Shown piece after piece: positions 1-64,000 of a DNA stretch of 64,000 nt. The notes under the pieces are model-generated. The model had not been told where the DNA came from and ran no database searches. It worked only from the letters and a program-made list of their open reading frames with translations. Position 1 is the first letter of the stretch. Every line of letters begins with the position of its first letter. Made by a program: the position numbers and the translations under genes. The DNA is from Paraglaciecola sp. L3A3 (lineage in GTDB: Bacteria > Pseudomonadota > Gammaproteobacteria > Enterobacterales > Alteromonadaceae): positions 620,001 to 684,000 of the forward strand of contig NZ_CP047023.1 in assembly GCF_009796765.1 (NCBI RefSeq). The letters run 5' to 3'.

Positions 1-1009
1 CGCGGCCTGTTCTGCCGATACGATGAATATAATCTTCAACTTGATCGGGCAAATCGTAATTTACCACTCGTGACAAATTTTGAATATCAAGACCACGAGC
101 AGCTACGCCTGTTGCTACTAAAAATTTGATATGACCAGACTTAAAGTCGGCTAGGATCTGTTCGCGCATGGCTTGGGTTCTGTCGCCATGAATGCTTTCG
201 GTTGGGATCCCGCGTTTTTCTAATTGGCTAACTAACTTAGCGGCACCTTGTTTGGTTTCAATAAATATAAGAGCTTGATCCCATTCTTGTTCCTTAATGA
301 GATGGCTCAACAATGCTGATTTATTGCCTTTATCAACCGTGACTAACCACTGCTCTATTTTGGCTGCAGATTCTTTATCTTGTTTAATGAATATTTCAAC
401 TGGATTGTAGATAGAACGTTTTGCTAGAGCGCGTACGTCATTGGAAATAGTGGCTGAAAATAATAAGTTTTGACGGTCTTCAGGCAAACGTTCAATAATT
501 TTATTGATGTCGGTAATAAAGCCCATATCCAACATCCTATCGGCTTCGTCTAAAACCAAGATTTCAAGTTCGTCGAAATGTAATGCTCTTTGGTGGGCCA
601 TATCCAGCAATCTACCCGGGGTAGAAACCAGAATATCGACACCTTCAAATAAGCGCTCTTTTTGTTCAGATATCTTGGTGCCGCCATACATTGCCATTGA
701 TGTCAGGGGTAAATATCGCCCGTAGTCAGTAATGCTTTTTTCAACTTGTACTGCTAACTCTCTGGTTGGCACCAGAATCAGTGCGCGAATACGTTTACCC
801 CTTAACTTACAGTCAGTATTGAGTAACTGTAGAATAGGTAACACAAAACTAGCGGTTTTACCTGTGCCTGTTTGTGCTGCTGCGATAATGTCGCTGCCAG
901 ATAATATCGCAGGGATGGCACGTTCTTGAATGGCAGTGGGGCTCGAATAATCTAAATCAGCTAAGGCGTTTAGTAGTGGTTCGCATAGTGTAAGTGATGA
1001 AAATGACAT
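1..1009 (-). CDS. rhlE: DEAD-box ATP-dependent RNA helicase, RhlE type (3' end outside window)
   Basis: Translated by hand from the reverse strand. The ATG at 1009 gives MSFSSLTLCEPLLNALADL, the typical RhlE N terminus. Helicase motifs follow in order: Q motif (SPTAIQERAIP), Walker A (AAAQTGTGKT), PTREL, STPGR, the DEAD box (VLDEADRMLDMGF), SAT, and near the window edge the RecA2 motifs ATGVAARGLDIQ and HRIGRTGR. About 336 codons are visible, so both helicase cores are present and only the C-terminal tail is missing. RhlE proteins remodel RNA during ribosome assembly and decay. It is divergent from cbpA. Family assignment is firm; RhlE rather than another DEAD-box paralogue is likely from the N terminus. 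Confidence 0.87.
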   Translation of the reverse strand, partial: MSFSSLTLCEPLLNALADLDYSSPTAIQERAIPAILSGSDIIAAAQTGTGKTASFVLPILQLLNTDCKLRGKRIRALILVPTRELAVQVEKSITDYGRYLPLTSMAMYGGTKISEQKERLFEGVDILVSTPGRLLDMAHQRALHFDELEILVLDEADRMLDMGFITDINKIIERLPEDRQNLLFSATISNDVRALAKRSIYNPVEIFIKQDKESAAKIEQWLVTVDKGNKSALLSHLIKEQEWDQALIFIETKQGAAKLVSQLEKRGIPTESIHGDRTQAMREQILADFKSGHIKFLVATGVAARGLDIQNLSRVVNYDLPDQVEDYIHRIGRTGR

Positions 1010-1199
1010 GTAAGGACTCAGGCAGATAGCAAAAAATGGTAATAAATTGCAATAAATAGGAAGCGGAGTATAGCAGTTATCTATTTGTTGACTGTCTTTT
1101 CTCAATCGATAAATATATTTTTTTGTTGCTTAAATAGAAAATAATTGTCCATAAAGGAGTATGCTGGGTACTGGTTAGTTTGGAACTTTTGGATTGCCG

Positions 1200-2165
1200 A
1201 TGAAATTTAAAGATTATTACGCAGTACTAGGTGTATCGCCTGATGCAGACGACAAAGCGGTAAAGGTTGCTTATAAGAAGTTAGCTCGAAAATTTCACCC
1301 TGATGTGAGTAAAGAGCCTCAAGCCGAAGAGAAGTTTAAAGACATAGGTGAAGCTTACGAGGTGCTTCACAACAAAGAAGAACGTGCTAAATATGATGAA
1401 TTACGTCGTCATCAACAGAGCAGGGCGCGTCAACAGCAAAACAATTATGCTAGCAACAATGGTTCTGCTCAAAGTCATTATCAGCATCAGAGTGACCCCC
1501 AAACAGATAAGGAATTTGCTGATTTTATTAATTCAATGTTTGGCCGTGGCCGTGGCGGATTCGAACAAAGTCGATCTGGCGCTCCTCATGCGCAAAAAGG
1601 ACAAGATGTGGAAATAGAATTCCCAGTATTTCTTGAAGAAACCTTAGTGGATACGGTTAAACCTATAGAGTTTATGTTACCTCAGCGGGACAGCAGTGGT
1701 CGTGTAACTGAGCAGAAAAAATCTCTTAAAGTTAAAATACCAGCAGGTTCAGTTAATGGTGAACGTATTCGCCTTAAAGGGCAGGGCGGATTAGGTTCAG
1801 CCAATGGTCCAAATGGTGATTTGTATTTGCAAATTCGTTTGGTGCCTCATCCATTATTTGATGTCGAAGGGCATAACTTGAGCATAGTGGTGCCTTTAGC
1901 GCCCTGGGAAGCCGCTTTAGGTGCAAAAATTAATTTACCGACTCTAACAGGTAAAATTCAACTGACTATTCCTGCTAACAGCCAGTCAGGACAAAAGTTA
2001 CGCCTTAAAGGTAAAGGCTTAGTTAGTAAAAAATCCAAGGGCGATTTATTTGCGGTGATAAAAATTGTTAACCCTGCATCGAATGATGATGCCAGTCAAA
2101 AGCTTTGGGCTGAGTTGGCCGAAAAAGCGAACTTTGATCCTCGTAGTAATTGGAGTAACTCGTAA
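1200..2165 (+). CDS. cbpA: Curved DNA-binding protein CbpA, DnaJ-family co-chaperone
   Basis: J-domain at residues 3-68 with the HPD tripeptide (KFHPDVSKE) that stimulates DnaK ATPase. A Gly/Gln-rich linker follows, then two beta-barrel client-binding domains (about 125-310, ending in PASNDDASQKLW). There is no CxxCxGxG zinc-finger region, so this is a class B J-protein like CbpA and not DnaJ. I take the ATG at 1200, which gives MKFKDYYAVLGV as in the family; a TTG two codons upstream is open but unnecessary. The stop overlaps the start of the next gene by one base (TAATG), so the two genes are translationally coupled. Length (321 aa) is slightly above E. coli CbpA. Confidence 0.92.
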   Translation: MKFKDYYAVLGVSPDADDKAVKVAYKKLARKFHPDVSKEPQAEEKFKDIGEAYEVLHNKEERAKYDELRRHQQSRARQQQNNYASNNGSAQSHYQHQSDPQTDKEFADFINSMFGRGRGGFEQSRSGAPHAQKGQDVEIEFPVFLEETLVDTVKPIEFMLPQRDSSGRVTEQKKSLKVKIPAGSVNGERIRLKGQGGLGSANGPNGDLYLQIRLVPHPLFDVEGHNLSIVVPLAPWEAALGAKINLPTLTGKIQLTIPANSQSGQKLRLKGKGLVSKKSKGDLFAVIKIVNPASNDDASQKLWAELAEKANFDPRSNWSNS

Positions 2166-2479
2166 TGCAAATTATTGTGTCACAACAAGATAATATACTT
2201 ACCAGTCAAGAACTATGTTTGAGTAGCGATATTAATGAAGGCATCTTGTATGAGCTGGTGGAACACAGTATTGCTATTCCGCTTACAGGTGAGCATGTAA
2301 CCGAATGGCAATTTACTGTAGCCACAGTGACCTTAGTGAAAAAGGCTGCCCGTATTCAACATGACCTATCGTTAGATTGGTCGGCCATTCCCTTAGTTTT
2401 GCAATTACTAGATGAGCGTGACGAGTTAATTGCAGAAAACAAGATGTTAAAACAGCATCTAAGTCGATTTAAAAGTTGA
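2165..2479 (+). CDS. cbpM: Chaperone modulator CbpM
   Basis: A small acidic protein of 104 aa whose start overlaps the cbpA stop. In the family it binds the CbpA J-domain and blocks its co-chaperone and DNA-binding activities. The visible pattern fits: an N-terminal MerR-like helical part (LTSQELCLSSDINEGILYELVEH) and a C-terminal coiled-coil-like stretch (LLDERDELIAENKMLKQHL). The cbpA-cbpM pairing is the standard arrangement and supports the name. It ends 6 bp from the convergent exonuclease gene, with no obvious terminator between them. Confidence 0.88.
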   Translation: MQIIVSQQDNILTSQELCLSSDINEGILYELVEHSIAIPLTGEHVTEWQFTVATVTLVKKAARIQHDLSLDWSAIPLVLQLLDERDELIAENKMLKQHLSRFKS

Positions 2480-2485
2480 TGTAAG

Positions 2486-3184
2486 TTAAATCTTATCTTT
2501 ATCTGAATAAACACGTACAGCTTTGGTGATAAGTAAATTTTCTAATGTTTGTGGATGACCGGAAGAAAACTTTTGGATTTGCGCAAAAAGTAACTCCAAA
2601 GTTGCCATGGCATCATCTAATGCGTTATGTGCGGGCACCGCAGGCAAGTTATAACGTGCTCTACATACGGGTAATACCACGGCATTAGGTGGAGGTGGGT
2701 GTTTATGACGGGTTAACTGATATAGGCCGAATGTTAATGTATCTACTGTCACTATTGTCGGTAAAGATATGCCTAATTCATTATAAACCCTACGCAAAAT
2801 AGTCATATCAAGATTAGTACAATGAAACACCCATATATGACTCTGGGCATAAGTTTTAAGTTTTTCAAGAACTGTTTGTACTGACTCACCTTGAGCTACA
2901 TCATCAGCGGTTAAACCATGGAATACAGGGCTTTGATTTAGCGGGGCTTTAGTCGATACCAGCTGATAAAAACATGAGTCTAATTTAATTTGATTATTCT
3001 TGCCCTCAATCCAGCCGATAGACACTATCTGTGCGTCGGCCGTTTTCATTGAGTTGAGCTCTAAATCTATGCACAAAAAAGGCATATCGGCTAATTGCAT
3101 TTTTTGCCATTGTTCAGGGATATGCGGTTGAAGGCGCAGCCAGCGATTAAATTTTTGCCATATTAATTTGGCTTTACTCGCCAT
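2486..3184 (-). CDS. DnaQ-like 3'-5' exonuclease (DEDDh)
   Basis: Exo I motif with Asp and Glu (CIDLELNS), Exo II Asp (CTNLDMTIL) and Exo III His...Asp (AHNALDDAMATLELL) make a complete DEDDh nuclease fold similar to the epsilon subunit of DNA polymerase III. It is 232 aa and has an N-terminal basic extension (WQKFNRWLRLQPHIP) that proofreading subunits lack, so it is more likely an accessory exonuclease. It starts on the base after the stop of the upstream CNMP/CBS/DUF294 gene (TAA then ATG with no gap), so the two are co-translated. This pair recurs in gammaproteobacteria, often near acetate uptake genes, which are not present here. Confidence 0.85.
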   Translation of the reverse strand: MASKAKLIWQKFNRWLRLQPHIPEQWQKMQLADMPFLCIDLELNSMKTADAQIVSIGWIEGKNNQIKLDSCFYQLVSTKAPLNQSPVFHGLTADDVAQGESVQTVLEKLKTYAQSHIWVFHCTNLDMTILRRVYNELGISLPTIVTVDTLTFGLYQLTRHKHPPPPNAVVLPVCRARYNLPAVPAHNALDDAMATLELLFAQIQKFSSGHPQTLENLLITKAVRVYSDKDKI

Positions 3185-5026
3185 TTAACTTAACCCCCCG
3201 GCAAACTTGAGCAAGGCAGATTGTTGTGTTTGGCGGATAACCCGAAAAGCTTCTTTAAGCTGATACTTTTCTATTGATGACAAATCTGCCATAGAAACAT
3301 TGTTATCAGTGACTTTATTTTGGGTTTGATGACGCCAGCGTAACCTATTCAGCATTAACCATATATCGCGTAAATTTTTTACGTCTTTACTGGTTAATAC
3401 ACCTTGCTCGAGTAAACATTCTAAACGGGAAGGAATTGAGGGTACAGTCAGGCTATTGATAAGCGAATAAACTCTGACAATGTTGTTAATAGCCGCAATT
3501 CCACTGTGTTTTAAGTCGATACAATCTTTTTTGGCTAAGCCTTTTTTGTAGACAAATTTTTGAAACAGCGACAAAGGCACATTGGAATCGCAGGCATGCC
3601 TAGTTAATTCTGCAATAAAACGAGATTGTTTTAGCAGCGGAGCCCGGGCTTGATGTAATTGAGTTAGCAAATGTCGATTACCCGCAACTGCTCTTACGTC
3701 GAGAAATATATTACAGTTCAAAATCGCTTCTGGTGTGGGTTCGTACGCCCATCGTTGTGCTTCTTTTATGGCTTTCGCGACAGATAAACGCAATAAAGGG
3801 TTACTGGCCATTATATTACCAGTACATAGTTTGATGCCGCATTTATCTAAGCCATTACATACATATTCGGCTAAGTCGGCAAAATAGTCAGATGCCTGTT
3901 GGTCAGGTTCGCTTGCCAGTAGCAAGCCGTTATCTTGGTCTGAGCCTAAAGTTTGGTCTTCTCTGGCTTGAGAGCCATACACTAGCCAACAATAATCCAT
4001 GGGCGCATCGCCATGTTGTTGCTGAAAAAATGAAATTAGCTTACGGGTCATGATATCGGTAGCTTGAGATAACACCTTGCCCGCTATATCAAAGTCGCCT
4101 AAACGTTTCGCATGTTTGGCGAAATAGTGCGGTAGTTGCCACGACAAACGAGATAATTCGTAGAGAGAGGTTGCTTTAGATAATTCGTTTATCAGTAATA
4201 AAATATTACTTCGTTGATTACGCAGCATATCGGTAGCGGTCAAAATACCCAAGGGTTTGGCTGTGTCTTTATCTATGATGGGTAAGTGATGTACATTATG
4301 TTCAGTCATCATGCACAGCGCATCAAATAAGGTAAGTTGATGAGTGATCTTCACCGGATCTTTAGTCATGATGCTGCTTAAAGGTAGTGTGATATCGACT
4401 TGTTTAGCCACCACTCTGTTGCGTATATCTCGATCTGTGATGATGCCTACTAATAATTCCTTGTCTGTGATGACTAAAGAAGAAACACTATGTTCTGCCA
4501 TTTTTTGCACGCCGAGCAAAATACTGCTATTTATATCTTCAGTGACCACGCCTTGTTCTACAAATTCATGCACAGGTTTATATAACCACATAGATTTTGA
4601 ATCATTTAGTTGATCGCTGTAGATTTCTTCTTTGCTGTAATTGCGGAAAAACTTACCAATATTGGGCTCTACTGATATGCACCATTCAATAGATTTGGCT
4701 GGAATACAATAGACTAAACCAGGACTATCCACTCGCAAGGTGATCTTATGATTGTCTTTGTACAAAACATTTTCACAGCCAAAAAAATCGGCTTCACTTA
4801 AATGTCTTTCTGATTCTGTAGAGTCTTTTACCGAAAATTGGCCACTGTTGATCAAAAATAACGAGTTACCTTGTTGCTTAAGTATTTCTTGCCAATCACT
4901 TTGGCTGATGTAAGCCAAAGTCAGAGAAGATGCGAGATGTTTTAAAGAGTCTGCATCAAGCAAATCAAATGGCGCCGATGAGCCTAAAAAGTCTAATGTT
5001 TGTTGAGGAATATGTGGCACTAACAC
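3185..5026 (-). CDS. Cyclic-nucleotide-binding / CBS-pair / DUF294 nucleotidyltransferase-like protein
   Basis: Three regulatory modules on one soluble chain of 613 aa. An N-terminal CNMP-binding-like domain (about 1-135) comes first, then two CBS domains (about 150-275, with ITDRDIRNRVVAK and GILTATDMLRN). A DUF294 nucleotidyltransferase-like domain follows, with the signature GSQAREDQTLGSDQDN, then the DUF294 C-terminal helical domain. The GS...DxD motif looks intact, so nucleotidyl transfer, as in GlnD-like enzymes, is possible but unproven. Two GTG starts are possible, 5026 and 5020; the latter has better spacing from an AGAGAG stretch. It is first in a two-gene operon with the exonuclease. 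Confidence 0.85.
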   Translation of the reverse strand: MLVPHIPQQTLDFLGSSAPFDLLDADSLKHLASSLTLAYISQSDWQEILKQQGNSLFLINSGQFSVKDSTESERHLSEADFFGCENVLYKDNHKITLRVDSPGLVYCIPAKSIEWCISVEPNIGKFFRNYSKEEIYSDQLNDSKSMWLYKPVHEFVEQGVVTEDINSSILLGVQKMAEHSVSSLVITDKELLVGIITDRDIRNRVVAKQVDITLPLSSIMTKDPVKITHQLTLFDALCMMTEHNVHHLPIIDKDTAKPLGILTATDMLRNQRSNILLLINELSKATSLYELSRLSWQLPHYFAKHAKRLGDFDIAGKVLSQATDIMTRKLISFFQQQHGDAPMDYCWLVYGSQAREDQTLGSDQDNGLLLASEPDQQASDYFADLAEYVCNGLDKCGIKLCTGNIMASNPLLRLSVAKAIKEAQRWAYEPTPEAILNCNIFLDVRAVAGNRHLLTQLHQARAPLLKQSRFIAELTRHACDSNVPLSLFQKFVYKKGLAKKDCIDLKHSGIAAINNIVRVYSLINSLTVPSIPSRLECLLEQGVLTSKDVKNLRDIWLMLNRLRWRHQTQNKVTDNNVSMADLSSIEKYQLKEAFRVIRQTQQSALLKFAGGLS

Positions 5027-5244
5027 TCTCTTTTAGTTATTGAATATGCTCAGAATACAGCTTGTTTAATATTCACTTGAGTATACTTGTATGTGCTACT
5101 TGATACAAAATTCCAGTAAAAAACGTTAAGCAATTTATCTTAGAGAGAAACAAAGACGTCTTCAAAAAAACTAAAATAGTTAATATTGTTTATCGTAAAT
5201 CGTTATTATTAAAAACAAGATGTATTTATTTTAAGAAACTGTCT

Positions 5245-5628
5245 ATGAAATTTGATTTACAACTTAATAAACAAAACGCTATCGCCTTCTACAAAACAGC
5301 ATATCTAGGTGAACCAAGCAAAGCCGTAGAAATGTATGTTGGGCCAGACTACATTCAGCATAATCCAGTCGTTGCTGACGGTAAACAAGCTTTTATTGAT
5401 TACTTCTGCGAGATGCAACGGGATTACCCAAATAAAACTATTGAGTTTGTGCGAGCCATTGCCGAAGGTGATTTAGTGGCATTACACACTCATCAAAAAT
5501 GGCCTGATGGCGATGAGTACGTGACTATGGATTTTTTTCGTTTTGATGATAATGGAAAGATTGTAGAGCATTGGGATTCGATACAAGAAATTCCCGCTGA
5601 AACTAAAAATGGTAATTTAATGTATTGA
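5245..5628 (+). CDS. SnoaL-like / NTF2-fold protein
   Basis: A 127-aa single-domain protein with the SnoaL-like pattern: YVGPDYIQHNPVVADGK near the start, then VRAIAEGDLVALHTH and a C-terminal MDFFRFDDNGKIVEHWDSIQE. Members are small cone-shaped alpha+beta barrels, some acting as polyketide cyclases or isomerases, most uncharacterised. The conserved His/Asp/Trp residues (QHNP, HTH, EHWD) are present. It stands alone on the plus strand between unrelated minus-strand genes, so context gives no substrate. The start has only a weak ribosome-binding site (AAGAAA). Confidence 0.8.
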   Translation: MKFDLQLNKQNAIAFYKTAYLGEPSKAVEMYVGPDYIQHNPVVADGKQAFIDYFCEMQRDYPNKTIEFVRAIAEGDLVALHTHQKWPDGDEYVTMDFFRFDDNGKIVEHWDSIQEIPAETKNGNLMY

Positions 5629-5677
5629 ATGCCTGCTGCTAATTGAGTGCTTGTTCAGAGGTAGATTAGGCTTCTAT

Positions 5678-6076
5678 TTAATTATGAACTATTTCATATT
5701 GCTGACTTTGCCATGCTTGCATGCCTCCAGCCACTGAAAATACTTGTCTATGGCCCATATTCTCTAATGACCGTGCGGCGAGTGCAGAGCGTCCGCCAGA
5801 ACGGCAAATTAAATAGATATGGCGGCTGGCTAGATCATCCAGTGCAAGTTGTGGATCGCAATGATGTGATACTAGTGGATGTTCTGTTAGTTTCATTTCC
5901 AGAAGTCCTCGAGGAAAATTAACAGCTGTCGCAATATGCCCTCTAGTGAATTCTTCATGCTCCCTTACGTCAATTAAAACGACCTCTGTCTGCATCAGCG
6001 CTACTTGGAGATCGTCAACCGTTACTTCCTCAATTTCTTGGCGTAATTCAGCTATGTATTGCTCTGATGATTTCAT
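5678..6076 (-). CDS. Rhodanese-like sulfurtransferase
   Basis: A single rhodanese domain of 132 aa. The active-site loop is CRSGGRS with the persulfide-carrying Cys at position 91; VVLIDVREHEEFTRGHI and VAGGMQAW are the other family signatures. I start at the ATG at 6076 because a GAGG site overlaps the stop codon of the upstream gene with good spacing; a GTG at 6088 is possible. It is the last gene of the peroxiredoxin - persulfide dioxygenase - rhodanese set and would move sulfane sulfur between glutathione persulfide, thiosulfate and other acceptors. Confidence 0.88.
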   Translation of the reverse strand: MKSSEQYIAELRQEIEEVTVDDLQVALMQTEVVLIDVREHEEFTRGHIATAVNFPRGLLEMKLTEHPLVSHHCDPQLALDDLASRHIYLICRSGGRSALAARSLENMGHRQVFSVAGGMQAWQSQQYEIVHN

Positions 6077-6084
6077 AATAAACC

Positions 6085-6954
6085 TCACAGTTGGTTAATA
6101 GGTATTTTCAAATATCTAGTGTCATTGCCTTCTGGTAGAGGTAATTCGCCAGCTCTTATATTTATCTGGATCGCGGGTAAAATAAGTCTAGGCATACTTA
6201 GTGTTGCATCACGAGTTTCACGCATTTCGATAAAAGTATTTTGCGTTGTACCTTCTTTCACATGAATGTTGAATTCTCTTTGCTCACCAACAGTTACAGC
6301 ACATTCGTGCGTTCTGAGCTCGGTTGGGTAATCGTGGCAAACATAAATAACTGTATTCTCAGGAAGAGCCAATATTCGCTGAATTGAGTTGTATAAGGTT
6401 GCCGCATCGCCTCCAGGAAAGTCACAACGAGCAGTACCTATATCTGGCATAAATAAGGTGTCACCTACAAAAATCGCTTGGTTATTGACTAAATAAGCGA
6501 GATCGGCTGGGGTGTGACCAGGAACATGCATGATGTTAAATACCATGTTGCCAACATTAAATTCGTCGCCTTCTTCAAAAAGCCTGTCGAATTGAGTGCC
6601 GTTAGGTAAAAACTCTTTTTCGAGGTTAAACAGCGTCTTAAATGTTTTTTGCACTTGAGTGATATGTTTGCCGATACCTATTTTGGCTTGATATCTGTTT
6701 TTGAAAAACGAAGCTGCAGACAAATGATCAGCATGAGCATGGGTTTCTAACACCCATTCAATTGTAAATTCTGAGTCATCTATGTATTTGGCAATTATTT
6801 CAGCACTAGCGGTGTGAACACGGCCTGAACTGTAATCAAAATCAAGAACAGGATCGATAATTACTGCTTTATTGGTGGCGGGATCACTTACTACATAAGT
6901 GAAAGTCTCACTATCATTGTCTAAAAATGATTCTATATGAAATGCAGTAGACAT
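6085..6954 (-). CDS. Persulfide dioxygenase-like MBL-fold hydrolase
   Basis: A metallo-beta-lactamase fold protein (289 aa) with the THAHADHLS metal motif (residues 71-79), the second histidine in VPGHTPADL, Asp in VGDTLF and His in YVCHDYP. Spacing and the neighbouring rhodanese point to the ETHE1/Blh branch, which oxidises glutathione persulfide to sulfite with one non-haem iron; plain glyoxalase II members lack this context. The ATG at 6954 is preferred over that at 6960 because AAGGAGA at 6961-6967 then has 6-nt spacing. It sits between the peroxiredoxin (upstream) and rhodanese (downstream, stop and start 9 bp apart with overlap of signals). A TauE-type sulfite exporter nearby fits the product. 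Confidence 0.85.
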   Translation of the reverse strand: MSTAFHIESFLDNDSETFTYVVSDPATNKAVIIDPVLDFDYSSGRVHTASAEIIAKYIDDSEFTIEWVLETHAHADHLSAASFFKNRYQAKIGIGKHITQVQKTFKTLFNLEKEFLPNGTQFDRLFEEGDEFNVGNMVFNIMHVPGHTPADLAYLVNNQAIFVGDTLFMPDIGTARCDFPGGDAATLYNSIQRILALPENTVIYVCHDYPTELRTHECAVTVGEQREFNIHVKEGTTQNTFIEMRETRDATLSMPRLILPAIQINIRAGELPLPEGNDTRYLKIPINQL

Positions 6955-6985
6955 AATCATTCTCCTTAATTTTCAGTTGAAAGGG

Positions 6986-7003
6986 GCGGCGTCTTGGCGC
7001 CGC
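6986..7003 (-). terminator. GC-rich hairpin between peroxiredoxin and persulfide dioxygenase genes
   Basis: GCGGCG (6986-6991), a 6-nt loop, then CGCCGC (6998-7003), in otherwise AT-rich DNA. On the minus strand it lies about 35 nt after the peroxiredoxin stop and is followed by CCCCTTTC rather than a clean U-run. It probably trims or partly terminates the message, which would let the peroxiredoxin be made in excess of the downstream enzymes. It is not certain to be a true terminator. Confidence 0.5.
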
Positions 7004-7037
7004 TGAACTCTATATTTCTAGTCACTTGAGCAACTAC

Positions 7038-7688
7038 TTATAGCGCTCTTTTACTGAAATACCAATCTACATAGTTATGACCCTGATCTTCACGAGCATT
7101 GGCATCATCTACAGTGTGTGGAGGTGGAACAATCACTTCTTCACCGCGTTTCCAGTTTTCTGGTGTTGCGCAACTGTTTTCGTCACTCACTTGTAGTGCA
7201 TCGACTAAACGAACAAACTCATTAACGGCACGACCATTACTCATTGGGTAGTAAACCATTGCGCGCATTATACCTTGTGGATCAATGATGAAAGTCGCAC
7301 GCACTGCTGAGGTGTCACTTGCGCCAGGTTGAACCATTCCATAAGACTTTGCGACTTCCATAGAAAGATCGGCAATGATTGGAAAAGGAATAGTCACACC
7401 AAATTTTTCTTTAATATTACGCACCCAAGCAATGTGAGAGTGAATGCTGTCAATTGATAAACCAAGTAGCTCAGTGTTCATTTCTGCAAAGCGTTCTGCT
7501 GCGTTAGCAAAGCCAATAAATTCAGTTGTACATACAGGAGTAAAATCTGCTGGATGTGAAAAAAGTACTAACCATTTACCTTTATAATCAGCTAGCGAAC
7601 GTTGGCCATGAGTTGTTTTGGCATTAAAGTCAGGAGCCGGGCTATTTAGTTGTGGAAAAGTCACTGTATTTTGAATTTCGTTAGTCAT
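7038..7688 (-). CDS. Peroxiredoxin of the Prx6 / 1-Cys type
   Basis: The peroxidatic Cys53 lies in PADFTPVCTTE, the AhpC/TSA signature. The C-terminal extension typical of Prx6 proteins is present (GEEVIVPPPHTVDDANAR...YVDWYFSKR). Another Cys (NSCATPENW) is at the usual position of the family's second cysteine. Length is 216 aa from the ATG at 7688, chosen because a GGAGA site precedes it by 7 nt; the open frame runs four codons further to a TTG. It reduces peroxides with an external thiol donor. Here it leads an operon with persulfide dioxygenase and rhodanese, so a role with persulfides is likely. Confidence 0.9.
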   Translation of the reverse strand: MTNEIQNTVTFPQLNSPAPDFNAKTTHGQRSLADYKGKWLVLFSHPADFTPVCTTEFIGFANAAERFAEMNTELLGLSIDSIHSHIAWVRNIKEKFGVTIPFPIIADLSMEVAKSYGMVQPGASDTSAVRATFIIDPQGIMRAMVYYPMSNGRAVNEFVRLVDALQVSDENSCATPENWKRGEEVIVPPPHTVDDANAREDQGHNYVDWYFSKRAL

Positions 7689-7744
7689 GGTATTCTCCAA
7701 AGGTTTATTTTTAATAGATATGTCAAATCGACAAATTAATAATA

Positions 7745-7765
7745 GGTATTTAGTATGTACATTAA
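7745..7765 (+). promoter_or_regulatory. Candidate Rrf2 operator upstream of the peroxiredoxin operon
   Basis: The 21 bases starting GGTATTT and ending ATTAA match 16 of 21 positions with 8498-8518 in front of the TauE gene. The shared pattern is GGTATTT-N4-ATGT-N2-ATTAA. Both copies flank the Rrf2 regulator gene and lie 50-57 bp from the start codon of the gene they would control. The core TATTT...ATG resembles NsrR-type half-sites. Inferred by eye only. Confidence 0.4.
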
Positions 7766-7771
7766 AAGCTA

Positions 7772-7796
7772 ATTAGATCGATTGTTCTAATCTAAT
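7772..7796. promoter_or_regulatory. Inverted repeat upstream of the peroxiredoxin gene
   Basis: ATTAGAT (7772-7778), 11-nt spacer, ATCTAAT (7790-7796), a perfect 7-bp inverted repeat. A further TTAGATT copy overlaps 7798-7805. It lies about 85 bp upstream of the peroxiredoxin start. It could be a second protein-binding site, or chance in AT-rich DNA. Confidence 0.3.
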
Positions 7797-7982
7797 TTTT
7801 AGATTAACCATTAGGTGACAAATTTTTACTCGGAATTCAGCGGGCACTTAAATTGTTTTTCTGAGTTAATTGTTTATAGATTTAGTAAAACTTAGCAGCG
7901 TATTAGAAATGTGTTTTAGATGAAATAAAGCAAGCCCATGTTAAACAAGTTTGATTAACAGGGTTAAGGTTTAAAGAACAAG

Positions 7983-8435
7983 CTAGGTTAGATTAACAAC
8001 ATCAATGTCTAAATGATAAGCAAGGGCACCTTCTCTACCTTTTACTAGATCAACTAAAGTGTATTGGTCTAATTCTTCAATGAAACGAGCAGTGGCATCC
8101 TGTAATATACTACGTAATTTACAGTCTGGAGAGATGACGCAGCTGTTAGATGGGGAAGCGAAGCATTCAGCAATGGCGACATCTTCAATGGTCATACGAA
8201 ATACGGTACCCAGGTTAATTGCATTTTGCGGCCGGGCTAATTGAAACCCGCCACTACGGCCTTTAGTACTTTTTACATAATTAAACTCAGCTAATTTAGC
8301 CATCACTTTTTTTAAATGATTAAAAGAAATGTGATAGGCATCAGCAATCTCATTTGTTTTCACAAGTTGCCCATCTTTTAGTGCCATATAAATTAATACG
8401 CGGTAAGTTAAGTTGGTAAATGTATTTATTTTCAT
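7983..8435 (-). CDS. Rrf2-family Fe-S transcriptional regulator, NsrR-like
   Basis: A winged helix-turn-helix (residues 1-70, FTNLTYRVLIYMALKDGQ ... KSTKGRSGGFQLARP) is followed by three cysteines, C91, C99 and C105, in C-x7-C-x5-C order. This is the Rrf2 cluster-binding arrangement; NsrR has C-x4-C-x5-C, so the first gap here is wider. Family members use an iron-sulfur cluster to sense nitric oxide, iron or redox state. It lies between the peroxiredoxin/persulfide dioxygenase/rhodanese operon and the TauE exporter, and a shared motif occurs in front of both. I infer that it senses reactive sulfur or nitrogen species and controls both flanks. 150 aa, usual size. Confidence 0.88.
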   Translation of the reverse strand: MKINTFTNLTYRVLIYMALKDGQLVKTNEIADAYHISFNHLKKVMAKLAEFNYVKSTKGRSGGFQLARPQNAINLGTVFRMTIEDVAIAECFASPSNSCVISPDCKLRSILQDATARFIEELDQYTLVDLVKGREGALAYHLDIDVVNLT

Positions 8436-8497
8436 TAGGCAATCAGCAGTTTTTTTAGAATAGTATGTCTGGTTAACATTGTAACATCAATTAAATG

Positions 8498-8518
8498 GGT
8501 ATTTTAAATGTGTATTAA
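8498..8518 (+). promoter_or_regulatory. Candidate Rrf2 operator in the regulator-exporter intergenic region
   Basis: Second copy of the motif at 7745-7765 (GGTATTT-N4-ATGT-N2-ATTAA), 49 bp before the exporter start and about 63 bp before the divergent regulator start. TATTTTAAAT inside it is a near-palindrome as in NsrR sites. A further short inverted repeat TATGC-N8-GCATA lies just ahead of the exporter ribosome-binding site. Confidence 0.4.
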
Positions 8519-8567
8519 TGTTGTTTTTGGAATATCATATGCTTGAATTTGCATAAGGGGCAATACA

Positions 8568-9368
8568 ATGATTATTTTAGGGTACATAGCGGCCGTTTTC
8601 ATGGGCTTAGTGTTGGGTGTAATAGGCGGCGGTGGATCTATGCTCACCGTACCCATTCTTGTGTATTTAATGGGAGTCGAGCCTAGTGTTGCAACTGGCT
8701 ACTCATTGTTAATCGTTGGCGCAACTGCCGCATTTGGTGCTGTACATTATTTTCGAGAGGGTTTAATTGATGTGAAGGCATCTATTATTTTTGCGATACC
8801 TTCAATTTTTACTGTGTATTTAACTCGTGCTTATTTAATGCCGAGTGTTCCAGATATTTTTATTACCTCGCCTTTTGAAGTGAGTAAAAACATAGTCATT
8901 ATGGTGTTGTTCGCCATTCTTATGTTGGGTTCGGCAGCCATGATGCTTAGAAAGGCTTATAGCAAACCAAATATAGATATAAATGCTGTGAAAACGATAA
9001 CGCCGAATAGGTTGCTCATTGTAATTCAAGGAGCGGCACTGGGATTGATTTCAGGAATATTAGGTGCTGGTGGAGGTTTTTTGATTATTCCGACTTTAGT
9101 TTTATTTATGGGCATGCCTATGAAAAAAGCGGTAGGCGCATCACTCTTCATTATTGCTCTTAACTCGCTTATTGGTTTTTCGGGAGATTTACAAGCTGGC
9201 ATCGAATTAGCTGTGCCTTTAGTACCATTAATGTTGCTTGCTACTTTTGTGGGCATAGCTGTATCAACAAAAATCTCAAGTAAGTTAAATGATGGGGCAT
9301 TACAAAAGTTTTTCGCTATTTTTACTCTAGTAATAGCCGTTTTTATTATGTCTAAAGAATTGGCTTAG
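8568..9368 (+). CDS. TauE/SafE-family sulfite/organosulfonate exporter-like permease
   Basis: 266 aa, about eight membrane segments, built from two homologous halves that each carry the family glycine motif: GLVLGVIGGGGSMLTVPIL at the N terminus and ISGILGAGGGFLIIPTL in the middle. The short soluble linker is about 115-140. TauE/SafE proteins move sulfur-containing anions such as sulfite or sulfoacetate; the substrate here is inferred from the persulfide dioxygenase (a sulfite producer) across the regulator gene. It is divergent from the Rrf2 gene. ATG with an AGGGG site 9 nt upstream. Confidence 0.87.
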   Translation: MIILGYIAAVFMGLVLGVIGGGGSMLTVPILVYLMGVEPSVATGYSLLIVGATAAFGAVHYFREGLIDVKASIIFAIPSIFTVYLTRAYLMPSVPDIFITSPFEVSKNIVIMVLFAILMLGSAAMMLRKAYSKPNIDINAVKTITPNRLLIVIQGAALGLISGILGAGGGFLIIPTLVLFMGMPMKKAVGASLFIIALNSLIGFSGDLQAGIELAVPLVPLMLLATFVGIAVSTKISSKLNDGALQKFFAIFTLVIAVFIMSKELA

Positions 9369-9628
9369 AACTCTTACAAAGTTATTAATTTTTATTGGGT
9401 TGGTTGGGTCATAGCCAGAAATGTTACCAATGTAAACGTAATACACTGGGACCTAAATTTCAATTCAGTCTAAGTTGAATATGTTTGAGGTGGCATTTAC
9501 TCTGTAAATCTTGCAAGGTTAGGTAAATAAGGTTTAGATTTTTATCGCCATAAAAACGAAATATTAAGACGATATAGTGCTTAATATGCTGGTCAATCAC
9601 CCCATGATTAAACGTTGAGGTAAACCCA

Positions 9629-10480
9629 TTGAAAATTGCTATAACCGGCGCCAGTGGAAATTTAGGTTCTGTAATCGTTAAAGCCACTATCGCTTTAGTA
9701 TCAAAAGAGAATGTCATTGGTTTAGCACGTACCCCAGAAAAAGCTGAACATTTAGGTATTGAAGTTCGACCGGGTGACTACAATGACCAGAGTCAGTTAG
9801 AGCAGTCTTTACAATCGGTAGACACTCTCTTATTAGTGTCAGGTATGGATGCACCAGACAAACGAATTAAGCAACATAGAAACGTCATCGAAGCTGCCAA
9901 AAAAGCCGGTGTGAAAAAAATTGTCTATACCAGCATACAAGGAGCAGAAGAAAACACAGCGTTTTCACCTGTGGTGCAAAGTAACCGACAAACTGAAAAA
10001 GATGTCAGTAGCTGTGGTCTAGATTGGGTGATTGGGCGTAATGGTATCTATATTGAGCCGGATATTGAATATATCGAAAATTACAAAAAAGCGGGCGGTA
10101 TATTTAATTGTGCAGGCGATGGACGTTGTGGTTACACTTCAAGAAACGAGTTAGCTTATGCTTATGCTAGATTGCTTACCGAAGATAAACATAATGGTCA
10201 AACCTACAATTTACACGGTGAAGCGATTACTCAGTATCAACTTGCTGATTATTTTAATAGTGCCTTTGGCACTGATTTAATATACAAACCTATGACAGTT
10301 GAAGAATACCGTGAAGAACGTCAAGCTGAATTAGGTGACTTTATTGGGACTATTATCGCTGGTATTTATCAGGGAATTCGTGACGGTAAAGCCGACAATG
10401 TGAGTCATTATAAGATGGCCGCTGGCCGCGAACATGAAAGCTGGCAGTCGTATTTTGCTCGTATTAAAGCTGATACCTGA
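9629..10480 (+). CDS. NmrA-like / QOR2-type NAD(P)-binding oxidoreductase
   Basis: A Rossmann fold with the atypical-SDR dinucleotide motif GASGNLG at the N terminus, followed by VRPGDYND and VDTLLLVSG and the central KKIVYTSIQGAEE. This pattern is that of NmrA-like and QOR2-type NAD(P)H:quinone oxidoreductases, which lack the usual SDR catalytic Tyr-x3-Lys. Starts at TTG (9629) with GAGG 8 nt upstream; no ATG fits as well. 283 aa. It stands alone ahead of the ergothioneine genes; a hairpin lies after its stop. Confidence 0.82.
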   Translation: MKIAITGASGNLGSVIVKATIALVSKENVIGLARTPEKAEHLGIEVRPGDYNDQSQLEQSLQSVDTLLLVSGMDAPDKRIKQHRNVIEAAKKAGVKKIVYTSIQGAEENTAFSPVVQSNRQTEKDVSSCGLDWVIGRNGIYIEPDIEYIENYKKAGGIFNCAGDGRCGYTSRNELAYAYARLLTEDKHNGQTYNLHGEAITQYQLADYFNSAFGTDLIYKPMTVEEYREERQAELGDFIGTIIAGIYQGIRDGKADNVSHYKMAAGREHESWQSYFARIKADT

Positions 10481-10487
10481 TTCAAAA

Positions 10488-10506
10488 ATCTATCTAAAAG
10501 ATAGAT
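10488..10506 (+). terminator. Short perfect hairpin after the NmrA-like gene
   Basis: ATCTATCT, loop AAA, AGATAGAT: eight perfect base pairs starting 8 nt after the stop codon, followed by A-rich rather than T-rich sequence on this strand. A weak terminator or mRNA 3'-end stabiliser is possible; it also lies 34 nt before egtB. Confidence 0.35.
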
Positions 10507-10539
10507 AAAACAAATAGATAATAAAAAAGGTGTAGCGTT

Positions 10540-11730
10540 ATGCTATCAACCCAGCAAATTGCAAAGTTACGAAATCAATACCAACAAACACGGCAATATA
10601 CAGAGTCTTTATGTGCACCACTACACATAGAAGACTATATTCCCCAGGCCGTTGATTTTACCAGCCCGCCTAAATGGCACTTAGCACATACCACTTGGTT
10701 TTTTGAAGAAATGATCCTCAGCAAAAATGTGACAGATTATGCTGTGTTTGATGCTCATTTTGGTTTTTTATTTAATAGTTATTATCAAACCGTTGGCGAA
10801 AAAGCAGTTAGGGCTCAGCGTGGTGTTATGACTCGTCCTACGGTTGAACAAGTTTACCAATATCGCCATTATGTTGATGCGCATATGCAGCGTTTACTTA
10901 AGGATGATATTTCTGATGAAATAAAAGATCTTATCACCCTAGGTATAAATCACGAACAACAACACCAAGAACTGCTTTTAACAGATCTGAAATACACCTT
11001 CTCATTAAACCCTATTCACCCTGTTTACCATCCAGACTTTGATCTTGTGGGGCAATTAAGCACAGTTGAACCTCAATCTAAATATCAACAAGCATGGATT
11101 AATATTGAGGAAAATGTGTATGAAATAGGGCATAACGAGGAGAGTTTTTGTTTCGATAACGAGCGTTGTCGGCACAAAATGTATTTGCAGAGTTTTCAAA
11201 TAGCGACGTCGCTTGTGAGCAACGCTGAATATATAGAATTTATTGAAGCTGGTGGTTATCAGACCTTTAGTTATTGGCTAGATGACGGTTGGGCATGGTT
11301 GAATAACAATCAAATTAGTAGCCCTTTGTACTGGCAAAAAATTGATGGCCAGTGGTTTTATTACACATTGGCTGGTTTAAAACTCGTTGATAAAGATGCC
11401 AGTGTGTCACACGTTTCTTATTATGAAGCTAATGCCTTTGCTAGTTGGAAAAACATGCGTCTAGCCACAGAATTTGAATGGGAAGTCGCTGCTAATCATT
11501 TTGACTGGGGCCAGCGCTGGGAATGGACTGGATCGGCCTATCTTCCTTATCCTGGATTTGGTGTAAGTGAAGGGGCTGTGGGCGAATACAATGGTAAGTT
11601 TATGGTTAATCAAATGGTATTGCGGGGGGCTTCGGTGGCAACTTCAAAAAATCATTCACGATCAAGCTATCGCAACTTTTTCCAACCACAATGTCAATGG
11701 CAGTTTTCAGGTATTCGTTTAGTTAAATAA
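10540..11730 (+). CDS. egtB: Ergothioneine biosynthesis sulfoxide synthase EgtB
   Basis: Two domains of an EgtB enzyme. The DinB-like N-terminal domain has the iron-binding histidines H50 (HLAHTTWF), H138 and H142 (NHEQQHQELLL). The FGE-sulfatase (formylglycine-generating-like) C-terminal domain includes MRLATEFEWEVAA, WEWTGSAY and a conserved C-terminal SSYRNFFQP...QFSGIRL. EgtB is a non-haem iron enzyme that couples hercynine to a thiol (gamma-glutamylcysteine or cysteine) and makes the sulfoxide. 396 aa, slightly short but complete. egtD follows 35 bp downstream, with no egtA, egtC or egtE nearby, as in the two-gene layout of many proteobacteria and cyanobacteria. OvoA would carry an extra methyltransferase domain that is absent. 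Confidence 0.9.
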   Translation: MLSTQQIAKLRNQYQQTRQYTESLCAPLHIEDYIPQAVDFTSPPKWHLAHTTWFFEEMILSKNVTDYAVFDAHFGFLFNSYYQTVGEKAVRAQRGVMTRPTVEQVYQYRHYVDAHMQRLLKDDISDEIKDLITLGINHEQQHQELLLTDLKYTFSLNPIHPVYHPDFDLVGQLSTVEPQSKYQQAWINIEENVYEIGHNEESFCFDNERCRHKMYLQSFQIATSLVSNAEYIEFIEAGGYQTFSYWLDDGWAWLNNNQISSPLYWQKIDGQWFYYTLAGLKLVDKDASVSHVSYYEANAFASWKNMRLATEFEWEVAANHFDWGQRWEWTGSAYLPYPGFGVSEGAVGEYNGKFMVNQMVLRGASVATSKNHSRSSYRNFFQPQCQWQFSGIRLVK

Positions 11731-11765
11731 ACGAGCCGTTTCCAATAAAAGGATACTCAAATAAC

Positions 11766-12713
11766 ATGATTGAACAATTTGCAGAAAATGTAGATCTGGG
11801 TCTGAGCAAGTCTGAAAAAACCTTACCTTCTAAATACTTTTATGACAAAAATGGTGATGAGCTGTTTGTCGAAATTATGAATATGCCAGAGTATTATTTA
11901 ACTCGTTGTGAAATGGAGATATTTACTAGCCAAACTGATGCATTAATTGAGTCTTTTCAGGCAGACAAAAATGAATATTTTGAGTTAATCGAACTTGGTG
12001 CAGGTGACGGTAGCAAAACCCGTAAGCTATTGGCTGCACTGAGTGAAAAAGGTTATCAATTTGAATATTTACCAGTAGATATATCGCAAAATGCCTTAGA
12101 CCAATTACAGCTATCATTACAACAGCATTTACCACAAGTTTCGGTTGTGCCTAAACATGGTGACTACTTTGATATGTTAGGTTCGGTGAAAGATAGCCAT
12201 CATCCGAAAATAGTGCTATTTCTAGGGTCAAATATCGGTAATATGACAGACGCTATTGCTAGCGATTTTCTTTATCAATTAGGGGCTAACTTAAATACAA
12301 ATGATAAGTTGTTATTAGGTACCGACTTAATCAAATCTGCTGATATTGTATTGCCTGCCTATAACGATGAAGCGGGTATCACAAGTTCGTTTAATCTTAA
12401 CTTATTACATCGAATGAATACTGAGCTAGGCGCTGACTTTGATCCTGATGGCTTTGCCCATGCCCCGGAATATAATGAGAACGAGGGAATTGCTAAGAGT
12501 TATTTGTTAAGTAACAAACAGCAAACTGTCGAAATAGCCGCCATTGGCAAAACCTATGATTTTCGTGCCGGTGAGAAAATTCATACTGAAATTTCACGGA
12601 AATATAACGATAATGTTTTAGCTAATATATTGGCAAAAACAGATTTCACTGTCAGTGCCAAATTTACCGATAAAAATAATTACTTTGCTGATTATCTATT
12701 GAATCGAAATTAG
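11766..12713 (+). CDS. egtD: L-histidine N(alpha)-methyltransferase EgtD
   Basis: SAM-dependent trimethylation of histidine to hercynine, the first ergothioneine step. Family signatures are PSKYFYDKNGDELFVEI and PEYYLTRCEMEIF at the N terminus, the SAM motif ELGAGDGSKTRKL (76-88), LFLGSNIGNM, and a C-terminal IHTEISRKY. 315 aa, as expected. It lies directly after egtB and would be transcribed with it. The BCCT transporter about 100 bp downstream is on the same strand, though that gap leaves room for a separate promoter. Confidence 0.92.
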   Translation: MIEQFAENVDLGLSKSEKTLPSKYFYDKNGDELFVEIMNMPEYYLTRCEMEIFTSQTDALIESFQADKNEYFELIELGAGDGSKTRKLLAALSEKGYQFEYLPVDISQNALDQLQLSLQQHLPQVSVVPKHGDYFDMLGSVKDSHHPKIVLFLGSNIGNMTDAIASDFLYQLGANLNTNDKLLLGTDLIKSADIVLPAYNDEAGITSSFNLNLLHRMNTELGADFDPDGFAHAPEYNENEGIAKSYLLSNKQQTVEIAAIGKTYDFRAGEKIHTEISRKYNDNVLANILAKTDFTVSAKFTDKNNYFADYLLNRN

Positions 12714-12809
12714 TCTTAGCAAAAACTAAGTATGATTAAAGTAAGTACTTGCTGTTTATTTAGGTAATGATTTATAAGTAGCCTTGTTGTATTAGGAATA
12801 TAAAAAAGG

Positions 12810-14312
12810 GTGTCGACTTTGCTAGTAAATAATACAAATAAACTCGAAAAATCGGCATTGTTTTTATGTGTGGGTTTGTCGATTTTAGCGTTTTTGTTTC
12901 CCGATATGTTAACCCAACAGTTACAACCAATTATTAATCAATTATTGGCTTTGTTAGGCTCGCCCTTTTTTATACTGGTTAATGTATTACTGTTCACCGT
13001 AATAGTAATTGCCATTAGCCCACTTGGGCGACGTAAAATGGGCGGTGAACAGGCACAAGTCGAATTCAAATTGTTTGGTTGGTTGTCTATGTTATTTGCC
13101 GCAGGTATGGGCTCAGGGCTTATTTTCTGGGGCATTGCCGAGCCAGCATTACACACTATTACTTCCCCTTTAAAAGCTGACTTGTATGCCAACCCACAAA
13201 CAAGCGGCTTAGCTTTAACCTTGGTTAATTGGGGCGCACATGCATGGGCTTTATACGCCGTATTTGGTTTAGTTTTAGGTGGGGTAAGCAGTAAAAGTGG
13301 TGAATCTGGTGATATTAGTGCGCCTGTGCTCAGTGTCAGCAAAGGTTGGTTAAGTGAGCGTTGGCAAAACAAGTTGGCTTTTATAATTAAGTTAGTAGCA
13401 ATTTTTGCCATATTTTTTGGTGTGGTTGGCACCATAGCTAACTCTACTTTGTTACTGCGTAAAGGTTTAGAAGTTAAATTAGGCGTTGAATCTGCATTGT
13501 TTTCGGGTTTTATCATTATTAGTTTAATTGTGATCTTGTATACTTTATCAGCCAAGCTGGGCCTTAAAAAGGGTATTCAAGCCCTAAGTAAACTCAATGT
13601 TTATATCGCTTTTTCTTTGATTGTTTGGTTATTAATATTTGTGCCTATACAGCCCATTATTGACACTGCCATTGGTGGTACTTGGGATTATGTACAATTG
13701 ATAACCAATGGTACTTGGCACTTTGCTAACCAGCTTAAAGATCCGCAATGGGCTAATGGTTGGACTTACAATTATTATTTTTGGTGGTTGGCTTGGGGGC
13801 CATTTGTGGGCGTGTTTTTAGCAAAAATAAGCCAAGGTCGACCAGTATGGCAATATATTTTAGGCGTGGTGTTAGTGCCGACATTGGTGACTATTGTTTG
13901 GTTTAGTGTATTTTCTGGGTCGGCTATCGCTTGGGATACGGCCTACCAAAGCGGTATTTTAGAGGCAATTAAAACTGATTATACCCAAGGCTTATTTGTG
14001 TTTTTTGCGCAACTAGGCTGGCCAGGTGCTCTGCTAGTATGGGCAAGTTTATTGCTGTTATTAATATTTGTCGCCACTTCTGCCGATTCTGCGGTATTAG
14101 TTATACGCCAGTTAAGTGGGGCTAACGAAACTAAAACATGGAGCTTATATGGCTGGTCATTTGCTTTAGGTTTATGCGCCTATGTGTTATTAGTGCAAAA
14201 CAATGAGCAGTTAAATCGGAGCATTGCCATTATTGGCGCCTTACCCTTCTTACTTATATTTTTGCTGCAATTATTGGGCTTTGTGAAAGAGTTTATAAGT
14301 GAACGAAACTAA
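12810..14312 (+). CDS. BCCT-family betaine/carnitine/choline-type transporter
   Basis: About 12 membrane segments in 500 aa. The BCCT fingerprint is clear: AAGMGSGLIFWGIAEP near residue 100 and NGWTYNYYFWWLAWGPFVG around 310, with tryptophans that line the betaine pocket, then FLAKISQGRPVWQY. It imports quaternary ammonium compounds with sodium or protons. Following egtB-egtD, it may import glycine betaine or, as a guess from context, hercynine/ergothioneine, themselves trimethylammonium betaines. Start uncertain: GTG at 12810 or TTG at 12819, which has AAGGG at better spacing. There are no long regulatory tails, so osmosensing is unlikely. Confidence 0.87.
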   Translation: MSTLLVNNTNKLEKSALFLCVGLSILAFLFPDMLTQQLQPIINQLLALLGSPFFILVNVLLFTVIVIAISPLGRRKMGGEQAQVEFKLFGWLSMLFAAGMGSGLIFWGIAEPALHTITSPLKADLYANPQTSGLALTLVNWGAHAWALYAVFGLVLGGVSSKSGESGDISAPVLSVSKGWLSERWQNKLAFIIKLVAIFAIFFGVVGTIANSTLLLRKGLEVKLGVESALFSGFIIISLIVILYTLSAKLGLKKGIQALSKLNVYIAFSLIVWLLIFVPIQPIIDTAIGGTWDYVQLITNGTWHFANQLKDPQWANGWTYNYYFWWLAWGPFVGVFLAKISQGRPVWQYILGVVLVPTLVTIVWFSVFSGSAIAWDTAYQSGILEAIKTDYTQGLFVFFAQLGWPGALLVWASLLLLLIFVATSADSAVLVIRQLSGANETKTWSLYGWSFALGLCAYVLLVQNNEQLNRSIAIIGALPFLLIFLLQLLGFVKEFISERN

Positions 14313-14350
14313 TCCAATTAATATAGATTTTTATTGAGGGAGCTGTAGAG

Positions 14351-17104
14351 TCAGCAAGGCTCTGGTTTACCTATTCCATAACCTTGCACATAATCAATGC
14401 CAATCTCGTCCAAAGCTTGCCTGATTTCGTTATTTTCCACAAACTCGGCAATTGTCTGCATACCTAACATTTGTGCAATATCATGAATTGAGGCAATAAT
14501 TGCCTTATCAACAGGCTCTGTCAGTATATTTTTAACTAAACTGCCATCAATTTTTAAATAATCTACGGGCAGGCTTTTAAGGTAGCCAAATGAAGAAGTG
14601 CCGCTACCAAAATCATCTAAGGCAAAACGAATGCCTAGTGTTTTCATTTTTAGCATAAATGAAATTGCACCGTCGATATTACTAATTGCCGCGGTTTCGG
14701 TTATTTCAAAACATATACGTTCAGGATCGACATTACCTTGTGCCAATAACAAGGTAATGTATTCAATAAAAGACTCATCACTTAAGCTTAAACCAGATAA
14801 GTTAATCGAAATACAATTCACCTTAGAAAAATATTGCTCGAAACAGTTAAATACCTTGGTCACTACCCATTTATCGATCAAAGTGATCACACCAAATTTC
14901 TCTGCGGCTGGAATAAAAGAAGCCGGAGAGATAATATTGCCTAGCTCATCTTTGTAGCGGATAAGCACCTCATAATGCTGGTGTTTTTTGTCAGCGTCTG
15001 TAGCACAAATTAATTGTTTAACTAGGTAAAATTGTTCTTGTTCTATGGCTTGAGAAACATTAGCAATATAGGCCATTTGTTGCTCATCTTGATGTAACTC
15101 ATCACTATCGGCTTTAGTTGAAAAAACACGATTTTTACCCAGTTCTTTTGCTTTATAACAAGCAATATCAGCCTTACTGAGTAAATCGGTGGCAGAAAAA
15201 TGTTCAATAATAGACACCATACCAATAGAAACACCTACGCTAAAATAGCGTTTATGCCAGTTAAATTTGAATTGGTTAACGACCGTTATTATTTTTTCAC
15301 AAATGGCTAAAGCGTCTTCATGACTTTTATCTACCATTAATAAACCAAATTCATCACCACCAACGCGGCCTAAAATATCATCCTTATCTAGGCAACTTTT
15401 TAGTTTTTGCGCAACTTGCTCTAACATGGCGTCACCAACTAAATGACCTGCTGTATCATTGACTAACTTAAAACGATCTAAATCTAAAAAGCATAAATAT
15501 GAGGAAGATTCTAGATGGTTACTTTGTGCTATATAGTTAACCAGCTGCAAGTTGAAAGTTTCGCGATTGATTAATCCGGTTAAAGAATCATAGGTTGCTT
15601 GGTAGGTTAATTTTTCCGATAAATCTTGTTCTTTGGATACATCATTACAAATTCCACGATAACCTTTAAAGCCATGTGCATCAGCAATACTCTTACCATT
15701 CAACATAAACACTTTAGCTTTGTTTTCGGCCACTTTGCATTTAAATAAAATATGCTCTAATGGCTGTTGTGATGAAAAGGCCTGCTTTAATTCTAGTAAG
15801 GGGAATTCAATATTGTTATTTTGCATTAATTCTGTAAATGGCATACCGATTAATTGCTCAGGTGCTTTATTCCATAATACAGCGGTATTACCTGAAATAT
15901 AACTTATCACAAAGAGTGAGTCGGTTTCCCAAAATATACTTGCCCCAGAATGAGCAAGGTCTTTATAACGCAGTTCATTTTCGGCTAGTAATTTACGTTT
16001 ATCTCGGCCATTTATAATAATCACAGTTAATAAAGTAATGATTAATAAAGCGATCAAAAAAGTAGCGGCGATAACCCAAACTAAAATTTTATTTTGTTGA
16101 TAAAAACTCACATCTCGGTGCAAGATCACGCTCCCGTCAGGAGGATTAGCTTCTTGCATACCATGCTTTTTTAAAGCTTGCCAATTGAAGGTCCAGGTGG
16201 AATTAGCATTAGTAATAGCCTTAATGTTATTAACTTCTTCACCTTGCAAAATTCTTTTGACTAAATGGGCGGCTTGTATACCGTGTTGTTTCCCATTTAA
16301 TTCATGAGAACCGACGGATCCATATTTGAGTGTGGTGCTTGCGATGGTAAATACCGGATTCGGCAGCGCACTTGTTAGGATCTTGGTGCCGTTATTCCAG
16401 CTTGCTAGTGAATGACTACTTTCTGGGCTAATCAATTGTCCTATTTTTAAAATTGGAATATTTTTAGCAAAATCTTCCATACGATTAGTAATGTTAGTAC
16501 TGACTATATCGTTTATTATATACAGCTGTTTTGGCGCTCGGGGATCATTTTTAACTGCCATAACTTTAGCTAAGTTGGCCTTGCCTGGCATACTGCTATC
16601 ACTAATGACAATTAACGCATCATTTTTTGTCAGAGCTTTTATATCAAAAACAGTGGTCGCTAAATCTCTATTTTCAAAAACACCTGTGTAATTTTTTTTA
16701 TTTAATAATTCATTGCTAATTTTATTAATTCCCAGATATACAACAGGAACTTCTGCTATAAATAGTGCTTGTTGTTGGCTTAAAAGTGTTAGCGCATAAT
16801 CATCTGACACCATGAGTGCATCTAATGGCGTATTACTATATTTTTTTTGTAAATAGTTAAAAAAAGTTTTTTGGTAAGTTGTATGTGGGTAACGTTTTGC
16901 GTCTAAATATTCATGGTAAACCATGACATTATCTTCGCTAGTTAGGACTTGGTCGATACCAAGCTTCATAAAACCAGTCCAAAGGTGTTCTTGGTGGTAA
17001 GAATGGATGACTAACACTGCTTGGTTGGCGAATAATGATGAACTACAAAAAAAACTAAGGCATAAAATAAAATAGTTAATGGTCCGCAGAAACTCTTTTT
17101 TCAT
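14351..17104 (-). CDS. Periplasmic-sensor PAS-GGDEF-EAL protein
   Basis: 917 aa. Signal peptide/membrane anchor, then an extracytoplasmic ABC-substrate-binding-like domain (about 25-330, e.g. VLVIHSYHQEHLWT...MVYHEYLDAKRYP), a membrane helix (about 345-365), PAS (about 385-500), GGDEF (about 510-670, intact GGDEF and the DLDRFKLVND motif), and EAL (about 680-917). The EAL domain keeps its catalytic residues: EVL in place of EAL, NLS, ETE, DDFGSG, LKID and EFVEN. It could therefore both make and hydrolyse c-di-GMP, with the periplasmic domain binding a small ligand. It is a stand-alone gene convergent with the BCCT transporter. Confidence 0.88.
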   Translation of the reverse strand: MKKEFLRTINYFILCLSFFCSSSLFANQAVLVIHSYHQEHLWTGFMKLGIDQVLTSEDNVMVYHEYLDAKRYPHTTYQKTFFNYLQKKYSNTPLDALMVSDDYALTLLSQQQALFIAEVPVVYLGINKISNELLNKKNYTGVFENRDLATTVFDIKALTKNDALIVISDSSMPGKANLAKVMAVKNDPRAPKQLYIINDIVSTNITNRMEDFAKNIPILKIGQLISPESSHSLASWNNGTKILTSALPNPVFTIASTTLKYGSVGSHELNGKQHGIQAAHLVKRILQGEEVNNIKAITNANSTWTFNWQALKKHGMQEANPPDGSVILHRDVSFYQQNKILVWVIAATFLIALLIITLLTVIIINGRDKRKLLAENELRYKDLAHSGASIFWETDSLFVISYISGNTAVLWNKAPEQLIGMPFTELMQNNNIEFPLLELKQAFSSQQPLEHILFKCKVAENKAKVFMLNGKSIADAHGFKGYRGICNDVSKEQDLSEKLTYQATYDSLTGLINRETFNLQLVNYIAQSNHLESSSYLCFLDLDRFKLVNDTAGHLVGDAMLEQVAQKLKSCLDKDDILGRVGGDEFGLLMVDKSHEDALAICEKIITVVNQFKFNWHKRYFSVGVSIGMVSIIEHFSATDLLSKADIACYKAKELGKNRVFSTKADSDELHQDEQQMAYIANVSQAIEQEQFYLVKQLICATDADKKHQHYEVLIRYKDELGNIISPASFIPAAEKFGVITLIDKWVVTKVFNCFEQYFSKVNCISINLSGLSLSDESFIEYITLLLAQGNVDPERICFEITETAAISNIDGAISFMLKMKTLGIRFALDDFGSGTSSFGYLKSLPVDYLKIDGSLVKNILTEPVDKAIIASIHDIAQMLGMQTIAEFVENNEIRQALDEIGIDYVQGYGIGKPEPC

Positions 17105-17198
17105 TCTATGCCTCTATAATTATAGCTATGCCTGAAGCATAAATTAATTACCTCGATCAATATATAACTATTTATCTTTTGTGTTGTATCAACTTTTT

Positions 17199-17669
17199 TT
17201 ATTGAATTGCTAAAAGTTCTACTTCAAAAATAAGTAAAGAGCCTGCGCTGATTTTGCCGGTTGCTCTATTGCCGTAGGCTAAATTTGCAGGGATGAAAAA
17301 TTTAAATTTTTCACCTACAACCATCAATTGCAGACCTTCGGTCCAACCTTGAATGACCTGATTTAAAGGAAAGCTAATTGGTTGACCACGTTCCACTGAG
17401 CTATCAAACACAGTACCGTCTAATAAAGTACCATGGTAATGCACTTTTACTGTTGAGCTAGGGGTAGGGTGAACCTGGCCTTCGCCTTTATTTAATACTA
17501 AATATTGCAAGCCCGAAGAGGTTTCTTGAACACCTTGGCTAGTTTTGTTGTTAGCTAAAAACTCTTCACCAATGGTGATATTTTCAAGGGCTAACTTTTT
17601 ATTCTTGGCGCTGTTTGTGAAATAAAATATCACCAATGCAATAACAACAACTAAAACAATATATTTCAT
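17199..17669 (-). CDS. FKBP-type peptidyl-prolyl cis-trans isomerase, membrane-anchored
   Basis: N-terminal hydrophobic segment (IVLVVVIALVIFYFTNS) followed by an FKBP domain at about 68-156: VKVHYHGTLLDGTVFDSS, then RGQPISFPLNQVIQGWTEGL and AYGNRATGKISAGSLLIFEVEL. The aromatic and Tyr/Trp residues of the isomerase pocket are present. 156 aa, so it lacks the long dimerisation domain of FkpA/Mip. The single N-terminal helix suggests an inner-membrane anchor with the domain in the periplasm. The LLM oxidoreductase lies 104 bp upstream on the same strand. Confidence 0.87.
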   Translation of the reverse strand: MKYIVLVVVIALVIFYFTNSAKNKKLALENITIGEEFLANNKTSQGVQETSSGLQYLVLNKGEGQVHPTPSSTVKVHYHGTLLDGTVFDSSVERGQPISFPLNQVIQGWTEGLQLMVVGEKFKFFIPANLAYGNRATGKISAGSLLIFEVELLAIQ

Positions 17670-17773
17670 GGTCTGTCCTATTAATGTAAATCCAGAGGCA
17701 GTTAATTATCGCTCCAGTAGTTATGCTGGGATAATACACTAGCCCCTAGTATTAGATATATAAGTGGAATACT

Positions 17774-18757
17774 TTAAACTTTTAAATCAGCTAATAATGC
17801 CAAGCTGTGTAGGCGATCCTCAAGATCATATATCGGCATAGACACTATGACTTCGTCCACTTGGGTGGCGTCTATAAATTTTTCTAGTTTTTGTTTTACT
17901 GTGTTTTGGCTGCCCACCAAGGCATAACGCAATGTTTGTTTAACCATCATTTCTTCTATTTCTGTCCAGCGACTTTGCATGTTGTCGGTAGGTGGTTGAA
18001 ATGTTTGGTTATTACCTCGGCGCAAATTGACAAATTGTTGCTGTAAAGAACTAAACAGATAGTTTGCCTGCTCATCAGTATCGGCGACTACCGCCATCAT
18101 ACCCGCCGAAACATAAGGGCTAGCCTGTTGAGCTGACGGCTTAAAGCCTTGTCGATAAAGATTGAGGGCGTCGAATAACTGATCAGGTGCAAAGTGTGAC
18201 GCAAATGAATAAGGTAAACCCTTGCTGGCCGCTAATTGTGCACTGTACAAACTAGAACCCAGTAACCAAATCGGAATATTACTGTTATTGCCTGGCACAG
18301 CAATGATGGTTTGCTCGGGCTGTTGTGGACCGAGTAATTGTTGTAACTCCTCAATGTCTTGTGGATATTGATCAACACTGCCTTGTAAGTTTCGCCTTAA
18401 TGCTCTGGCTGTTGCCATGTCTGTGCCCGGCGCTCGGCCTAAACCTAAATCAATCCGCCCAGGATATAAGGCTTCAAGCGTGCCAAATTGTTCGGCAATA
18501 ATGAGAGGCGAATGATTGGGTAACATGATCCCACCGGCACCAATACGAATATGTTTAGTGGCCGCAGCTATATGGCTAATAGCTAATGCTGTAGCCGAAC
18601 TTGCAACGCCCAACATGCCATGATGTTCAGCCAACCAAATACGGCTATAACCTAACTGCTCAGCCGCTACGGCCATTTCACGACTGTTGTTTAATGCTGT
18701 GGTGATAGTGCTGCCCTGACATACAGGGGCGAGATCAAGCAAAGATAATGGGATCAT
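17774..18757 (-). CDS. LLM-class (luciferase-like) flavin-dependent oxidoreductase
   Basis: A bacterial-luciferase-like TIM barrel of 327 aa with the group-1 pattern: the first-strand [60 protein letters not shown] (split here by known strands) and PIWLLGSS. Members use FMNH2 from a separate reductase and oxidise small organics; the substrate cannot be told from sequence. It is the upstream gene of a short set with the FKBP. 200 bp separate it from the divergent GH16 gene, where the polysaccharide region begins. Confidence 0.85.
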
Positions 18758-18959
18758 AAGGTCTTAATTTGTAAGCAATGAGTAATAGATTTGGGGGTGC
18801 ATCACAATATTACAAGACAATAAGCTTTAAGTGTTTAGGTTAACGAGGGACTGATAAAATGAGTTTCATACAGCGAAGATAAATTTGTATTGGCGTATTT
18901 CTATCTAAGATATTTTTGTGTTAACTTGCAATTACCAATTTTTATTTAAGAGTAAATTG

Positions 18960-19820
18960 ATGAAGTTAAATATAAATTACTTGTTTGTGGCAATATCTTT
19001 GTTCGGGATAAGTATTATGTCTTCATGCGTTACCAATAATCAGATGCTAGCTGACAAAGCCGAGGCCCCAGCTGAACAACAGTATCCTACCCCTCCAAAG
19101 GGTAAAGAATGGGTAGCTATTCGTGAACATTCAGATGAGTTTAATGCTAGCCAGCTTGATAAAACAAAGTGGCAAGCGAAACACCCATTTTGGGAAGGCC
19201 GAGATAGTTACTTTACACCTAGCAATGTATCAGTTGCTGACGGTTTTTTACGATTAAAATCGACCTTGATGAACAGTAACGGTGAAGTTAAAAAAGAAAA
19301 TATAAGTTCTGCAATTATCGCTTCCAATAACCCTACATATGGTCCAGGTTATTATGAAGCACGTATTAAGTCTTCTGATTTATCTATGACCACTGCATTT
19401 TGGTTTCAAGGTAAATATTCTGAAATCGATGTAATTGAAAATATTGGCCGCCCTAGTAATGAAGAAAGCCGTGGCATTGAAAGCACTATGAAAATCAATA
19501 CCCACTATTACCCTGATGGTTGGGATAAAGATATAGATTCGCCTATTGATGTAGAGCTGGGGCTGAAAACTCGTGAAGGATTTCACAACTTTGGCGTGTG
19601 GTGGCGTGAGGATAATACCAGCTGGTATTATTTTAACGGAGTAAAAGTCGCTGAAGCTAAACATGGTGGACCGTTCAATGAAAAAATGTATCTATATTTC
19701 GACACTGAAGTGTTTGCTTGGCATGGTTGGCCCACTAAAGAATCTTTGCTAGACCCTAATAAAAATACAGTATTAGTTGATTGGGTTCGAGCTTGGCAGC
19801 TTAAAAACGTTACTAAATAA
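18960..19820 (+). CDS. GH16 glycoside hydrolase lipoprotein, probable agarase/porphyranase
   Basis: Lipoprotein signal with lipobox ending MSSC at about residue 22. One GH16 beta-jelly-roll follows, with the catalytic signature SEIDVIENIG (ExDxxE, two glutamates as nucleophile and acid/base). Other GH16 features are YGPGYYEARIK, TTAFWFQG, FHNFGVWWRED and a C-terminal VLVDWVRAWQL. It cleaves internal beta-linkages of galactans; nearby GH50 and sulfatases favour agar/porphyran, with other GH16 subfamilies possible. ATG at 18960 (286 aa) is taken because the lipobox then sits correctly; 14 codons upstream are open. Being a lipoprotein, it is probably held at the outer membrane. Confidence 0.85.
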   Translation: MKLNINYLFVAISLFGISIMSSCVTNNQMLADKAEAPAEQQYPTPPKGKEWVAIREHSDEFNASQLDKTKWQAKHPFWEGRDSYFTPSNVSVADGFLRLKSTLMNSNGEVKKENISSAIIASNNPTYGPGYYEARIKSSDLSMTTAFWFQGKYSEIDVIENIGRPSNEESRGIESTMKINTHYYPDGWDKDIDSPIDVELGLKTREGFHNFGVWWREDNTSWYYFNGVKVAEAKHGGPFNEKMYLYFDTEVFAWHGWPTKESLLDPNKNTVLVDWVRAWQLKNVTK

Positions 19821-19831
19821 TTTAGTCATTC

Positions 19832-19882
19832 TGTGTTGCAATTAGCCAGAAAATTGAGTGTTTTTTGGCTAATAGCAACACA
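19832..19882 (+). terminator. Long two-part hairpin after the GH16 gene
   Basis: TGTGTTGC (19832-19839) and TTAGCCA (19842-19848) pair perfectly with TGGCTAA (19866-19872) and GCAACACA (19875-19882). Fifteen base pairs with one small internal loop, 12 nt after the stop. No U-run follows, so it may stabilise the 3' end or need a factor; the loop contains T6. Confidence 0.5.
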
Positions 19883-19921
19883 GAGTCAGGCTATTTTCGC
19901 TTTTCGTGAAGTATACATTTA

Positions 19922-20012
19922 ATACCATTCTAGCTAAATTAGTCGTTACTCAGAATGCGTCCAGTGCTTTTAAGTTCTTGCTGAGCGACTAATTATTTAA
20001 CTAGATTGGTAT
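19922..20012. repeat. 91-bp imperfect palindromic element (MITE-like)
   Basis: The left arm from ATACCATTCTAGCTAAAT (19922) is nearly the reverse complement of the right arm ending ATTTAACTAGATTGGTAT (20012). The arms are about 32 bp and include TAGTCG/CGACTA and ACTCAG/CTGAG, around a 27-nt centre. The gene-free stretch 19821-20246 holds only this and the preceding hairpin. It looks like a mobile small repeat; a related ATACCAATCT string is at 48658-48667. Confidence 0.6.
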
Positions 20013-20246
20013 AAGCTTTGCTGCTCTTTCTGATTGATCTAATCAAACATTCTTATATTCCTTTCAGCATTTTTATTAAATCCATCGCTATTATTTATCA
20101 CTGCACAATATTGGTTCATATATGGTAAGGTGAATTATAAGTAAAAAATATAATTTAATGGTTTTTGGCAAAAACAATGTCTCTCTAATGAACAACTAAA
20201 AAGCGAAGTATTGGCATAACGTGTCACTAAATTTAGGTTAAGGAAT

Positions 20247-21677
20247 ATGATGATTTTGGCTAAACCATACTGGTTATTATTAATACTTTTTGTGGTACTT
20301 GGTTGCAGCGTAAAAGACACTAAAACTTCTCAATCGAAGCAATCTCAGCAAAAGCCCAATGTTATATTTATTTTGGCTGATGATTTGGGGTATGGAGATA
20401 TTGGTGCTTACGGACAACAAAAAATTAAAACGCCTAATATTGATAAATTAGCTTTAGAGGGCATCAAGTTTAACCAACATTATGCTGGCTCTCCTGTTTG
20501 TGGGCCTTCTCGTGCTTCATTATTAACGGGGATGCATACCGGACATAGTAAGGTGAGGGGTAATCCTAGATGGACAAATTCAGGCAAACCAGTTGAATTA
20601 GGTGAGTCAGATATTACGGTTGGAGATGTGTTCAAATCAGCGGGCTATAACACTGCTATTATTGGCAAGTGGGCTATGGCCGATGCCAAAGAAACAAATA
20701 TTGAAGCCATGCCTAGTAGTAAAGGTTTTGACTACTTTTTTGGCTTTAAGACACATAAAGAAGCTCATCATTATTATTGGCATAGGTTATTTAAAAACAA
20801 CGAACCTTATATTTTAACTGAAAATGATTTTGCCCAGAAAAAAGGTAAATACACCCATGATTTATTTACCGATCAAGCGCTAAATTTTGTCGATAAAAAT
20901 AAAGATGATCCTTTCTTTTTATACCTAGCTTTTACCATCCCACACTTAGAACTCACAGTGCCTGAAGATTCAAAAAAACCATATCAAATTCTCGATTGGC
21001 CAAAACGAAAAATGAATACTAAAGGCCATTATAAAAATGATGAAGAAGGTCATACTGCTTACGCTGGTATGGTATCAAGAATGGACAGGGATATTGGTGT
21101 GTTGATGGATAAACTTAAATCTTTGGGCATAGACGACAACACACTGGTTATTTTTACTAGTGATAACGGCCATGAATATGATCGATTAAAGCAGCCTTTT
21201 TTTAATAGTAACGGGCCTTTCAGAGGCATGAAACGTGATTTATACGAAGGAGGAATTCGTATGCCTTTTATTGCACGTTGGCCTAACAAGATTCAACAGA
21301 ATACTGAAACTAATCACGTCTCAGCATTTTGGGATTTTATGGCCACGGCATGTGATATCACAAAGGTCGATGAGTGCCCTAGTTCAGACGGTATTTCTTA
21401 TCTTCCCACTTTGTTAAGCCAAGATAAGCAAGTCAAGCACGACTTTTTATACTGGGAATTTAATGAAAGAAAAGGCCCAATTCAGGCTGTTGTTCAGGAT
21501 AATTGGAAATTAATCAAAAATAGCAAAGGGCTGGAACTCTATGATTTGTCGCAAGATAAAGCAGAGTCTAATAACCTAATACATGCGCAACCCGCATTGG
21601 CAGTCAAACTGCTGACAAAACTCGAAGGCGCAAGAACTCCTCATCCAGAGTTTACTTTACAACAACTTACTCCTTAA
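20247..21677 (+). CDS. Family S1 sulfatase, lipoprotein
   Basis: Lipobox VVLGC with Cys20. Then a type I sulfatase core: NVIFILADDLGYGD (metal-binding Asp pair), VCGPSRASLLTG with Cys85 to be changed to formylglycine (CxPSR), TAIIGKWAMA, and FTSDNGHEYD for the C-terminal Asp-Asn. 476 aa, normal for arylsulfatase-like enzymes. It removes sulfate esters from a carbohydrate; the target is not readable from sequence, but the GH16 gene and GH50 agarase suggest sulfated galactan. ATG at 20247 or 20250 (AAGGA just upstream favours the second). Needs an anaerobic or FGE maturase encoded elsewhere. Confidence 0.9.
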   Translation: MMILAKPYWLLLILFVVLGCSVKDTKTSQSKQSQQKPNVIFILADDLGYGDIGAYGQQKIKTPNIDKLALEGIKFNQHYAGSPVCGPSRASLLTGMHTGHSKVRGNPRWTNSGKPVELGESDITVGDVFKSAGYNTAIIGKWAMADAKETNIEAMPSSKGFDYFFGFKTHKEAHHYYWHRLFKNNEPYILTENDFAQKKGKYTHDLFTDQALNFVDKNKDDPFFLYLAFTIPHLELTVPEDSKKPYQILDWPKRKMNTKGHYKNDEEGHTAYAGMVSRMDRDIGVLMDKLKSLGIDDNTLVIFTSDNGHEYDRLKQPFFNSNGPFRGMKRDLYEGGIRMPFIARWPNKIQQNTETNHVSAFWDFMATACDITKVDECPSSDGISYLPTLLSQDKQVKHDFLYWEFNERKGPIQAVVQDNWKLIKNSKGLELYDLSQDKAESNNLIHAQPALAVKLLTKLEGARTPHPEFTLQQLTP

Positions 21678-21854
21678 ATATTCGCCACAGCAAACAATTA
21701 TTTTTACGCCTTTGTTATTATTTTAATAGCTAAAGCATTGATGTTTTTGTTAGATAAAACGTCATTTGTGCTAATCGTCTAAATTACCTTTGACATCAAT
21801 TCAATTGCACCTTATTTATAGAGCTACACGCCACAACTGTTATTAAGGTGATTA

Positions 21855-23435
21855 ATGTTTTTGCTTGTAAGTGCTTATTTTCCGATCATCTTATTGATTT
21901 ATTTAATGACAAAAAAGAACAATTGGGCCGCCAATAAAGCTTTACCTCTTTGCGCTTTGTTTTCTTATTTGTTGATGTTATTTGTCTTCAATTTTACAGC
22001 TGATGTGGTTAATGCTTCTTTAGTGAGTGGTATATTATTGGCCTTAACGCCGATTATGATTATAGCTGGTGCTATTTTTTTATTTCGTTGTATGGAAGTT
22101 ACCGGCGCACTTGAGATTATTCGTAATTGGTTAAACAACATCAGTCATAATGCTGTGGCGCAACTGATGATTGTTGCTTGGGCTTTTGCTTTTCTAATAG
22201 AAGGCGCTAGTGGTTTTGGTACACCCGCAGCCATTGCCGCGCCAATCTTAGTTGGCTTAGGGTTCCCAGCTCTTAGGGTTGCTATATGTTGTCTTATTTT
22301 AAATACTATCCCCGTGACATTTGGCGCAGTTGGCACCCCTATTTGGTTTGGCTTAGCGATGACAGACCTCACTCCCTTGTTATTACAAGATGTAGCATGG
22401 AAATCTGCGCTAATTAATACAGTTGCTGCCCCCTTTGTTGTCATTGCCGCGCTGGCATTTGTGGTAGAGGATAAACGCCAACTTAGACAAAACTTGCTAT
22501 TTATTATTCTGTCGACTTTTGCCTGTACTTTACCTTATCTATTACTCAGCGCTATCTCTGTGGAGTTTCCATCGTTAGTGGGTGGTTTGATTGGATTAAT
22601 TTTAACTTTGCTATTGGCTAAATTTAATATTGGCCTAAGTAGTAATAATTTGGCTCCACATGCTGCAGTTGATGTGCCCCTATTTATATTGTTAAAAGCA
22701 AGCTTTCCGTTATGGGGAACTGTATTGCTTTTAGTGGTGACTAGGATCCCTGATTTAGGCATTAAAAGTCTGTTACAACTTACCGCACCTGCTTGGCAGC
22801 TAAGCCTTGGAACGCTAGGTGACTTTAGCATCAGCGCTGCTCTGGTGTTAAAACTAGAGCATATATTACAGACCAATATTACTTGGCAGCATAACTTGTT
22901 ATATGTGCCATCAATTATCCCCTTTGTTTTTATGGGTAGCTTAACTCTGTTATGGTTTAAAAATAGCTCACTAGCATCTGTCTTTAATTACACTAAAAGT
23001 AGTATGCAAAAGCCGGTTATTGCCCTAATGGGGGCATTGGTCTTTGTCAACATGATGATGCTTGGCGGTGAACATTCTGCGGTAAACCTAATCGGCCAAA
23101 ATTTAGCGAGTTTAAGTGGCGAATACTGGGGCTTTTTTGCGCCGTTTTTAGGGGCATTAGGTTCGTTTTTTTCTGGCTCAGCAACTATATCTAATTTAAC
23201 TTTTGCGGGTATTCAACAATCTATCGCCACAGATCTTAATTTAAATGTCACTACAATATTGGCTTTACAGTCGGTAGGTGCTGCTATGGGCAACATGATA
23301 TGTATCAATAATATTGTGGCAGTAACCTCAATTTTGGCGTTACATAACAGCGAAGGTTATATATTAAAACGTAGTATGTTGGTAGTGGTACTCTACGGAA
23401 TAATTGCTGGTTTAATGGGATTGTTATTGTATTAG
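21855..23435 (+). CDS. L-lactate permease family (LctP) transporter
   Basis: About 13 membrane helices in 526 aa. Family signatures are FAFLIEGASGFGTPAAIAAP (residues about 112-131), NTIPVTFGAVGTPIW, and near the C terminus GALGSFFSGSATISNLTF and NMICINNIVAVTS. LctP/GlcA proteins import lactate or glycolate with protons. It lies between two sulfatase genes on the same strand, which raises the possibility that it imports a 2-hydroxy acid released from polysaccharide catabolism. ATG at 21855 with AAGGTGA upstream. Confidence 0.87.
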   Translation: MFLLVSAYFPIILLIYLMTKKNNWAANKALPLCALFSYLLMLFVFNFTADVVNASLVSGILLALTPIMIIAGAIFLFRCMEVTGALEIIRNWLNNISHNAVAQLMIVAWAFAFLIEGASGFGTPAAIAAPILVGLGFPALRVAICCLILNTIPVTFGAVGTPIWFGLAMTDLTPLLLQDVAWKSALINTVAAPFVVIAALAFVVEDKRQLRQNLLFIILSTFACTLPYLLLSAISVEFPSLVGGLIGLILTLLLAKFNIGLSSNNLAPHAAVDVPLFILLKASFPLWGTVLLLVVTRIPDLGIKSLLQLTAPAWQLSLGTLGDFSISAALVLKLEHILQTNITWQHNLLYVPSIIPFVFMGSLTLLWFKNSSLASVFNYTKSSMQKPVIALMGALVFVNMMMLGGEHSAVNLIGQNLASLSGEYWGFFAPFLGALGSFFSGSATISNLTFAGIQQSIATDLNLNVTTILALQSVGAAMGNMICINNIVAVTSILALHNSEGYILKRSMLVVVLYGIIAGLMGLLLY

Positions 23436-23497
23436 CAGTTTAAGAGCAGTAGATAGTTTAAAAATAAGAGTAAGGTTATCGACCGACCTCAAATCCC

Positions 23498-23528
23498 GTC
23501 ATTCTTGCATGTCGTTAGCAGGAATCCA
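23498..23528 (+). repeat. Short palindromic repeat, copy 1 (ATTCYTGC...GCAGGAAT)
   Basis: GTCATTCTTGCATGT then CGTTAGCAGGAATCCA. Arms ATTCYTGC/GCAGGAAT would form a hairpin. Other copies are at 27540-27570 (same strand) and 34873-34903 (opposite strand), each in intergenic DNA. A REP-like family. Confidence 0.7.
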
Positions 23529-23550
23529 TTGAAAATAGTGAATAGTAAAA

Positions 23551-23574
23551 GCCAAAGCTAAAGCTAAAGCTAAA
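23551..23574 (+). repeat. Hexanucleotide tandem repeat (GCYAAA)x4
   Basis: GCCAAA followed by three GCTAAA units, in the noncoding gap between the permease and the second sulfatase. It is intergenic, so a length change would alter only spacing to the sulfatase start, about 130 bp away. Confidence 0.7.
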
Positions 23575-23704
23575 AGATTTTCATAGAGGTGCACTGTTTC
23601 TGTGGGTTGTTGGTAAATATTGAGTAAAGTGAAAAATGAAGAGGCTAATTTATGTATATTTAAGCTATTGAGCCTCAATGCTGGTGTTTTTGCAGGAATT
23701 TATC

Positions 23705-25942
23705 ATGAATAGAATAAAAGTAGTGCCGCAAAATTTTTTTGTTAACAAGGGGTTGCTAGTTTTGTTGTTACTCTGTCTAGGTTTGTCAGCTTGTGGTGGT
23801 GGCAGTACTGCAGCAGATCCTGCGATTGATGTGCCCGTTGAGCCGACTCCAGATCCTACACCAACCCCCACTGTTCCTGATGCAAAAAATATATTACTGA
23901 TCATTTCTGATGACCAAGGTTTAGATGCCTCCGCACAATACGCTTATAGCAATGACATACCCTCAACACCTAAACTCGACCAATTGGCTAGTGCCGGGAT
24001 CGTGTTTGATAATGCTTGGGCGACGCCGGCATGTACTACATCACGAGCTAATCTTATTACCGGAAAATTTGGCGTAAATTCTGGGGTAACTTATGTTCCA
24101 GCAGAGTTAAATACTGATCATCAGGTTTTGCAACAATACCTAGCAACGCATGTCGCTACACAAAACTATGTTTCTGCTGTGTTTGGTAAATGGCATTTGG
24201 CAGGCGCCAGCAAACAAGCCAATCATCCCAATGAAGTAGGCTTAGACTATTATGCTGGAAACTTAGGCAATGTTGACGACTATTACAATTGGCAGCTCAC
24301 CACCAATGGAGTGAATGAGACAAGTGATGTGTATCATACAACGAAAATTACTGATTTAGCTGCAGACTGGATAAGACAACAAAGCCACCCTTGGTTTGTT
24401 TGGCTAGCCTATTCAGCCCCCCACGCGCCATTTCATTTACCCCCAGCTAGTTTGCACAACCGAGCATTGTCAGGTACTAGCGAGGATATAAATGGTCATC
24501 CTCGACAATACTACTTAGCGGCTATTGAAGCTATGGACGCAGAAATTGCAAGATTAATTGATGGCCTAGATGATGATGTTCGCAACAATACCGTCATCAT
24601 ATTTGTCGGCGATAATGGTACTCCTAGTCGTGTTATTGATACTGCGGTGTTTAATCAAAACCACGGAAAGAACACTTTGTATCAAGGTGGCGTGGCGGTG
24701 CCTTTAATTATTTCTGGGGCGGGCGTAACACGACAGAATGAACGTGAAAATGCCTTGGTTACCGTGACTGACTTATATGCAACTATAGGCCAGATTGCCG
24801 GCATTGAGCAAAGCTCAGTCCATGATAGTACTAGTTTTGCAGCTTTATTAGATGATGCCACGGCCAGCACCAATAACATGATATTTACTCAATTTGAATC
24901 GGCTGCTACCACAGGTGTAACGGTTAGAAATGACACATACAAATTAATTCAATTTGCTGGTGGTGACCGTGAACTGTATCAGCTCAGTCAAAATGTAGAC
25001 GAGACAAATAACATCATAAACGATGCTAGTGTGGCCAATACCCTAACTGCGCTTAGCCAATTTGCCGATAGTATTGTCGATAGTACTGTTACTCAACCAA
25101 TCAATATCACTAATGCAACACTCGCCAATGGCAGCGGAAACTGTGCTGATTATGTTGCTGAATACACAGCAAATGCGACAGACGTGGCCAATGACCGAGC
25201 TTTTATTGGTGATTTACAAATCACTGTCAGCGACAACAAATGTGTGTTCAGCAGTAATGCCATTCCCAACCACGACTTTAATGATGGTGGTACTGCTTTT
25301 CCTAATACTGTATCTGCACAAAATGCGCGCTTTGAAATAAGCAATGCGCCGCAAATTGCTGCCAGTACAACATCCCTCAGTTTAGATGTAGATAACGCGA
25401 TTTTATTGAATGGTGTAAAAGTAGATCTGCTTGCTGCAGGCTGTTTTGGTGTAGGTAATGGCAAAATTGGTTGTAACGATATATCGACTCCATGGCGGTA
25501 CGACCCTATGCACCCGGCTAATGGTTTTAATGTCGATAGCCATAACGCCCATGCCCAACCAGATGGCACTTACCATTATCATGGCTCACCATTTGCGCTA
25601 TTTGCTGATAACGATACCCAAGCCTCACCAGTTATAGGGTTTGCTGCAGACGGTTTTCCCATTTATGGTTCGTACTTTGCAGACCAAACAAGTATACGTA
25701 AAGCCCAATCCAGTTACCGTTTAAAGTCAGGGGCACGATCTTCTGCAGCGGGTGACCCAGGTGGTAACTATGACGGTGCTTTTCGAGACGACTATGAATA
25801 TGTTGAAGGCTTAGGGGATTTAGATGCATGCAACGGAATGACTATAAACGGCGTTTACGCCTATTACATTACCGATAACTACCCTTATGTACTGGCATGT
25901 TTTTCGGGAACACCTGACCTTAGTTTTAATAAAGGTGGGTAA
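23705..25942 (+). CDS. Sulfatase fused to a C-terminal YHYH domain, lipoprotein
   Basis: 745 aa from the ATG at 23705 (AGGA 8 nt upstream). Lipobox LSAC with Cys30, then a Pro/Thr-rich tether (PTPDPTPTPTVPD). The sulfatase core (60-460) has LLIISDDQGLD, a modified active-site motif ACTTSRANLITG (Cys110; threonine where CxPSR/CxAxR enzymes have Pro/Ala), GKWHLAG and FVGDNGTPSR. The last 250 residues are a YHYH-family domain (DGTYHYHGSPFAL, GFAADGFPIYGSY, plus cysteines around residues 490, 590, 605 and 722). YHYH domains are exported and of unknown function. Maturation to formylglycine is plausible but less certain because of the CTTSR core. No frameshift is seen at the join. Confidence 0.82.
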   Translation: MNRIKVVPQNFFVNKGLLVLLLLCLGLSACGGGSTAADPAIDVPVEPTPDPTPTPTVPDAKNILLIISDDQGLDASAQYAYSNDIPSTPKLDQLASAGIVFDNAWATPACTTSRANLITGKFGVNSGVTYVPAELNTDHQVLQQYLATHVATQNYVSAVFGKWHLAGASKQANHPNEVGLDYYAGNLGNVDDYYNWQLTTNGVNETSDVYHTTKITDLAADWIRQQSHPWFVWLAYSAPHAPFHLPPASLHNRALSGTSEDINGHPRQYYLAAIEAMDAEIARLIDGLDDDVRNNTVIIFVGDNGTPSRVIDTAVFNQNHGKNTLYQGGVAVPLIISGAGVTRQNERENALVTVTDLYATIGQIAGIEQSSVHDSTSFAALLDDATASTNNMIFTQFESAATTGVTVRNDTYKLIQFAGGDRELYQLSQNVDETNNIINDASVANTLTALSQFADSIVDSTVTQPINITNATLANGSGNCADYVAEYTANATDVANDRAFIGDLQITVSDNKCVFSSNAIPNHDFNDGGTAFPNTVSAQNARFEISNAPQIAASTTSLSLDVDNAILLNGVKVDLLAAGCFGVGNGKIGCNDISTPWRYDPMHPANGFNVDSHNAHAQPDGTYHYHGSPFALFADNDTQASPVIGFAADGFPIYGSYFADQTSIRKAQSSYRLKSGARSSAAGDPGGNYDGAFRDDYEYVEGLGDLDACNGMTINGVYAYYITDNYPYVLACFSGTPDLSFNKGG

Positions 25943-25946
25943 AAGT

Positions 25947-25966
25947 AGTTTAAGAGTAGTAGATAG
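25947..25966 (+). repeat. Post-stop segment shared with the permease 3' flank
   Basis: AGTTTAAGAGTAGTAGATAG matches 23437-23456 at 19 of 20 positions; both begin within 5 bp of a stop codon. Related purine-rich text (AGCCAAAGATT...CACAGAGGTTCATAGAG) follows here and in weaker form at 23551-23600 and 34757-34795. The rest of 25967-26234 shows no gene. Confidence 0.5.
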
Positions 25967-26234
25967 AAAAATATAAAAGCTAAGCCAAAGATTGTCACAG
26001 AGGTTCATAGAGAAATAAAAAAGCAGAGTGGGGCAAAATAAAGCAGAGGCCATTTTTTACAGACTAAAAACTCAAACGCTACACCAACGGGCGTGTTCAG
26101 AAGATAAAAATAGGTAATTTCGCTGGATGTATTGGGCATACAGAGAGTTTATGCTCGCAGTTGTTTTGCTTGCTTTATCTTTATCTTTTCAATTATGCTG
26201 ATAGCGGACTCAAATACTATAAAGGGAAAATTCA

Positions 26235-27386
26235 ATGCTTTATAAGCTTGAAAGCTGGAGGGGAATGGCTGCTATTGCAGTTGTGCTTTTTCATTCTCCA
26301 TTTAATTATTATAACGATAAAATTAGTTTTATAAACAACTCATACCTATTTGTTGATCTATTTTTTATTTTGTCTGGATTTGTAATGTCTTTTGTTTATA
26401 CAGCAAAAATAAGAGAAGGGGGGCTAAGCTTTTTAGAGTTTTCTTTTCTTAGATTAGCTAGGCTATATCCTCTGCATTTATTTATGCTCTTATCTTGGTT
26501 AATATATCTTTTAACAAAGGAACTTTTCTTTCAACAATTTGCTATAGGTTCCCCTCAATTTTCTCCTGAAACCAATAACAATTTAGTATCATTTTTTAAG
26601 CATTTATTTTTACTTAATGGCATTTTTCCTAGTACTCCATTGTCATGGAATGGGCCTAGTTGGAGCATAAGTGTTGAGTTTTTTACTTACATTATTTTCT
26701 ATCTATTTGTTATATCTACTCCTAAAAAAAGCCTGATGATACCTTTAATATTCTCAATTTTGTTTTATATGGCATTATTTCTACTGAAAACAGGTTTTCT
26801 CGAAATAAGTATTGGAACAGAAATTGTAAGATGTTTAGCTGGCTTTTCCCTAGGAATATACATTCATAGACTTAAGCAGTTAAAAGAACAAAAACTAAAA
26901 ACTAAAAACGAAAAAAAATTAAACGTATATGTATTAGAAATTTTCTCTATTTCTTTACTATGCACTTCAATTACCTTATCAGGAAATATTATATTTGAAT
27001 TTATATCCATTTTATCTATGGGCATAATAATCTACGTTTTTTCAGACAAAAATAGCGGTAGTGTAGGTAAGGTTTTGGAAACTAAGTATCTCAAACTTAT
27101 TGGGAAATGGTCTTTTTCTATCTACATGGTTCATTCCTTGGTGATATCAGTACACAAAGTTATTGCAGATATTCTGTTTCCTATTGGTTATAATAATTTA
27201 TCAGGTTACATTACTGTTATAATAAATTTTTCAATCTTGGTAATGACAATATTAGTTTCGATATTTACCTTTAAGTTTATAGAAGATAAATTTCGAAATA
27301 AATCTAAAGAAACAAATCTAAAGAAGATACTTACGAAGGCTCCCATTTTAAAAAATAGCAAAAAAACAACTTGTTCTAAGCTTTAA
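26235..27386 (+). CDS. Acyltransferase family 3 (OafA-like) membrane protein
   Basis: 383 aa, about ten membrane helices. Signatures at the N terminus: the first-helix RGMAAIAVVLFHS (catalytic His), then NNSYLFVDLFFILSGFVM and FLRLARLYPLHL; mid-protein NGPSWSISVEFFTYI. These are typical of acetyltransferases that O-acylate LPS O-antigen, capsule or exopolysaccharide. Much more AT-rich than the sulfatase gene before it, with long A/T runs and a Lys-rich C-terminal tail, so recent transfer is plausible. Clear AAGGGA site. The glycan genes on the opposite strand downstream suggest a shared surface-polysaccharide role. Confidence 0.86.
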   Translation: MLYKLESWRGMAAIAVVLFHSPFNYYNDKISFINNSYLFVDLFFILSGFVMSFVYTAKIREGGLSFLEFSFLRLARLYPLHLFMLLSWLIYLLTKELFFQQFAIGSPQFSPETNNNLVSFFKHLFLLNGIFPSTPLSWNGPSWSISVEFFTYIIFYLFVISTPKKSLMIPLIFSILFYMALFLLKTGFLEISIGTEIVRCLAGFSLGIYIHRLKQLKEQKLKTKNEKKLNVYVLEIFSISLLCTSITLSGNIIFEFISILSMGIIIYVFSDKNSGSVGKVLETKYLKLIGKWSFSIYMVHSLVISVHKVIADILFPIGYNNLSGYITVIINFSILVMTILVSIFTFKFIEDKFRNKSKETNLKKILTKAPILKNSKKTTCSKL

Positions 27387-27735
27387 GGTACTTAAACAAC
27401 CATGGATGGTTTGTTATGTCTCAGCCACGTAAAACCTAAAGCAGTTTAATCGATCCCCTTTATTGTGTGCTCGGAGTTCAGCATTGGCATGGAATACCTA
27501 AATGAACCACGATCAAAAATAGTTGGACTGTTAAAATTTGTCATTCCTGCATGTTGTTAGCAGGAATCCATAATTTAAATATGAGTCGTCTAGCGACGGA
27601 ATCAGCATCACACTTTTGATACTAGCTACTACTAAAAGATAACTGCTAGCTATTGCCTGTGTCAGATGAATTTTGTTCTATTTAAATGAATAATTAATTT
27701 AAAACGGCTACGTCCTCCTTTACTATTAAATGTAT
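27387..27735. other. Gene-free stretch with repeats, acyltransferase to EamA-like gene
   Basis: Convergent intergenic DNA of 349 bp. It holds AACCATGGATGGTT (27397-27410, a GGAT-loop palindrome like those near 31.6-31.9 kb), then palindromic repeat copy 2 at 27540-27570, followed by GTCGTCTAGCGAC, a small hairpin. No open frame of note. Confidence 0.6.
27540..27570 (+). repeat. Short palindromic repeat, copy 2
   Basis: GTCATTCCTGCATGT then TGTTAGCAGGAATCCA, the cleanest copy: ATTCCTGC and GCAGGAAT are exact reverse complements across a 9-nt loop. It differs from copy 1 at two positions. Confidence 0.75.
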
Positions 27736-28107
27736 TTAACTTTTAGACACTAAATAAACACCGACTGAAATAAATACAGTGCCTATTATTTTATAAGGAT
27801 TAAGAGGTTCGTTAAGTAACCAGTACGCGCATATCATGGTGCCTATAAAGCCAAGTCCAACGAAAGGGTATGCCTTGCTTACTTCCATTTTTGATAAGAC
27901 GTATAACCAAGCCCCCATACTTGCCACATAGGAGGCTAAACCTAAAATAATAAATATATTCGTAGAAATAGCAATTAATGCCGAGGGCAGGTTTTCCGCA
28001 AGGGCTTTTTGTACATGTTCATTACTCATGCCATTTTTTAAAAATAGCTGTGCAGCTACAGAAAGGCTTATACTGATGAGGATAGCGCTTAGAATAATGA
28101 TGTTCAT
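27736..28107 (-). CDS. Small EamA/SMR-type membrane transporter (ArnE/ArnF-like)
   Basis: 123 aa with four predicted membrane helices (IIILSAILISISLSVAAQLFL; IFIILGLASYVASMGAWLYVLS; VGLGFIGTMICAYWLL; IIGTVFISVGVYLVS). LSKMEVSKAYPFVGLGF and the C-terminal GVYLV are typical of the ArnE/ArnF and small multidrug resistance branch, half-size proteins that flip undecaprenyl-linked sugars as dimers. Start overlaps the stop of the HAD-UbiA gene by the ATGA arrangement, so they are co-translated. With its neighbours it could flip a polyprenyl-phosphate sugar. Confidence 0.8.
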   Translation of the reverse strand: MNIIILSAILISISLSVAAQLFLKNGMSNEHVQKALAENLPSALIAISTNIFIILGLASYVASMGAWLYVLSKMEVSKAYPFVGLGFIGTMICAYWLLNEPLNPYKIIGTVFISVGVYLVSKS

Positions 28108-29525
28108 AATATTTGAGCCAATAATGCAATGACACCAATAAAGGCTATTGTGAGCATACTACCCGTATCTTTTATCGCAAAAACAATAGGGTCGTCATCC
28201 ATTTCTCCTCTATTTGTTTTCACCCACATTCTCAGTAACCAGTAGCAAAGGGCAGGTAATATTAACCATAGGATATTAGGTTCTTGATATTGATTCGCTA
28301 AAATATTGGAATTAACATAAAAACAAAACATTAATACGGCAAGCATTGCAGATGCCGTGCCAAAAGACATAAGTATGGGTAAATCTGCCGTATTATAATC
28401 TCTGCCATTGGCATGAGTTTGATTATTCATTTCAAACGATTTCAGCTCAGAGCAGCGTTTAATGAGCGCTAAGCTTAAGAATACAAACATCGAAAATGAC
28501 AACAACCAAAACGAAGTCGTTACTTGTAATATCACAGAGCCTGCAATGATACGTATGGTATACAAAGAGGCCAGAGTTATCACATCTATCCCAACATACT
28601 TCTTAATGCAAAAAGAGTAGAGTAATGTGGTTATCAAATAAAGGCACAAAACGAACAAAAAAGAACTGACAATGAAAAAAGTTAATCCGAATGAAATAAA
28701 CAATAGAAAAAGTGAGCAATGAATAGCTTTATTAATAGAGATCGAGCTAGCGGCTAAGGGGCGTTTACATTTTCTCGGATGTGATCGGTCTGATTCTAGG
28801 TCGAGCAAATCGTTAATTATGTATGTTGCCGATGCCAAGCAACTAAAACTAATAAAGCCTAACAATACGTCAATTAGTTTTGGCACATCAAAAAATAAGC
28901 CAGACACTAACAAAGGAACAAATATTAATAAGTTTTTAAGCCATTGATGAATACGTAACTGTTTAAACCATATCTTCATTGATTTTTGAGTGACGTCAAA
29001 AGTTAAATCTGTAGGCGATTTTATCGATAGCTTTTTTGCTTTAGTCGATGGATTAACTAAGATACTTTCTTGTGCATGTTTAAATAAAATAAAATCTTCT
29101 GTTGAATTGCCAGCGTAAGAAAACTCACTCGCAATAGATTGAATTTTATCAAGCTTGTTTTTACCCTTTAAATTATTTTTATCATCGCTACTAATATAAT
29201 CGTCTAACACTTCGCTATTATTACAGATTTGTTCTGCATATTTTTGATTGCTCGCGGTCGCTAATACTATATGGCGATCTAATTTCTTTTGCTCTAGTAA
29301 GTATGCGTAGAACTCTGAGTTTTTTGATAGTAAGTTCACATTAATATCTGAGTATATTGCTAGCCTATCTTTTAAATATGCCCTACCTTTTAGTAACCAT
29401 AAAAAGCATAAAAAAATTATTATTGGCCTCTTCTTAAAGGCTGAGATAAAGCTTTCAAAAAGAATATCTGATTTAATAAATGTCCCATCTAAATCAACAT
29501 ACAGTGTGTCTGCTCGCCTATTCAT
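28104..29525 (-). CDS. HAD phosphatase-UbiA prenyltransferase fusion
   Basis: 473 aa. An N-terminal HAD domain (1-150) opens with YVDLDGTFIKSD (nucleophile Asp and DxDGT). A UbiA-type membrane domain (about 185-473, around eight helices) follows, with the first Asp-rich motif NDLLDLESDRSHPRKCKRPL. In the family this arrangement occurs in proteins akin to decaprenyl-phosphate phosphoribose synthases: the UbiA part joins phosphoribosyl pyrophosphate to a polyprenyl phosphate and the HAD part removes the extra phosphate. It is between a GT-C-like membrane gene and a small flippase-like gene on the same strand. A substrate other than PRPP cannot be excluded. Confidence 0.85.
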   Translation of the reverse strand: MNRRADTLYVDLDGTFIKSDILFESFISAFKKRPIIIFLCFLWLLKGRAYLKDRLAIYSDINVNLLSKNSEFYAYLLEQKKLDRHIVLATASNQKYAEQICNNSEVLDDYISSDDKNNLKGKNKLDKIQSIASEFSYAGNSTEDFILFKHAQESILVNPSTKAKKLSIKSPTDLTFDVTQKSMKIWFKQLRIHQWLKNLLIFVPLLVSGLFFDVPKLIDVLLGFISFSCLASATYIINDLLDLESDRSHPRKCKRPLAASSISINKAIHCSLFLLFISFGLTFFIVSSFLFVLCLYLITTLLYSFCIKKYVGIDVITLASLYTIRIIAGSVILQVTTSFWLLSFSMFVFLSLALIKRCSELKSFEMNNQTHANGRDYNTADLPILMSFGTASAMLAVLMFCFYVNSNILANQYQEPNILWLILPALCYWLLRMWVKTNRGEMDDDPIVFAIKDTGSMLTIAFIGVIALLAQIL

Positions 29526-29543
29526 TACATTCCCTATTTAAGA

Positions 29544-31217
29544 TTAAAGTGTGTAGCAATATGTTACTTTATTATACGAGCCTTTTAATACTTTAAGGTT
29601 ATTACATTTTTTAAGTTGTTCTGCGGTACGTTCTTGAAAAATAATATTTTCATCTTGAAGTCTTGCTCGAATAGAATAAAAAGGAGAGAAATTTATATAG
29701 AGTAAAGAATCATTAGTTTTCAATTCTCTGAGTTCTTTATTGATGTCGATAGTTGTCAAAGTTGTTTTTAGTGCCATTCCCGAAAAAATCACTAGCGAGT
29801 TGAGTAGCATTGTCATAATCAGCGAAAAGTAGATACCTTGACTAAACTTATTATTTAATTTACTTAATATAAATATCATAATTATTGGGAAAAGCCACAT
29901 TTGTGGGGTGTATCGCGCCCACCATGATTCTGGATGAATAAAAACGGAAAACATTAAAAAGAAAATTATTAATGTAAATATGAATTTTGAATAAACAAGT
30001 TTCTTTTGCATCGCTATATAGATTAATGAAATAACTGAAATAATAAATATTCCACTAAATAGCACCCCAAATCCAGATAACCTAGCATCATGTTTTATAG
30101 AGTTTGATACTTCGTCAAGACTATCAATTATAAACGGGAATTTTAAATTCATGCCCCCATTTAACGAGTTTGAAACTGAATGAAATAACGAGATAAAGTA
30201 ACGCTCAAAAGAATTGAAGGAGGCCAAAATACTAGGTGTGTTGTGGGTCATTATATCTACTGGTTGGGCACCGTACAAAGGGTAAAATGGATGGCCAAAA
30301 TCTAATAAGTTTTTTATATAAGTGTCGTATCCAAACAAACATATAGCTAAAACCAAGACTATAAATGAACGAATGCCGAAAATGAAAGACTGCTTAATCC
30401 CTTTTCTAGCTAGAATGTACGTAAGCCATCCTAAAATTATAACGCAATAATATGGGATACCTGTAAATTTAGTGTTGATTAACAGTACCGTAGAAAAGAA
30501 TAAAACAGTCCACCAGTAATTGTTGTTATTTACATTTATTTGAAAACAAGAAAATACAATAATTAACATTAATACATAGATGATCCCATCAACATAATAA
30601 GTAAATATTTGATTGATAAAAATAGGGTTTAAGCAGATTAAAAGTGAAGTTATTAGTGAAATTATTAATGTAGTATTCTTGATGGATAATAAGGTACTTA
30701 GAGAAAGAAGAAATAAAGCCATACAAAGAATTAACTGGTATGACTTACCTGCCTCAACTGAATTAAATACATGATAATGGGCTGCGCTATAGATCCATGT
30801 CCATTTAGGATAATGGTTAACCCATAAAGATGTAGGAACCTCTTGTGCAACATCATTATATACCGGATTCCATCCCTCTTTTATTTGTATTATTGCTTCC
30901 CTATGATAAGTTAATCCATCATAAGCTGTGCCATACACAGACTGAGATAAAAAAACACTGAGAAATATAATGCCAAAAAATATCCCTAAAATAATTACGA
31001 TATAATTTGGGGGAAAATATATTACTTTAGAAGTTTTGAATACAAAAAATGCGATTAATAGTAATGATGCAAATATTGAATATTCTATTAATGGAAGCTT
31101 AAACCAAAATCCAATTATCGAAAAAGAATAAGTAAAAAATACATAGGCTAAAAGTGAGATGCCTAAAATTTGGAGTAAATTACTTAATAAATGTTTATCA
31201 ATCGTCTTATTAAACAT
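29544..31217 (-). CDS. Multi-spanning GT-C-like membrane glycosyltransferase (probable)
   Basis: 557 aa, about 12-13 membrane helices and a short C-terminal soluble tail (residues 505-557). The first large extracytoplasmic loop carries AYDGLTYHREAIIQIKEGW, an acidic/His-containing loop at the place where GT39/ArnT-type GT-C enzymes have their catalytic acidic residue. I do not recognise a named family, so the function is inferred from topology and from the HAD-UbiA gene 18 bp downstream. If correct it would transfer the polyprenyl-phosphate-linked sugar to a periplasmic acceptor. Very AT-rich. Start ATG at 31217, AAGGA upstream. Confidence 0.6.
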   Translation of the reverse strand: MFNKTIDKHLLSNLLQILGISLLAYVFFTYSFSIIGFWFKLPLIEYSIFASLLLIAFFVFKTSKVIYFPPNYIVIILGIFFGIIFLSVFLSQSVYGTAYDGLTYHREAIIQIKEGWNPVYNDVAQEVPTSLWVNHYPKWTWIYSAAHYHVFNSVEAGKSYQLILCMALFLLSLSTLLSIKNTTLIISLITSLLICLNPIFINQIFTYYVDGIIYVLMLIIVFSCFQINVNNNNYWWTVLFFSTVLLINTKFTGIPYYCVIILGWLTYILARKGIKQSFIFGIRSFIVLVLAICLFGYDTYIKNLLDFGHPFYPLYGAQPVDIMTHNTPSILASFNSFERYFISLFHSVSNSLNGGMNLKFPFIIDSLDEVSNSIKHDARLSGFGVLFSGIFIISVISLIYIAMQKKLVYSKFIFTLIIFFLMFSVFIHPESWWARYTPQMWLFPIIMIFILSKLNNKFSQGIYFSLIMTMLLNSLVIFSGMALKTTLTTIDINKELRELKTNDSLLYINFSPFYSIRARLQDENIIFQERTAEQLKKCNNLKVLKGSYNKVTYCYTL

Positions 31218-31612
31218 CTTTATCCTTAAATAGTTTTTTATTCATTTATTAAAACATACTAAGGCCAATTGACCAATCGTATTAACTGACCTGAATGTCT
31301 TTGAAAATAACGGCAGAGTCAGTTTTTTTACTTTTTAATATACTTATTGGGATTGAAATAGTTGTTTTTTCTTTGTGGCTGTTAGCCTTTTCAGTATAAA
31401 TTTTGTTCTAACTAAACGCTTTTTAATCGCGGCGCTGGTTTACTCCAGGCATCCTGCCTTACTACTATCAGGACAGTCATCATTGCAATTGGTTATTTAG
31501 GTGCTTTGTTTCCAAGTCTTTAACCCGTTATTACAGTATTTATCGGCGCAGTCGATGCTTTTGATTTTCTGCGACTCAAAGCTCGCTATTTTTTATAACA
31601 AACTCTAAAGGA

Positions 31613-31635
31613 CAATTGGCATGGATAGCCAATTG
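31613..31635. repeat. GGAT-loop hairpin 1
   Basis: CAATTGGC, loop ATGGATA, GCCAATTG: eight perfect pairs. First of a set in 31.6-31.9 kb sharing GGAT in the turn. Confidence 0.7.
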
Positions 31636-31794
31636 AGTGGTGTTTTGTCGGGAACAAATCAGCACGGCCTTTTGAGTTTATAAAAAATAGAATAAGAGCT
31701 TTGTTGGAGACCGGCTTCTTTTGCTTACTTTTCTTAGCTGTTGACCAAATTTTTAACGGATAAAAATAGAACAGCTTTAGCTGGCCCGAAGGGT

Positions 31795-31871
31795 GAAATA
31801 CATGGATGTATTTCATAAAAAAGTCAGTCGCCCAGCAGGGATGCTGGGTGATACCCCGCAATGGATTGCGG
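31795..31871. repeat. Cluster of three GGAT-type hairpins
   Basis: Three perfect stems in 77 bp. GAAATACAT-GG-ATGTATTTC at 31795-31814 (9 bp), CCCAGCA-GGGA-TGCTGGG at 31831-31848 (7 bp) and CCGCAAT-GG-ATTGCGG at 31856-31871 (7 bp). A smaller GTGC-GAA-GCAC follows at 31895-31905. The array resembles a mosaic REP/BIME-like element. Confidence 0.75.
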
Positions 31872-31943
31872 TGAACGTAGTGAATAATCTTAGTGTGCGA
31901 AGCACATGCCCTGTCGCGCAGCGATTACCTCACGGCGTAGCCA

Positions 31944-31973
31944 TAAAAAAAGACGCTTTTGCGTCCTTTTTTT
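31944..31973 (-). terminator. Rho-independent terminator of glmS
   Basis: On the minus strand: A-run, GGACGC, loop AAAA, GCGTC, then at least seven T. The stem GACGC/GCGTC is at 31952-31956 and 31961-31965, with A7 on one side and T7 on the other, so it can also stop plus-strand transcription. It begins about 20 bp past the glmS stop codon. Confidence 0.85.
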
Positions 31974-31993
31974 AAATCAAAACCCAAAAACCA

Positions 31994-33826
31994 TTACTCC
32001 ACAGTCACAGATTTGGCCAAATTCCTTGGCTGATCCACATCCGTCCCCTTAATAATTGCTACGTAATATGACAATAGCTGTAAAGGTAAAGTATAGATAA
32101 TAGGGGCTATGGCCGCTTCGCAGTGGGGTACGTTGATTACGCGCATGGTGTCGTCGCTTTGGAAGTGGGCTTCTTTATCGGCAAACACATACATGATGCC
32201 GCCACGGGCACGGACTTCTTCGACGTTAGATTTTAGCTTTTCTAATAACTCATTATTAGGGGCTACCACTATCACTGGCATTTCGTCATCAATTAAGGCT
32301 AATGGGCCGTGTTTTAGTTCGCCTGATGCATAAGCTTCTGCGTGAATATACGAAATTTCTTTTAACTTTAACGCACCTTCCATGGCGATAGGGTATTGGT
32401 CGCCACGACCTAAGAATAAGCTGTGATGTTTGTCGGCAAATTCTTCGGCTAGATCTTTAATGCTTTCGGTTAACAGTAGGGTTTCTTCTAACTTGGCTGG
32501 TAATGTATGTAAGGCTTTAACTATGTCGTCATGGTCTGTTTTAGCCATATTGTTATGTTGGCCTAAGGCTAAAGTCAGCATTAAAAAGCCGGTTAACTGA
32601 GTAGTGAACGCTTTAGTCGACGCCACACCAATTTCAGCGCCAGCTAAGGTCATAAAGGCTAAGTCAGATTCACGTACTAATGACGAACCAGGTACGTTAC
32701 AAATAGTTAAGCTTGCTGCATAACCTTGTTCTTTGGCCAGTCTTAGAGCAGCTAAAGTGTCGGCGGTTTCACCTGATTGTGAAATAGTCACAATTAAACT
32801 ATTAGGGTGTACGAATGATTTTCTGTAACGGAATTCAGAGGCTATTTCGACGTTACACGACACATTAGCGTATTGCTCTAACCAATAACGAGCGGTCATG
32901 CCTGAGTGGTAGCTGGTGCCGCAGGCGATAATTTGTACGTGTTTGATACCGGCGAGTAGTTCGTCGGCGCCGTGGCCAAATATGTTGGCACTAATGCCCG
33001 TTTCGCTTAAACGGCCGCTTAGGGTGTTACGCACAACGGCTGGTTGTTCGTGGATTTCTTTTAACATGTAGTGGCGGTAACCACCTTTATCGCCCGCATC
33101 GTGTTCAACGTCAGTTTCGTTAACTTCACGCTCTACAGTTTGACCATTGGCATCATAAACTTTAATGCTAGTACGGGTAATCTCGGCTACGTCGCCTTCT
33201 TCTAAAAACATAAAACGGCGGGTAACTGGTAATAATGCCATTTGGTCAGAGGCGATAAAGTTTTCGCCTATGCCTAAACCAATTACTAATGGGCTACCAG
33301 AACGGGCAACGATAATGCGTTCAGGATCTTGTTTATCCATGATTACTGTGCCATATGCTCCGTGGAATTTTTTCACAGACTGTTGTACGGCTTGTAATAA
33401 ATCATCACATTGATCTAATTCAAAATGCACTTGGTGAGCGATGGTTTCTGTGTCTGTGTCAGAGGTAAAGCCATAACCTTTTTCGGTTAGGTCGCTACGT
33501 AAAGCTTGATAGTTTTCGATAATACCATTGTGTACTACGGCAATACGCTCAGTAGAAAAATGTGGGTGAGCATTGGCTTCGGTTACGCCGCCATGAGTGG
33601 CCCAGCGTGTATGAGCAATACCTGTTGTACCTTTAACTGGAGATTCATGCAGAGCGTCGGCTAGTTCTTTTACTTTACCTATGCGACGTGTTCTGTTTAA
33701 GTTACCTTGGTCATCTAATAAGGCGACGCCTGCAGAATCATATCCTCGATATTCGAGTCGTCTTAATCCTTCAAGTAAAATTTCTACTACGTTTCGTTCG
33801 GCTATGGCGCCAACAATTCCGCACAT
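31994..33826 (-). CDS. glmS: Glutamine--fructose-6-phosphate aminotransferase (isomerizing)
   Basis: Makes glucosamine-6-phosphate from fructose-6-phosphate and glutamine, the entry step to UDP-GlcNAc for peptidoglycan and LPS. The ATG at 33826 is right because the processed N-terminal Cys must follow Met ([15 protein letters not shown]), and GGAG lies upstream; the frame is open 11 codons further. A class II glutaminase domain (1-240) and two SIS sugar-isomerase domains follow, including [14 protein letters not shown] and the C-terminal [13 protein letters not shown]. 610 aa. Fourteen bp after the DeoR-type regulator, one operon. A terminator follows at 31944-31973. Confidence 0.95.
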
Positions 33827-33840
33827 ATTCTGCTCCAAAT

Positions 33841-34608
33841 TTACTGGGTTGAGGCGCATAGTACTTTTACGCCATGATTTTCGATTACTTGTTTAGAGGC
33901 TAAATCTATTTGATCATCGGTGACTAATACCGAGATAGATTGCCAAGGTAATTCCACATTGGGAATTTTTCGTTGTAATTTTTCTGATTCGGCCATCACT
34001 ATAACTTGATTTGATACTTCTGCCATTACTCGGCTTAAATGTGTTAGCTCGTTAAAAGTGGTTGAGCCTTTTTCAATGTCTAAACCCGCTGCACCTAAAA
34101 AGGCTTGGTCAAAATTGTAAGCCCGTAACATTTGCTCGGCCATTTGACCTTGGAATGAATGAGATTGAGCATCCCACGAGCCGCCAGTCATTAATACCTT
34201 GGGCTCGTTTTCTTGTTCTAATAAGGTATTGGCAACATGCAGTGAATTAGTCATCACGACTAAGCCAATTTTACTTTTTACCTGAGGTATTAATGCTGAT
34301 GTAGTACTGCCGCTGTCTATGATAATTCGGTTGTGGTCTTTTATTAGGGTGGCAGCTAAAGTCGCAATCGCTATCTTTCGAACCGAAACTTTCTCACAAG
34401 AAAGTTCTGATGATTCAGTGGTTAATAACACTGCGCCTCCATATTTTCTCAGCAATAAACCATTATTTTCAAGTTCGGACAGATCTTTACGAATAGTCAC
34501 TTCAGAGGTAGACAGTTCTTTAGATAAGGCGTCAACAGACACTTCGCCTACTTGGTTAAGGCGGTCAATAATGGCTCTTCTACGCTGCTGAGTGTTACGT
34601 TTTTGCAC
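33841..34608 (-). CDS. DeoR/GlpR-family transcriptional regulator upstream of glmS
   Basis: DeoR-type winged helix at residues 1-57 ([27 protein letters not shown]...[10 protein letters not shown]), then the ISOCOT-fold effector domain with [27 protein letters not shown] and FLGAAGLD. Such regulators bind sugar phosphates; being 14 bp from glmS, a role for glucosamine-6-phosphate or a related metabolite is likely. Start uncertain: GTG at 34608 gives [13 protein letters not shown]; a TTG one codon upstream is also open. Three repeats of a TTACGA-type motif lie just upstream, suggesting autoregulation. Confidence 0.87.
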
Positions 34609-34623
34609 CAAAAGCTCTCTTAG

Positions 34624-34690
34624 CTTACGAATCGAAATGTATTTTACGTATTAACTTACGAACTTCAAGTATAAGTTACGATTTGTAAGT
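34624..34690 (-). promoter_or_regulatory. Candidate DeoR operator array upstream of the regulator-glmS operon
   Basis: CTTACGAA at 34624-34631 and at 34655-34662, and GTTACGAT at 34675-34682, the last followed by GTAAG (34685-34689). Start-to-start distances are 31 and 20 bp, close to three and two helical turns, so all would face the same side of the DNA. They begin about 15 bp from the regulator start. Inferred, untested. Confidence 0.45.
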
Positions 34691-34980
34691 ATGAGAATGA
34701 GTACTTAAAGGTAGAATCAGTAGGTAGGAGTTAGGAAATAGGAAGTAAAAAATCAAAAGCAAAAGCGTTTTACCACAGGGCGCAGAAGTAAAGAGTAGTA
34801 AGTTCTCAAAGTTAAATAATCGCTGGTGTTTCGCTGTGACAGTTATTTTTGGCTTATTAGGTAATAAAAGGCTGGATCCCTGCTAACTAAATGCAGGAAT
34901 GACAAATTTTAAAACATGCCGGAATGGCAATTTCAATGCCAGTCCAACTACCTCCTATTCCCTAGCGACTGCTTTTATTA
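34691..34980. other. Gene-free stretch between the regulator and the PL7 gene
   Basis: Contains purine-rich text (GGAAATAGGAAGTAAAAAA), a CACAGGGCGCAGAAG string related to 25.97-26.0 kb, and palindromic repeat copy 3 at 34873-34903. The remainder has no gene signal. Confidence 0.5.
34873..34903 (-). repeat. Short palindromic repeat, copy 3
   Basis: Reverse complement of the consensus, GTCATTCCTGCAT then TTAGTTAGCAGGGATCCA on the minus strand. It differs from copy 2 at a few positions; one is in the right arm (GCAGGGAT). Confidence 0.7.
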
Positions 34981-35910
34981 TTAGTGCTCATAACCTTTAT
35001 GACTGTTTTTTAGACGATAAAAGGTTGCTTGAACATAGTCTTTGGGATCGCCAGAGTTATTTTGATTGTACACACCTGCTTTAAAGTACATGTACTGATC
35101 ACGTTTGTGGTAACCGCTGTCTTTCATATCGACTACGTGAGTAATATCTGCTTTACCTTCGCGGCTAAGAGTGACGGTTAATGTGTTGTCTAGCACATCA
35201 ATTATGTAGCTAAATTTTTCACCTAGCGCTATGCCGTCTACTGGATCTTTAGCATTACTCGATCGTGAACCGTTAAACTCATAATATTGCTCATCGCCTT
35301 TTCTTGGTTCGTGAGCCAGATAAACGACACCTTTAGTGTTGTTGGGTAATTTTCGATAATACAATCTTGCTGGTTCATCGTCTTTTGCATGAATCTGACC
35401 AATAATCACCCGACCTACTTGCGAAGGTTTACCGGTAATAGTGACATTATTTACTGCGACTGTGGCTTCTAATCTGCCGTCAATACCACCCGCTTTACGA
35501 TGTTCTTGACCTCGTACTGAGCTAAATATCCAATTGTTTTTAGTCACTCCTTGTACTTTTACGCGATTATCTCCCCGTCTTAACATCTCACGGAGTTCTG
35601 TACGGGTGTATTTAGTGTTCTTTGAGGTTTTCACCCCATCAACAAAAGCGGTAAATACCATGCCGCCATCTTCTCTGGTGTAAAAGTAGGGGGCAATTTG
35701 AAAACCTTTCTCTAAATATGCTTCAGGGATGGTATCTACCTTTCCATCTTTATTGGTGTCTATTGGTAAACTGATATTCCAATCTAACAGATCAAAGTTA
35801 TGTCCTGGTGGAGCTTTGGGATCAAGTGCTCTTGTTTCGTTTGCACTGATAACACCGCTTACCATGAAATAAAGAAGTGTCGTGCAGATAGCCTGCTTTG
35901 AATAAGACAT
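34981..35910 (-). CDS. Polysaccharide lyase family 7 alginate lyase
   Basis: 309 aa with a signal peptide (MSYSKQAICTTLLYFMVSG...SA) and one PL7 jelly-roll. All three PL7 signature blocks are present: YTRTELREML, GRVIIGQIHAKDDEP (QIH version) and QYMYFKAGVYNQN. The Gln, His and Tyr of these blocks do the beta-elimination; QIH-type enzymes tend to accept polyG or MG stretches. It depolymerises alginate of brown algae outside the inner membrane. It is divergent from the large lipoprotein gene across 542 bp, and lies on the same strand as deoR-glmS but is not in that operon. Confidence 0.92.
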   Translation of the reverse strand: MSYSKQAICTTLLYFMVSGVISANETRALDPKAPPGHNFDLLDWNISLPIDTNKDGKVDTIPEAYLEKGFQIAPYFYTREDGGMVFTAFVDGVKTSKNTKYTRTELREMLRRGDNRVKVQGVTKNNWIFSSVRGQEHRKAGGIDGRLEATVAVNNVTITGKPSQVGRVIIGQIHAKDDEPARLYYRKLPNNTKGVVYLAHEPRKGDEQYYEFNGSRSSNAKDPVDGIALGEKFSYIIDVLDNTLTVTLSREGKADITHVVDMKDSGYHKRDQYMYFKAGVYNQNNSGDPKDYVQATFYRLKNSHKGYEH

Positions 35911-36452
35911 ATTTAAACCTTTTAAAAAATTGTTACTGAATAGTTAATTTTATCTTATCAGTATTGCATAAAAACCAACTGGTAAGCTCGAGTTGATAAT
36001 GGGTGTTTTTAATTGGTTATGTTTATTTTGATTAATTGGTAAAGTAAATGGTTTGGTGGTAACCATATAAGGTAGATGAAGTCTTTTCTATAATAAGTAA
36101 TTAAAACTAGTTAAATTATTAAATTGATTTTGTCTTAATGAGTACGTTTAGGTGTAGTGGACGTTGTTAATATTTAGTCTTTTCTGCCAATGAAAGGTAA
36201 GGCTTAAAGTACCTCTATCCCACTGATTACGAGGTTTTAATTTTATTTTAGACCTTGTTTGGGTTCCTTTTGATATTCGTAATCAGCTTATTTAAACGTT
36301 TAATTCGCTTTTAAATTACATATTGGTATTACCAAAAAGCTTAACAAACTGCTTTCATGACATACCAATTTGGTTTACATTATAAATACATTTACCGTTG
36401 GCTTCCTATATCGGCGCCATTTTATAAGTAAAAGTTTTCAGGAGTAGAATGC
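35911..36452. promoter_or_regulatory. Divergent promoter region of the PL7 and large lipoprotein genes
   Basis: 542 bp with no gene. It has an exact inverted repeat CTGATTACGA (36223-36232) / TCGTAATCAG (36277-36286) around 44 bp, and just after it TTAAACGTTTAA (36292-36303), a 12-bp palindrome with the central CG of LacI-family operators. Both lie 150-230 bp upstream of the lipoprotein gene and about 310-390 bp from PL7. ACCAATTTGGT at about 36364 is a further short palindrome. Confidence 0.5.
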
Positions 36453-39400
36453 ATGTTTAAGAACTCATTAATACCCATAGCCGTTGTGGCAGCCTTAACC
36501 GGGTGTGGATCCGACGACACTTCTAAGTTGGAAGGTAATAGTAACGGTGCCATCGAAATTGTGGGTAACGATTTTATAGCTGGGGCCACACTAACTACAA
36601 AATTAAGTGATCCAGACGGTATTGTAGATGAAACGGTTAGTTATTTATGGTCAACAGGTGCAACCGGCAATTCTTACACTATTACCGAAGCTGACGAAGA
36701 TTCAGTCATAACGGCTTCTGCTTTATATACTGACCAAGCTGGTTTCATGCAAGGGGTTAATGCCTCTACAACGGTTATACTCCCCACACTAAACGTAACT
36801 GCCAATATAATGAAAGGGCCAGTTAGCGGAGCAAATTGTGAACTTTTTGCGGTGGATGATAACGGGGCTGCAGTTACTCCTGCTCATGCTAGTGCAACGT
36901 CAGGCGCAGCAGGCGCAGTGGTATTTAGTGATGTGCATTTTAAGGGCACGGGTTTAGTGGCTTGTAACGGCGGAACCTATAGCGATGAGTCAACTGGTGA
37001 AACATTAGATGCTCCTGAATTACGAGCTGTTTTGAATTTAGTAAAAGGTGATTCTGAAACACCCGCTCCATCTTATGTAGTCTCGCCATTAACTGAAATG
37101 GCTGTGCAAGCCGCTGGTACAAATTTAAATAATTTTGCAACCGAAGCAGCAGCAATCAACCTAAGATTTGGTATACGCTTTGATATAACCGAAGTGGCGC
37201 CTACTGTAGTAGGTGTTGATGCGCTTGGGGCGGATGGTGCTGAAAATGCAGATCGATATGGTTCTGTGCTTGCTCTTATTTCGCAGCTAGATAATGACGA
37301 TACCACTAAAGATATAGCGACAGTTATCGCGGGTATCCGCGAAGACTTGGCGGATGGTACATTTTCAGATATTACATTAGATGCTTTGGAGTTGGCGCAA
37401 ACGAACCTGCAAACAACTTCTAATGTAGCTAATGATGTTAAAGAGTCTTTACTTGACACAATTGGTGCGGCCGCTGGCTATAACAATGAGCCAGTCACTG
37501 CCATTATAGAAGGCATGTTGACCGGTACAGTGAACAATACCGCCACCGATCCATTAACAGGTATGGTGACGGTTACCGATCCAAACTTTGAAGAAGACGC
37601 GATCATTATTCAAACTGATGTGGCCCTTGATTATGGTTCTTTCAGCATTACAGCTGACGGTAGTTGGTCATATACGGTAGACGTAACAAACGATACTGTA
37701 GCTAACCTTGAGTTAGGTAATTCGGTCAACGATTTAGTCACTATTACATCGATCGACGGCACTATAGCTGAAATTGCAATTCGTGTTGCAGCGCTTACCC
37801 AAGTGGTTAAAATTTCTGATTTAGGTGGCGATACTGGTGAAATTAAATTTGACGTAGCAGACTTACGTCAAGGTAAGTTAACTGCATCTTTCTCGAAAGA
37901 AGTTGCACTTGGTAGTGATGGCAACATCAAAGATGCTTATATTACCCTTTACGGTTCATCAGGTAGCTCATCTGAGTCATTGATTGATTTACGTATTCAA
38001 GGAAATCAAACTGATGGTAATGACAATCCCATTGCGCCAAGATTCTTTGTTCGAAATACTGATAGTAGCACTTACTCAGGTGACATGATCACTGCACCTT
38101 TCGTCGAAGGGCAATTCTATGATGTTGAAATTACTTGGGACTTAGATGCTACTGAACAAATAACCGTTAGTATTGATGGTGAAGTGATTGGTGGTGGAGC
38201 TTTCTCTACTGCTGCAGTAGTTGATTCTGATTTCGTAAACTTAGACCAGTGGTTTGTTGACGGTATTCAATCGATTCAATTCAGATTTGGTGATAACGAT
38301 AGAACGATTCCTTTTGGTTCTTTCTTTGTAGATAACATTGCAGTGTATTCAGATACTGCTGGCACGGTAATGGTATTTGAAGATGATTTTGAAAGTTATA
38401 CTGAAGGTGAAACCTTGGACGGAAGTACCAGCCTTTACAAAGAATCCGTGTATTCTGAGGTAGTTGTGTATGATGTGGGGGATGGCACGGAGCCGACTCC
38501 AGCTTCTATCCTTGATCTAACCGGAAGAATTAGCGGTGATGAAGCTACGTCAACTGGTGCCGTAAGTGTATTTGATCCTGATGATGGTGAAGCCTTTATT
38601 GTTGAGTCAGCTCTAATGGGTATGTACGGTGCTTTAGATATTTTTGAAGATGGGTCTTGGACATACACGTTAGATGCTAACAACCAAACTATTGCGGCAT
38701 TAGTCGTGGGTGAGAGTGAAATTGATACATTTACCATAGAGTCCTTTGATGGCACGACTGCAGAATTGGTGATTACAATTTCAGGTACTGTCGTTGTAAA
38801 TACAGGTGCAAATAATGTTGCCGTTATTCGAGATACTTTAGGAGAAACAGTTCAAGGCGAGTCAAATGATGGTGATACCGGTGAACTTAGATATACCTTA
38901 CCTGAAGCTCAACTAACCGGTAAGCTTACTGCATCTTTTAATAAAGCAGCAAATACTACTAATATTAACCCGCAAGATACCGACACTGATAACAAAGATG
39001 CCTACATTACTTTGTTCAACAGCCAGAATAGTACATCCAGTGGCCGTGCTATTGCTGACTTACGTATTAGAACAAGTAATTTTCAGTTACGTGATCAAGA
39101 TGACCTTGTAATTTCTAACGCATTTACTCCTGACACATGGCAAGATGTTGAAATAACGTGGGAAGCTGTCGATGCTGATACGCCGCCAACAATAACGGTT
39201 AGTATTGACGGTGTAGCAGTTACAACTGAAACGATTACATCTGGAGACGCGGCAATTGGTGGTGTTACTGCAATAGCATTTAGACTGTCTGATAATGATG
39301 CCGCTTTAGCTCCAGAGAGCACATTTAAAGTAGATGATATAGCTATCTATTCAGACACTGCAGGTACTGCTTTAGTGTTTGAAGATGATTTTGAAAGCTA

Positions 39401-40172
39401 CGCAGATGGTCACGATTTGGATCAAGACCCTTATGCTTCAGCTACTTCTGAAGCGGTAGTTGAAACCATTGCAGGTAATCAAGCGTCAGGACCTGGTGTG
39501 AGTGGTAATAAAATGGCAAAAATAACTGATACTTTAGGAGAAACAGTTCAAGGCGAATCAAATGATGGTGATACCGGTGAACTTAGATATACCTTACCTG
39601 AAGCTCAACTAACCGGTAAGCTTACAGCAGCTTTTAACAAAGCAGCAAATACTACTAACATTAACCCGCAAGATACCGACACTGATAACAAAGATGCCTA
39701 CATTACTTTGTTCAACAGTCAGAATAGTACATCCAGTGGTCGTGCTATTGCTGACTTACGTATTAGAACAAGTAATTTTCAGTTACGTGATCAAGATGAC
39801 CTTGTAATTTCTAACGCATTTACTCCTGACACATGGCAAGATGTTGAAATAACGTGGGAAGCTGTCGATGCTGATACGCCGCCAAAAATAACGGTTAGTA
39901 TTGACGGTGTAGCAGTTACAACTGAAACGATTACATCTGGAGACGCGGCAATTGGTGGTGTTACTGCAATAGCATTTAGACTGTCTGATAATGATGCCGC
40001 TTTAGCTCCAGAGAGCACATTTAAAGTAGATGATATAGCTATCTATTCAGACACTGCAGGTACTACTTTAGTGTTTGAAGATGATTTTGAAAGCTACGCA
40101 GATGGTCACGATTTGGATCAAGACCCTTATGCTTCAGCTACTTCTGAAGCAGTTGTGGCAGTTGAAGACTAG
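36453..40172 (+). CDS. Large modular surface lipoprotein with VCBS-like and repeated jelly-roll-like domains
   Basis: 1239 aa. Signal with lipobox LTGC (Cys18). An Ig-like segment (about 30-115) and a helical segment of unclear type (115-350) come first. Then a VCBS-like repeat (about 350-450) and a beta-rich module of about 190 residues (about 450-640) ending VFEDDFESYTEGE. A second VCBS-like repeat follows (about 690-780), then two copies of the module at 794-1000 and 1026-1232. Modules carry GELRYTLPEAQLTGKLTA, DVEITWEA and VDDIAIYSDTAG. They look like concanavalin-type carbohydrate-binding folds, which is an inference; no catalytic residues were recognised. Likely an outer-membrane glycan-binding protein next to PL7. 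AGGAG 8 nt before the ATG; terminator follows. Confidence 0.75.
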   Translation: MFKNSLIPIAVVAALTGCGSDDTSKLEGNSNGAIEIVGNDFIAGATLTTKLSDPDGIVDETVSYLWSTGATGNSYTITEADEDSVITASALYTDQAGFMQGVNASTTVILPTLNVTANIMKGPVSGANCELFAVDDNGAAVTPAHASATSGAAGAVVFSDVHFKGTGLVACNGGTYSDESTGETLDAPELRAVLNLVKGDSETPAPSYVVSPLTEMAVQAAGTNLNNFATEAAAINLRFGIRFDITEVAPTVVGVDALGADGAENADRYGSVLALISQLDNDDTTKDIATVIAGIREDLADGTFSDITLDALELAQTNLQTTSNVANDVKESLLDTIGAAAGYNNEPVTAIIEGMLTGTVNNTATDPLTGMVTVTDPNFEEDAIIIQTDVALDYGSFSITADGSWSYTVDVTNDTVANLELGNSVNDLVTITSIDGTIAEIAIRVAALTQVVKISDLGGDTGEIKFDVADLRQGKLTASFSKEVALGSDGNIKDAYITLYGSSGSSSESLIDLRIQGNQTDGNDNPIAPRFFVRNTDSSTYSGDMITAPFVEGQFYDVEITWDLDATEQITVSIDGEVIGGGAFSTAAVVDSDFVNLDQWFVDGIQSIQFRFGDNDRTIPFGSFFVDNIAVYSDTAGTVMVFEDDFESYTEGETLDGSTSLYKESVYSEVVVYDVGDGTEPTPASILDLTGRISGDEATSTGAVSVFDPDDGEAFIVESALMGMYGALDIFEDGSWTYTLDANNQTIAALVVGESEIDTFTIESFDGTTAELVITISGTVVVNTGANNVAVIRDTLGETVQGESNDGDTGELRYTLPEAQLTGKLTASFNKAANTTNINPQDTDTDNKDAYITLFNSQNSTSSGRAIADLRIRTSNFQLRDQDDLVISNAFTPDTWQDVEITWEAVDADTPPTITVSIDGVAVTTETITSGDAAIGGVTAIAFRLSDNDAALAPESTFKVDDIAIYSDTAGTALVFEDDFESYADGHDLDQDPYASATSEAVVETIAGNQASGPGVSGNKMAKITDTLGETVQGESNDGDTGELRYTLPEAQLTGKLTAAFNKAANTTNINPQDTDTDNKDAYITLFNSQNSTSSGRAIADLRIRTSNFQLRDQDDLVISNAFTPDTWQDVEITWEAVDADTPPKITVSIDGVAVTTETITSGDAAIGGVTAIAFRLSDNDAALAPESTFKVDDIAIYSDTAGTTLVFEDDFESYADGHDLDQDPYASATSEAVVAVED
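38832..39453 (+). repeat. Tandem module, copy A (622 bp)
   Basis: From GATACTTTAGGAGAAACAG to the end of GCTTCAGCTACTTCTGAAGC. About ten base differences from copy B; most are silent. Confidence 0.9.
39528..40149 (+). repeat. Tandem module, copy B (622 bp)
   Basis: Offset exactly 696 bp (232 codons) from copy A and in frame. A 74-bp unique linker separates them. Differences seen include AAA for ACA in PPKITV versus PPTITV and TTTAAC for TTTAAT; the two are about 98% identical. Confidence 0.9.
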
Positions 40173-40232
40173 TATTGACAGATAGATAGGTCACGCATTA
40201 GTTGAGTGACACATTAGTGAAAATGTGTGCGA

Positions 40233-40269
40233 AAGCCCTTAAGGTGTAATGTTTTAAGGGCTTTTTTTA
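40233..40269 (+). terminator. Rho-independent terminator after the large lipoprotein gene
   Basis: AAGCCCTTAA, 10-nt loop, TTAAGGGCTT then a T-run (TTTTTT). Ten-bp perfect stem, 60 bp past the stop. It separates this gene from the FAD oxidoreductase operon. Confidence 0.88.
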
Positions 40270-40364
40270 TTCCTTTAAAAAATAAATTAAATTTATTTTG
40301 TGTCATTGAAGTCGATCTGCACACTTACTCTTATACAGTCAAAAAGACCAATAAGAGTTCAACA

Positions 40365-42293
40365 ATGAAAAGACGCCAATTCTTTAAGTTAGGTACCGCA
40401 GGTTTAGTTACAGCAGGCTTTTCTCCAACGGCTTTGTCTGCGAATAATTGCCAGTCAACAACTGGCTTAGGCGAGCGAGAGTTAGATGATTGGTATCATT
40501 TAGGTACAGGCAAAAAAGGCGTACCTAAGCGTTACGAAGAACATGAATATGACTTAGTAGTATTAGGTGGTGGAGCGGCAGGCATCTGTGCTGCTGTTTC
40601 GGCTGCTAGACTCGGTTCGAAAGTGGCACTTGTGCAAGACAGACCTGTATTAGGAGGGAATGCCTCAAGTGAAATGCGCGTACATTTGAATGGGGTAAAT
40701 CGTTTAAAAACCGGCTTAGCAGAACGTGAAACTGGCATTATTGAAGAAATGTTATTACACAATCGATTTGAAAACCCTCAAGAGTCTTTTCCTGTTTGGG
40801 ATCATGTGTTGTATGACTTTGTGATGCGTGAACCTAATATAGAATTAATGCTGAATACCCAAGGCATAGATGTCCAAATGCGGGGAGATCAAATTGCATC
40901 GGTAAAGTGTTGGCAATTAACCACAGAAAAAGAGCTAGTTTTAAAAGCTAAGTTATTTATTGATTGCTCGGGTGATGGATTAGTTGCCGCTAAAGCAGGA
41001 GCTGAGTATCGCACAGGGCGAGAAGGTAAAAGTGAGTTTAATGAAACCTTTGCACCAGATCAGCCTGACGGCTGGCAAATGGGGGCATCTTTACTTATGT
41101 CGGCTAAAGATATGGGTAAACCTATTCCTTATACTGCGCCATCATGGGCGATTAAATTTGATGCTGAAAATGCCCATAAAAGACGTAAGTTCAATGCTTA
41201 CCATGAAGGTATATGGTGGATTGAAGTAGGCAGTGATGATGACATTATTGCCGACCAAGAAATAAATCGGCATAAATTAATGGGCTATTTACATGGTGTT
41301 TGGGATTACATTAAAAACTCCGGTAAATTTCCAGAATCAGCAAACTTAGCTTTAGATTGGGTTGGTTCGTTACCATCTAGGCGCGAGTCACGAAGATTTA
41401 TTGGTGACTACATTCACTCAGAAAAAGATTTAACAGGGCTAAAACATTTTGCAGACGCAGTAGCATTTGGTGGTTGGGGCATTGATGAACATAACCCGGG
41501 TGGTATGGAAAACATTCATTTGGCGCCGACTATATTTCATGCTCATTTTGATGAAGTGTATCAAGTGCCTTTTCGCTCTTTATATTCTAAGAATATCCCT
41601 AATCTATTATTTGCTGGGCGAAATGTCAGTCAAACCCATATTGCTTTAGCGTCTTCAAGGATCATGGCGACATGTGCCTTAATGGGACAAGCAGTGGGGA
41701 CTGCCGGGCATTTATGTGTGCAAAAAAATGTTCTGCCAAGAAAAATATATCAGTCTCATATTAATGAGTTGCAAGAACAGCTAATGCGAGACGATGTATT
41801 TATTCCTAAGCGTGCTGCAAAAGATCCCGCTGATTTAGCCAAAAAAGCAGCCGCTTTAGTGGCTTCATCGACTCAGTCAGGAGATGTGAATTTACTGACT
41901 AATGGTTGGTCAAGAGATATAGACGGAAAAGTCCACCATTGGCAATCCAAAGGGTTACCTGCTGATGTGCAACTTGAATGGTTAGAGCCAGTGAGTCTTT
42001 CACAATTAGAAATTAAGTGCGACACCAATGTGAAGCGCAATATTATGATGAGAAAAGACTCAAAAGATGACGAGCATTACGCTAACAGCGTGCCAGCAGA
42101 AATGCTTAAATCATTAAGTTTGGAAGCGCGAATAAATGGCCGCTGGGTGAAAGTAGGGCAAATTACCGATAATCGTACTCGCTTGATCAAGTTTAAATTT
42201 GCCAGTGTCACTACCAGTGCAATTAAAATTAAGGTGGTAGAAACTTACGGCAAACCTACAGCAAAATTATTTGAAATTAGGGCTTATGCCTAA
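40365..42293 (+). CDS. Tat-exported FAD-dependent oxidoreductase with C-terminal discoidin-like domain
   Basis: 642 aa. Twin-arginine signal (MKRRQFFKLGTAGLVTAGF), so it is folded with cofactor and then exported. The Rossmann motif is VVLGGGAAGICAAVSAARLG, followed by the FAD_oxidored-type VLGGNASSEMRVHLNG and LFAGRNVSQTHIALASSRI. The last ~100 residues (from NLLTNGWSRDIDGKVHHWQS) are a beta-rich galactose-binding-like domain. Such proteins are frequent next to sulfatases in Planctomycetes and Lentisphaerae; the reaction is unknown. ATG at 40365 places the RR motif at the N terminus; the open frame runs 46 codons further. The stop overlaps the next start (TAATG). Confidence 0.83.
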   Translation: MKRRQFFKLGTAGLVTAGFSPTALSANNCQSTTGLGERELDDWYHLGTGKKGVPKRYEEHEYDLVVLGGGAAGICAAVSAARLGSKVALVQDRPVLGGNASSEMRVHLNGVNRLKTGLAERETGIIEEMLLHNRFENPQESFPVWDHVLYDFVMREPNIELMLNTQGIDVQMRGDQIASVKCWQLTTEKELVLKAKLFIDCSGDGLVAAKAGAEYRTGREGKSEFNETFAPDQPDGWQMGASLLMSAKDMGKPIPYTAPSWAIKFDAENAHKRRKFNAYHEGIWWIEVGSDDDIIADQEINRHKLMGYLHGVWDYIKNSGKFPESANLALDWVGSLPSRRESRRFIGDYIHSEKDLTGLKHFADAVAFGGWGIDEHNPGGMENIHLAPTIFHAHFDEVYQVPFRSLYSKNIPNLLFAGRNVSQTHIALASSRIMATCALMGQAVGTAGHLCVQKNVLPRKIYQSHINELQEQLMRDDVFIPKRAAKDPADLAKKAAALVASSTQSGDVNLLTNGWSRDIDGKVHHWQSKGLPADVQLEWLEPVSLSQLEIKCDTNVKRNIMMRKDSKDDEHYANSVPAEMLKSLSLEARINGRWVKVGQITDNRTRLIKFKFASVTTSAIKIKVVETYGKPTAKLFEIRAYA

Positions 42294-43141
42294 TGAAGAG
42301 CTTGCTTGTTATTGTTATTGTTTGTGCCTTTATGATGAATTGCCTGCTTTTTTTAGTGGCATGCCAGAATGCAGATTCTGATACGGTAAAACATTCGGTT
42401 AGCTTTAATCACAAAGGTAATAAAAGTAAAAAACCAATACAAGCTAGTTTATATGAAGGCAAAAATAGCCAAGGAGAAACAGAATTCTATATGGATGTAA
42501 ATTCTGTCTTTTGTGGTGAAAATGTCTGTAAGTTAGACAAGGTTCGCATTTTTTGGGATGAGTTGGGCGTTTATCAAAAATTTGAATTAGCAGATAATAT
42601 CCGTTTAGAAAAAGGCAACGCAGAAGACTTTGAACAGCAAGATTATATAAAGCTTGATGGTATTTTACGTAATCCCTCTTCTGGATTAGCCGAACTTTAT
42701 CCCGCAGAATTGGTGAATCAGAATCGAGGGGGCAATGTAGTCGATGCCTTGTCGGGCGCTACTGTGAGCATTCATAATGAGGATACAGTCAAAGGGGCTA
42801 TTTGGACTTGTTACACTTTATGGCATTATGCTAATGGTGAGCTAAGCCAAGTTATCCGTGATATATCGGGCAAGCAACATTCCTTAACAGAGCTAACCGC
42901 TGCTTTGTTAACCCATACTGACTTAACTTACCAGATATTCGCTTTAGAGCAATTAACCAGAATAGGCTTTGTTGACGATCAAACCCGTGCTGTGATTACC
43001 GGTGGTGAGTTGCTGCATCAAGTGGCTTTGTATCCTAACATTATGAATTATATTGAAGCCTTACCTAAACATCAGTATCAGGAGAGTCTGTGCTTAGTTT
43101 TTTGCATCAAGAGAATACCGCATTGGCACTTGCTACCTTAG
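42293..43141 (+). CDS. Lipoprotein with FMN-binding (flavinylation) motif, possibly 5' part of a frameshifted gene
   Basis: 282 aa. Lipobox FLVAC with Cys24. No firm family, but VVDALSGATVSI (residues 149-160) matches the motif D-x-x-(S/T)-G-A-(S/T) to which ApbE attaches FMN in NqrC and RnfG; Thr157 would be the acceptor. Cys74 and Cys79 may form a disulfide. The second half is helical. The last 17 residues lie in a frame that stops at 43141, while an overlapping frame from 43090 continues the helical pattern for 112 more residues; see the next entry. It is coupled to the FAD oxidoreductase, so a periplasmic FAD/FMN redox pair is a reasonable hypothesis. Confidence 0.6.
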   Translation: MKSLLVIVIVCAFMMNCLLFLVACQNADSDTVKHSVSFNHKGNKSKKPIQASLYEGKNSQGETEFYMDVNSVFCGENVCKLDKVRIFWDELGVYQKFELADNIRLEKGNAEDFEQQDYIKLDGILRNPSSGLAELYPAELVNQNRGGNVVDALSGATVSIHNEDTVKGAIWTCYTLWHYANGELSQVIRDISGKQHSLTELTAALLTHTDLTYQIFALEQLTRIGFVDDQTRAVITGGELLHQVALYPNIMNYIEALPKHQYQESLCLVFCIKRIPHWHLLP

Positions 43142-43428
43142 AATCAATAGACAAATCTAAACTAGAACCATCTGCTGAGTTGAGCCTAGCGTTAGCTAAT
43201 TCTCTTGCTCATGCTGATGATTTTCAACTATCAAGTTCTATTTTGACCATGCTCGCCAATTATTCGCTGTTACCTGAGGAAGTCTTAATAACACTCACTT
43301 CAATTCTAAAAGACCAAAGTTTTCTCAAAGCACGAGGAGTATATTGGTTGTTAAGTGATTATCCATTACCAAACAATGAACAGGATGAACTGAAGAGATT
43401 TTATCAAACCAATTGGGAGCGACTTTAA
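43090..43428 (+). CDS. Downstream helical-repeat ORF, coupled or frameshifted from the preceding gene
   Basis: 112 aa starting at GTG (43090) with GGAG 5 nt upstream. Overlaps the preceding gene by 52 bp in a -1 frame. Contains a helical repeat-like sequence (TALALATLESIDKSKLEPSAELSLALANSLAH...) that reads as a smooth continuation of the helical tail before the overlap. The overlap includes T6 (43098-43103). Three explanations: an independent coupled gene, a -1 frameshift on the T-run giving one ~375-aa protein, or a sequencing or natural frameshift. No function assigned. Confidence 0.5.
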   Translation: MLSFLHQENTALALATLESIDKSKLEPSAELSLALANSLAHADDFQLSSSILTMLANYSLLPEEVLITLTSILKDQSFLKARGVYWLLSDYPLPNNEQDELKRFYQTNWERL

Positions 43429-43452
43429 ATGTGTTCTACAAGGATTCAATGA

Positions 43453-44013
43453 GTGAATAGCTCACAGCTTGAATTGATATTGTTAGCCCAGCAGGGAGAC
43501 AAACAGGCTTATTGTAAGTTAGTGCGTATTAATCAATCTAGGGTGCGTGCTTTTATTGCCTCTCGTAGTCGTTATCAACCAGATGTTGATGATATTGCTC
43601 AAGAGGCTTTTATCTTAGCTTTTACTAAAATAAATCAACTGCAAAACACCGATCTCTTTAATTCTTGGTTATGTGGTATTGCCCTAAATTTATTACGTAA
43701 TCACGAACGAAAATTTGATCCTTGCAAGCAAGGTTGTGACAACCAGTTAGATGAATTAATCACTGCAGGTATTGAAGAACTTACTCTGTTTGATTCGTCA
43801 GTCGATTCGATTTCGGCCCTTAAAGTTTGCCAAGCAGAACTAGATAAAAAATGGCAACAAGTATTGGATTTGTATTACTTTAAAAATCAATCCATTCAAC
43901 AACTAAGCAAACTGACTGGAGATAAACACTCCACTATCACTATGCGTTTATACCGTATTCGCGACGCTCTTAAAAAGTGTGTTACCCAACGGTTAGGAGC
44001 CAATAATGAATAA
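43453..44013 (+). CDS. ECF RNA polymerase sigma factor
   Basis: 186 aa. Region 2 (residues 22-88, e.g. DDIAQEAFILAFTKINQL and the core-binding FNSWLCGIALNLLRNHERK) and region 4 (about 115-185, with WQQVLDLYYFKNQSIQQLSKLTGD...TITMRLYRIRDALKK) are both intact. No region 3, so ECF type. The GTG start at 43453 is favoured, as ATG at 43449 meets a stop. Its stop overlaps the start of the FecR/LamG gene by 8 bp; this pairing is the usual sigma/anti-sigma arrangement. It probably drives this cluster in response to a glycan. Confidence 0.86.
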   Translation: MNSSQLELILLAQQGDKQAYCKLVRINQSRVRAFIASRSRYQPDVDDIAQEAFILAFTKINQLQNTDLFNSWLCGIALNLLRNHERKFDPCKQGCDNQLDELITAGIEELTLFDSSVDSISALKVCQAELDKKWQQVLDLYYFKNQSIQQLSKLTGDKHSTITMRLYRIRDALKKCVTQRLGANNE

Positions 44014-45547
44014 ACAACATCAGGCTTTGATCGCAGCCTATTTGGCTGGTGAAAAGTTAGAAAATGAATTGATTGAAGCATGTAAAACTTCGCCTCAACT
44101 TAGGCAACAATTGGCTGAAGATGTCGCTTTTGAACGTATTCTAAAACATGTCTTGTTGGCTAAGTCTGATGAGCAGTTTATAGATGATTTCGAAAGCAAT
44201 TTTATGACCAATAAACCCGTAACAGCTAAGGTGGTGTATTCGAGTTTCAATCGAAAATTCTTCTCATTGTGTGCGTCTTTTGCTGCAATGTGTTTGATTT
44301 TTATTTTCTATTTAAATTCCACCGAAAACCTCGGAATAATAGTTAATACCGCTGGGGCGAGTTATCAACAAAACGAACTGAACGACGGAGAGTTTATTAA
44401 TAAAGGTCGCTTTAGTTTATCTAAAGGTTATGCCGAATTAGAACTAAAAAACGGGGTGATTTTAGTGTTAGAAGCACCACTAGAGCTAAATATAAACACT
44501 GTCGATCAAGTTGAATTATTGGAAGGTCGTTTAGTGGCTAAAGTGCCCCAACAAGCCATTGGTTTTGAGGTATTAACGCCTAGTTCAGAAATTGTCGATT
44601 TAGGCACTGAATTTGGCGTAGCTGTTGATAAGTCAGGTGATTCACAAGTTCATGTTTTAGAAGGTGAAATAAAAGTTCGTGCTAACAAAAGTTTGTCTTA
44701 TGAGCATCTGATTGAAAATCAGGGGCGAATATTTAGTGGTGATCAACAAGTGCGTATCATAAAAAGCCAGCCACATCTTTTTATGCGGGTATTACCTGGA
44801 CATTCGATTGACAATCCCGCCTATTTACATTGGTCGTTTGATAATAAACAAGGCAACAAATTTGTTTGCCAAGGCCCAGGTATTCAAGGGCGTTGTTATT
44901 ATGCTGAATATAAAACCTTAGATAAACGGGATATAAATCAACGTTTGATTGAAGGTAAATATGGTCAAGGTATGTCTTTTGACGGTATCAATAATTGGTT
45001 AGAAACTGAGTTTAAGGGTATTGAAGGCAATAAACCAAGAACGGTTGCTATGTGGGTGAAAGTACCGAAAACCTTTTCGGTAAATAATGGCTATGGCATC
45101 GTAAGTTGGGGTTTACCAGAAGTGTTGTCTGCGTGGCAAATTTCACCTAATCCATCAGAAGAATTAGGCCCGTTGGGGCGGATTAGGATTGGTACCAACC
45201 ATGGTGAAATTATTGGTACTACAGATTTACGAGATGATGAGTGGCACCACATAGCTGTGGTTTTGTTTGGTGGAGAACATGCCAACCTCGCTACTCATGT
45301 ACTGATTTACGTGGATGGTGTATTAGAAAAAACCTCAAGAAAATCTATTGCTAAAGTGTTTACTGAATTAAAGCATCAAGAATCACAACCCCTGAGAATG
45401 GGTCGTAACATCGCTTATAAAAACTTAAATAATTCTGAGCAAAAACACCGATTTTTTAAAGGAGCTGTTGACGAAGTGTATATTTTTGACTCGGCCTTAC
45501 AGCGTCAACAAGTTTTGAAGCTGATGACTAGCAATAAATTTAATTAA
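44006..45547 (+). CDS. FecR-type anti-sigma factor with C-terminal LamG lectin domain
   Basis: 513 aa. Cytoplasmic helical domain (1-80) to hold the sigma factor, one membrane helix (about 85-103, FFSLCASFAAMCLIFIFYL), periplasmic FecR domain (about 108-240; VLTPSSEIVDLGTEFGVAV, VHVLEGEIKV), then a LamG/concanavalin domain (about 265-510; KPRTVAMWVKVP, DDEWHHIAVVLFGG, FKGAVDEVYIFDSALQ). The lectin domain is the likely glycan sensor, analogous in logic to RsgI of Clostridium. It overlaps the sigma gene and has AGGAG 7 nt before ATG. FecR plus LamG with ECF sigma and sulfatase is a Planctomycetes-like theme. Confidence 0.84.
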   Translation: MNKQHQALIAAYLAGEKLENELIEACKTSPQLRQQLAEDVAFERILKHVLLAKSDEQFIDDFESNFMTNKPVTAKVVYSSFNRKFFSLCASFAAMCLIFIFYLNSTENLGIIVNTAGASYQQNELNDGEFINKGRFSLSKGYAELELKNGVILVLEAPLELNINTVDQVELLEGRLVAKVPQQAIGFEVLTPSSEIVDLGTEFGVAVDKSGDSQVHVLEGEIKVRANKSLSYEHLIENQGRIFSGDQQVRIIKSQPHLFMRVLPGHSIDNPAYLHWSFDNKQGNKFVCQGPGIQGRCYYAEYKTLDKRDINQRLIEGKYGQGMSFDGINNWLETEFKGIEGNKPRTVAMWVKVPKTFSVNNGYGIVSWGLPEVLSAWQISPNPSEELGPLGRIRIGTNHGEIIGTTDLRDDEWHHIAVVLFGGEHANLATHVLIYVDGVLEKTSRKSIAKVFTELKHQESQPLRMGRNIAYKNLNNSEQKHRFFKGAVDEVYIFDSALQRQQVLKLMTSNKFN

Positions 45548-45571
45548 ATAATAAAAATAGTGAGAAATAGT

Positions 45572-47245
45572 ATGTTAAGAATCTGTATTCACACCTTGGT
45601 GATAGGTTGGATAGCGTGTTTGTTTAGCCTTGTTTCAGCACAAGAATTATCCACCAAAAATCAGCCACCTAATGTGATTTTTATTGCCATTGATGACTTA
45701 CGACCTATGTTAGGCGTTTACGGCGTTTACGGCGTTTACGGCGATAACTTAGCGAAAACCCCCAATATCGATAAGTTGGCAGCACAAGGCGTAACCTTCA
45801 ATAGAGCCTATGCCCAATTTCCAATTTGTGGGCCATCTAGAGCTAGTGTCATGACAGGATTACGGCCTAATACTGTTGGCGTGACTCATAATTATATTAA
45901 GTTTAGAGACAAGTTTAGTAACTTAGTTACATTGCCACAATATTTTGCCCAACAAGGTTACAACGCCGCTTATGTAGGAAAAATATTTCATCACGGTGAT
46001 AAAGACGATGATAAGTCATGGAATTGGCAGGTGAATAATAAACAGTTAGCTGATGGCACTCAACGTCCAGACACATATGCGATAGCAAAAAACAGACAGC
46101 TACAACTAAGTAACCGTAAAAAAATGGTCGCCAAGTATGGAGAGCAAGCTAAATACGGTTTAGGTCGAGGGCCTGCCTCTGAAGGAGCAAATGTGGCAGA
46201 TAATCAATATATCGATGGGTTCAATGCTGAATTAGCTATTGAAACCATCACCAATATGCGTACCAGCTCGGATAAGCCGATCTTTTTTGGTTTTGGTTTG
46301 AATAAACCCCATTTGCCTTGGATTGCCCCTAAAAAATATTGGGATATGTACCAGTCAAGTGACATTCAACAAGCACAAAATAAAATACCGCCAGTGGCAG
46401 GTGCCAGCATGGGCATTCACGCATCTTTCGAATTGCGGACTTTTTCTGATGTACCAAATACAGGACCTATTTCTGCTGATTTAGCCGATAACCTTAAGCA
46501 TGCTTATTTGGCTTGCATTAGCTATGTGGATGCACAGATAGGTAAGTTAATTGAGTCACTAGAGAAACAACAAATGTTAGACAACACCATTTTTGTTTTG
46601 TGGAGTGATCACGGTTACCACCTAGGGGAAATGGGTATTTGGGGGAAAGCTAGCAATTATGAAATAGCCACCCGTGTCCCGCTAATTTTTTCAACCCCAG
46701 ACACGCGTAAAAAAGCTCAAGAAGGTCAGTCAAATGCCTTAGTGGAATTGGTGGATATATATCCCACTTTAGTTGAGCTGGCTGGGTTACCCACCCCTCA
46801 AACATTAGAAGGTAAAAGTATGGTTAAATTGCTTTCGCAGCCTAATTTTCCTTGGAAAACTGCGGCCTTTAGCCAATTTCCTTCACCAGCCTTAAGAGAG
46901 TGGGGGGCTTATCCACTAAGATCTGGGATGCGTGAAACATATTTTGGTGAACTGATTGTGCAAGTTGAAGATAAAATTAAAACTCAATTTTCAGAGCTAT
47001 GGGATCGAGAGTTATTTGAGCACCACTTAATGGGTTACTCGATGCGCACTGACCAGTATCGATTTATTGCTTGGTTGGATTCTCGAGATATCGCTAAGAA
47101 GCCCCTATATATGGAATTATATGATCATCAAAACGATTCGCTAGAAACTAACAATATTGCAGATCACAAACCTGAATTAATTGAAAAATTGTTAGCTGAA
47201 CTTAAGGTGAGTTTAAAGTTACAAAATAATGCCGCAGCTATTTAG
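45572..47245 (+). CDS. Sulfatase, iduronate-2-sulfatase-like (S1 family)
   Basis: 557 aa with a signal peptide ending about SLVSAQE. Metal Asp pair in IFIAIDDLRP, active-site motif ICGPSRASVMTG with Cys86 (CxPSR), YVGKIFHHGDKDD, VLWSDHGYHLGEMG and a C-terminal subdomain. IDDLRPxLGxYGD and GKIFHHG are those of the iduronate-2-sulfatase branch, though substrates in this branch vary and alginate or fucan-type sulfate is possible. The VYG tripeptide is repeated three times where the family has one (residues 49-57). ATG at 45572 (GAGA at proper spacing); the frame opens at GTG 45560. Last gene of the sigma-factor cluster. Confidence 0.88.
   Translation: MLRICIHTLVIGWIACLFSLVSAQELSTKNQPPNVIFIAIDDLRPMLGVYGVYGVYGDNLAKTPNIDKLAAQGVTFNRAYAQFPICGPSRASVMTGLRPNTVGVTHNYIKFRDKFSNLVTLPQYFAQQGYNAAYVGKIFHHGDKDDDKSWNWQVNNKQLADGTQRPDTYAIAKNRQLQLSNRKKMVAKYGEQAKYGLGRGPASEGANVADNQYIDGFNAELAIETITNMRTSSDKPIFFGFGLNKPHLPWIAPKKYWDMYQSSDIQQAQNKIPPVAGASMGIHASFELRTFSDVPNTGPISADLADNLKHAYLACISYVDAQIGKLIESLEKQQMLDNTIFVLWSDHGYHLGEMGIWGKASNYEIATRVPLIFSTPDTRKKAQEGQSNALVELVDIYPTLVELAGLPTPQTLEGKSMVKLLSQPNFPWKTAAFSQFPSPALREWGAYPLRSGMRETYFGELIVQVEDKIKTQFSELWDRELFEHHLMGYSMRTDQYRFIAWLDSRDIAKKPLYMELYDHQNDSLETNNIADHKPELIEKLLAELKVSLKLQNNAAAI
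45713..45739 (+). repeat. Nonanucleotide tandem repeat GGCGTTTAC x3 inside the sulfatase gene
   Basis: Three exact copies, then a partial GGCG. In frame, encoding Gly-Val-Tyr three times, seven residues after the metal-binding Asp pair. Confidence 0.92.
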
Positions 47246-47266
47246 TTGCGACATTGTTTTTGACAA

Positions 47267-48625
47267 TTATTTTTTCGTGGGACGTTCCCAACCACCAATA
47301 TTACGTTGTTTGGCCCGTGCTATGGCTAATTCACCGTCTTCAATGGATTTTGTGATGATTGAGCCTGCTCCCACAGTGGCATTTTTACCTATTGTGGTCG
47401 GTGCAACTAATGAGCTATTTGAGCCAATAAATGCGCCGTCACCTATAGTGGTTTTGAATTTATTCACACCATCATAGTTACAGGTGATAGTTCCCGCACC
47501 TATGTTGACTCCTTCGCCCACAGTTGTATCGCCTAGGTAAGTAAAATGGTTGGCTTTAGAGCCTTTGCCTAAAATGGTTTTTTTCATTTCTACAAAGTTA
47601 CCCACTTTCGCATTTTGATGCATCACCGCCCCTGGACGTAAACGAGCAAATGGGCCTACATTACAATTTTCACCTACTTGTGCTTGTTCTATAATTGAGT
47701 TCGCTTCTATATTGGCTCCTTGGGCAATATCACAATCAATCAATATACAATTCGGGCCAATATTCACGTTTGAGCCTATGTTGACTTTACCTTTGATCAC
47801 TACATTGATATCAATATTGATATCTTGGCCAACAGTTAATTCACCGCGTAAGTCAAATCTGTGGGGATCACTAAAACTCACACCTTGAGCCATAATGGCC
47901 TGAGCTTGTTCGAATTGAAATGCACGCTCAATATTGGCCAGTTGCATACGATTATTGATACCTTCAACTTCGATAGCTGAACTAGGATGTGAAGCTTTAA
48001 TCACTTTACCTTCGGCAGCAGCCATTGCGATAACATCGGTTAAATAAAACTCCCCTTGAGCATTATTGCTGTTTAAATTAGCCAACCAACGTTTTAGATC
48101 AGAACCGGCCATGATCATCATGCCAGTATTGATTTCAGTGATTTGTCTTTGCTCAGCTGTGGCGTCTTTGTGTTCTATTATAGCTGTGACTTGATCGCCT
48201 TCACGGATAATTCGACCCATGCCTGTGGGATCATCTAGATGTACCGTTAATAATGCTAAATCTGCATTTTGTTTAATAGCAATCAATTGCTCTAGCGTAG
48301 TGGGTTTAATCAGTGGTGCATCACCTACCAAAATAAGCACATCTTCGTCATCAGAGATATGTGGTACGGCTTGTTGTACCGCGTGGCCTGTGCCGAGTTG
48401 TTCAGCCTGTAAACACCAATTTAATGTATTGTGTTGCAGGGCACTTTGTAATTGCTCTGCGCCATGGCCATAAATAAGGTTTATCGAGCGTGCGCCTATT
48501 GTATTTACTGTGTCTATGATGCGTTGCACCATAGGTTTGCCACCAATTGGATGTAATACCTTAGGAAGAGATGATTTCATTCTCGTTCCTTTTCCTGCCG
48601 CTAAAACCACTACTGAAAATGCCAT
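47267..48625 (-). CDS. glmU: Bifunctional N-acetylglucosamine-1-phosphate uridyltransferase / glucosamine-1-phosphate acetyltransferase
   Basis: 452 aa. The N-terminal pyrophosphorylase domain has [18 protein letters not shown]; the C-terminal left-handed beta-helix acetyltransferase has hexapeptide repeats (from [23 protein letters not shown] to [20 protein letters not shown]). It makes UDP-GlcNAc for the wall and LPS. It ends 21 bp from the convergent sulfatase gene. In E. coli glmU and glmS are adjacent; here about 12.7 kb of accessory genes separate it from the deoR-glmS operon, all on the same strand. Confidence 0.95.
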
Positions 48626-48745
48626 AAATATCCTTGAGAAAAATGCTGGCGGTATTTTATACCAATCTCAATAGATAAGTCATGGTTGAATAATAATAGA
48701 GGGGAATTAAATTATGATTATCAGTTATTTATTCAGATGAAAAGA

Positions 48746-48786
48746 AACCCAGCGTCATACACTTGCATAATGTATAACTCTGGGTT
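48746..48786 (-). terminator. Terminator of the GH50 gene
   Basis: AACCCAG and CTGGGTT pair (48746-48752 with 48780-48786), with an inner ATACA/TGTAT pair (48757-48761 with 48771-48775). Reading on the minus strand, the stem is followed by TTTCTTTTC. It begins about 10 bp after the GH50 stop codon. The rest of 48626-48796 shows ATACCAATCT at 48658-48667 and nothing else. Confidence 0.65.
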
Positions 48787-48796
48787 GGGAGAGCTT

Positions 48797-51142
48797 TTAT
48801 TTACCGTAGCGTTTTTGGTACATAGTTGAAGTGACGTCTTTTACTGCCTGAGTAAGTTCAGGATAGGGGATGTCAGCTACCGTAACAAAACCTATGTTGG
48901 CATTTTCACCATCGAAAGAGCGACCACTAATAGGTTCATCTACGTATTGAAACCAATGAGCACCCACCATATAAGATTTGTTTAAAACACTTTCCATGTA
49001 TTTTTTATACATAGTGGCTCGCTCAGTTTGATTGGCAGCGTGCACGATCCCCGGATTAAACATGCCAGAGTCGGTGGCTGTGCCTATATGGAATTCGCCA
49101 ATAGCGACAGGCAAGTCTACTTTTTCTAAGAACTTCCAGAAATCCTCTTGTACGCCTTCTTCATAAATATTAAAACTTAGTACGTCTGAATATTTTAGCG
49201 AAGCTTTAATAATTTCGTCAGGCATGCCCCAGTTAGCCATACGAGCCCCCATATATAAATGATGAGGTAAAACTTGTTCTAAGGTGTTGTGCACAACTGT
49301 GAAATATTGTTCACCTAACATTTCTAACATTTTTGATAAGTCTTGGACTAGAACATCCGAGTGTTGAGTAAAAGTGATGCCATCTTCTAATTCTGACCAA
49401 TTTGTAAGGTCTAATTGCCAGCTTTGATTAATCTGTTCTATAGAAGAATACTTGTTTCTTAAATGTTTGGTGAAGGCCGCTTTGGCTGGGCTGTCAGTAA
49501 TAGACTGAGATAAAGCGTCAAGAATAACGCCATATCGTGCTTCTACTGAGCCTTCTCGTTCACCCCAACTTTTTTCATTATCAATAAATATGCCTACGCA
49601 CCAAGGTGAACTTTTTACATTTTCGGCTATTTCGCTAATAGTCGCTTGGGCTCGTTCACTGAATACAGGGTCGTAGGGATCAGGCATTAATCCCCAGTGG
49701 TTAGTTTTACCAGATAAGGTTTTGAAATTACCTATGATCCAACCATTGGCAAAATAAGGGATTTTATCTTCATGTTCATAAAAAGCAGGATCAACCCAGT
49801 TACCAAAAGAGGTGAAGCCCCAGTCTCGCATACGGTCTAAAGTGACTTGATGCCATTGTTTTACATAAGACTCAGGCTCTGTTTCACCATATCGACGCTC
49901 TAGGTTAGCGCGGTAAAAACTATAAGTTTCACCATGGGCAACAGGTCCTTTATGTGTTGAACGTCTGTAACTATAGTGATCGGCTAAAGGATCATCGTAG
50001 CTAGGCAACCATTCAAACATATTATTACGAACGCTAGAGGTGACAAAAGCTGTTTGTTTGATGCTATCGGCAATTTTGATGATACCCATAGAATCTTCAG
50101 GGGTAGTTTCATCATCTCTGAACACTCGAATCGCAGGATCTTTATAATCGATACCAGTAATAGTTGTTAAATTAGCCATACGCACGTTAGCAGGGCCATG
50201 AGAAAAGTATAGGTAGCCATCAGGATCAACCATCCACCATTTGCCATCTACTTTTTCGGTGCGAAAATATCCAGTGGCCTCTAGTTTAGGACCTGCAGTA
50301 TAGCCACCAAACTTAGAGCGATTAGGCATACCAGTTGATTTGGCCAGCTCGGCTAATTCTTTTGTTGCTGCTTCTTTGAGCTGTTGTTCTGTTTTAATTT
50401 TTAGATCTGTATCGAGTTTGGCATTTTGACCAAATTTATCAATTAACCCTACTGACCAGTCGTTTTCAGTTGCTGGATTTTGGCGAAGTCGAATATTGTC
50501 GATATCTACTTTTTTATTTTCTAACACACCTATAACTGAAAACGTTAAAGACTGTATAGTCTCTAAATTAACTTGTGCTGCTCGCCAAGAGCGCCATACC
50601 ATCAAATCATCTTTGGTTTTCCAAGGTGGCGCGTCACCCCATAAACCAGTTTCAGTTTCTGCTTCAACACCTTTTAATGGAAAATAAACAGTACCTGAAT
50701 AATGGGTTGGTAAACTAATAGAGCGTTTTTGTAGTTCGCCTTCAGGGTTTACTAAAGATAAATATAAATGTACTGCGACATCGCCAGTGTTGTTGACGTC
50801 GAAAGCTAGGTTGTAATCTTGGTAGCTTTTTAAATCCCAAGGGGTTTCGGGTTGAATAGTTAATGAAGAAATATTTTCATTTGAGGAAAATTCGACAGCT
50901 AGGCTTTTGCCATTTTTGTTATTTGCTAACGAAAAATTTGCAGTATTTGATTGCAGCCAATCTTGCTGGTGTTTGCTATCAAAATCGACTAATGAATAAA
51001 TGACCTTTTCGTTGCTAAATGGATCAACATTTTGTGCCGTGACTGGGTGCGTATTGTCTGTTTTATTGCAACTCATTAATACAGAAATGGCACATAAAGT
51101 TAGGCACTTCACGCTTGATAAATTTCCAAAAGAGATCTTCAT
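48797..51142 (-). CDS. Beta-agarase, glycoside hydrolase family 50, lipoprotein
   Basis: 781 aa. Lipobox VLMSC (Cys25). N-terminal carbohydrate-binding-like beta domain (about 45-235) and a (beta/alpha)8 GH50 catalytic domain (about 290-775). Family sequences seen: GGYTAGPKLEATGYFRTEKVDGKWW, then IFIDNEKSWGERE with the acid/base Glu, and VAIGEFHIGTATDSGMFNPG with the nucleophile Glu, plus GAHWFQYVDEP. GH50 enzymes are usually exo-acting and release neoagarobiose from neoagaro-oligosaccharides. Together with the GH16 lipoprotein it would complete agar breakdown at the cell surface or periplasm. Start ATG with AAGGAA 9 nt upstream. Confidence 0.92.
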   Translation of the reverse strand: MKISFGNLSSVKCLTLCAISVLMSCNKTDNTHPVTAQNVDPFSNEKVIYSLVDFDSKHQQDWLQSNTANFSLANNKNGKSLAVEFSSNENISSLTIQPETPWDLKSYQDYNLAFDVNNTGDVAVHLYLSLVNPEGELQKRSISLPTHYSGTVYFPLKGVEAETETGLWGDAPPWKTKDDLMVWRSWRAAQVNLETIQSLTFSVIGVLENKKVDIDNIRLRQNPATENDWSVGLIDKFGQNAKLDTDLKIKTEQQLKEAATKELAELAKSTGMPNRSKFGGYTAGPKLEATGYFRTEKVDGKWWMVDPDGYLYFSHGPANVRMANLTTITGIDYKDPAIRVFRDDETTPEDSMGIIKIADSIKQTAFVTSSVRNNMFEWLPSYDDPLADHYSYRRSTHKGPVAHGETYSFYRANLERRYGETEPESYVKQWHQVTLDRMRDWGFTSFGNWVDPAFYEHEDKIPYFANGWIIGNFKTLSGKTNHWGLMPDPYDPVFSERAQATISEIAENVKSSPWCVGIFIDNEKSWGEREGSVEARYGVILDALSQSITDSPAKAAFTKHLRNKYSSIEQINQSWQLDLTNWSELEDGITFTQHSDVLVQDLSKMLEMLGEQYFTVVHNTLEQVLPHHLYMGARMANWGMPDEIIKASLKYSDVLSFNIYEEGVQEDFWKFLEKVDLPVAIGEFHIGTATDSGMFNPGIVHAANQTERATMYKKYMESVLNKSYMVGAHWFQYVDEPISGRSFDGENANIGFVTVADIPYPELTQAVKDVTSTMYQKRYGK

Positions 51143-51260
51143 ATGAAGTAATTCCTTGGTTAATTATAGATGATATGGTGCATGTTAAACTTGTTGTAAA
51201 TATTTGTAAACTGTTAACAATGTTCTTTTTTACACCAGTTTTATTGTTTATAGTCATTAA

Positions 51261-51280
51261 AATTCAACTAAAGTTGAATT
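51261..51280. promoter_or_regulatory. Palindrome AATTCAAC-TAAA-GTTGAATT between GH50 and the diguanylate cyclase
   Basis: Perfect 8-bp arms and 4-nt centre in the 271-bp divergent intergenic region, about 120 bp before the GH50 start and 133 bp before the cyclase start. Possible operator for either gene. A second stem TGGTCT/AGACCA lies at 51349-51371. Confidence 0.35.
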
Positions 51281-51413
51281 GCTAAAATAACGAAATATGT
51301 TCACAGTGATTACCCTAAAAATGATTTCTCAGTTAGTATATGGGATATTGGTCTGGATTTTCTTTAGACCAGTTGTCAAATTGATTGTGGACAAGTAAAA
51401 AGCAAGGCTGCCT

Positions 51414-52838
51414 GTGAATATATTCCGTACATTACATCGAAGCATATTGATGCTGTTTGCCGTAGTAGTTGTATCTATCGTTACTCTGGTGCATATCAGC
51501 GTATCTAATATAGTTGCCGAGCAAAGCAGAGCTCAACAACAATCTCACTCTCCAGCAGTAAAGTTGATAGTCGAACAACTAATGCAACCTTTGCATATTT
51601 CTCAAACATTGGCTAAAGCTCGTGAACTTAAAGAGTTAATGAATCATCCTCAAGGCAAAGAAGATGAAATTTTTGCTATGTTAGCTCGGTTAAATAAAGA
51701 GTTTGATTTGAACTTTTTTATTGCCAGTGAAATCAGTCGAATTCAATACAACTCAACCGGTAGAAGAATTGAATTAAACGAAGAAAAAGTAAATTGGTAT
51801 TTTCGCTATAAAGAACAACCAGAAAAAGCCATGGCAGATATAGGTCAATGGCAGAATCCTCAATTTTATATCGATTTAAAAATATATAATGAAAATGATG
51901 AGTTTCTAGGCGTCTTTGGTGTGGGCAAAAGCCTGAATGGTTTCACTGAAATATTCAGCGAGTACAAAAAGGCATATGGCTATGACTTTATTTTTGTTGA
52001 TCAAAATAAAGATATTACTTTAACTTCAGATCCTGAATTATTAGTACAAGGTATTACCTTTAAAAACTTGACCGATCTTCCTTGGTTTCAAGCTTTAAAT
52101 GAAACTCAACAAGCGTCTTCTCTTAACAATTTGTTGTTGGATGTAGATGGTAAAGAATCTTTAATTGCCGAATTAAATATTCAACCTTTTGATTGGACGC
52201 TTTATCTTATTACGCCTTTAGAATCACGACAAACTGAAATCAGCCGTGGCTTTATTATCAGTGTAGTGACCTTATTGGCGATTATTTTTGGTTTGTTTTT
52301 GCTGATATATAATCTGCTTTATTATTTCAAAAAAGATATGCAAAAAATTAAACAGATAGATATTTTAACTGAGTTGTCGAACCGAAGTAACATGACATTG
52401 AAGTTTGAAGAACTGATGTACGAACAGCAGTCTGTTAGTTTAGTGTTGATTGATTTAGATAACTTTAAACCGATAAACGACACGCATGGCAGAAAGGCGG
52501 GAGACATAGTGTTACGTCAAATCGCTCAAATGTTGCAAAGCGAAGTAAGAGAATCTGATTTCCTTGGACGCTGGGGGGGGGAAGAGTTCATTTTATTGAT
52601 GCCAAATACTGGACCTCATGAGGCAGTAGAAATATGCCAAGGCTTATGTCATAAATTGGCTGCTATGACTATTACTACCGGTTCTACTTCTATTCAAATG
52701 ACAGCAAGTTTTGGTGTGTCTTTCACTGCTATTCAACGGCCTATGTCGGAAGTGATCTCTGCTGCTGATGACGCTTTATTTGTCGCTAAGCGCGAAGGAC
52801 GAAACCTAGTGAAAATGCAATTAATCAAGTCTGACTAG
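51414..52838 (+). CDS. Membrane diguanylate cyclase with periplasmic sensor domain
   Basis: 474 aa. N-terminal helix (MLFAVVVVSIVTLVHIS), a periplasmic Cache-like sensor (about 35-275; FFIASEISRIQYNSTG, VFGVGKSLNGF), second membrane helix (about 282-304, VVTLLAIIFGLFLLIYNLLYY), then a GGDEF domain (315-474) with ILTELSNRSN, VLIDLDNFKPINDTHG and WGGEEFILL. The catalytic signature reads GGEEF, an accepted active form, and sits exactly on a run of nine G (52573-52581). It makes c-di-GMP. GTG start at 51414. Its 3' end overlaps the convergent EamA gene by 14 bp. Confidence 0.9.
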   Translation: MNIFRTLHRSILMLFAVVVVSIVTLVHISVSNIVAEQSRAQQQSHSPAVKLIVEQLMQPLHISQTLAKARELKELMNHPQGKEDEIFAMLARLNKEFDLNFFIASEISRIQYNSTGRRIELNEEKVNWYFRYKEQPEKAMADIGQWQNPQFYIDLKIYNENDEFLGVFGVGKSLNGFTEIFSEYKKAYGYDFIFVDQNKDITLTSDPELLVQGITFKNLTDLPWFQALNETQQASSLNNLLLDVDGKESLIAELNIQPFDWTLYLITPLESRQTEISRGFIISVVTLLAIIFGLFLLIYNLLYYFKKDMQKIKQIDILTELSNRSNMTLKFEELMYEQQSVSLVLIDLDNFKPINDTHGRKAGDIVLRQIAQMLQSEVRESDFLGRWGGEEFILLMPNTGPHEAVEICQGLCHKLAAMTITTGSTSIQMTASFGVSFTAIQRPMSEVISAADDALFVAKREGRNLVKMQLIKSD

Positions 52839-53727
52839 AGCCAGTTTTATGGGTATTTCGTTTAGTAAAACGCAATACCCCAGTGGTTAAGGCTACGCCA
52901 AATAAAACCAATGAAGTCCCCACTGACATACTAAGTGTTACGGTTTCGTTGAGAAAAACCACTCCCCAAATGACCCCAAATACTGGGACTAAGTAAGCCA
53001 CAGTAATAGCTCTTTCAGCCCCTACATTGGCTATTAGCCTGAAATACATTATGTATGCTAGTGCAGTGCAAAAAAGACCTAAAGCTAATACCTGTAGCCA
53101 ACTCTCAGTGCTTGGATTGACTGCTGGTAAATAGAATAAACTAATAGGAAATAACACCAATAATGCGCAGTATTGACTGCCTGCAGCTATGGTAAGTGAG
53201 CTGACGCCTCTGAGGTATCGTTTTGAATAACAGGCGGCCAGGCCATAAAAAAACGTAGCGCCTAGGGCGGCAAGAGTTGGGAAAAATACATTTCCTACTT
53301 GTTCGGAGGTTTTGCTTAAACTTAATAATAATACTCCGCAAAATCCTAACACTAATCCGAATATGGCAATCTTAGCCAAGTTATCTTTAAGCCAGAAAAA
53401 ACCGACTAATGCCCCAAACATTGGGGCTGTGGCATTTAAAATTGAGGCATAACCTGCGCCCAGATGATAAGTGCTGTAACTGAATAAACAAAAAGGTATG
53501 GCAGTGTTGGTTAAACCAACGAAGAAAATAGCCCGCCATTGAGATTTGAATTGAAGGTGTAATCTTTTGTATAAAAAAAACGGCAACAAAGCTAATGCTG
53601 CAATACCTGTTCTTACGGTAACTAACATCACAGGGCCGAACTCACCTGTTGTGGTGCGCATAAATAAGAAAGACAGCCCCCAAATTGCAGATAACAAAAG
53701 TAATTCTAAAAAGTATTTAAACTGCAT
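52825..53727 (-). CDS. EamA/DMT-family transporter
   Basis: 300 aa, ten membrane helices in two EamA repeats: LLSAIWGLSFLFMRTT...GPVMLVTVRTGIAALALLPFFL and FYGLAACYSKRYLRG ... AYIMYFRLIANVGAERAITVAYLVPVFGVIWGVVFLNE. These full-size DMT proteins export metabolites or amino acids; no substrate can be assigned. Its start codon is inside the ogt gene (11-bp overlap), so it is the third gene of the Ada-AlkA / Ogt operon, perhaps by convenience. Confidence 0.88.
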   Translation of the reverse strand: MQFKYFLELLLLSAIWGLSFLFMRTTTGEFGPVMLVTVRTGIAALALLPFFLYKRLHLQFKSQWRAIFFVGLTNTAIPFCLFSYSTYHLGAGYASILNATAPMFGALVGFFWLKDNLAKIAIFGLVLGFCGVLLLSLSKTSEQVGNVFFPTLAALGATFFYGLAACYSKRYLRGVSSLTIAAGSQYCALLVLFPISLFYLPAVNPSTESWLQVLALGLFCTALAYIMYFRLIANVGAERAITVAYLVPVFGVIWGVVFLNETVTLSMSVGTSLVLFGVALTTGVLRFTKRNTHKTGSSQT

Positions 53728-54202
53728 TGTGTTGTTGCCTAAAGGATTGTTCTAGTGTTAAAAGATCTGCTTTGATCTGTGTGCCCCAGGCATAACCAGT
53801 TAGGCTGCCGTTACTGCCTATCACTCGGTGACAAGGAACTATTATGGCAATGGGATTTTTACCATTAGCTGCGCCAACTGCACGTACCGCCTTGGGATTG
53901 TTAATCTTGTTGGCTATGTCAGCATAACTGCAGGTTTCACCAATTGGAATAGTTAACAACTGCTGCCAGACTTTCTGTTGGAATAGAGTGCCATTTGTAT
54001 CAAGTGATAAATCAAATTTGGCTCTTTGTCCGGCAAAATATTCTGCAAGTTGGGTTAACGCATTTTGACTATGTTGATTGCCTAATTCTGTCATTTCCTT
54101 GCTATGCCTAAAACAAATCTTAGTGATTCCTTGCAGACTGGCTTGTACTTCGACTAGACCTACCTTGGTCTCTAGGTATTCTGTAAATATCATTGTATTC
54201 AT
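53717..54202 (-). CDS. ogt: Methylated-DNA--protein-cysteine methyltransferase
   Basis: 161 aa. Alkyl-acceptor motif IVPCHRVIGSNGSLTGYAWG with Cys124, the helix-turn-helix FQQKVWQQLLTIPIGETCSYADIA with Arg finger (AVRAVGAANGKNP). It repairs O6-alkylguanine and O4-alkylthymine in a suicide reaction. The ATG at 54202 overlaps the AlkA stop (ATGA). Being a stand-alone acceptor it lacks the Ada regulatory half; that part is in the upstream gene. Confidence 0.92.
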   Translation of the reverse strand: MNTMIFTEYLETKVGLVEVQASLQGITKICFRHSKEMTELGNQHSQNALTQLAEYFAGQRAKFDLSLDTNGTLFQQKVWQQLLTIPIGETCSYADIANKINNPKAVRAVGAANGKNPIAIIVPCHRVIGSNGSLTGYAWGTQIKADLLTLEQSFRQQHNAV

Positions 54203-55545
54203 GCCATGTTCCAAAGTTGCAGAGTGAGGTAACTACGCCAAGGTTTAGCTAAGTCAGGATTGATTTTATGTTGGGCTAGTTGTTTTTTAATCACTAGGTC
54301 GCTGTCCAACCAGATATCGGGCAAAGATTCACCACGCATTTTGGCATAAGCAATGGTCCATGGGCCTATTCCTTTTATGTCTATCCAGTTATCAATAATT
54401 TGATTTGAATTTTGTGTCATATATTGAGCGAACGTAATTAATGTCTGTTTTCGACTTTGCGGAATGTTAAGGAAATCTAACGAGCTATTTGCTACTGAGT
54501 CTGCGCAAGGAAAATATAAACAAGACTGCTGTTTTGTCCCTAATTTTTCACATAAAACTGTGAGTAAATTAATGGCAGCTTTTACCGATATTTGTTGGCC
54601 TAATATTGCTCTGCACCCAGCTTCGAAGGTATCCCAAACGCCTGCTAACCGCAAACCATCTTGGATATATTCTGGTTTAATGCCGGCAGCTGATAATTGT
54701 TGTTGAATAACTTGGCTGTCAGCATGAAGATCAAAAATTCTTGTGATATTTGAAACAATCGGCTTTAACTGCGATAAGTCTTCAAGATTAATTTCTAAAG
54801 CTAAATAGTTGTCTTCGTTTTGATAAGATACAGTGAAATTTCCAGCACTTCCGTGTGAAATAAAGTTACGTGAATAACTGTTTTTGCTAACCGATTCAAT
54901 ATTATTGATGGCTCGAGTTAATAAGAATTCTCTAACCTGAGACCAATTATAAGGAGGGCGAAAAGCTAAGTTTAGTTTGATGGTTTTACTCATTTTAATA
55001 CTTTTATTTTGACGAAGTTGGCTTGGAGTAAAACGGGTGAATTTTTTTAAATTTTGTTGTAACAGACGGGCACAAGAAAAGCCACAAGATTGGGCTATTT
55101 CTTCTATACTTAAGTCACTTTGATGTAATAGTTGTTTGGCAAATAAGATCTTATTAAATAATTGGTATTGTTTGGGGCTCATTCCAATTTTTTGTTGAAA
55201 CAATTGTCTTAAATATCGAGTAGAAATGCCTAACCTTATCGCGGTCTTGTCTATATTTATATCGGACTGTTCTCGCAACAATTTGGCTGCTCTGTTGACT
55301 GTTGTATCTATGCCTTGCCAAGCATATGAATGAGGTGCGCTGTCGGGTCTGCAACGAAGACAGGGACGGTAACCGGCTAAAATGGCCTGTTCTGCCAGCT
55401 GGAAATATTCGACATTTTTTTCTAATGGAGGATTAGCTGGGCAAATTGGACGACAAAAAATATGGGTAGTTTTTACCGCAATAAAGAACTTACCATCAAA
55501 CCTATGGTCTCTAGTGAGTCGAGCTTGCTGATAGTAATTACTCAT
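54199..55545 (-). CDS. Ada-type regulator fused to AlkA DNA-3-methyladenine glycosylase
   Basis: 448 aa. An Ada N-terminal zinc domain (1-75) holds four cysteines: C31, C35, C62 and C65 (IFCRPIC...PCLRC), which accept methyl from phosphotriesters and switch the protein to an activator. An AraC-type HTH pair (about 85-165, LGISTRYLRQLFQQKIGMSPKQYQLF) follows, then the AlkA-type HhH-GPD glycosylase (about 175-448, ending IGPWTIAYAKMRG and a catalytic Asp in LPDIWLDSDLV). It both senses alkylation and excises 3-alkyl purines. The MGMT half of Ada is supplied by the next gene. Confidence 0.9.
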   Translation of the reverse strand: MSNYYQQARLTRDHRFDGKFFIAVKTTHIFCRPICPANPPLEKNVEYFQLAEQAILAGYRPCLRCRPDSAPHSYAWQGIDTTVNRAAKLLREQSDINIDKTAIRLGISTRYLRQLFQQKIGMSPKQYQLFNKILFAKQLLHQSDLSIEEIAQSCGFSCARLLQQNLKKFTRFTPSQLRQNKSIKMSKTIKLNLAFRPPYNWSQVREFLLTRAINNIESVSKNSYSRNFISHGSAGNFTVSYQNEDNYLALEINLEDLSQLKPIVSNITRIFDLHADSQVIQQQLSAAGIKPEYIQDGLRLAGVWDTFEAGCRAILGQQISVKAAINLLTVLCEKLGTKQQSCLYFPCADSVANSSLDFLNIPQSRKQTLITFAQYMTQNSNQIIDNWIDIKGIGPWTIAYAKMRGESLPDIWLDSDLVIKKQLAQHKINPDLAKPWRSYLTLQLWNMA

Positions 55546-55782
55546 TCATTTAACTTTTTTGTATTTTGAAACTTGTATATTACCTAGTTTTTAATGGTGG
55601 CATACGATAAAAGCGGTACTGTATGATGAATTTAACCTTAGTTACTATAAAGTCATTGATCCGCTGGGCTATCAACGTAGATAATGGGTTCATTATATTT
55701 TTCTTTAATCAATTTATAGGTGTTCGATTATTTTTTTGTTGTGTCAATTTTATTGTTTTTTATTTTCCGCTGCGAGTAACAC

Positions 55783-56913
55783 ATGATTAGATCTTTGTTG
55801 TTGTGCCTGACTAGTGCTTTTTGTTTTAGTGCTACAGCTGCGGATGCTTGGTTTAATGAATTTGCTCAACATATTCAAAGAAAGGCGGTACATAAAAATA
55901 TTCCGGGTTACACCTTTGCATTTATTGAAAAAGGTAAACCTGCAGCTGTTGTAGTATACGGTAAAGAAAGTAAAACAGGTGCGCCCATCGATGTCGATAC
56001 TGTATTCAGATTAGCCTCAGTTTCTAAAACCTTTACTTCTATGTTGATGGCTAAATACGTAGAGCATAAAGAACTTGATTGGTCAGTGCCTGTAGCTGAT
56101 CTTGTGCCACAATTTCAATTGGTAAATAAAGGTGTTACGCCATTATCTTTGCAACATATTATTGGCCAATCTAGCGGCTATACTCCTAATGCTTATGATA
56201 ACTTAATAGAGGCAAATTATCCTGTTAAGCGAGTACTTACTATGCTCGCTGGCCTTAAACCACTATGCAACCCTGGAGATTGTTACACTTATCAAAATAC
56301 CTTATTTGCTGTGGTAGATGAATATTTTTTACAACATCATTCTAGCTATGGAGAGGCGTTGCAAAACGCCCTGATTACCCCTTTAAAAATGCCCCATGCC
56401 AGTGTGGGTAAAACGGCATTACAAAATTCTGAAAAGTGGGCTAAACCTCACGTGGCAATTTCTAAAAACGGTTGGCGTTCATCTTCAGTGCGAGATGATT
56501 ATTATCGTTATTCGCCTGCTGCTGGTGTTAACGCTAGTATGCGAGACATGGTGATTTGGATGCGAGCATTATTAGGAGAAAGTCCGAATGTGATTGGCCC
56601 TGCACTGGTAAAACAAGTCACTACACCATTAACCAAAAGTAAAAAAGAGTTATATCGACGTCAGTGGCGCAAACATCTTTCTGATGCACATTATGGCTTG
56701 GGTTGGAGAGTTTACGAATTCGACGGTGAAATATTAAATTATCATGGTGGTTGGGTGAAAGGCTACCGAGCCGATGTGGCTTTTGCGCCAGATTTTGGCG
56801 TAGGTTATGTGATGTTGATGAATGCCGAATCTAATTTGATAAACGAATTTACCCCTGACTTTTGGCAAAGATACTTCAAATACGCTAAGCCATTACAAGC
56901 TAATACACATTAA
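55783..56913 (+). CDS. Serine beta-lactamase-fold hydrolase (class C / esterase-like), exported
   Basis: 376 aa with signal peptide (MIRSLLLCLTSAFCFSATAA). SxxK nucleophile motif SVSK (Ser79, Lys82), the YxN-type YQN in CYTYQNTLF and, in place of KTG, HGG in NYHGGWVKG. This set is that of the beta-lactamase-related serine hydrolases, which include EstB-type esterases and D,D-peptidases; true AmpC resistance activity is not implied. Stand-alone gene; a strong hairpin follows. Confidence 0.87.
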   Translation: MIRSLLLCLTSAFCFSATAADAWFNEFAQHIQRKAVHKNIPGYTFAFIEKGKPAAVVVYGKESKTGAPIDVDTVFRLASVSKTFTSMLMAKYVEHKELDWSVPVADLVPQFQLVNKGVTPLSLQHIIGQSSGYTPNAYDNLIEANYPVKRVLTMLAGLKPLCNPGDCYTYQNTLFAVVDEYFLQHHSSYGEALQNALITPLKMPHASVGKTALQNSEKWAKPHVAISKNGWRSSSVRDDYYRYSPAAGVNASMRDMVIWMRALLGESPNVIGPALVKQVTTPLTKSKKELYRRQWRKHLSDAHYGLGWRVYEFDGEILNYHGGWVKGYRADVAFAPDFGVGYVMLMNAESNLINEFTPDFWQRYFKYAKPLQANTH

Positions 56914-56955
56914 TAAATCCATTATCTTAGCGCTATAATACCGAGGGCCGTTTAT

Positions 56956-56987
56956 TAATATGGGTTGGCATTTACCAACCCATATTA
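56956..56987. terminator. Bidirectional terminator hairpin between the serine hydrolase and speA
   Basis: TAATATGGGTTGG, loop CATTTA, CCAACCCATATTA: 13 perfect base pairs between two convergent genes (stops at 56913 and 57020). T-rich stretches flank it, though no clean U-run. Confidence 0.75.
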
Positions 56988-57019
56988 TCTAGCATATTTA
57001 TTATAAATTGATCTTAATT

Positions 57020-58939
57020 TTAGACTTTTAAGTAGGTGTAACCTTTTAAGCAGTTTTCGTAGAAGTCTGTCCATTTAACCCCTTCTCTAGGTTTCATTTC
57101 ACCTTTAGCGATATGCGCATCTATCGCTTTTTTCACTGTTTGTGCCATAGATTTTGGATGGTACTGCATGATTGATAACACGTCTTCTACAGATGAACCG
57201 TTAACTACTTCTTCAATGTAAAAGTCAGCTGGATCGTCATCATGACCAAATATATGTACTTCATTCAGACGACCAAATAAGTTGTGCATGTCGCCCATAA
57301 CGTCTTGATATGCGCCTGTTAAGAATAAGCCTATGAAATAATCTTCGTTAGCTTTTAGCGGGTGCATAGACAATACGTCTGAAATTCCGTTCTCACCAAT
57401 AAATTGATCCAACTTGCCGTCACTATCACAGGTAATATCCACTAAAGAACAGTTGACTGTAGGTCGCTCGTTCATTCTGGTAAGTGGCACAACGGGTAAT
57501 AATTGATCAATAGCCCAAGTATCTGCCGCTGATTGGAAAACAGAGAAGTTACACAAATATTGTGACGAAAGGTTGTATGCTAATTCTTGCATTTCTTCAG
57601 GAACAAACTCAGCAGTTTGTATTTTGAGCTGAACCTTTTCCATTATTTGCCAATATAGAGTTTCTATTTTGGCTAACTCTTCTAAAGAAATAACTCGTAA
57701 TTTAAACGCGCCTAATGCTTGCTCTTTAAATTGGGAAGCATCGTTAAATATTTCCTGTAGATTATTATGAGAATCAATAATCTCTGTTAATTCTCTTATG
57801 TTGCTAACTAATACATGTTCGTCAGCTACAGCCTCTGTTTGAATCCCCTTACCATGGGCTTTAATTTCGCCTACAACTTGGGTAATCACGCAACTATGAT
57901 GTGCGGTAATGGCACGGCCACTTTCACTTACTAAGGTAGGGTGTGGTACTTTTTCTAAGTCACAAACTTGTTTCATGCCAAATACAATATCAGCCACATA
58001 TTCGCTCATATTGTAGTTACGTGACGAATCATTGGTTGACTGACTACCGTCATAATCGATACCTAAGCCACCACCTACATCGACGTATTCTAATTTAAAG
58101 CCCATCTTATGCAGCTCAGAATAAATCATGGCACCTTCGTTTATAGACTCTTTTACCGAACGAATATCGGTTAATTGACTGCCGATATGAAAATGTAAAA
58201 GTTTTAAACTATCGGCCATGCCGCGTTCTTCAAGGTAACGAGCCGCGTTGATGATCTCACTAATTGTTAGGCCAAATTTAGCTCGTTCTCCGCCAGAACT
58301 TGCCCATTTCCCACGGCCTTTTACTGTCATTTTAGAACGTACCCCTACTAGAGGTTTAATACCTAATTCTTCAGCAATTTTGACGAGTAAAACAAGTTCA
58401 GAGAATTTCTCTATTACTACTAATGTTTTACGACCAAGTTTTAAACTTAGTAACGCAAGGCGCATGAACTCCTGATCTTTATAACCATTCAATACCGTTA
58501 GAGATTCAGTATTGGTATTCAAAGCCATGACAGTTAATAACTCAGCTTTAGAGCCTGCTTCTAAGCCGTAATTAAAAGGCGCACCGGCATCGACGATCTC
58601 TTCGACTACTTCGCGCATTTGGTTGACCTTAATTGGGTAAACACCCATATACTGGCCTTGGTATTCAGCTTCTTCAATCGTGGCGCGAAAAGTTTGGTTT
58701 AACTTAGCCACTTGAGATCTGAGTATGTCATGAAACCTTACTACCACTGGAAACTGGATGCCTTCTTCTTTTATTTCATCGACTACGGCTTTAAAATCAA
58801 TACGCATATCGGTATTGGTAGGATCGGGAGTAACGAATAAGTTACCATTTTCGCCAATTTCAAAATAACCTTCTCCCCAGCGCTTAACACGGTATAGGTT
58901 TTCAGAATCGTTTACGGACCAATTGTTTGTTGTTGCCAT
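57020..58939 (-). CDS. speA: Biosynthetic arginine decarboxylase
   Basis: 639 aa. Converts arginine to agmatine, the first step of the agmatine route to putrescine. PLP Lys in GQYMGVYPIKVNQMREVVE, the Gly-rich YVDVGGGLGIDYDG, and SESGRAITAHHSC, the alanine-racemase-like fold of the group IV enzymes. C-terminal insert and tail (DFYEN...KGYTYLKV) complete. Starts MATTNNWSVNDSENLYRVKRWG as in marine gammaproteobacteria. No speB or other polyamine gene is adjacent; the GNAT-nitrilase gene nearby could conceivably act downstream. Confidence 0.94.
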   Translation of the reverse strand: MATTNNWSVNDSENLYRVKRWGEGYFEIGENGNLFVTPDPTNTDMRIDFKAVVDEIKEEGIQFPVVVRFHDILRSQVAKLNQTFRATIEEAEYQGQYMGVYPIKVNQMREVVEEIVDAGAPFNYGLEAGSKAELLTVMALNTNTESLTVLNGYKDQEFMRLALLSLKLGRKTLVVIEKFSELVLLVKIAEELGIKPLVGVRSKMTVKGRGKWASSGGERAKFGLTISEIINAARYLEERGMADSLKLLHFHIGSQLTDIRSVKESINEGAMIYSELHKMGFKLEYVDVGGGLGIDYDGSQSTNDSSRNYNMSEYVADIVFGMKQVCDLEKVPHPTLVSESGRAITAHHSCVITQVVGEIKAHGKGIQTEAVADEHVLVSNIRELTEIIDSHNNLQEIFNDASQFKEQALGAFKLRVISLEELAKIETLYWQIMEKVQLKIQTAEFVPEEMQELAYNLSSQYLCNFSVFQSAADTWAIDQLLPVVPLTRMNERPTVNCSLVDITCDSDGKLDQFIGENGISDVLSMHPLKANEDYFIGLFLTGAYQDVMGDMHNLFGRLNEVHIFGHDDDPADFYIEEVVNGSSVEDVLSIMQYHPKSMAQTVKKAIDAHIAKGEMKPREGVKWTDFYENCLKGYTYLKV

Positions 58940-59053
58940 GCTAAATTCACTGTATTTGGGAGTTAAAAAACCGGTGGATTATATTTGACATCTATACGAC
59001 TAGCTAGCAACTATTCATCCATTTTTTGATTATTTTTTCTGCTTTGTGGGTAA

Positions 59054-60394
59054 TTAAAGTAACAATAATGATGCTGAGCCTAAAAACACAAAAAATCCAA
59101 CCACGTCAGTTACTGTAGTGAGGATTACGGAACCCGCTAAAGCTGGGTCAATACCCATCTTATCTAAGATTACTGGGATCGCTATACCGGCTACGGCTGC
59201 TATCACCATATTAATAATAACGGCAAAGGCAATAATCGCTGAAAGTGCGTTATTGTCGAACCATATCGAGGTAATAAAAGAAATAACCCCTGCCCATAAT
59301 AAGCCATTAAAAAATGCTACTAATACCTCTTTATTACCTAAAGCATGTAAGTTGGACTTGGCTAATTGGCCTGTGGCTAAACCACGTATTGTTAAAGTCA
59401 GAGTTTGGCTGCCCGTTATGCCGCCCATACTCGCCACTATAGGCATAAGAACCGCTAGGGTAACAACCTCTGCGAGTACCTGATCAAATAAGCCAATTAC
59501 AATGGATGCCGCAAAAGCTGTGATTAAATTAATGCCTAACCAAACAGCTCGTCGTCTCGAGCTGGTGAACACAGGCGCAAATAAATCTTCGTCACTCACT
59601 CGGCCCATATGCGACATTTGTGATTCGTAATATTCCTGATACACGTCTATGGCATCTTTAATAGAAAATCGACCTAGTAATCTGCCTTGGCCATTAATCA
59701 CAGGTAACATTGAACGACCACTGCTTTTAACGGCTTCTGATGCTTCAAATAAATCCAAATCGGCTGCTAATACTCGGTCTGAAAACTCCGCAATTTGAAT
59801 GACCTCTTGTGTTTCATCATAGTCAAATAATTGGTTGATATCGATTTGCCCAAGGTAGTGCCCAGAATCGTCAACCACTAAAATACTGTCTGTATAAGGG
59901 GGCAGTTTTTCAAACTTTAGCTCATTTAATAAATCTTTAATGAGTATGCCCTTACTTACCGTATAAACATCGTGGTTTACATATCGTCCTAATTGCTCAT
60001 CATTATAATTTAACGCCTCTTCAACTAATTCAGTGTCTTCAGGATTTAATTTTTGAATTAGCCCTTTTGCGACTTTGTTGGGTAAAGCATCGAGAATTTC
60101 GACTAAATGTTCGGCGCTACTGCTAAGTGCCACATCTTCGATGTTTTCTGCACTTAACAAAGACATTAATTGTTCACGAGAGTCATCTCGCATCGCAGCT
60201 AGAATAGGTGACTTTTTATCTTCGTTAAGTGTTTGCCAAAGTTCTAAACGTAGATGTTTAGGTAAGCCTTCGAATATAAATGCCCAGTCTTCTGCTGAGA
60301 ATTCTTTAGCGATAATAGGAACCGCTATTTGGCCTTCTTGTAGTCTATCTAAAACCCATAAAAAGGCAGACTCTCTTTGTTCGTTAGTTACCAT
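59054..60394 (-). CDS. mgtE: Magnesium transporter MgtE
   Basis: 446 aa. N-terminal helical domain (about 1-125, e.g. LPKHLRLELWQTLNED), two CBS domains (about 130-250), a plug linker, then five membrane helices with AVLMPIVASMGGITGSQTLTLTIRGLA (the ion-pore motif) and ALAGSVILTTVTDVVGFFVFL. MgtE proteins are Mg2+-gated channels in the inner membrane. A monocistronic gene with its own upstream region; no M-box or other riboswitch was recognised in the 150 bp upstream. Confidence 0.93.
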   Translation of the reverse strand: MVTNEQRESAFLWVLDRLQEGQIAVPIIAKEFSAEDWAFIFEGLPKHLRLELWQTLNEDKKSPILAAMRDDSREQLMSLLSAENIEDVALSSSAEHLVEILDALPNKVAKGLIQKLNPEDTELVEEALNYNDEQLGRYVNHDVYTVSKGILIKDLLNELKFEKLPPYTDSILVVDDSGHYLGQIDINQLFDYDETQEVIQIAEFSDRVLAADLDLFEASEAVKSSGRSMLPVINGQGRLLGRFSIKDAIDVYQEYYESQMSHMGRVSDEDLFAPVFTSSRRRAVWLGINLITAFAASIVIGLFDQVLAEVVTLAVLMPIVASMGGITGSQTLTLTIRGLATGQLAKSNLHALGNKEVLVAFFNGLLWAGVISFITSIWFDNNALSAIIAFAVIINMVIAAVAGIAIPVILDKMGIDPALAGSVILTTVTDVVGFFVFLGSASLLLL

Positions 60395-60547
60395 TTAGTC
60401 ATCCTTAGGGGTAAATAATTTATATACAATTGTAAGTTAATTCTGTACTACTTGTATCTGATTTCGTTGTATATTTTTCTGCAATACTTGGGTTATGGTC
60501 AAATAACCCACAACTAGATATTTATTAACCTTGAAAGAGCTAATTTT

Positions 60548-62110
60548 ATGCAAGATAGAGAGACGACAAATACACCTAGCATTGATGATCCCGAACATAT
60601 TTTTGAGTTGAGGTATTTAACTCTCGATGATTATGCTGATGTTAAAGAGTTGATGGATGATATTTATGCAAAGGTGGGAGGTGCTTGGCCTTTAAAGAAT
60701 TATAAAGCACAGCTAAGTACTTTCCCTGAAGGGCAACTTTGTATCGAAGATAAAGGCAAAGTAATAGGTGCTGCATTTTCTGTGATTGTGGATTATGACA
60801 AATTTGGTGATAAACATACCTACGATGAAATTACCGGTGATGCATACTTAACCACTCATGATCCAAATGGCGATGTTTTGTATGGTGTTGATGTCTTTGT
60901 TTCACCTGATTATAGAGGTCTGCGAGTTGGTCGAAGATTATATGAAGCCCGTAGAGAGTTGTGTAAAAACTTAAACCTGAAGTCAATAATGGCAGGAGGT
61001 AGGATCCCAAATTATTCTAAACATGCAGCGGAAATGTCTCCATATGAATATATAGAAGCGGTTAAATCAAAAGATTTATACGATCCTATTCTGACTTTTC
61101 AAATCTCTAATGGTTTTGAAGTTAAACAAATTATGCAAGCATATTTACCTGAGGATGAAGCATCTCAGGGTTATGCCACTTTGTTGCAATGGCACAATAT
61201 GTATTACAACGCAGATTCCCCTAAGTTATTTGGTGGGCATAGAAATACAGCAAGGATAGGTTGTGTTCAGTGGCAAATGCGTTATTTTAATGACGTTAAA
61301 GCACTGCTACAGCAAGCAGAGTATTTTATTGATGCACTGTCTGATTATAAGTGTGATATTGCAGTATTCCCTGAATTTTTTAATGCACCCTTGATGGGCA
61401 TTAAACCAGCAGAAACCTCAATCGATGCAATTTGGAATTTGGCTACTTACAGTGAAGAAATTTTAACTGAAATTTCACGTTTGGCAGTGTCGTATAACAT
61501 TAATGTCATAGTTGGCTCTATGCCGGTAGTGGAAGATGACGAGTTATATAACATTAGTTATTTGTGTCATAGAGATGGGCAAATTGACAGTCAATATAAG
61601 CTACATCCAACTCCTCATGAAAAGAAAGACTGGATCATGCAAGGCGGCAATAAGTTGCAAGCATTTGATACTGACTTCGGAAAAATAGGCATTCTGATTT
61701 GTTACGATGTGGAATTTCCTGAGTTAGGCAGAATTTTAGCTGAGCAAGAAATTCAGGTATTGTTCGTTCCTTTTTGGACTGATACAAAAAATGGCTATCT
61801 TAGAGTTCGAATATGCGCACAGGCTAGGGCCATCGAAAACGAATGTTATGTGGCTATTGCCGGAAGTGTAGGTAATCTTCCACAGGTCGATAATGTTGAT
61901 ATTCAGTATGGACAATCAGCGGTTTTTTCACCTTCTGACTTTGCTTTCCCACATGACGCAATCGTTTCGGAAACGACACCTAATACAGAAATGACGTTAA
62001 TTGTTGACTTAGATCTAGATAGATTAACTCAGCTTAGAAATGAAGGTTCGGTGAGAAATTATCTCGACAGGCGCCGTGATTTGTACAAGGTAGACTGGAC
62101 GGGTAAATAA
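60548..62110 (+). CDS. GNAT acetyltransferase fused to nitrilase-superfamily amidohydrolase
   Basis: 520 aa. GNAT domain (about 15-210; DVFVSPDYRGLRVGRRLYEARREL) and carbon-nitrogen hydrolase domain (about 230-515). The nitrilase triad is complete: Glu in CDIAVFPEFFNAPL, Lys in YKLHPTPHEKKDW, Cys in GILICYDVEFPELGR. It would acetylate one substrate and hydrolyse an amide in the same or another, acting in the cytoplasm. Fusions like this are common but poorly studied. Divergent from mgtE. Confidence 0.88.
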   Translation: MQDRETTNTPSIDDPEHIFELRYLTLDDYADVKELMDDIYAKVGGAWPLKNYKAQLSTFPEGQLCIEDKGKVIGAAFSVIVDYDKFGDKHTYDEITGDAYLTTHDPNGDVLYGVDVFVSPDYRGLRVGRRLYEARRELCKNLNLKSIMAGGRIPNYSKHAAEMSPYEYIEAVKSKDLYDPILTFQISNGFEVKQIMQAYLPEDEASQGYATLLQWHNMYYNADSPKLFGGHRNTARIGCVQWQMRYFNDVKALLQQAEYFIDALSDYKCDIAVFPEFFNAPLMGIKPAETSIDAIWNLATYSEEILTEISRLAVSYNINVIVGSMPVVEDDELYNISYLCHRDGQIDSQYKLHPTPHEKKDWIMQGGNKLQAFDTDFGKIGILICYDVEFPELGRILAEQEIQVLFVPFWTDTKNGYLRVRICAQARAIENECYVAIAGSVGNLPQVDNVDIQYGQSAVFSPSDFAFPHDAIVSETTPNTEMTLIVDLDLDRLTQLRNEGSVRNYLDRRRDLYKVDWTGK

Positions 62111-62264
62111 TACTAGTTAACCAGAGCTCGGGATAAACCGAACCTCTAGATGCGTGGGGTTTTCTAGTAATAGCCCGCTATAACGTGCGAAAAACCGCCT
62201 TGCTATACACGAAAAATTTCGTCATCGAATAAACCTTAATCCAAATATAACTGCGGGCTTATTT

Positions 62265-62300
62265 TTAACTGAATGATATATTTTTTTGTCATTCAGTTAA
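62265..62300. terminator. Hairpin after the GNAT-nitrilase gene
   Basis: TTAACTGAATGA, 12-nt T-rich loop, TCATTCAGTTAA: 12 perfect base pairs, followed by TTTATT. It lies about 155 bp from the GNAT-nitrilase stop and 104 bp before the convergent XRE gene end. It may end either transcript. The rest of 62111-62403 shows no gene. Confidence 0.5.
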
Positions 62301-62403
62301 TTTATTAGCTTCAATTCAATTTGTATGTATGTATTCACTATCGTTAATTGTCTTATTTTATAGTGCATTTCGTTAGCATAACCATTTTAGATTGATAATC
62401 ATC

Positions 62404-62619
62404 TCAACTCATTTCGTACTCAAAAACTTCTTCGATTGTTTGACCAAACACAGTGGCTATTTTAAATGCAACTTCTAAAGTTGGTGAGTGCTTACATTTT
62501 TCAATGGCAATAATTGTCTGTCGAGATATACCAATCAGCTCAGCTAATTCATGTTGTGTCATCTCATCAGCAAAAAATCTTAACTCTCTAATTTTGTTCT
62601 TTATAGGTAATTTGTTCAT
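62404..62619 (-). CDS. Small XRE-family HTH regulator
   Basis: 71 aa, almost entirely one helix-turn-helix of the Cro/CI type: MTQHELAELIGISRQTIIAIEKCKHSPTLEVAFKIATVFGQTIEEVFEYE. Proteins of this size (YozG/HigA-like) often act as autonomous repressors next to a membrane protein or toxin gene, but no partner is seen here. About 1 kb of DNA without genes follows on the upstream side. Target unknown. Confidence 0.85.
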   Translation of the reverse strand: MNKLPIKNKIRELRFFADEMTQHELAELIGISRQTIIAIEKCKHSPTLEVAFKIATVFGQTIEEVFEYEMS

Positions 62620-63673
62620 TTGTTTTATTCAATTTAGCTTTGTATAGGTTCGTTTTATATATTCAAATTTACTTAGTTTAAGTTAGATGAATATGAAATT
62701 TCTGAATACATTCGGCTTAATACTGAGGTGTTTATGATTAGTACCTTTAGTTGTATCAATTAATATTTAGAATATTACTTTGGCTGTTCTCAGAGCCACT
62801 ACTATGTTTGTTGTTCTGCAAGCTATCGTAAATTAGCCATTCAGTATTATGTTGCCTACCCTTATTGAGTCACCTTAATTGTAAGCAGTGACAATTATCA
62901 TTTAGCCATAAGTTAATATTTTGAATATTGAAGCTGAGTTAGTTATAGCAAACTTGAGGCATAAAAAATACAACTCAATGTAAAGTTTATTTTACTTTAA
63001 GTCTGTATAAATAGATTTTATTGGCAGGGATTATGAATTTAAATTAGCCCAATCAGTTCATTAGGAATAAGCTAATTAACTCTTTTTTGTTGGCTTATTT
63101 CTCGATCCTAATGTTGGTTGATCAGGACGAATATGTTTTTGTTAATAGGTTAAAACAGTCATTACTGTTAAGAACAGCTAAATAATTATTAGTTAAACTA
63201 AGACAACAGAGCAACATAAACACATATTTAAAAGAGATATCTTTGTATTGTCGCAAGTAATTTTAGGCGCTGAATTCAGCTGCAAAATTTTATTAACTTT
63301 TAGAAATAATACACTTCTCAGATGAGATAAATGATTACCCCAAAAAATCTTACACTTGCAAATTAATATAAAAACAAAGAGCGCTAACTAAAGTACAAGT
63401 TTGCTTTTTGCCCCTTCAACTAGGGACTAAAAATATCTTCATCTACAAAAATAACATCAATGTAAGTACTTGCAAACTTAAATTTTAGTTTTAACCGATA
63501 TTTTAAGTGATTTTCCGTTTAACTTGACTTGGTAACCTAAAATTATGCGCCTAGCGATAAGGTTTGATGCAGCTATCTGGGGGGGGATCTAAATGGCATT
63601 TCTTTATTTACGTTCTATCAACAAAATGCAATATATACTCAGTACCATCAAAATTGTTTAAAGGAGAAATTTA
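62620..63673. other. Long gene-free AT-rich region
   Basis: About 1.05 kb with stops in every frame and no family-like ORF. Contains a run of eight G (63579-63586) just before a 22-codon ORF (ATG 63593, stop 63659-63661) that ends at the ribosome-binding site of the PHP gene; the ORF could be a leader peptide but has no other support. An sRNA or degraded genes may hide here; no tRNA was recognised. Confidence 0.5.
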
Positions 63674-64000
63674 ATGAAGATACTGGTTGATACTCATGCT
63701 CATTCGATTGCAAGTACCCATGCTTATAGTACGGTAAATGAATATTTTATTGAGGCAAAAGAAAAAGGCTTACAAATATTCTCTTTGACTGAGCATGGTC
63801 CTGAGATGCCAGATTCACCTCATCCATGGCATTTTGGTAATAGAAAAATATTACCTAGGCAGAAAAATGGTGTGGTGATGTTAAAAGGAATAGAAGGAAA
63901 TATTTTACCTAATAAAGGGGGATTAGATATTTCCGAACACATGTATGCTTATTTGGATTTTGTTATTGCCAGTTTTCATGAGCCCGTATTTAAACCATGT
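63674..64000 (+). CDS. PHP-domain phosphatase, YcdX-like (3' end outside window)
   Basis: 109 codons visible from an ATG with AAGGAG 7-8 nt upstream. The N-terminal PHP metal motif is VDTHAHSIASTHAYST, followed by FSLTEHGPEMPDSPHPWHF and a further acidic site LKGIEGNILP. This pattern is the YcdX subgroup, trinuclear zinc phosphatases linked to swarming in E. coli. The rest of the gene lies outside. Confidence 0.88.
   Translation, partial: MKILVDTHAHSIASTHAYSTVNEYFIEAKEKGLQIFSLTEHGPEMPDSPHPWHFGNRKILPRQKNGVVMLKGIEGNILPNKGGLDISEHMYAYLDFVIASFHEPVFKPC

Follow-up and report, generated by a model that had tools for sequence, protein, structure and literature searches.

Periplasmic glucoside 3-dehydrogenases consist of an FAD subunit and a cytochrome c subunit, and redox-assisted glycoside cleavage is known from NAD-dependent hydrolases. 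Known carrageenan pathways comprise hydrolases, sulfatases, and cytoplasmic dehydrogenases, as set out in sections of PMC5698469 and PMC6262041. Proteins flavinylated by ApbE carry the motif D-x-x-[S/T]-G-A-[S/T], defined in part of PMC12052999, and the ETPGLG pocket motif of NqrC and RnfG is described in part of PMC4348036. Here we analysed a window of 64 kb, the whole stretch of Paraglaciecola sp. L3A3 DNA under study, in which a PF12831 FAD protein adjoins a candidate lipoprotein, LIPO. We propose, with a probability of roughly 0.6, that these two form an extracytoplasmic two-flavin redox couple that helps to break down sulfated galactans, in most cases carrageenans.

Layout of the unit

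By its ORFs and Pfam matches, the unit spans 40365-47245, lies on the + strand throughout, and encodes the FAD protein, LIPO, an ECF sigma factor, a FecR-LamG protein, and an S1 sulfatase, arranged as follows.

40231..40265, +: terminator-like hairpin of 16 pairs, between an upstream VCBS-type gene and the unit
40365..42293, +: FAD protein, a PF12831 FAD-dependent oxidoreductase of 642 aa with a Tat-type start
40371-40388, +: RRQFFK (Tat-type) motif of the FAD protein
40566-40583, +: GGGAAG motif of the FAD protein
40653-40673, +: GGNASSE motif of the FAD protein
42293..43141, +: N-terminal ORF of LIPO, 282 aa, with the predicted RnfG/NqrC-like domain and the start of a predicted alpha-solenoid
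42353-42364, +: lipobox-like LVAC of LIPO
42743..42763, +: DALSGAT, matching the ApbE flavinylation motif, LIPO residues 151-157
43090..43428, +: C-terminal continuation of LIPO in another frame, with the remainder of the predicted alpha-solenoid
43453..44013, +: ECF-type sigma factor (Pfam Sigma70_r2)
44006..45547, +: FecR-type protein, putative anti-sigma, with FecR (PF04773) and a C-terminal LamG domain (Laminin_G_3)
45560..47245, +: S1-type sulfatase (Pfam Sulfatase, E 1.6e-52), with CGPSR at 45827-45841
47233..47250, +: terminator-like hairpin closing the unit

An earlier note on this DNA had described a tight same-strand unit with a TAATG junction at 42293, an 8-bp overlap near 44006, and a terminator in front. 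All of this is confirmed, the overlap covering 44006-44013 between the sigma and FecR-LamG genes and the terminator corresponding to the hairpin at 40231-40265. Its count of 5-6 genes arises because LIPO is split into two ORFs: the genes are present, but that of LIPO is broken. The gene 3′ of the unit (47267-48625) is convergent. The scanned region holds 11 terminator-like hairpins where shuffled sequence averages 5.8, which means that some of these sites are due to chance, and its 18 sigma-70-like promoter sites (shuffled mean 22.0) show no excess over chance.

The FAD protein and LIPO form the conserved core

A collection of 84,980 species was scanned with one peptide pattern, so that the resulting 18 loci undercount the LIPO family. 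In 18 other genomes, 23 of the 24 assessable LIPO genes adjoin a PF12831 gene, while 9 of 29 FAD orthologs have no adjoining LIPO, the genome-level counts being taken from genomes picked because they bear LIPO. Two sequences were dropped from the LIPO count: a fragment in L017 (Dyadobacter) and a weak match (E 1.8e-6) in an 849-residue frame. A class sample contained LIPO in 1 of 369 genomes, namely Paraglaciecola sp. L3A3 itself.

The sigma and FecR-LamG genes accompany the FAD/LIPO pair in only two of the 18 retrieved loci (L003 and L006), and the five-gene set is rejected as a unit of selection; the conserved core is the FAD protein and LIPO, not the whole set. GntR-type regulators lie near the pair in T6c and Microbulbifer, and in Dyadobacter the genes for LIPO, PF12831, and ApbE follow in a row. 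The five-gene system proposed in the earlier note is therefore reduced to its FAD/LIPO pair, and its coupling of a redox step to desulfation survives in part: an exported-type FAD protein and a motif-bearing LIPO recur near sulfatases, but not as a conserved five-gene set. The LamG domain may, as that note proposes, sense the glycan. The suggested likeness to Planctomycetes and Lentisphaerae was assessed through the sigma factor, whose best NCBIfam family is TIGR02989 (Rhodopirellula/Verrucomicrobium; E 2.1e-31); its score of 109 bits falls short of the curated cut-off, 124.55. Sigma and FecR genes are paired in the FecI/FecR manner in the unit, FecR-LamG has a single hydrophobic segment (residues 85-103), and none of the genes of the unit encodes a TonB-dependent receptor.

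FAD orthologs without an adjoining LIPO are expected if LIPO is an auxiliary carrier that resets a mis-set enzyme, the flavin being used transiently to oxidise a sugar, let it rearrange or eliminate, and re-reduce it, with cleavage or epimerisation as the outcome; the redox-assisted cleavage by NAD-dependent hydrolases is a precedent. We regard this reading as very unlikely, as LIPO is near-obligate beside PF12831, distant relatives included, which suggests a regular electron partner.

LIPO carries a flavinylation motif on a predicted RnfG/NqrC-like domain

LIPO is frameshifted in L3A3. The ORF at 42293-43141 corresponds approximately to residues 1-260 of intact relatives (356-430 residues in length), its final residues being out of frame, and from residue 259 onward the frame is that of 43090-43428. 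As origins we considered mutation, sequencing or assembly error, and recoding. Decay in this strain, with LIPO reduced to a pseudogene while the sulfatase and its regulators alone still matter, is rather less likely than not, and it is compatible with the family-level readings. The division of LIPO between two frames speaks for it, as does Dyadobacter L017, where LIPO is split too and the FAD gene has an in-frame TAG; against it, the FAD, sigma, FecR, and sulfatase frames are open, the two LIPO pieces retain 69% and 53% identity to relative P0002, and the break may be a sequencing or assembly error.

Neither window piece of LIPO has a Pfam match, even at E 10; four diverged relatives have none at E 0.001, no precomputed Pfam domain lies on any listed relative, and by the Pfam cut-off LIPO falls outside PF04205 (FMN-binding, NqrC/RnfG). 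The full-length model, searched against known folds, led to repeat proteins, for which reason the N-terminal domain was predicted alone. This domain is predicted to adopt an RnfG/NqrC-like fold, its ten best structural matches all being RnfG/NqrC FMN-binding proteins with modest Z. The remainder is an alpha-solenoid in the predicted model, and the LIPO profile matched helical-repeat proteins and amyloid-precursor helices among PDB sequences. In an hhalign comparison with 30 RnfG/NqrC-type sequences, the probability reached 30% across 45 columns surrounding the motif and 19% with the full-length profile, a likeness that is suggestive only.

The strict ApbE motif is present in 44 of 51 LIPO relatives; the other seven deviate, five of them at the G-A core (SGET twice, SRAS twice, and SSAT). 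In both the hhalign register and the predicted fold, the motif occupies the position that it has in RnfG/NqrC, on a loop of low model confidence. None of the 51 relatives shows ETPGLG within the aligned region, and an invariant LEK precedes the helix.

LIPO could instead be an unflavinylated scaffold that binds glycan or enzyme, its solenoid joining the FAD protein to the sulfatase and the motif being a structural loop. The motif deviants, five of them at the G-A core, would fit such a protein, as would the lack of Pfam matches, the modest structural Z, and the repeat architecture of the C-terminal part. We nevertheless find it quite unlikely, given the RnfG/NqrC position of the motif, the ApbE gene adjoining in Dyadobacter, and the low confidence of the loop, which may reflect a cofactor site modelled without its ligand. 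We infer flavinylation of LIPO from the motif, the predicted fold, and the linkage to ApbE, and the substrate and electron direction of the pair are inferred as well.

The FAD protein belongs to PF12831

The FAD protein matches PF12831 over the full profile (1-416 of 416; E 5.9e-87; 293.1 bits, cut-off 27), and RRxF[FIL] occurs within the first 60 residues in 116 of 120 proteins among the matches listed, the window's own included. The family is large, with 7,969 of 7,999 scored candidates matching the window protein at E 1e-30, and its accession occurs in one of the open-licence papers searched. In a tree restricted to LIPO-bearing genomes and T6c, the six gammaproteobacterial FAD proteins form one clade that adjoins Bacteroidota. 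A plasmid search returned 14 records with more distant relatives, one of them with identity >60%. A C-terminal carbohydrate-binding sandwich, suspected by eye, has no Pfam counterpart in the window protein; in one relative, DUF7402 matches below threshold (E 0.01).

PF00890 reaches 25.1 bits (cut-off 20.4), yet only over residues 63-100 (profile 1-38 of 414), and its catalytic part is unmatched by Pfam. PDB sequence searches likewise cover the N-terminal region only, extending at most to residue 174 (MnmG/GidA) among the 60 matches listed; the best rows for the profile are flavocytochrome c fumarate reductases, in the nucleotide-binding region alone. Electrons might flow in the opposite direction, from the respiratory chain through the FMN of LIPO to the FAD protein, which would reduce a sugar with a double bond or keto group, or some other acceptor in the periplasm. 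Known FAD and FMN-binding enzymes of similar layout are reductases, and the flavinylated fumarate and urocanate reductases offer a model for such flow (sections of PMC8238504). The database name ‘fumarate reductase’ given to some relatives and the top PDB rows agree with this. We consider reverse flow unlikely, however, since the similarity to fumarate reductases stops short of the substrate-binding part and the genes accompany hydrolases and sulfatases, settings from which we know of no reducible substrate.

Carrageenan context

The genera with FAD/LIPO genes are seaweed-associated. The window sulfatase contains C-x-P-x-R, the S1 signature, has 6hhm_A ‘Arylsulfatase’ as its closest PDB match, and shares 60.5% identity over 514 aa with a T6c sulfatase, assigned by gene count as Patl_0891 (S1_7); activities published for S1_7 sulfatases differ among enzymes. 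Homologs of the FAD protein (Patl_0892, by gene count), LIPO (Patl_0893), and the sulfatase lie inside the published carrageenan locus of T6c, and FAD/LIPO homologs lie beside sulfatases in a lambda-carrageenase locus of Ochrovirga S85. The available parts of PMC5698469 and PMC6262041 discuss no FAD or FMN step for them. The claim that no such gammaproteobacterial system had been described should be narrowed in view of the T6c homologs, although those parts leave FAD/LIPO undiscussed.

No description of the pair was found in open-licence main texts, taken without supplements; for Maribacter forsetii, an FAD-dependent oxidoreductase near a SusC/D pair receives a passing mention in the text available. 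At 0.66 Mb of the genome, the window unit lies by itself close to an agarase-type gene, and no carrageenan-type gene was recognised among the window genes scanned. Carrageenase, anhydrogalactosidase, and dau genes, which together mark a carrageenan locus, do not occur together here; dauA-, dauB-, and S1_19-like genes lie at ~4.40 Mb and GH127 at 4.22 Mb. An essential role of the FAD/LIPO step in carrageenan use is ruled out by part of PMC12549532.

Proposed mechanism and significance

In the two-flavin couple that we favour, the FAD protein would fold with FAD and then be exported by the Tat route, for which the signal is observed. LIPO would also be exported, with a lipid anchor in those proteins that have a lipobox, the L3A3 one included, and ApbE would attach FMN to the last Thr of DxxSGAT in its RnfG/NqrC-like domain. 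Carrageenases and the neighbouring sulfatase would supply periplasmic oligosaccharides, in which the FAD enzyme may oxidise a galactose or anhydrogalactose residue at a hydroxyl. The FMN of LIPO would accept electrons from this enzyme and relay them to the respiratory chain, the alpha-solenoid docking the FAD enzyme or the next carrier. In L3A3, the unit's own ECF sigma/FecR-LamG pair probably switches it on, GntR-type regulators being found near some relatives. Tentatively, and at somewhat less than even odds, the Tat-exported PF12831 enzyme would represent a new class of glycan dehydrogenase, acting on periplasmic sulfated galactan oligosaccharides and passing electrons to flavinylated LIPO.

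If true, carrageenan pathways would include a flavin step in the periplasm that has gone unrecognised, seaweed-polysaccharide degradation would be coupled directly to respiration, and the pair could exemplify a general PF12831-LIPO-ApbE module for many glycans. LIPO would give the PF12831 family an electron partner, making its chemistry testable, and, if flavinylated, would be a further ApbE-substrate family invisible to Pfam-based flavinylation surveys. The pair is small, and cultured strains hold relatives with an open LIPO, which is intact in T6c and P. aquimarina, for example.

Comparison with known systems

LIPO shares its motif with the PF04205 substrates of ApbE, namely NqrC, RnfG, and fumarate reductase-linked domains (sections of Meheust et al. 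2021, PMC8238504). Like NqrC/RnfG-type substrates, it is (by prediction) extracytoplasmic and has their predicted fold; like the fumarate reductase-linked FMN-binding domains, it has an FAD oxidoreductase partner, and ApbE adjoins it once. Unlike PF04205 substrates, it has no Pfam match and no ETPGLG, but an invariant LEK and a C-terminal alpha-solenoid, and its partner is PF12831 rather than the PF00890 of fumarate reductase-type domains. DUF2271 and DUF3570 are ApbE substrates that lack an FMN-binding domain; like LIPO, they were recognised through motif and ApbE neighbourhood, and their flavinylation was demonstrated experimentally (sections of PMC8238504). LIPO, by contrast, is a candidate substrate, and its predicted fold is RnfG/NqrC-like.

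Among the kappa/iota- and lambda-carrageenan loci (sections of Ficko-Blean 2017, PMC5698469, and Gobet 2018, PMC6262041), those of T6c and S85 hold FAD/LIPO homologs; unlike them, the L3A3 unit lies apart from the strain's carrageenan-like genes. As in FecI/FecR-type systems, an ECF sigma factor is combined with a membrane-spanning FecR-type protein, but in L3A3 the unit has no TonB-dependent receptor, LamG stands at the end of FecR, and the sigma factor is nearer TIGR02989.

The logic of the pair would match that of the glucoside 3-dehydrogenases, in which an exported FAD sugar dehydrogenase is served by a separate electron carrier. Their FAD family differs from PF12831, and the carrier, a cytochrome c in those enzymes, would in LIPO be a covalent flavin.

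Organisation of the unit

The genome of Paraglaciecola sp. L3A3, a single 5.3 Mb contig from the same genus as strain T6c, encodes in the window an FAD protein of family PF12831 whose start is of Tat type, a lipoprotein bearing an ApbE flavinylation motif (LIPO), a sigma factor of ECF type, a FecR protein ending in LamG, and a sulfatase carrying CGPSR. The LIPO gene is split over two frames:

40365-47245, + strand: the unit, flanked by a terminator-like hairpin (40231-40265) and, at the other end, a convergent gene
42293-43141, + strand: ORF of the LIPO N-terminal piece, matching about residues 1-260 of intact relatives
43090-43428, + strand: ORF of the LIPO C-terminal piece, in whose frame the remainder of the intact relatives matches

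The LIPO of Dyadobacter jejuensis (L017, 8062-10825 onward) is also broken between frames, at a nearby alignment position, and its FAD gene contains an in-frame TAG. The unit's neighbourhood is flanked on opposite sides by an alginate lyase (PF08787, 34981-35910) and an agarase-type gene (Agarase_CBM, 48797-51142), the second gene downstream of the unit. Elsewhere in the window are a surface-type protein of 1239 aa (36453-40172) that matches VCBS and contains long near-identical repeated segments towards its C-terminus, a 754-aa protein joining a sulfatase to a C-terminal YHYH (PF14240) domain (23678-25942), and a 557-aa protein (29544-31217) without Pfam match at E 0.001, adjoining a UbiA-type prenyltransferase.

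The FAD and LIPO genes are neighbours

An FAD ortholog (58-79% identical) lies directly 5′ of LIPO, frequently overlapping it, in 17 of 17 retrieved loci where the contig extends far enough. With close FAD orthologs defined by E up to 1e-150 and adjacency taken from coordinates, the 18 genomes from which the loci come, all chosen as LIPO-bearing, contain 29 close FAD orthologs and 21 close LIPOs. Twenty of these 21 LIPOs adjoin a close FAD ortholog, the other lying at a contig end; nine of the 29 FAD orthologs lack an adjacent LIPO. Among four diverged LIPO relatives examined, three in Dyadobacter stand beside PF12831 proteins 23-46% identical to the window FAD protein. For the fourth, in Draconibacterium and without the strict motif, no PF12831 gene was recognised within the stretch fetched; it adjoins a protein with a GH141-type domain (L070, 6041-9136). 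Together, 23 of 24 assessable LIPOs in the 18 genomes thus lie beside a PF12831 gene.

The earlier note had grouped the FAD protein, LIPO, sigma factor, FecR-LamG and sulfatase as one set. The FAD-LIPO part of this grouping recurs across genomes, but the sigma factor and FecR-LamG were found with the pair in the window, L003 and L006 (2/18 retrieved loci, tblastn). GntR-type genes lie near the pair in T6c and Microbulbifer. In a search of 60 genomes, L3A3 and its relatives, close FAD ortholog and LIPO were both limited to the same two, L3A3 and a relative of the same genus (G005); in a class-wide sample, LIPO occurred in 1 of 369 genomes, that of L3A3.

The six gammaproteobacterial FAD proteins in the tree form one clade (100/100), adjoining three Bacteroidota rows, a placement with less support (94/87). 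One clade also unites the six LIPOs (100/98). The simplest reading of these unrooted trees, whose rows are LIPO-bearing genomes and T6c only, is a single transfer between Gammaproteobacteria and Bacteroidota, in either direction. Median end branches (0.99 for LIPO vs 0.21 for FAD, in trees with differing rows) suggest that LIPO evolves several times faster.

LIPO and its flavinylation motif

A protein search gave 33 LIPO sequences, including that of the window; with a profile search added, the relatives number 51 (356-430 residues), the named ones belonging to Paraglaciecola, Colwellia, Catenovulum, Alteromonas, Neiella and Bacteroidota. LIPO defines a protein family; none of the listed relatives carries a precomputed Pfam domain. 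The ApbE motif D-x-x-[S/T]-G-A-[S/T] (PMC12052999) is strictly kept in 44 of the 51. The seven deviating forms are EAVSGAT, DAVSSAT, DALAGAT, DAMSGET (n=2) and DAVSRAS (n=2); all 51 sequences end the motif with S or T. In a 52-row alignment, LEK and both cysteines of CGExxC are invariant. Other ORFs of the LIPO loci contain the motif in 1 of 343 cases (a few T6c ORFs being counted twice). Since a lipobox-like pattern occurs in just 19 of 52 sequences, some of these matches apparently spurious, lipid anchoring is not universal.

ApbE is present in 18/18 LIPO genomes vs 7/14 control genomes, with three copies in L3A3. One Dyadobacter locus reads SusC, SusD, LIPO, PF12831, ApbE, TauE.

Glycan-degradation surroundings

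Close FAD orthologs occur in 30 loci, 29 of them in the 18 genomes and one in T6c. A same-strand sulfatase lies at most two genes away in 23, and in 12 of the 30 it is closely related to that of the window (at least 45% over 400 residues); in L003 and L006 such a relative stands four genes downstream within one run of genes, as the window sulfatase itself does. Loci of Wenyingzhuangia, Ochrovirga and Flavicella sediminum contain lambda-carrageenase, GH110 and GH42-like genes, and several LIPO-less FAD genes are accompanied by GH127, GH16 and sulfatases. A Maribacter locus (L012, 787-10939) has two tandem S1_7-like sulfatase-FAD units, with LIPO (motif DALAGAT) after the second alone.

The L3A3 unit stands outside its genome's carrageenan-type cluster, which at about 4.40 Mb contains dauA-like (42%), dauB-like (37%), S1_19-like (67-69%) and TonB-receptor-like genes; a GH127 (58%) lies at 4.22 Mb. 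The predicted sulfatase repertoire of L3A3 is large. With a T6c S1_19-type sulfatase as query, 125 stretches matched (some genes twice).

In T6c the gene order, with dauABCD and the transporter assigned from sequence starts and gene order alone, is:

Part 1: TonB-receptor-sized gene (opposite strand), two sulfatases, another gene, sulfatase, FAD, LIPO
Part 2, after LIPO: GntR, sulfatase, putative dauABCD, putative transporter

According to Gobet 2018 (PMC6262041), the T6c locus Patl_0879-0901 includes dauABCD. Counting from LIPO (Patl_0893), FAD is Patl_0892 and the sulfatase Patl_0891, consistent with Patl_0887 as TonB receptor and Patl_0895 as sulfatase. A SulfAtlas table gives Patl_0891 as an S1_7 endo-4S-kappa-carrageenan sulfatase (PMC5066984); the S1_7 enzymes studied in a later paper act on sulfated anhydrogalactose (PMC10958521). 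The lambda-carrageenase-containing locus of Ochrovirga pacifica S85 (L011, AFPK01000044) is, we infer from its contig number, AFPK_440002-440015 in a figure of Gobet 2018, whose text names a lambda-carrageenan-specific PUL in S85 (PMC6262041). In Ficko-Blean 2017, a figure legend on carrageenan-locus genes includes entries for "fumarate reductase/succinate dehydrogenase" and "unknown function" (PMC5698469); these may be the FAD-LIPO pair.

Proposed function and comparison with known systems

We consider the FAD protein and LIPO an electron-transfer pairing, with a probability of about 0.75. The FAD protein probably acts by oxidation rather than reduction, and a sulfated-galactan sugar is somewhat favoured as its substrate; these gradings were set by judgement rather than by calculation. 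The FAD-LIPO step cannot be essential: for Pseudoalteromonas, lambda-carrageenan breakdown by hydrolases and sulfatases is reported (PMC12549532).

Our searches of open-licence papers found none that connects flavinylation or PF12831 with loci for carrageenan or other polysaccharides. A laminarin study names an FAD-dependent oxidoreductase in passing, and two surveys of flavinylation do not use the word polysaccharide in their main text. We therefore regard the pair as a probable case of flavinylated extracytoplasmic electron transfer with new parts: the general process is known, the carrier family and enzyme partner would be new. In the proposed scheme the FAD enzyme is exported and LIPO is its partner with covalent FMN, as described for flavinylated extracytoplasmic oxidoreductases (PMC8238504), but here the enzyme is a PF12831 protein and the setting is glycan degradation.
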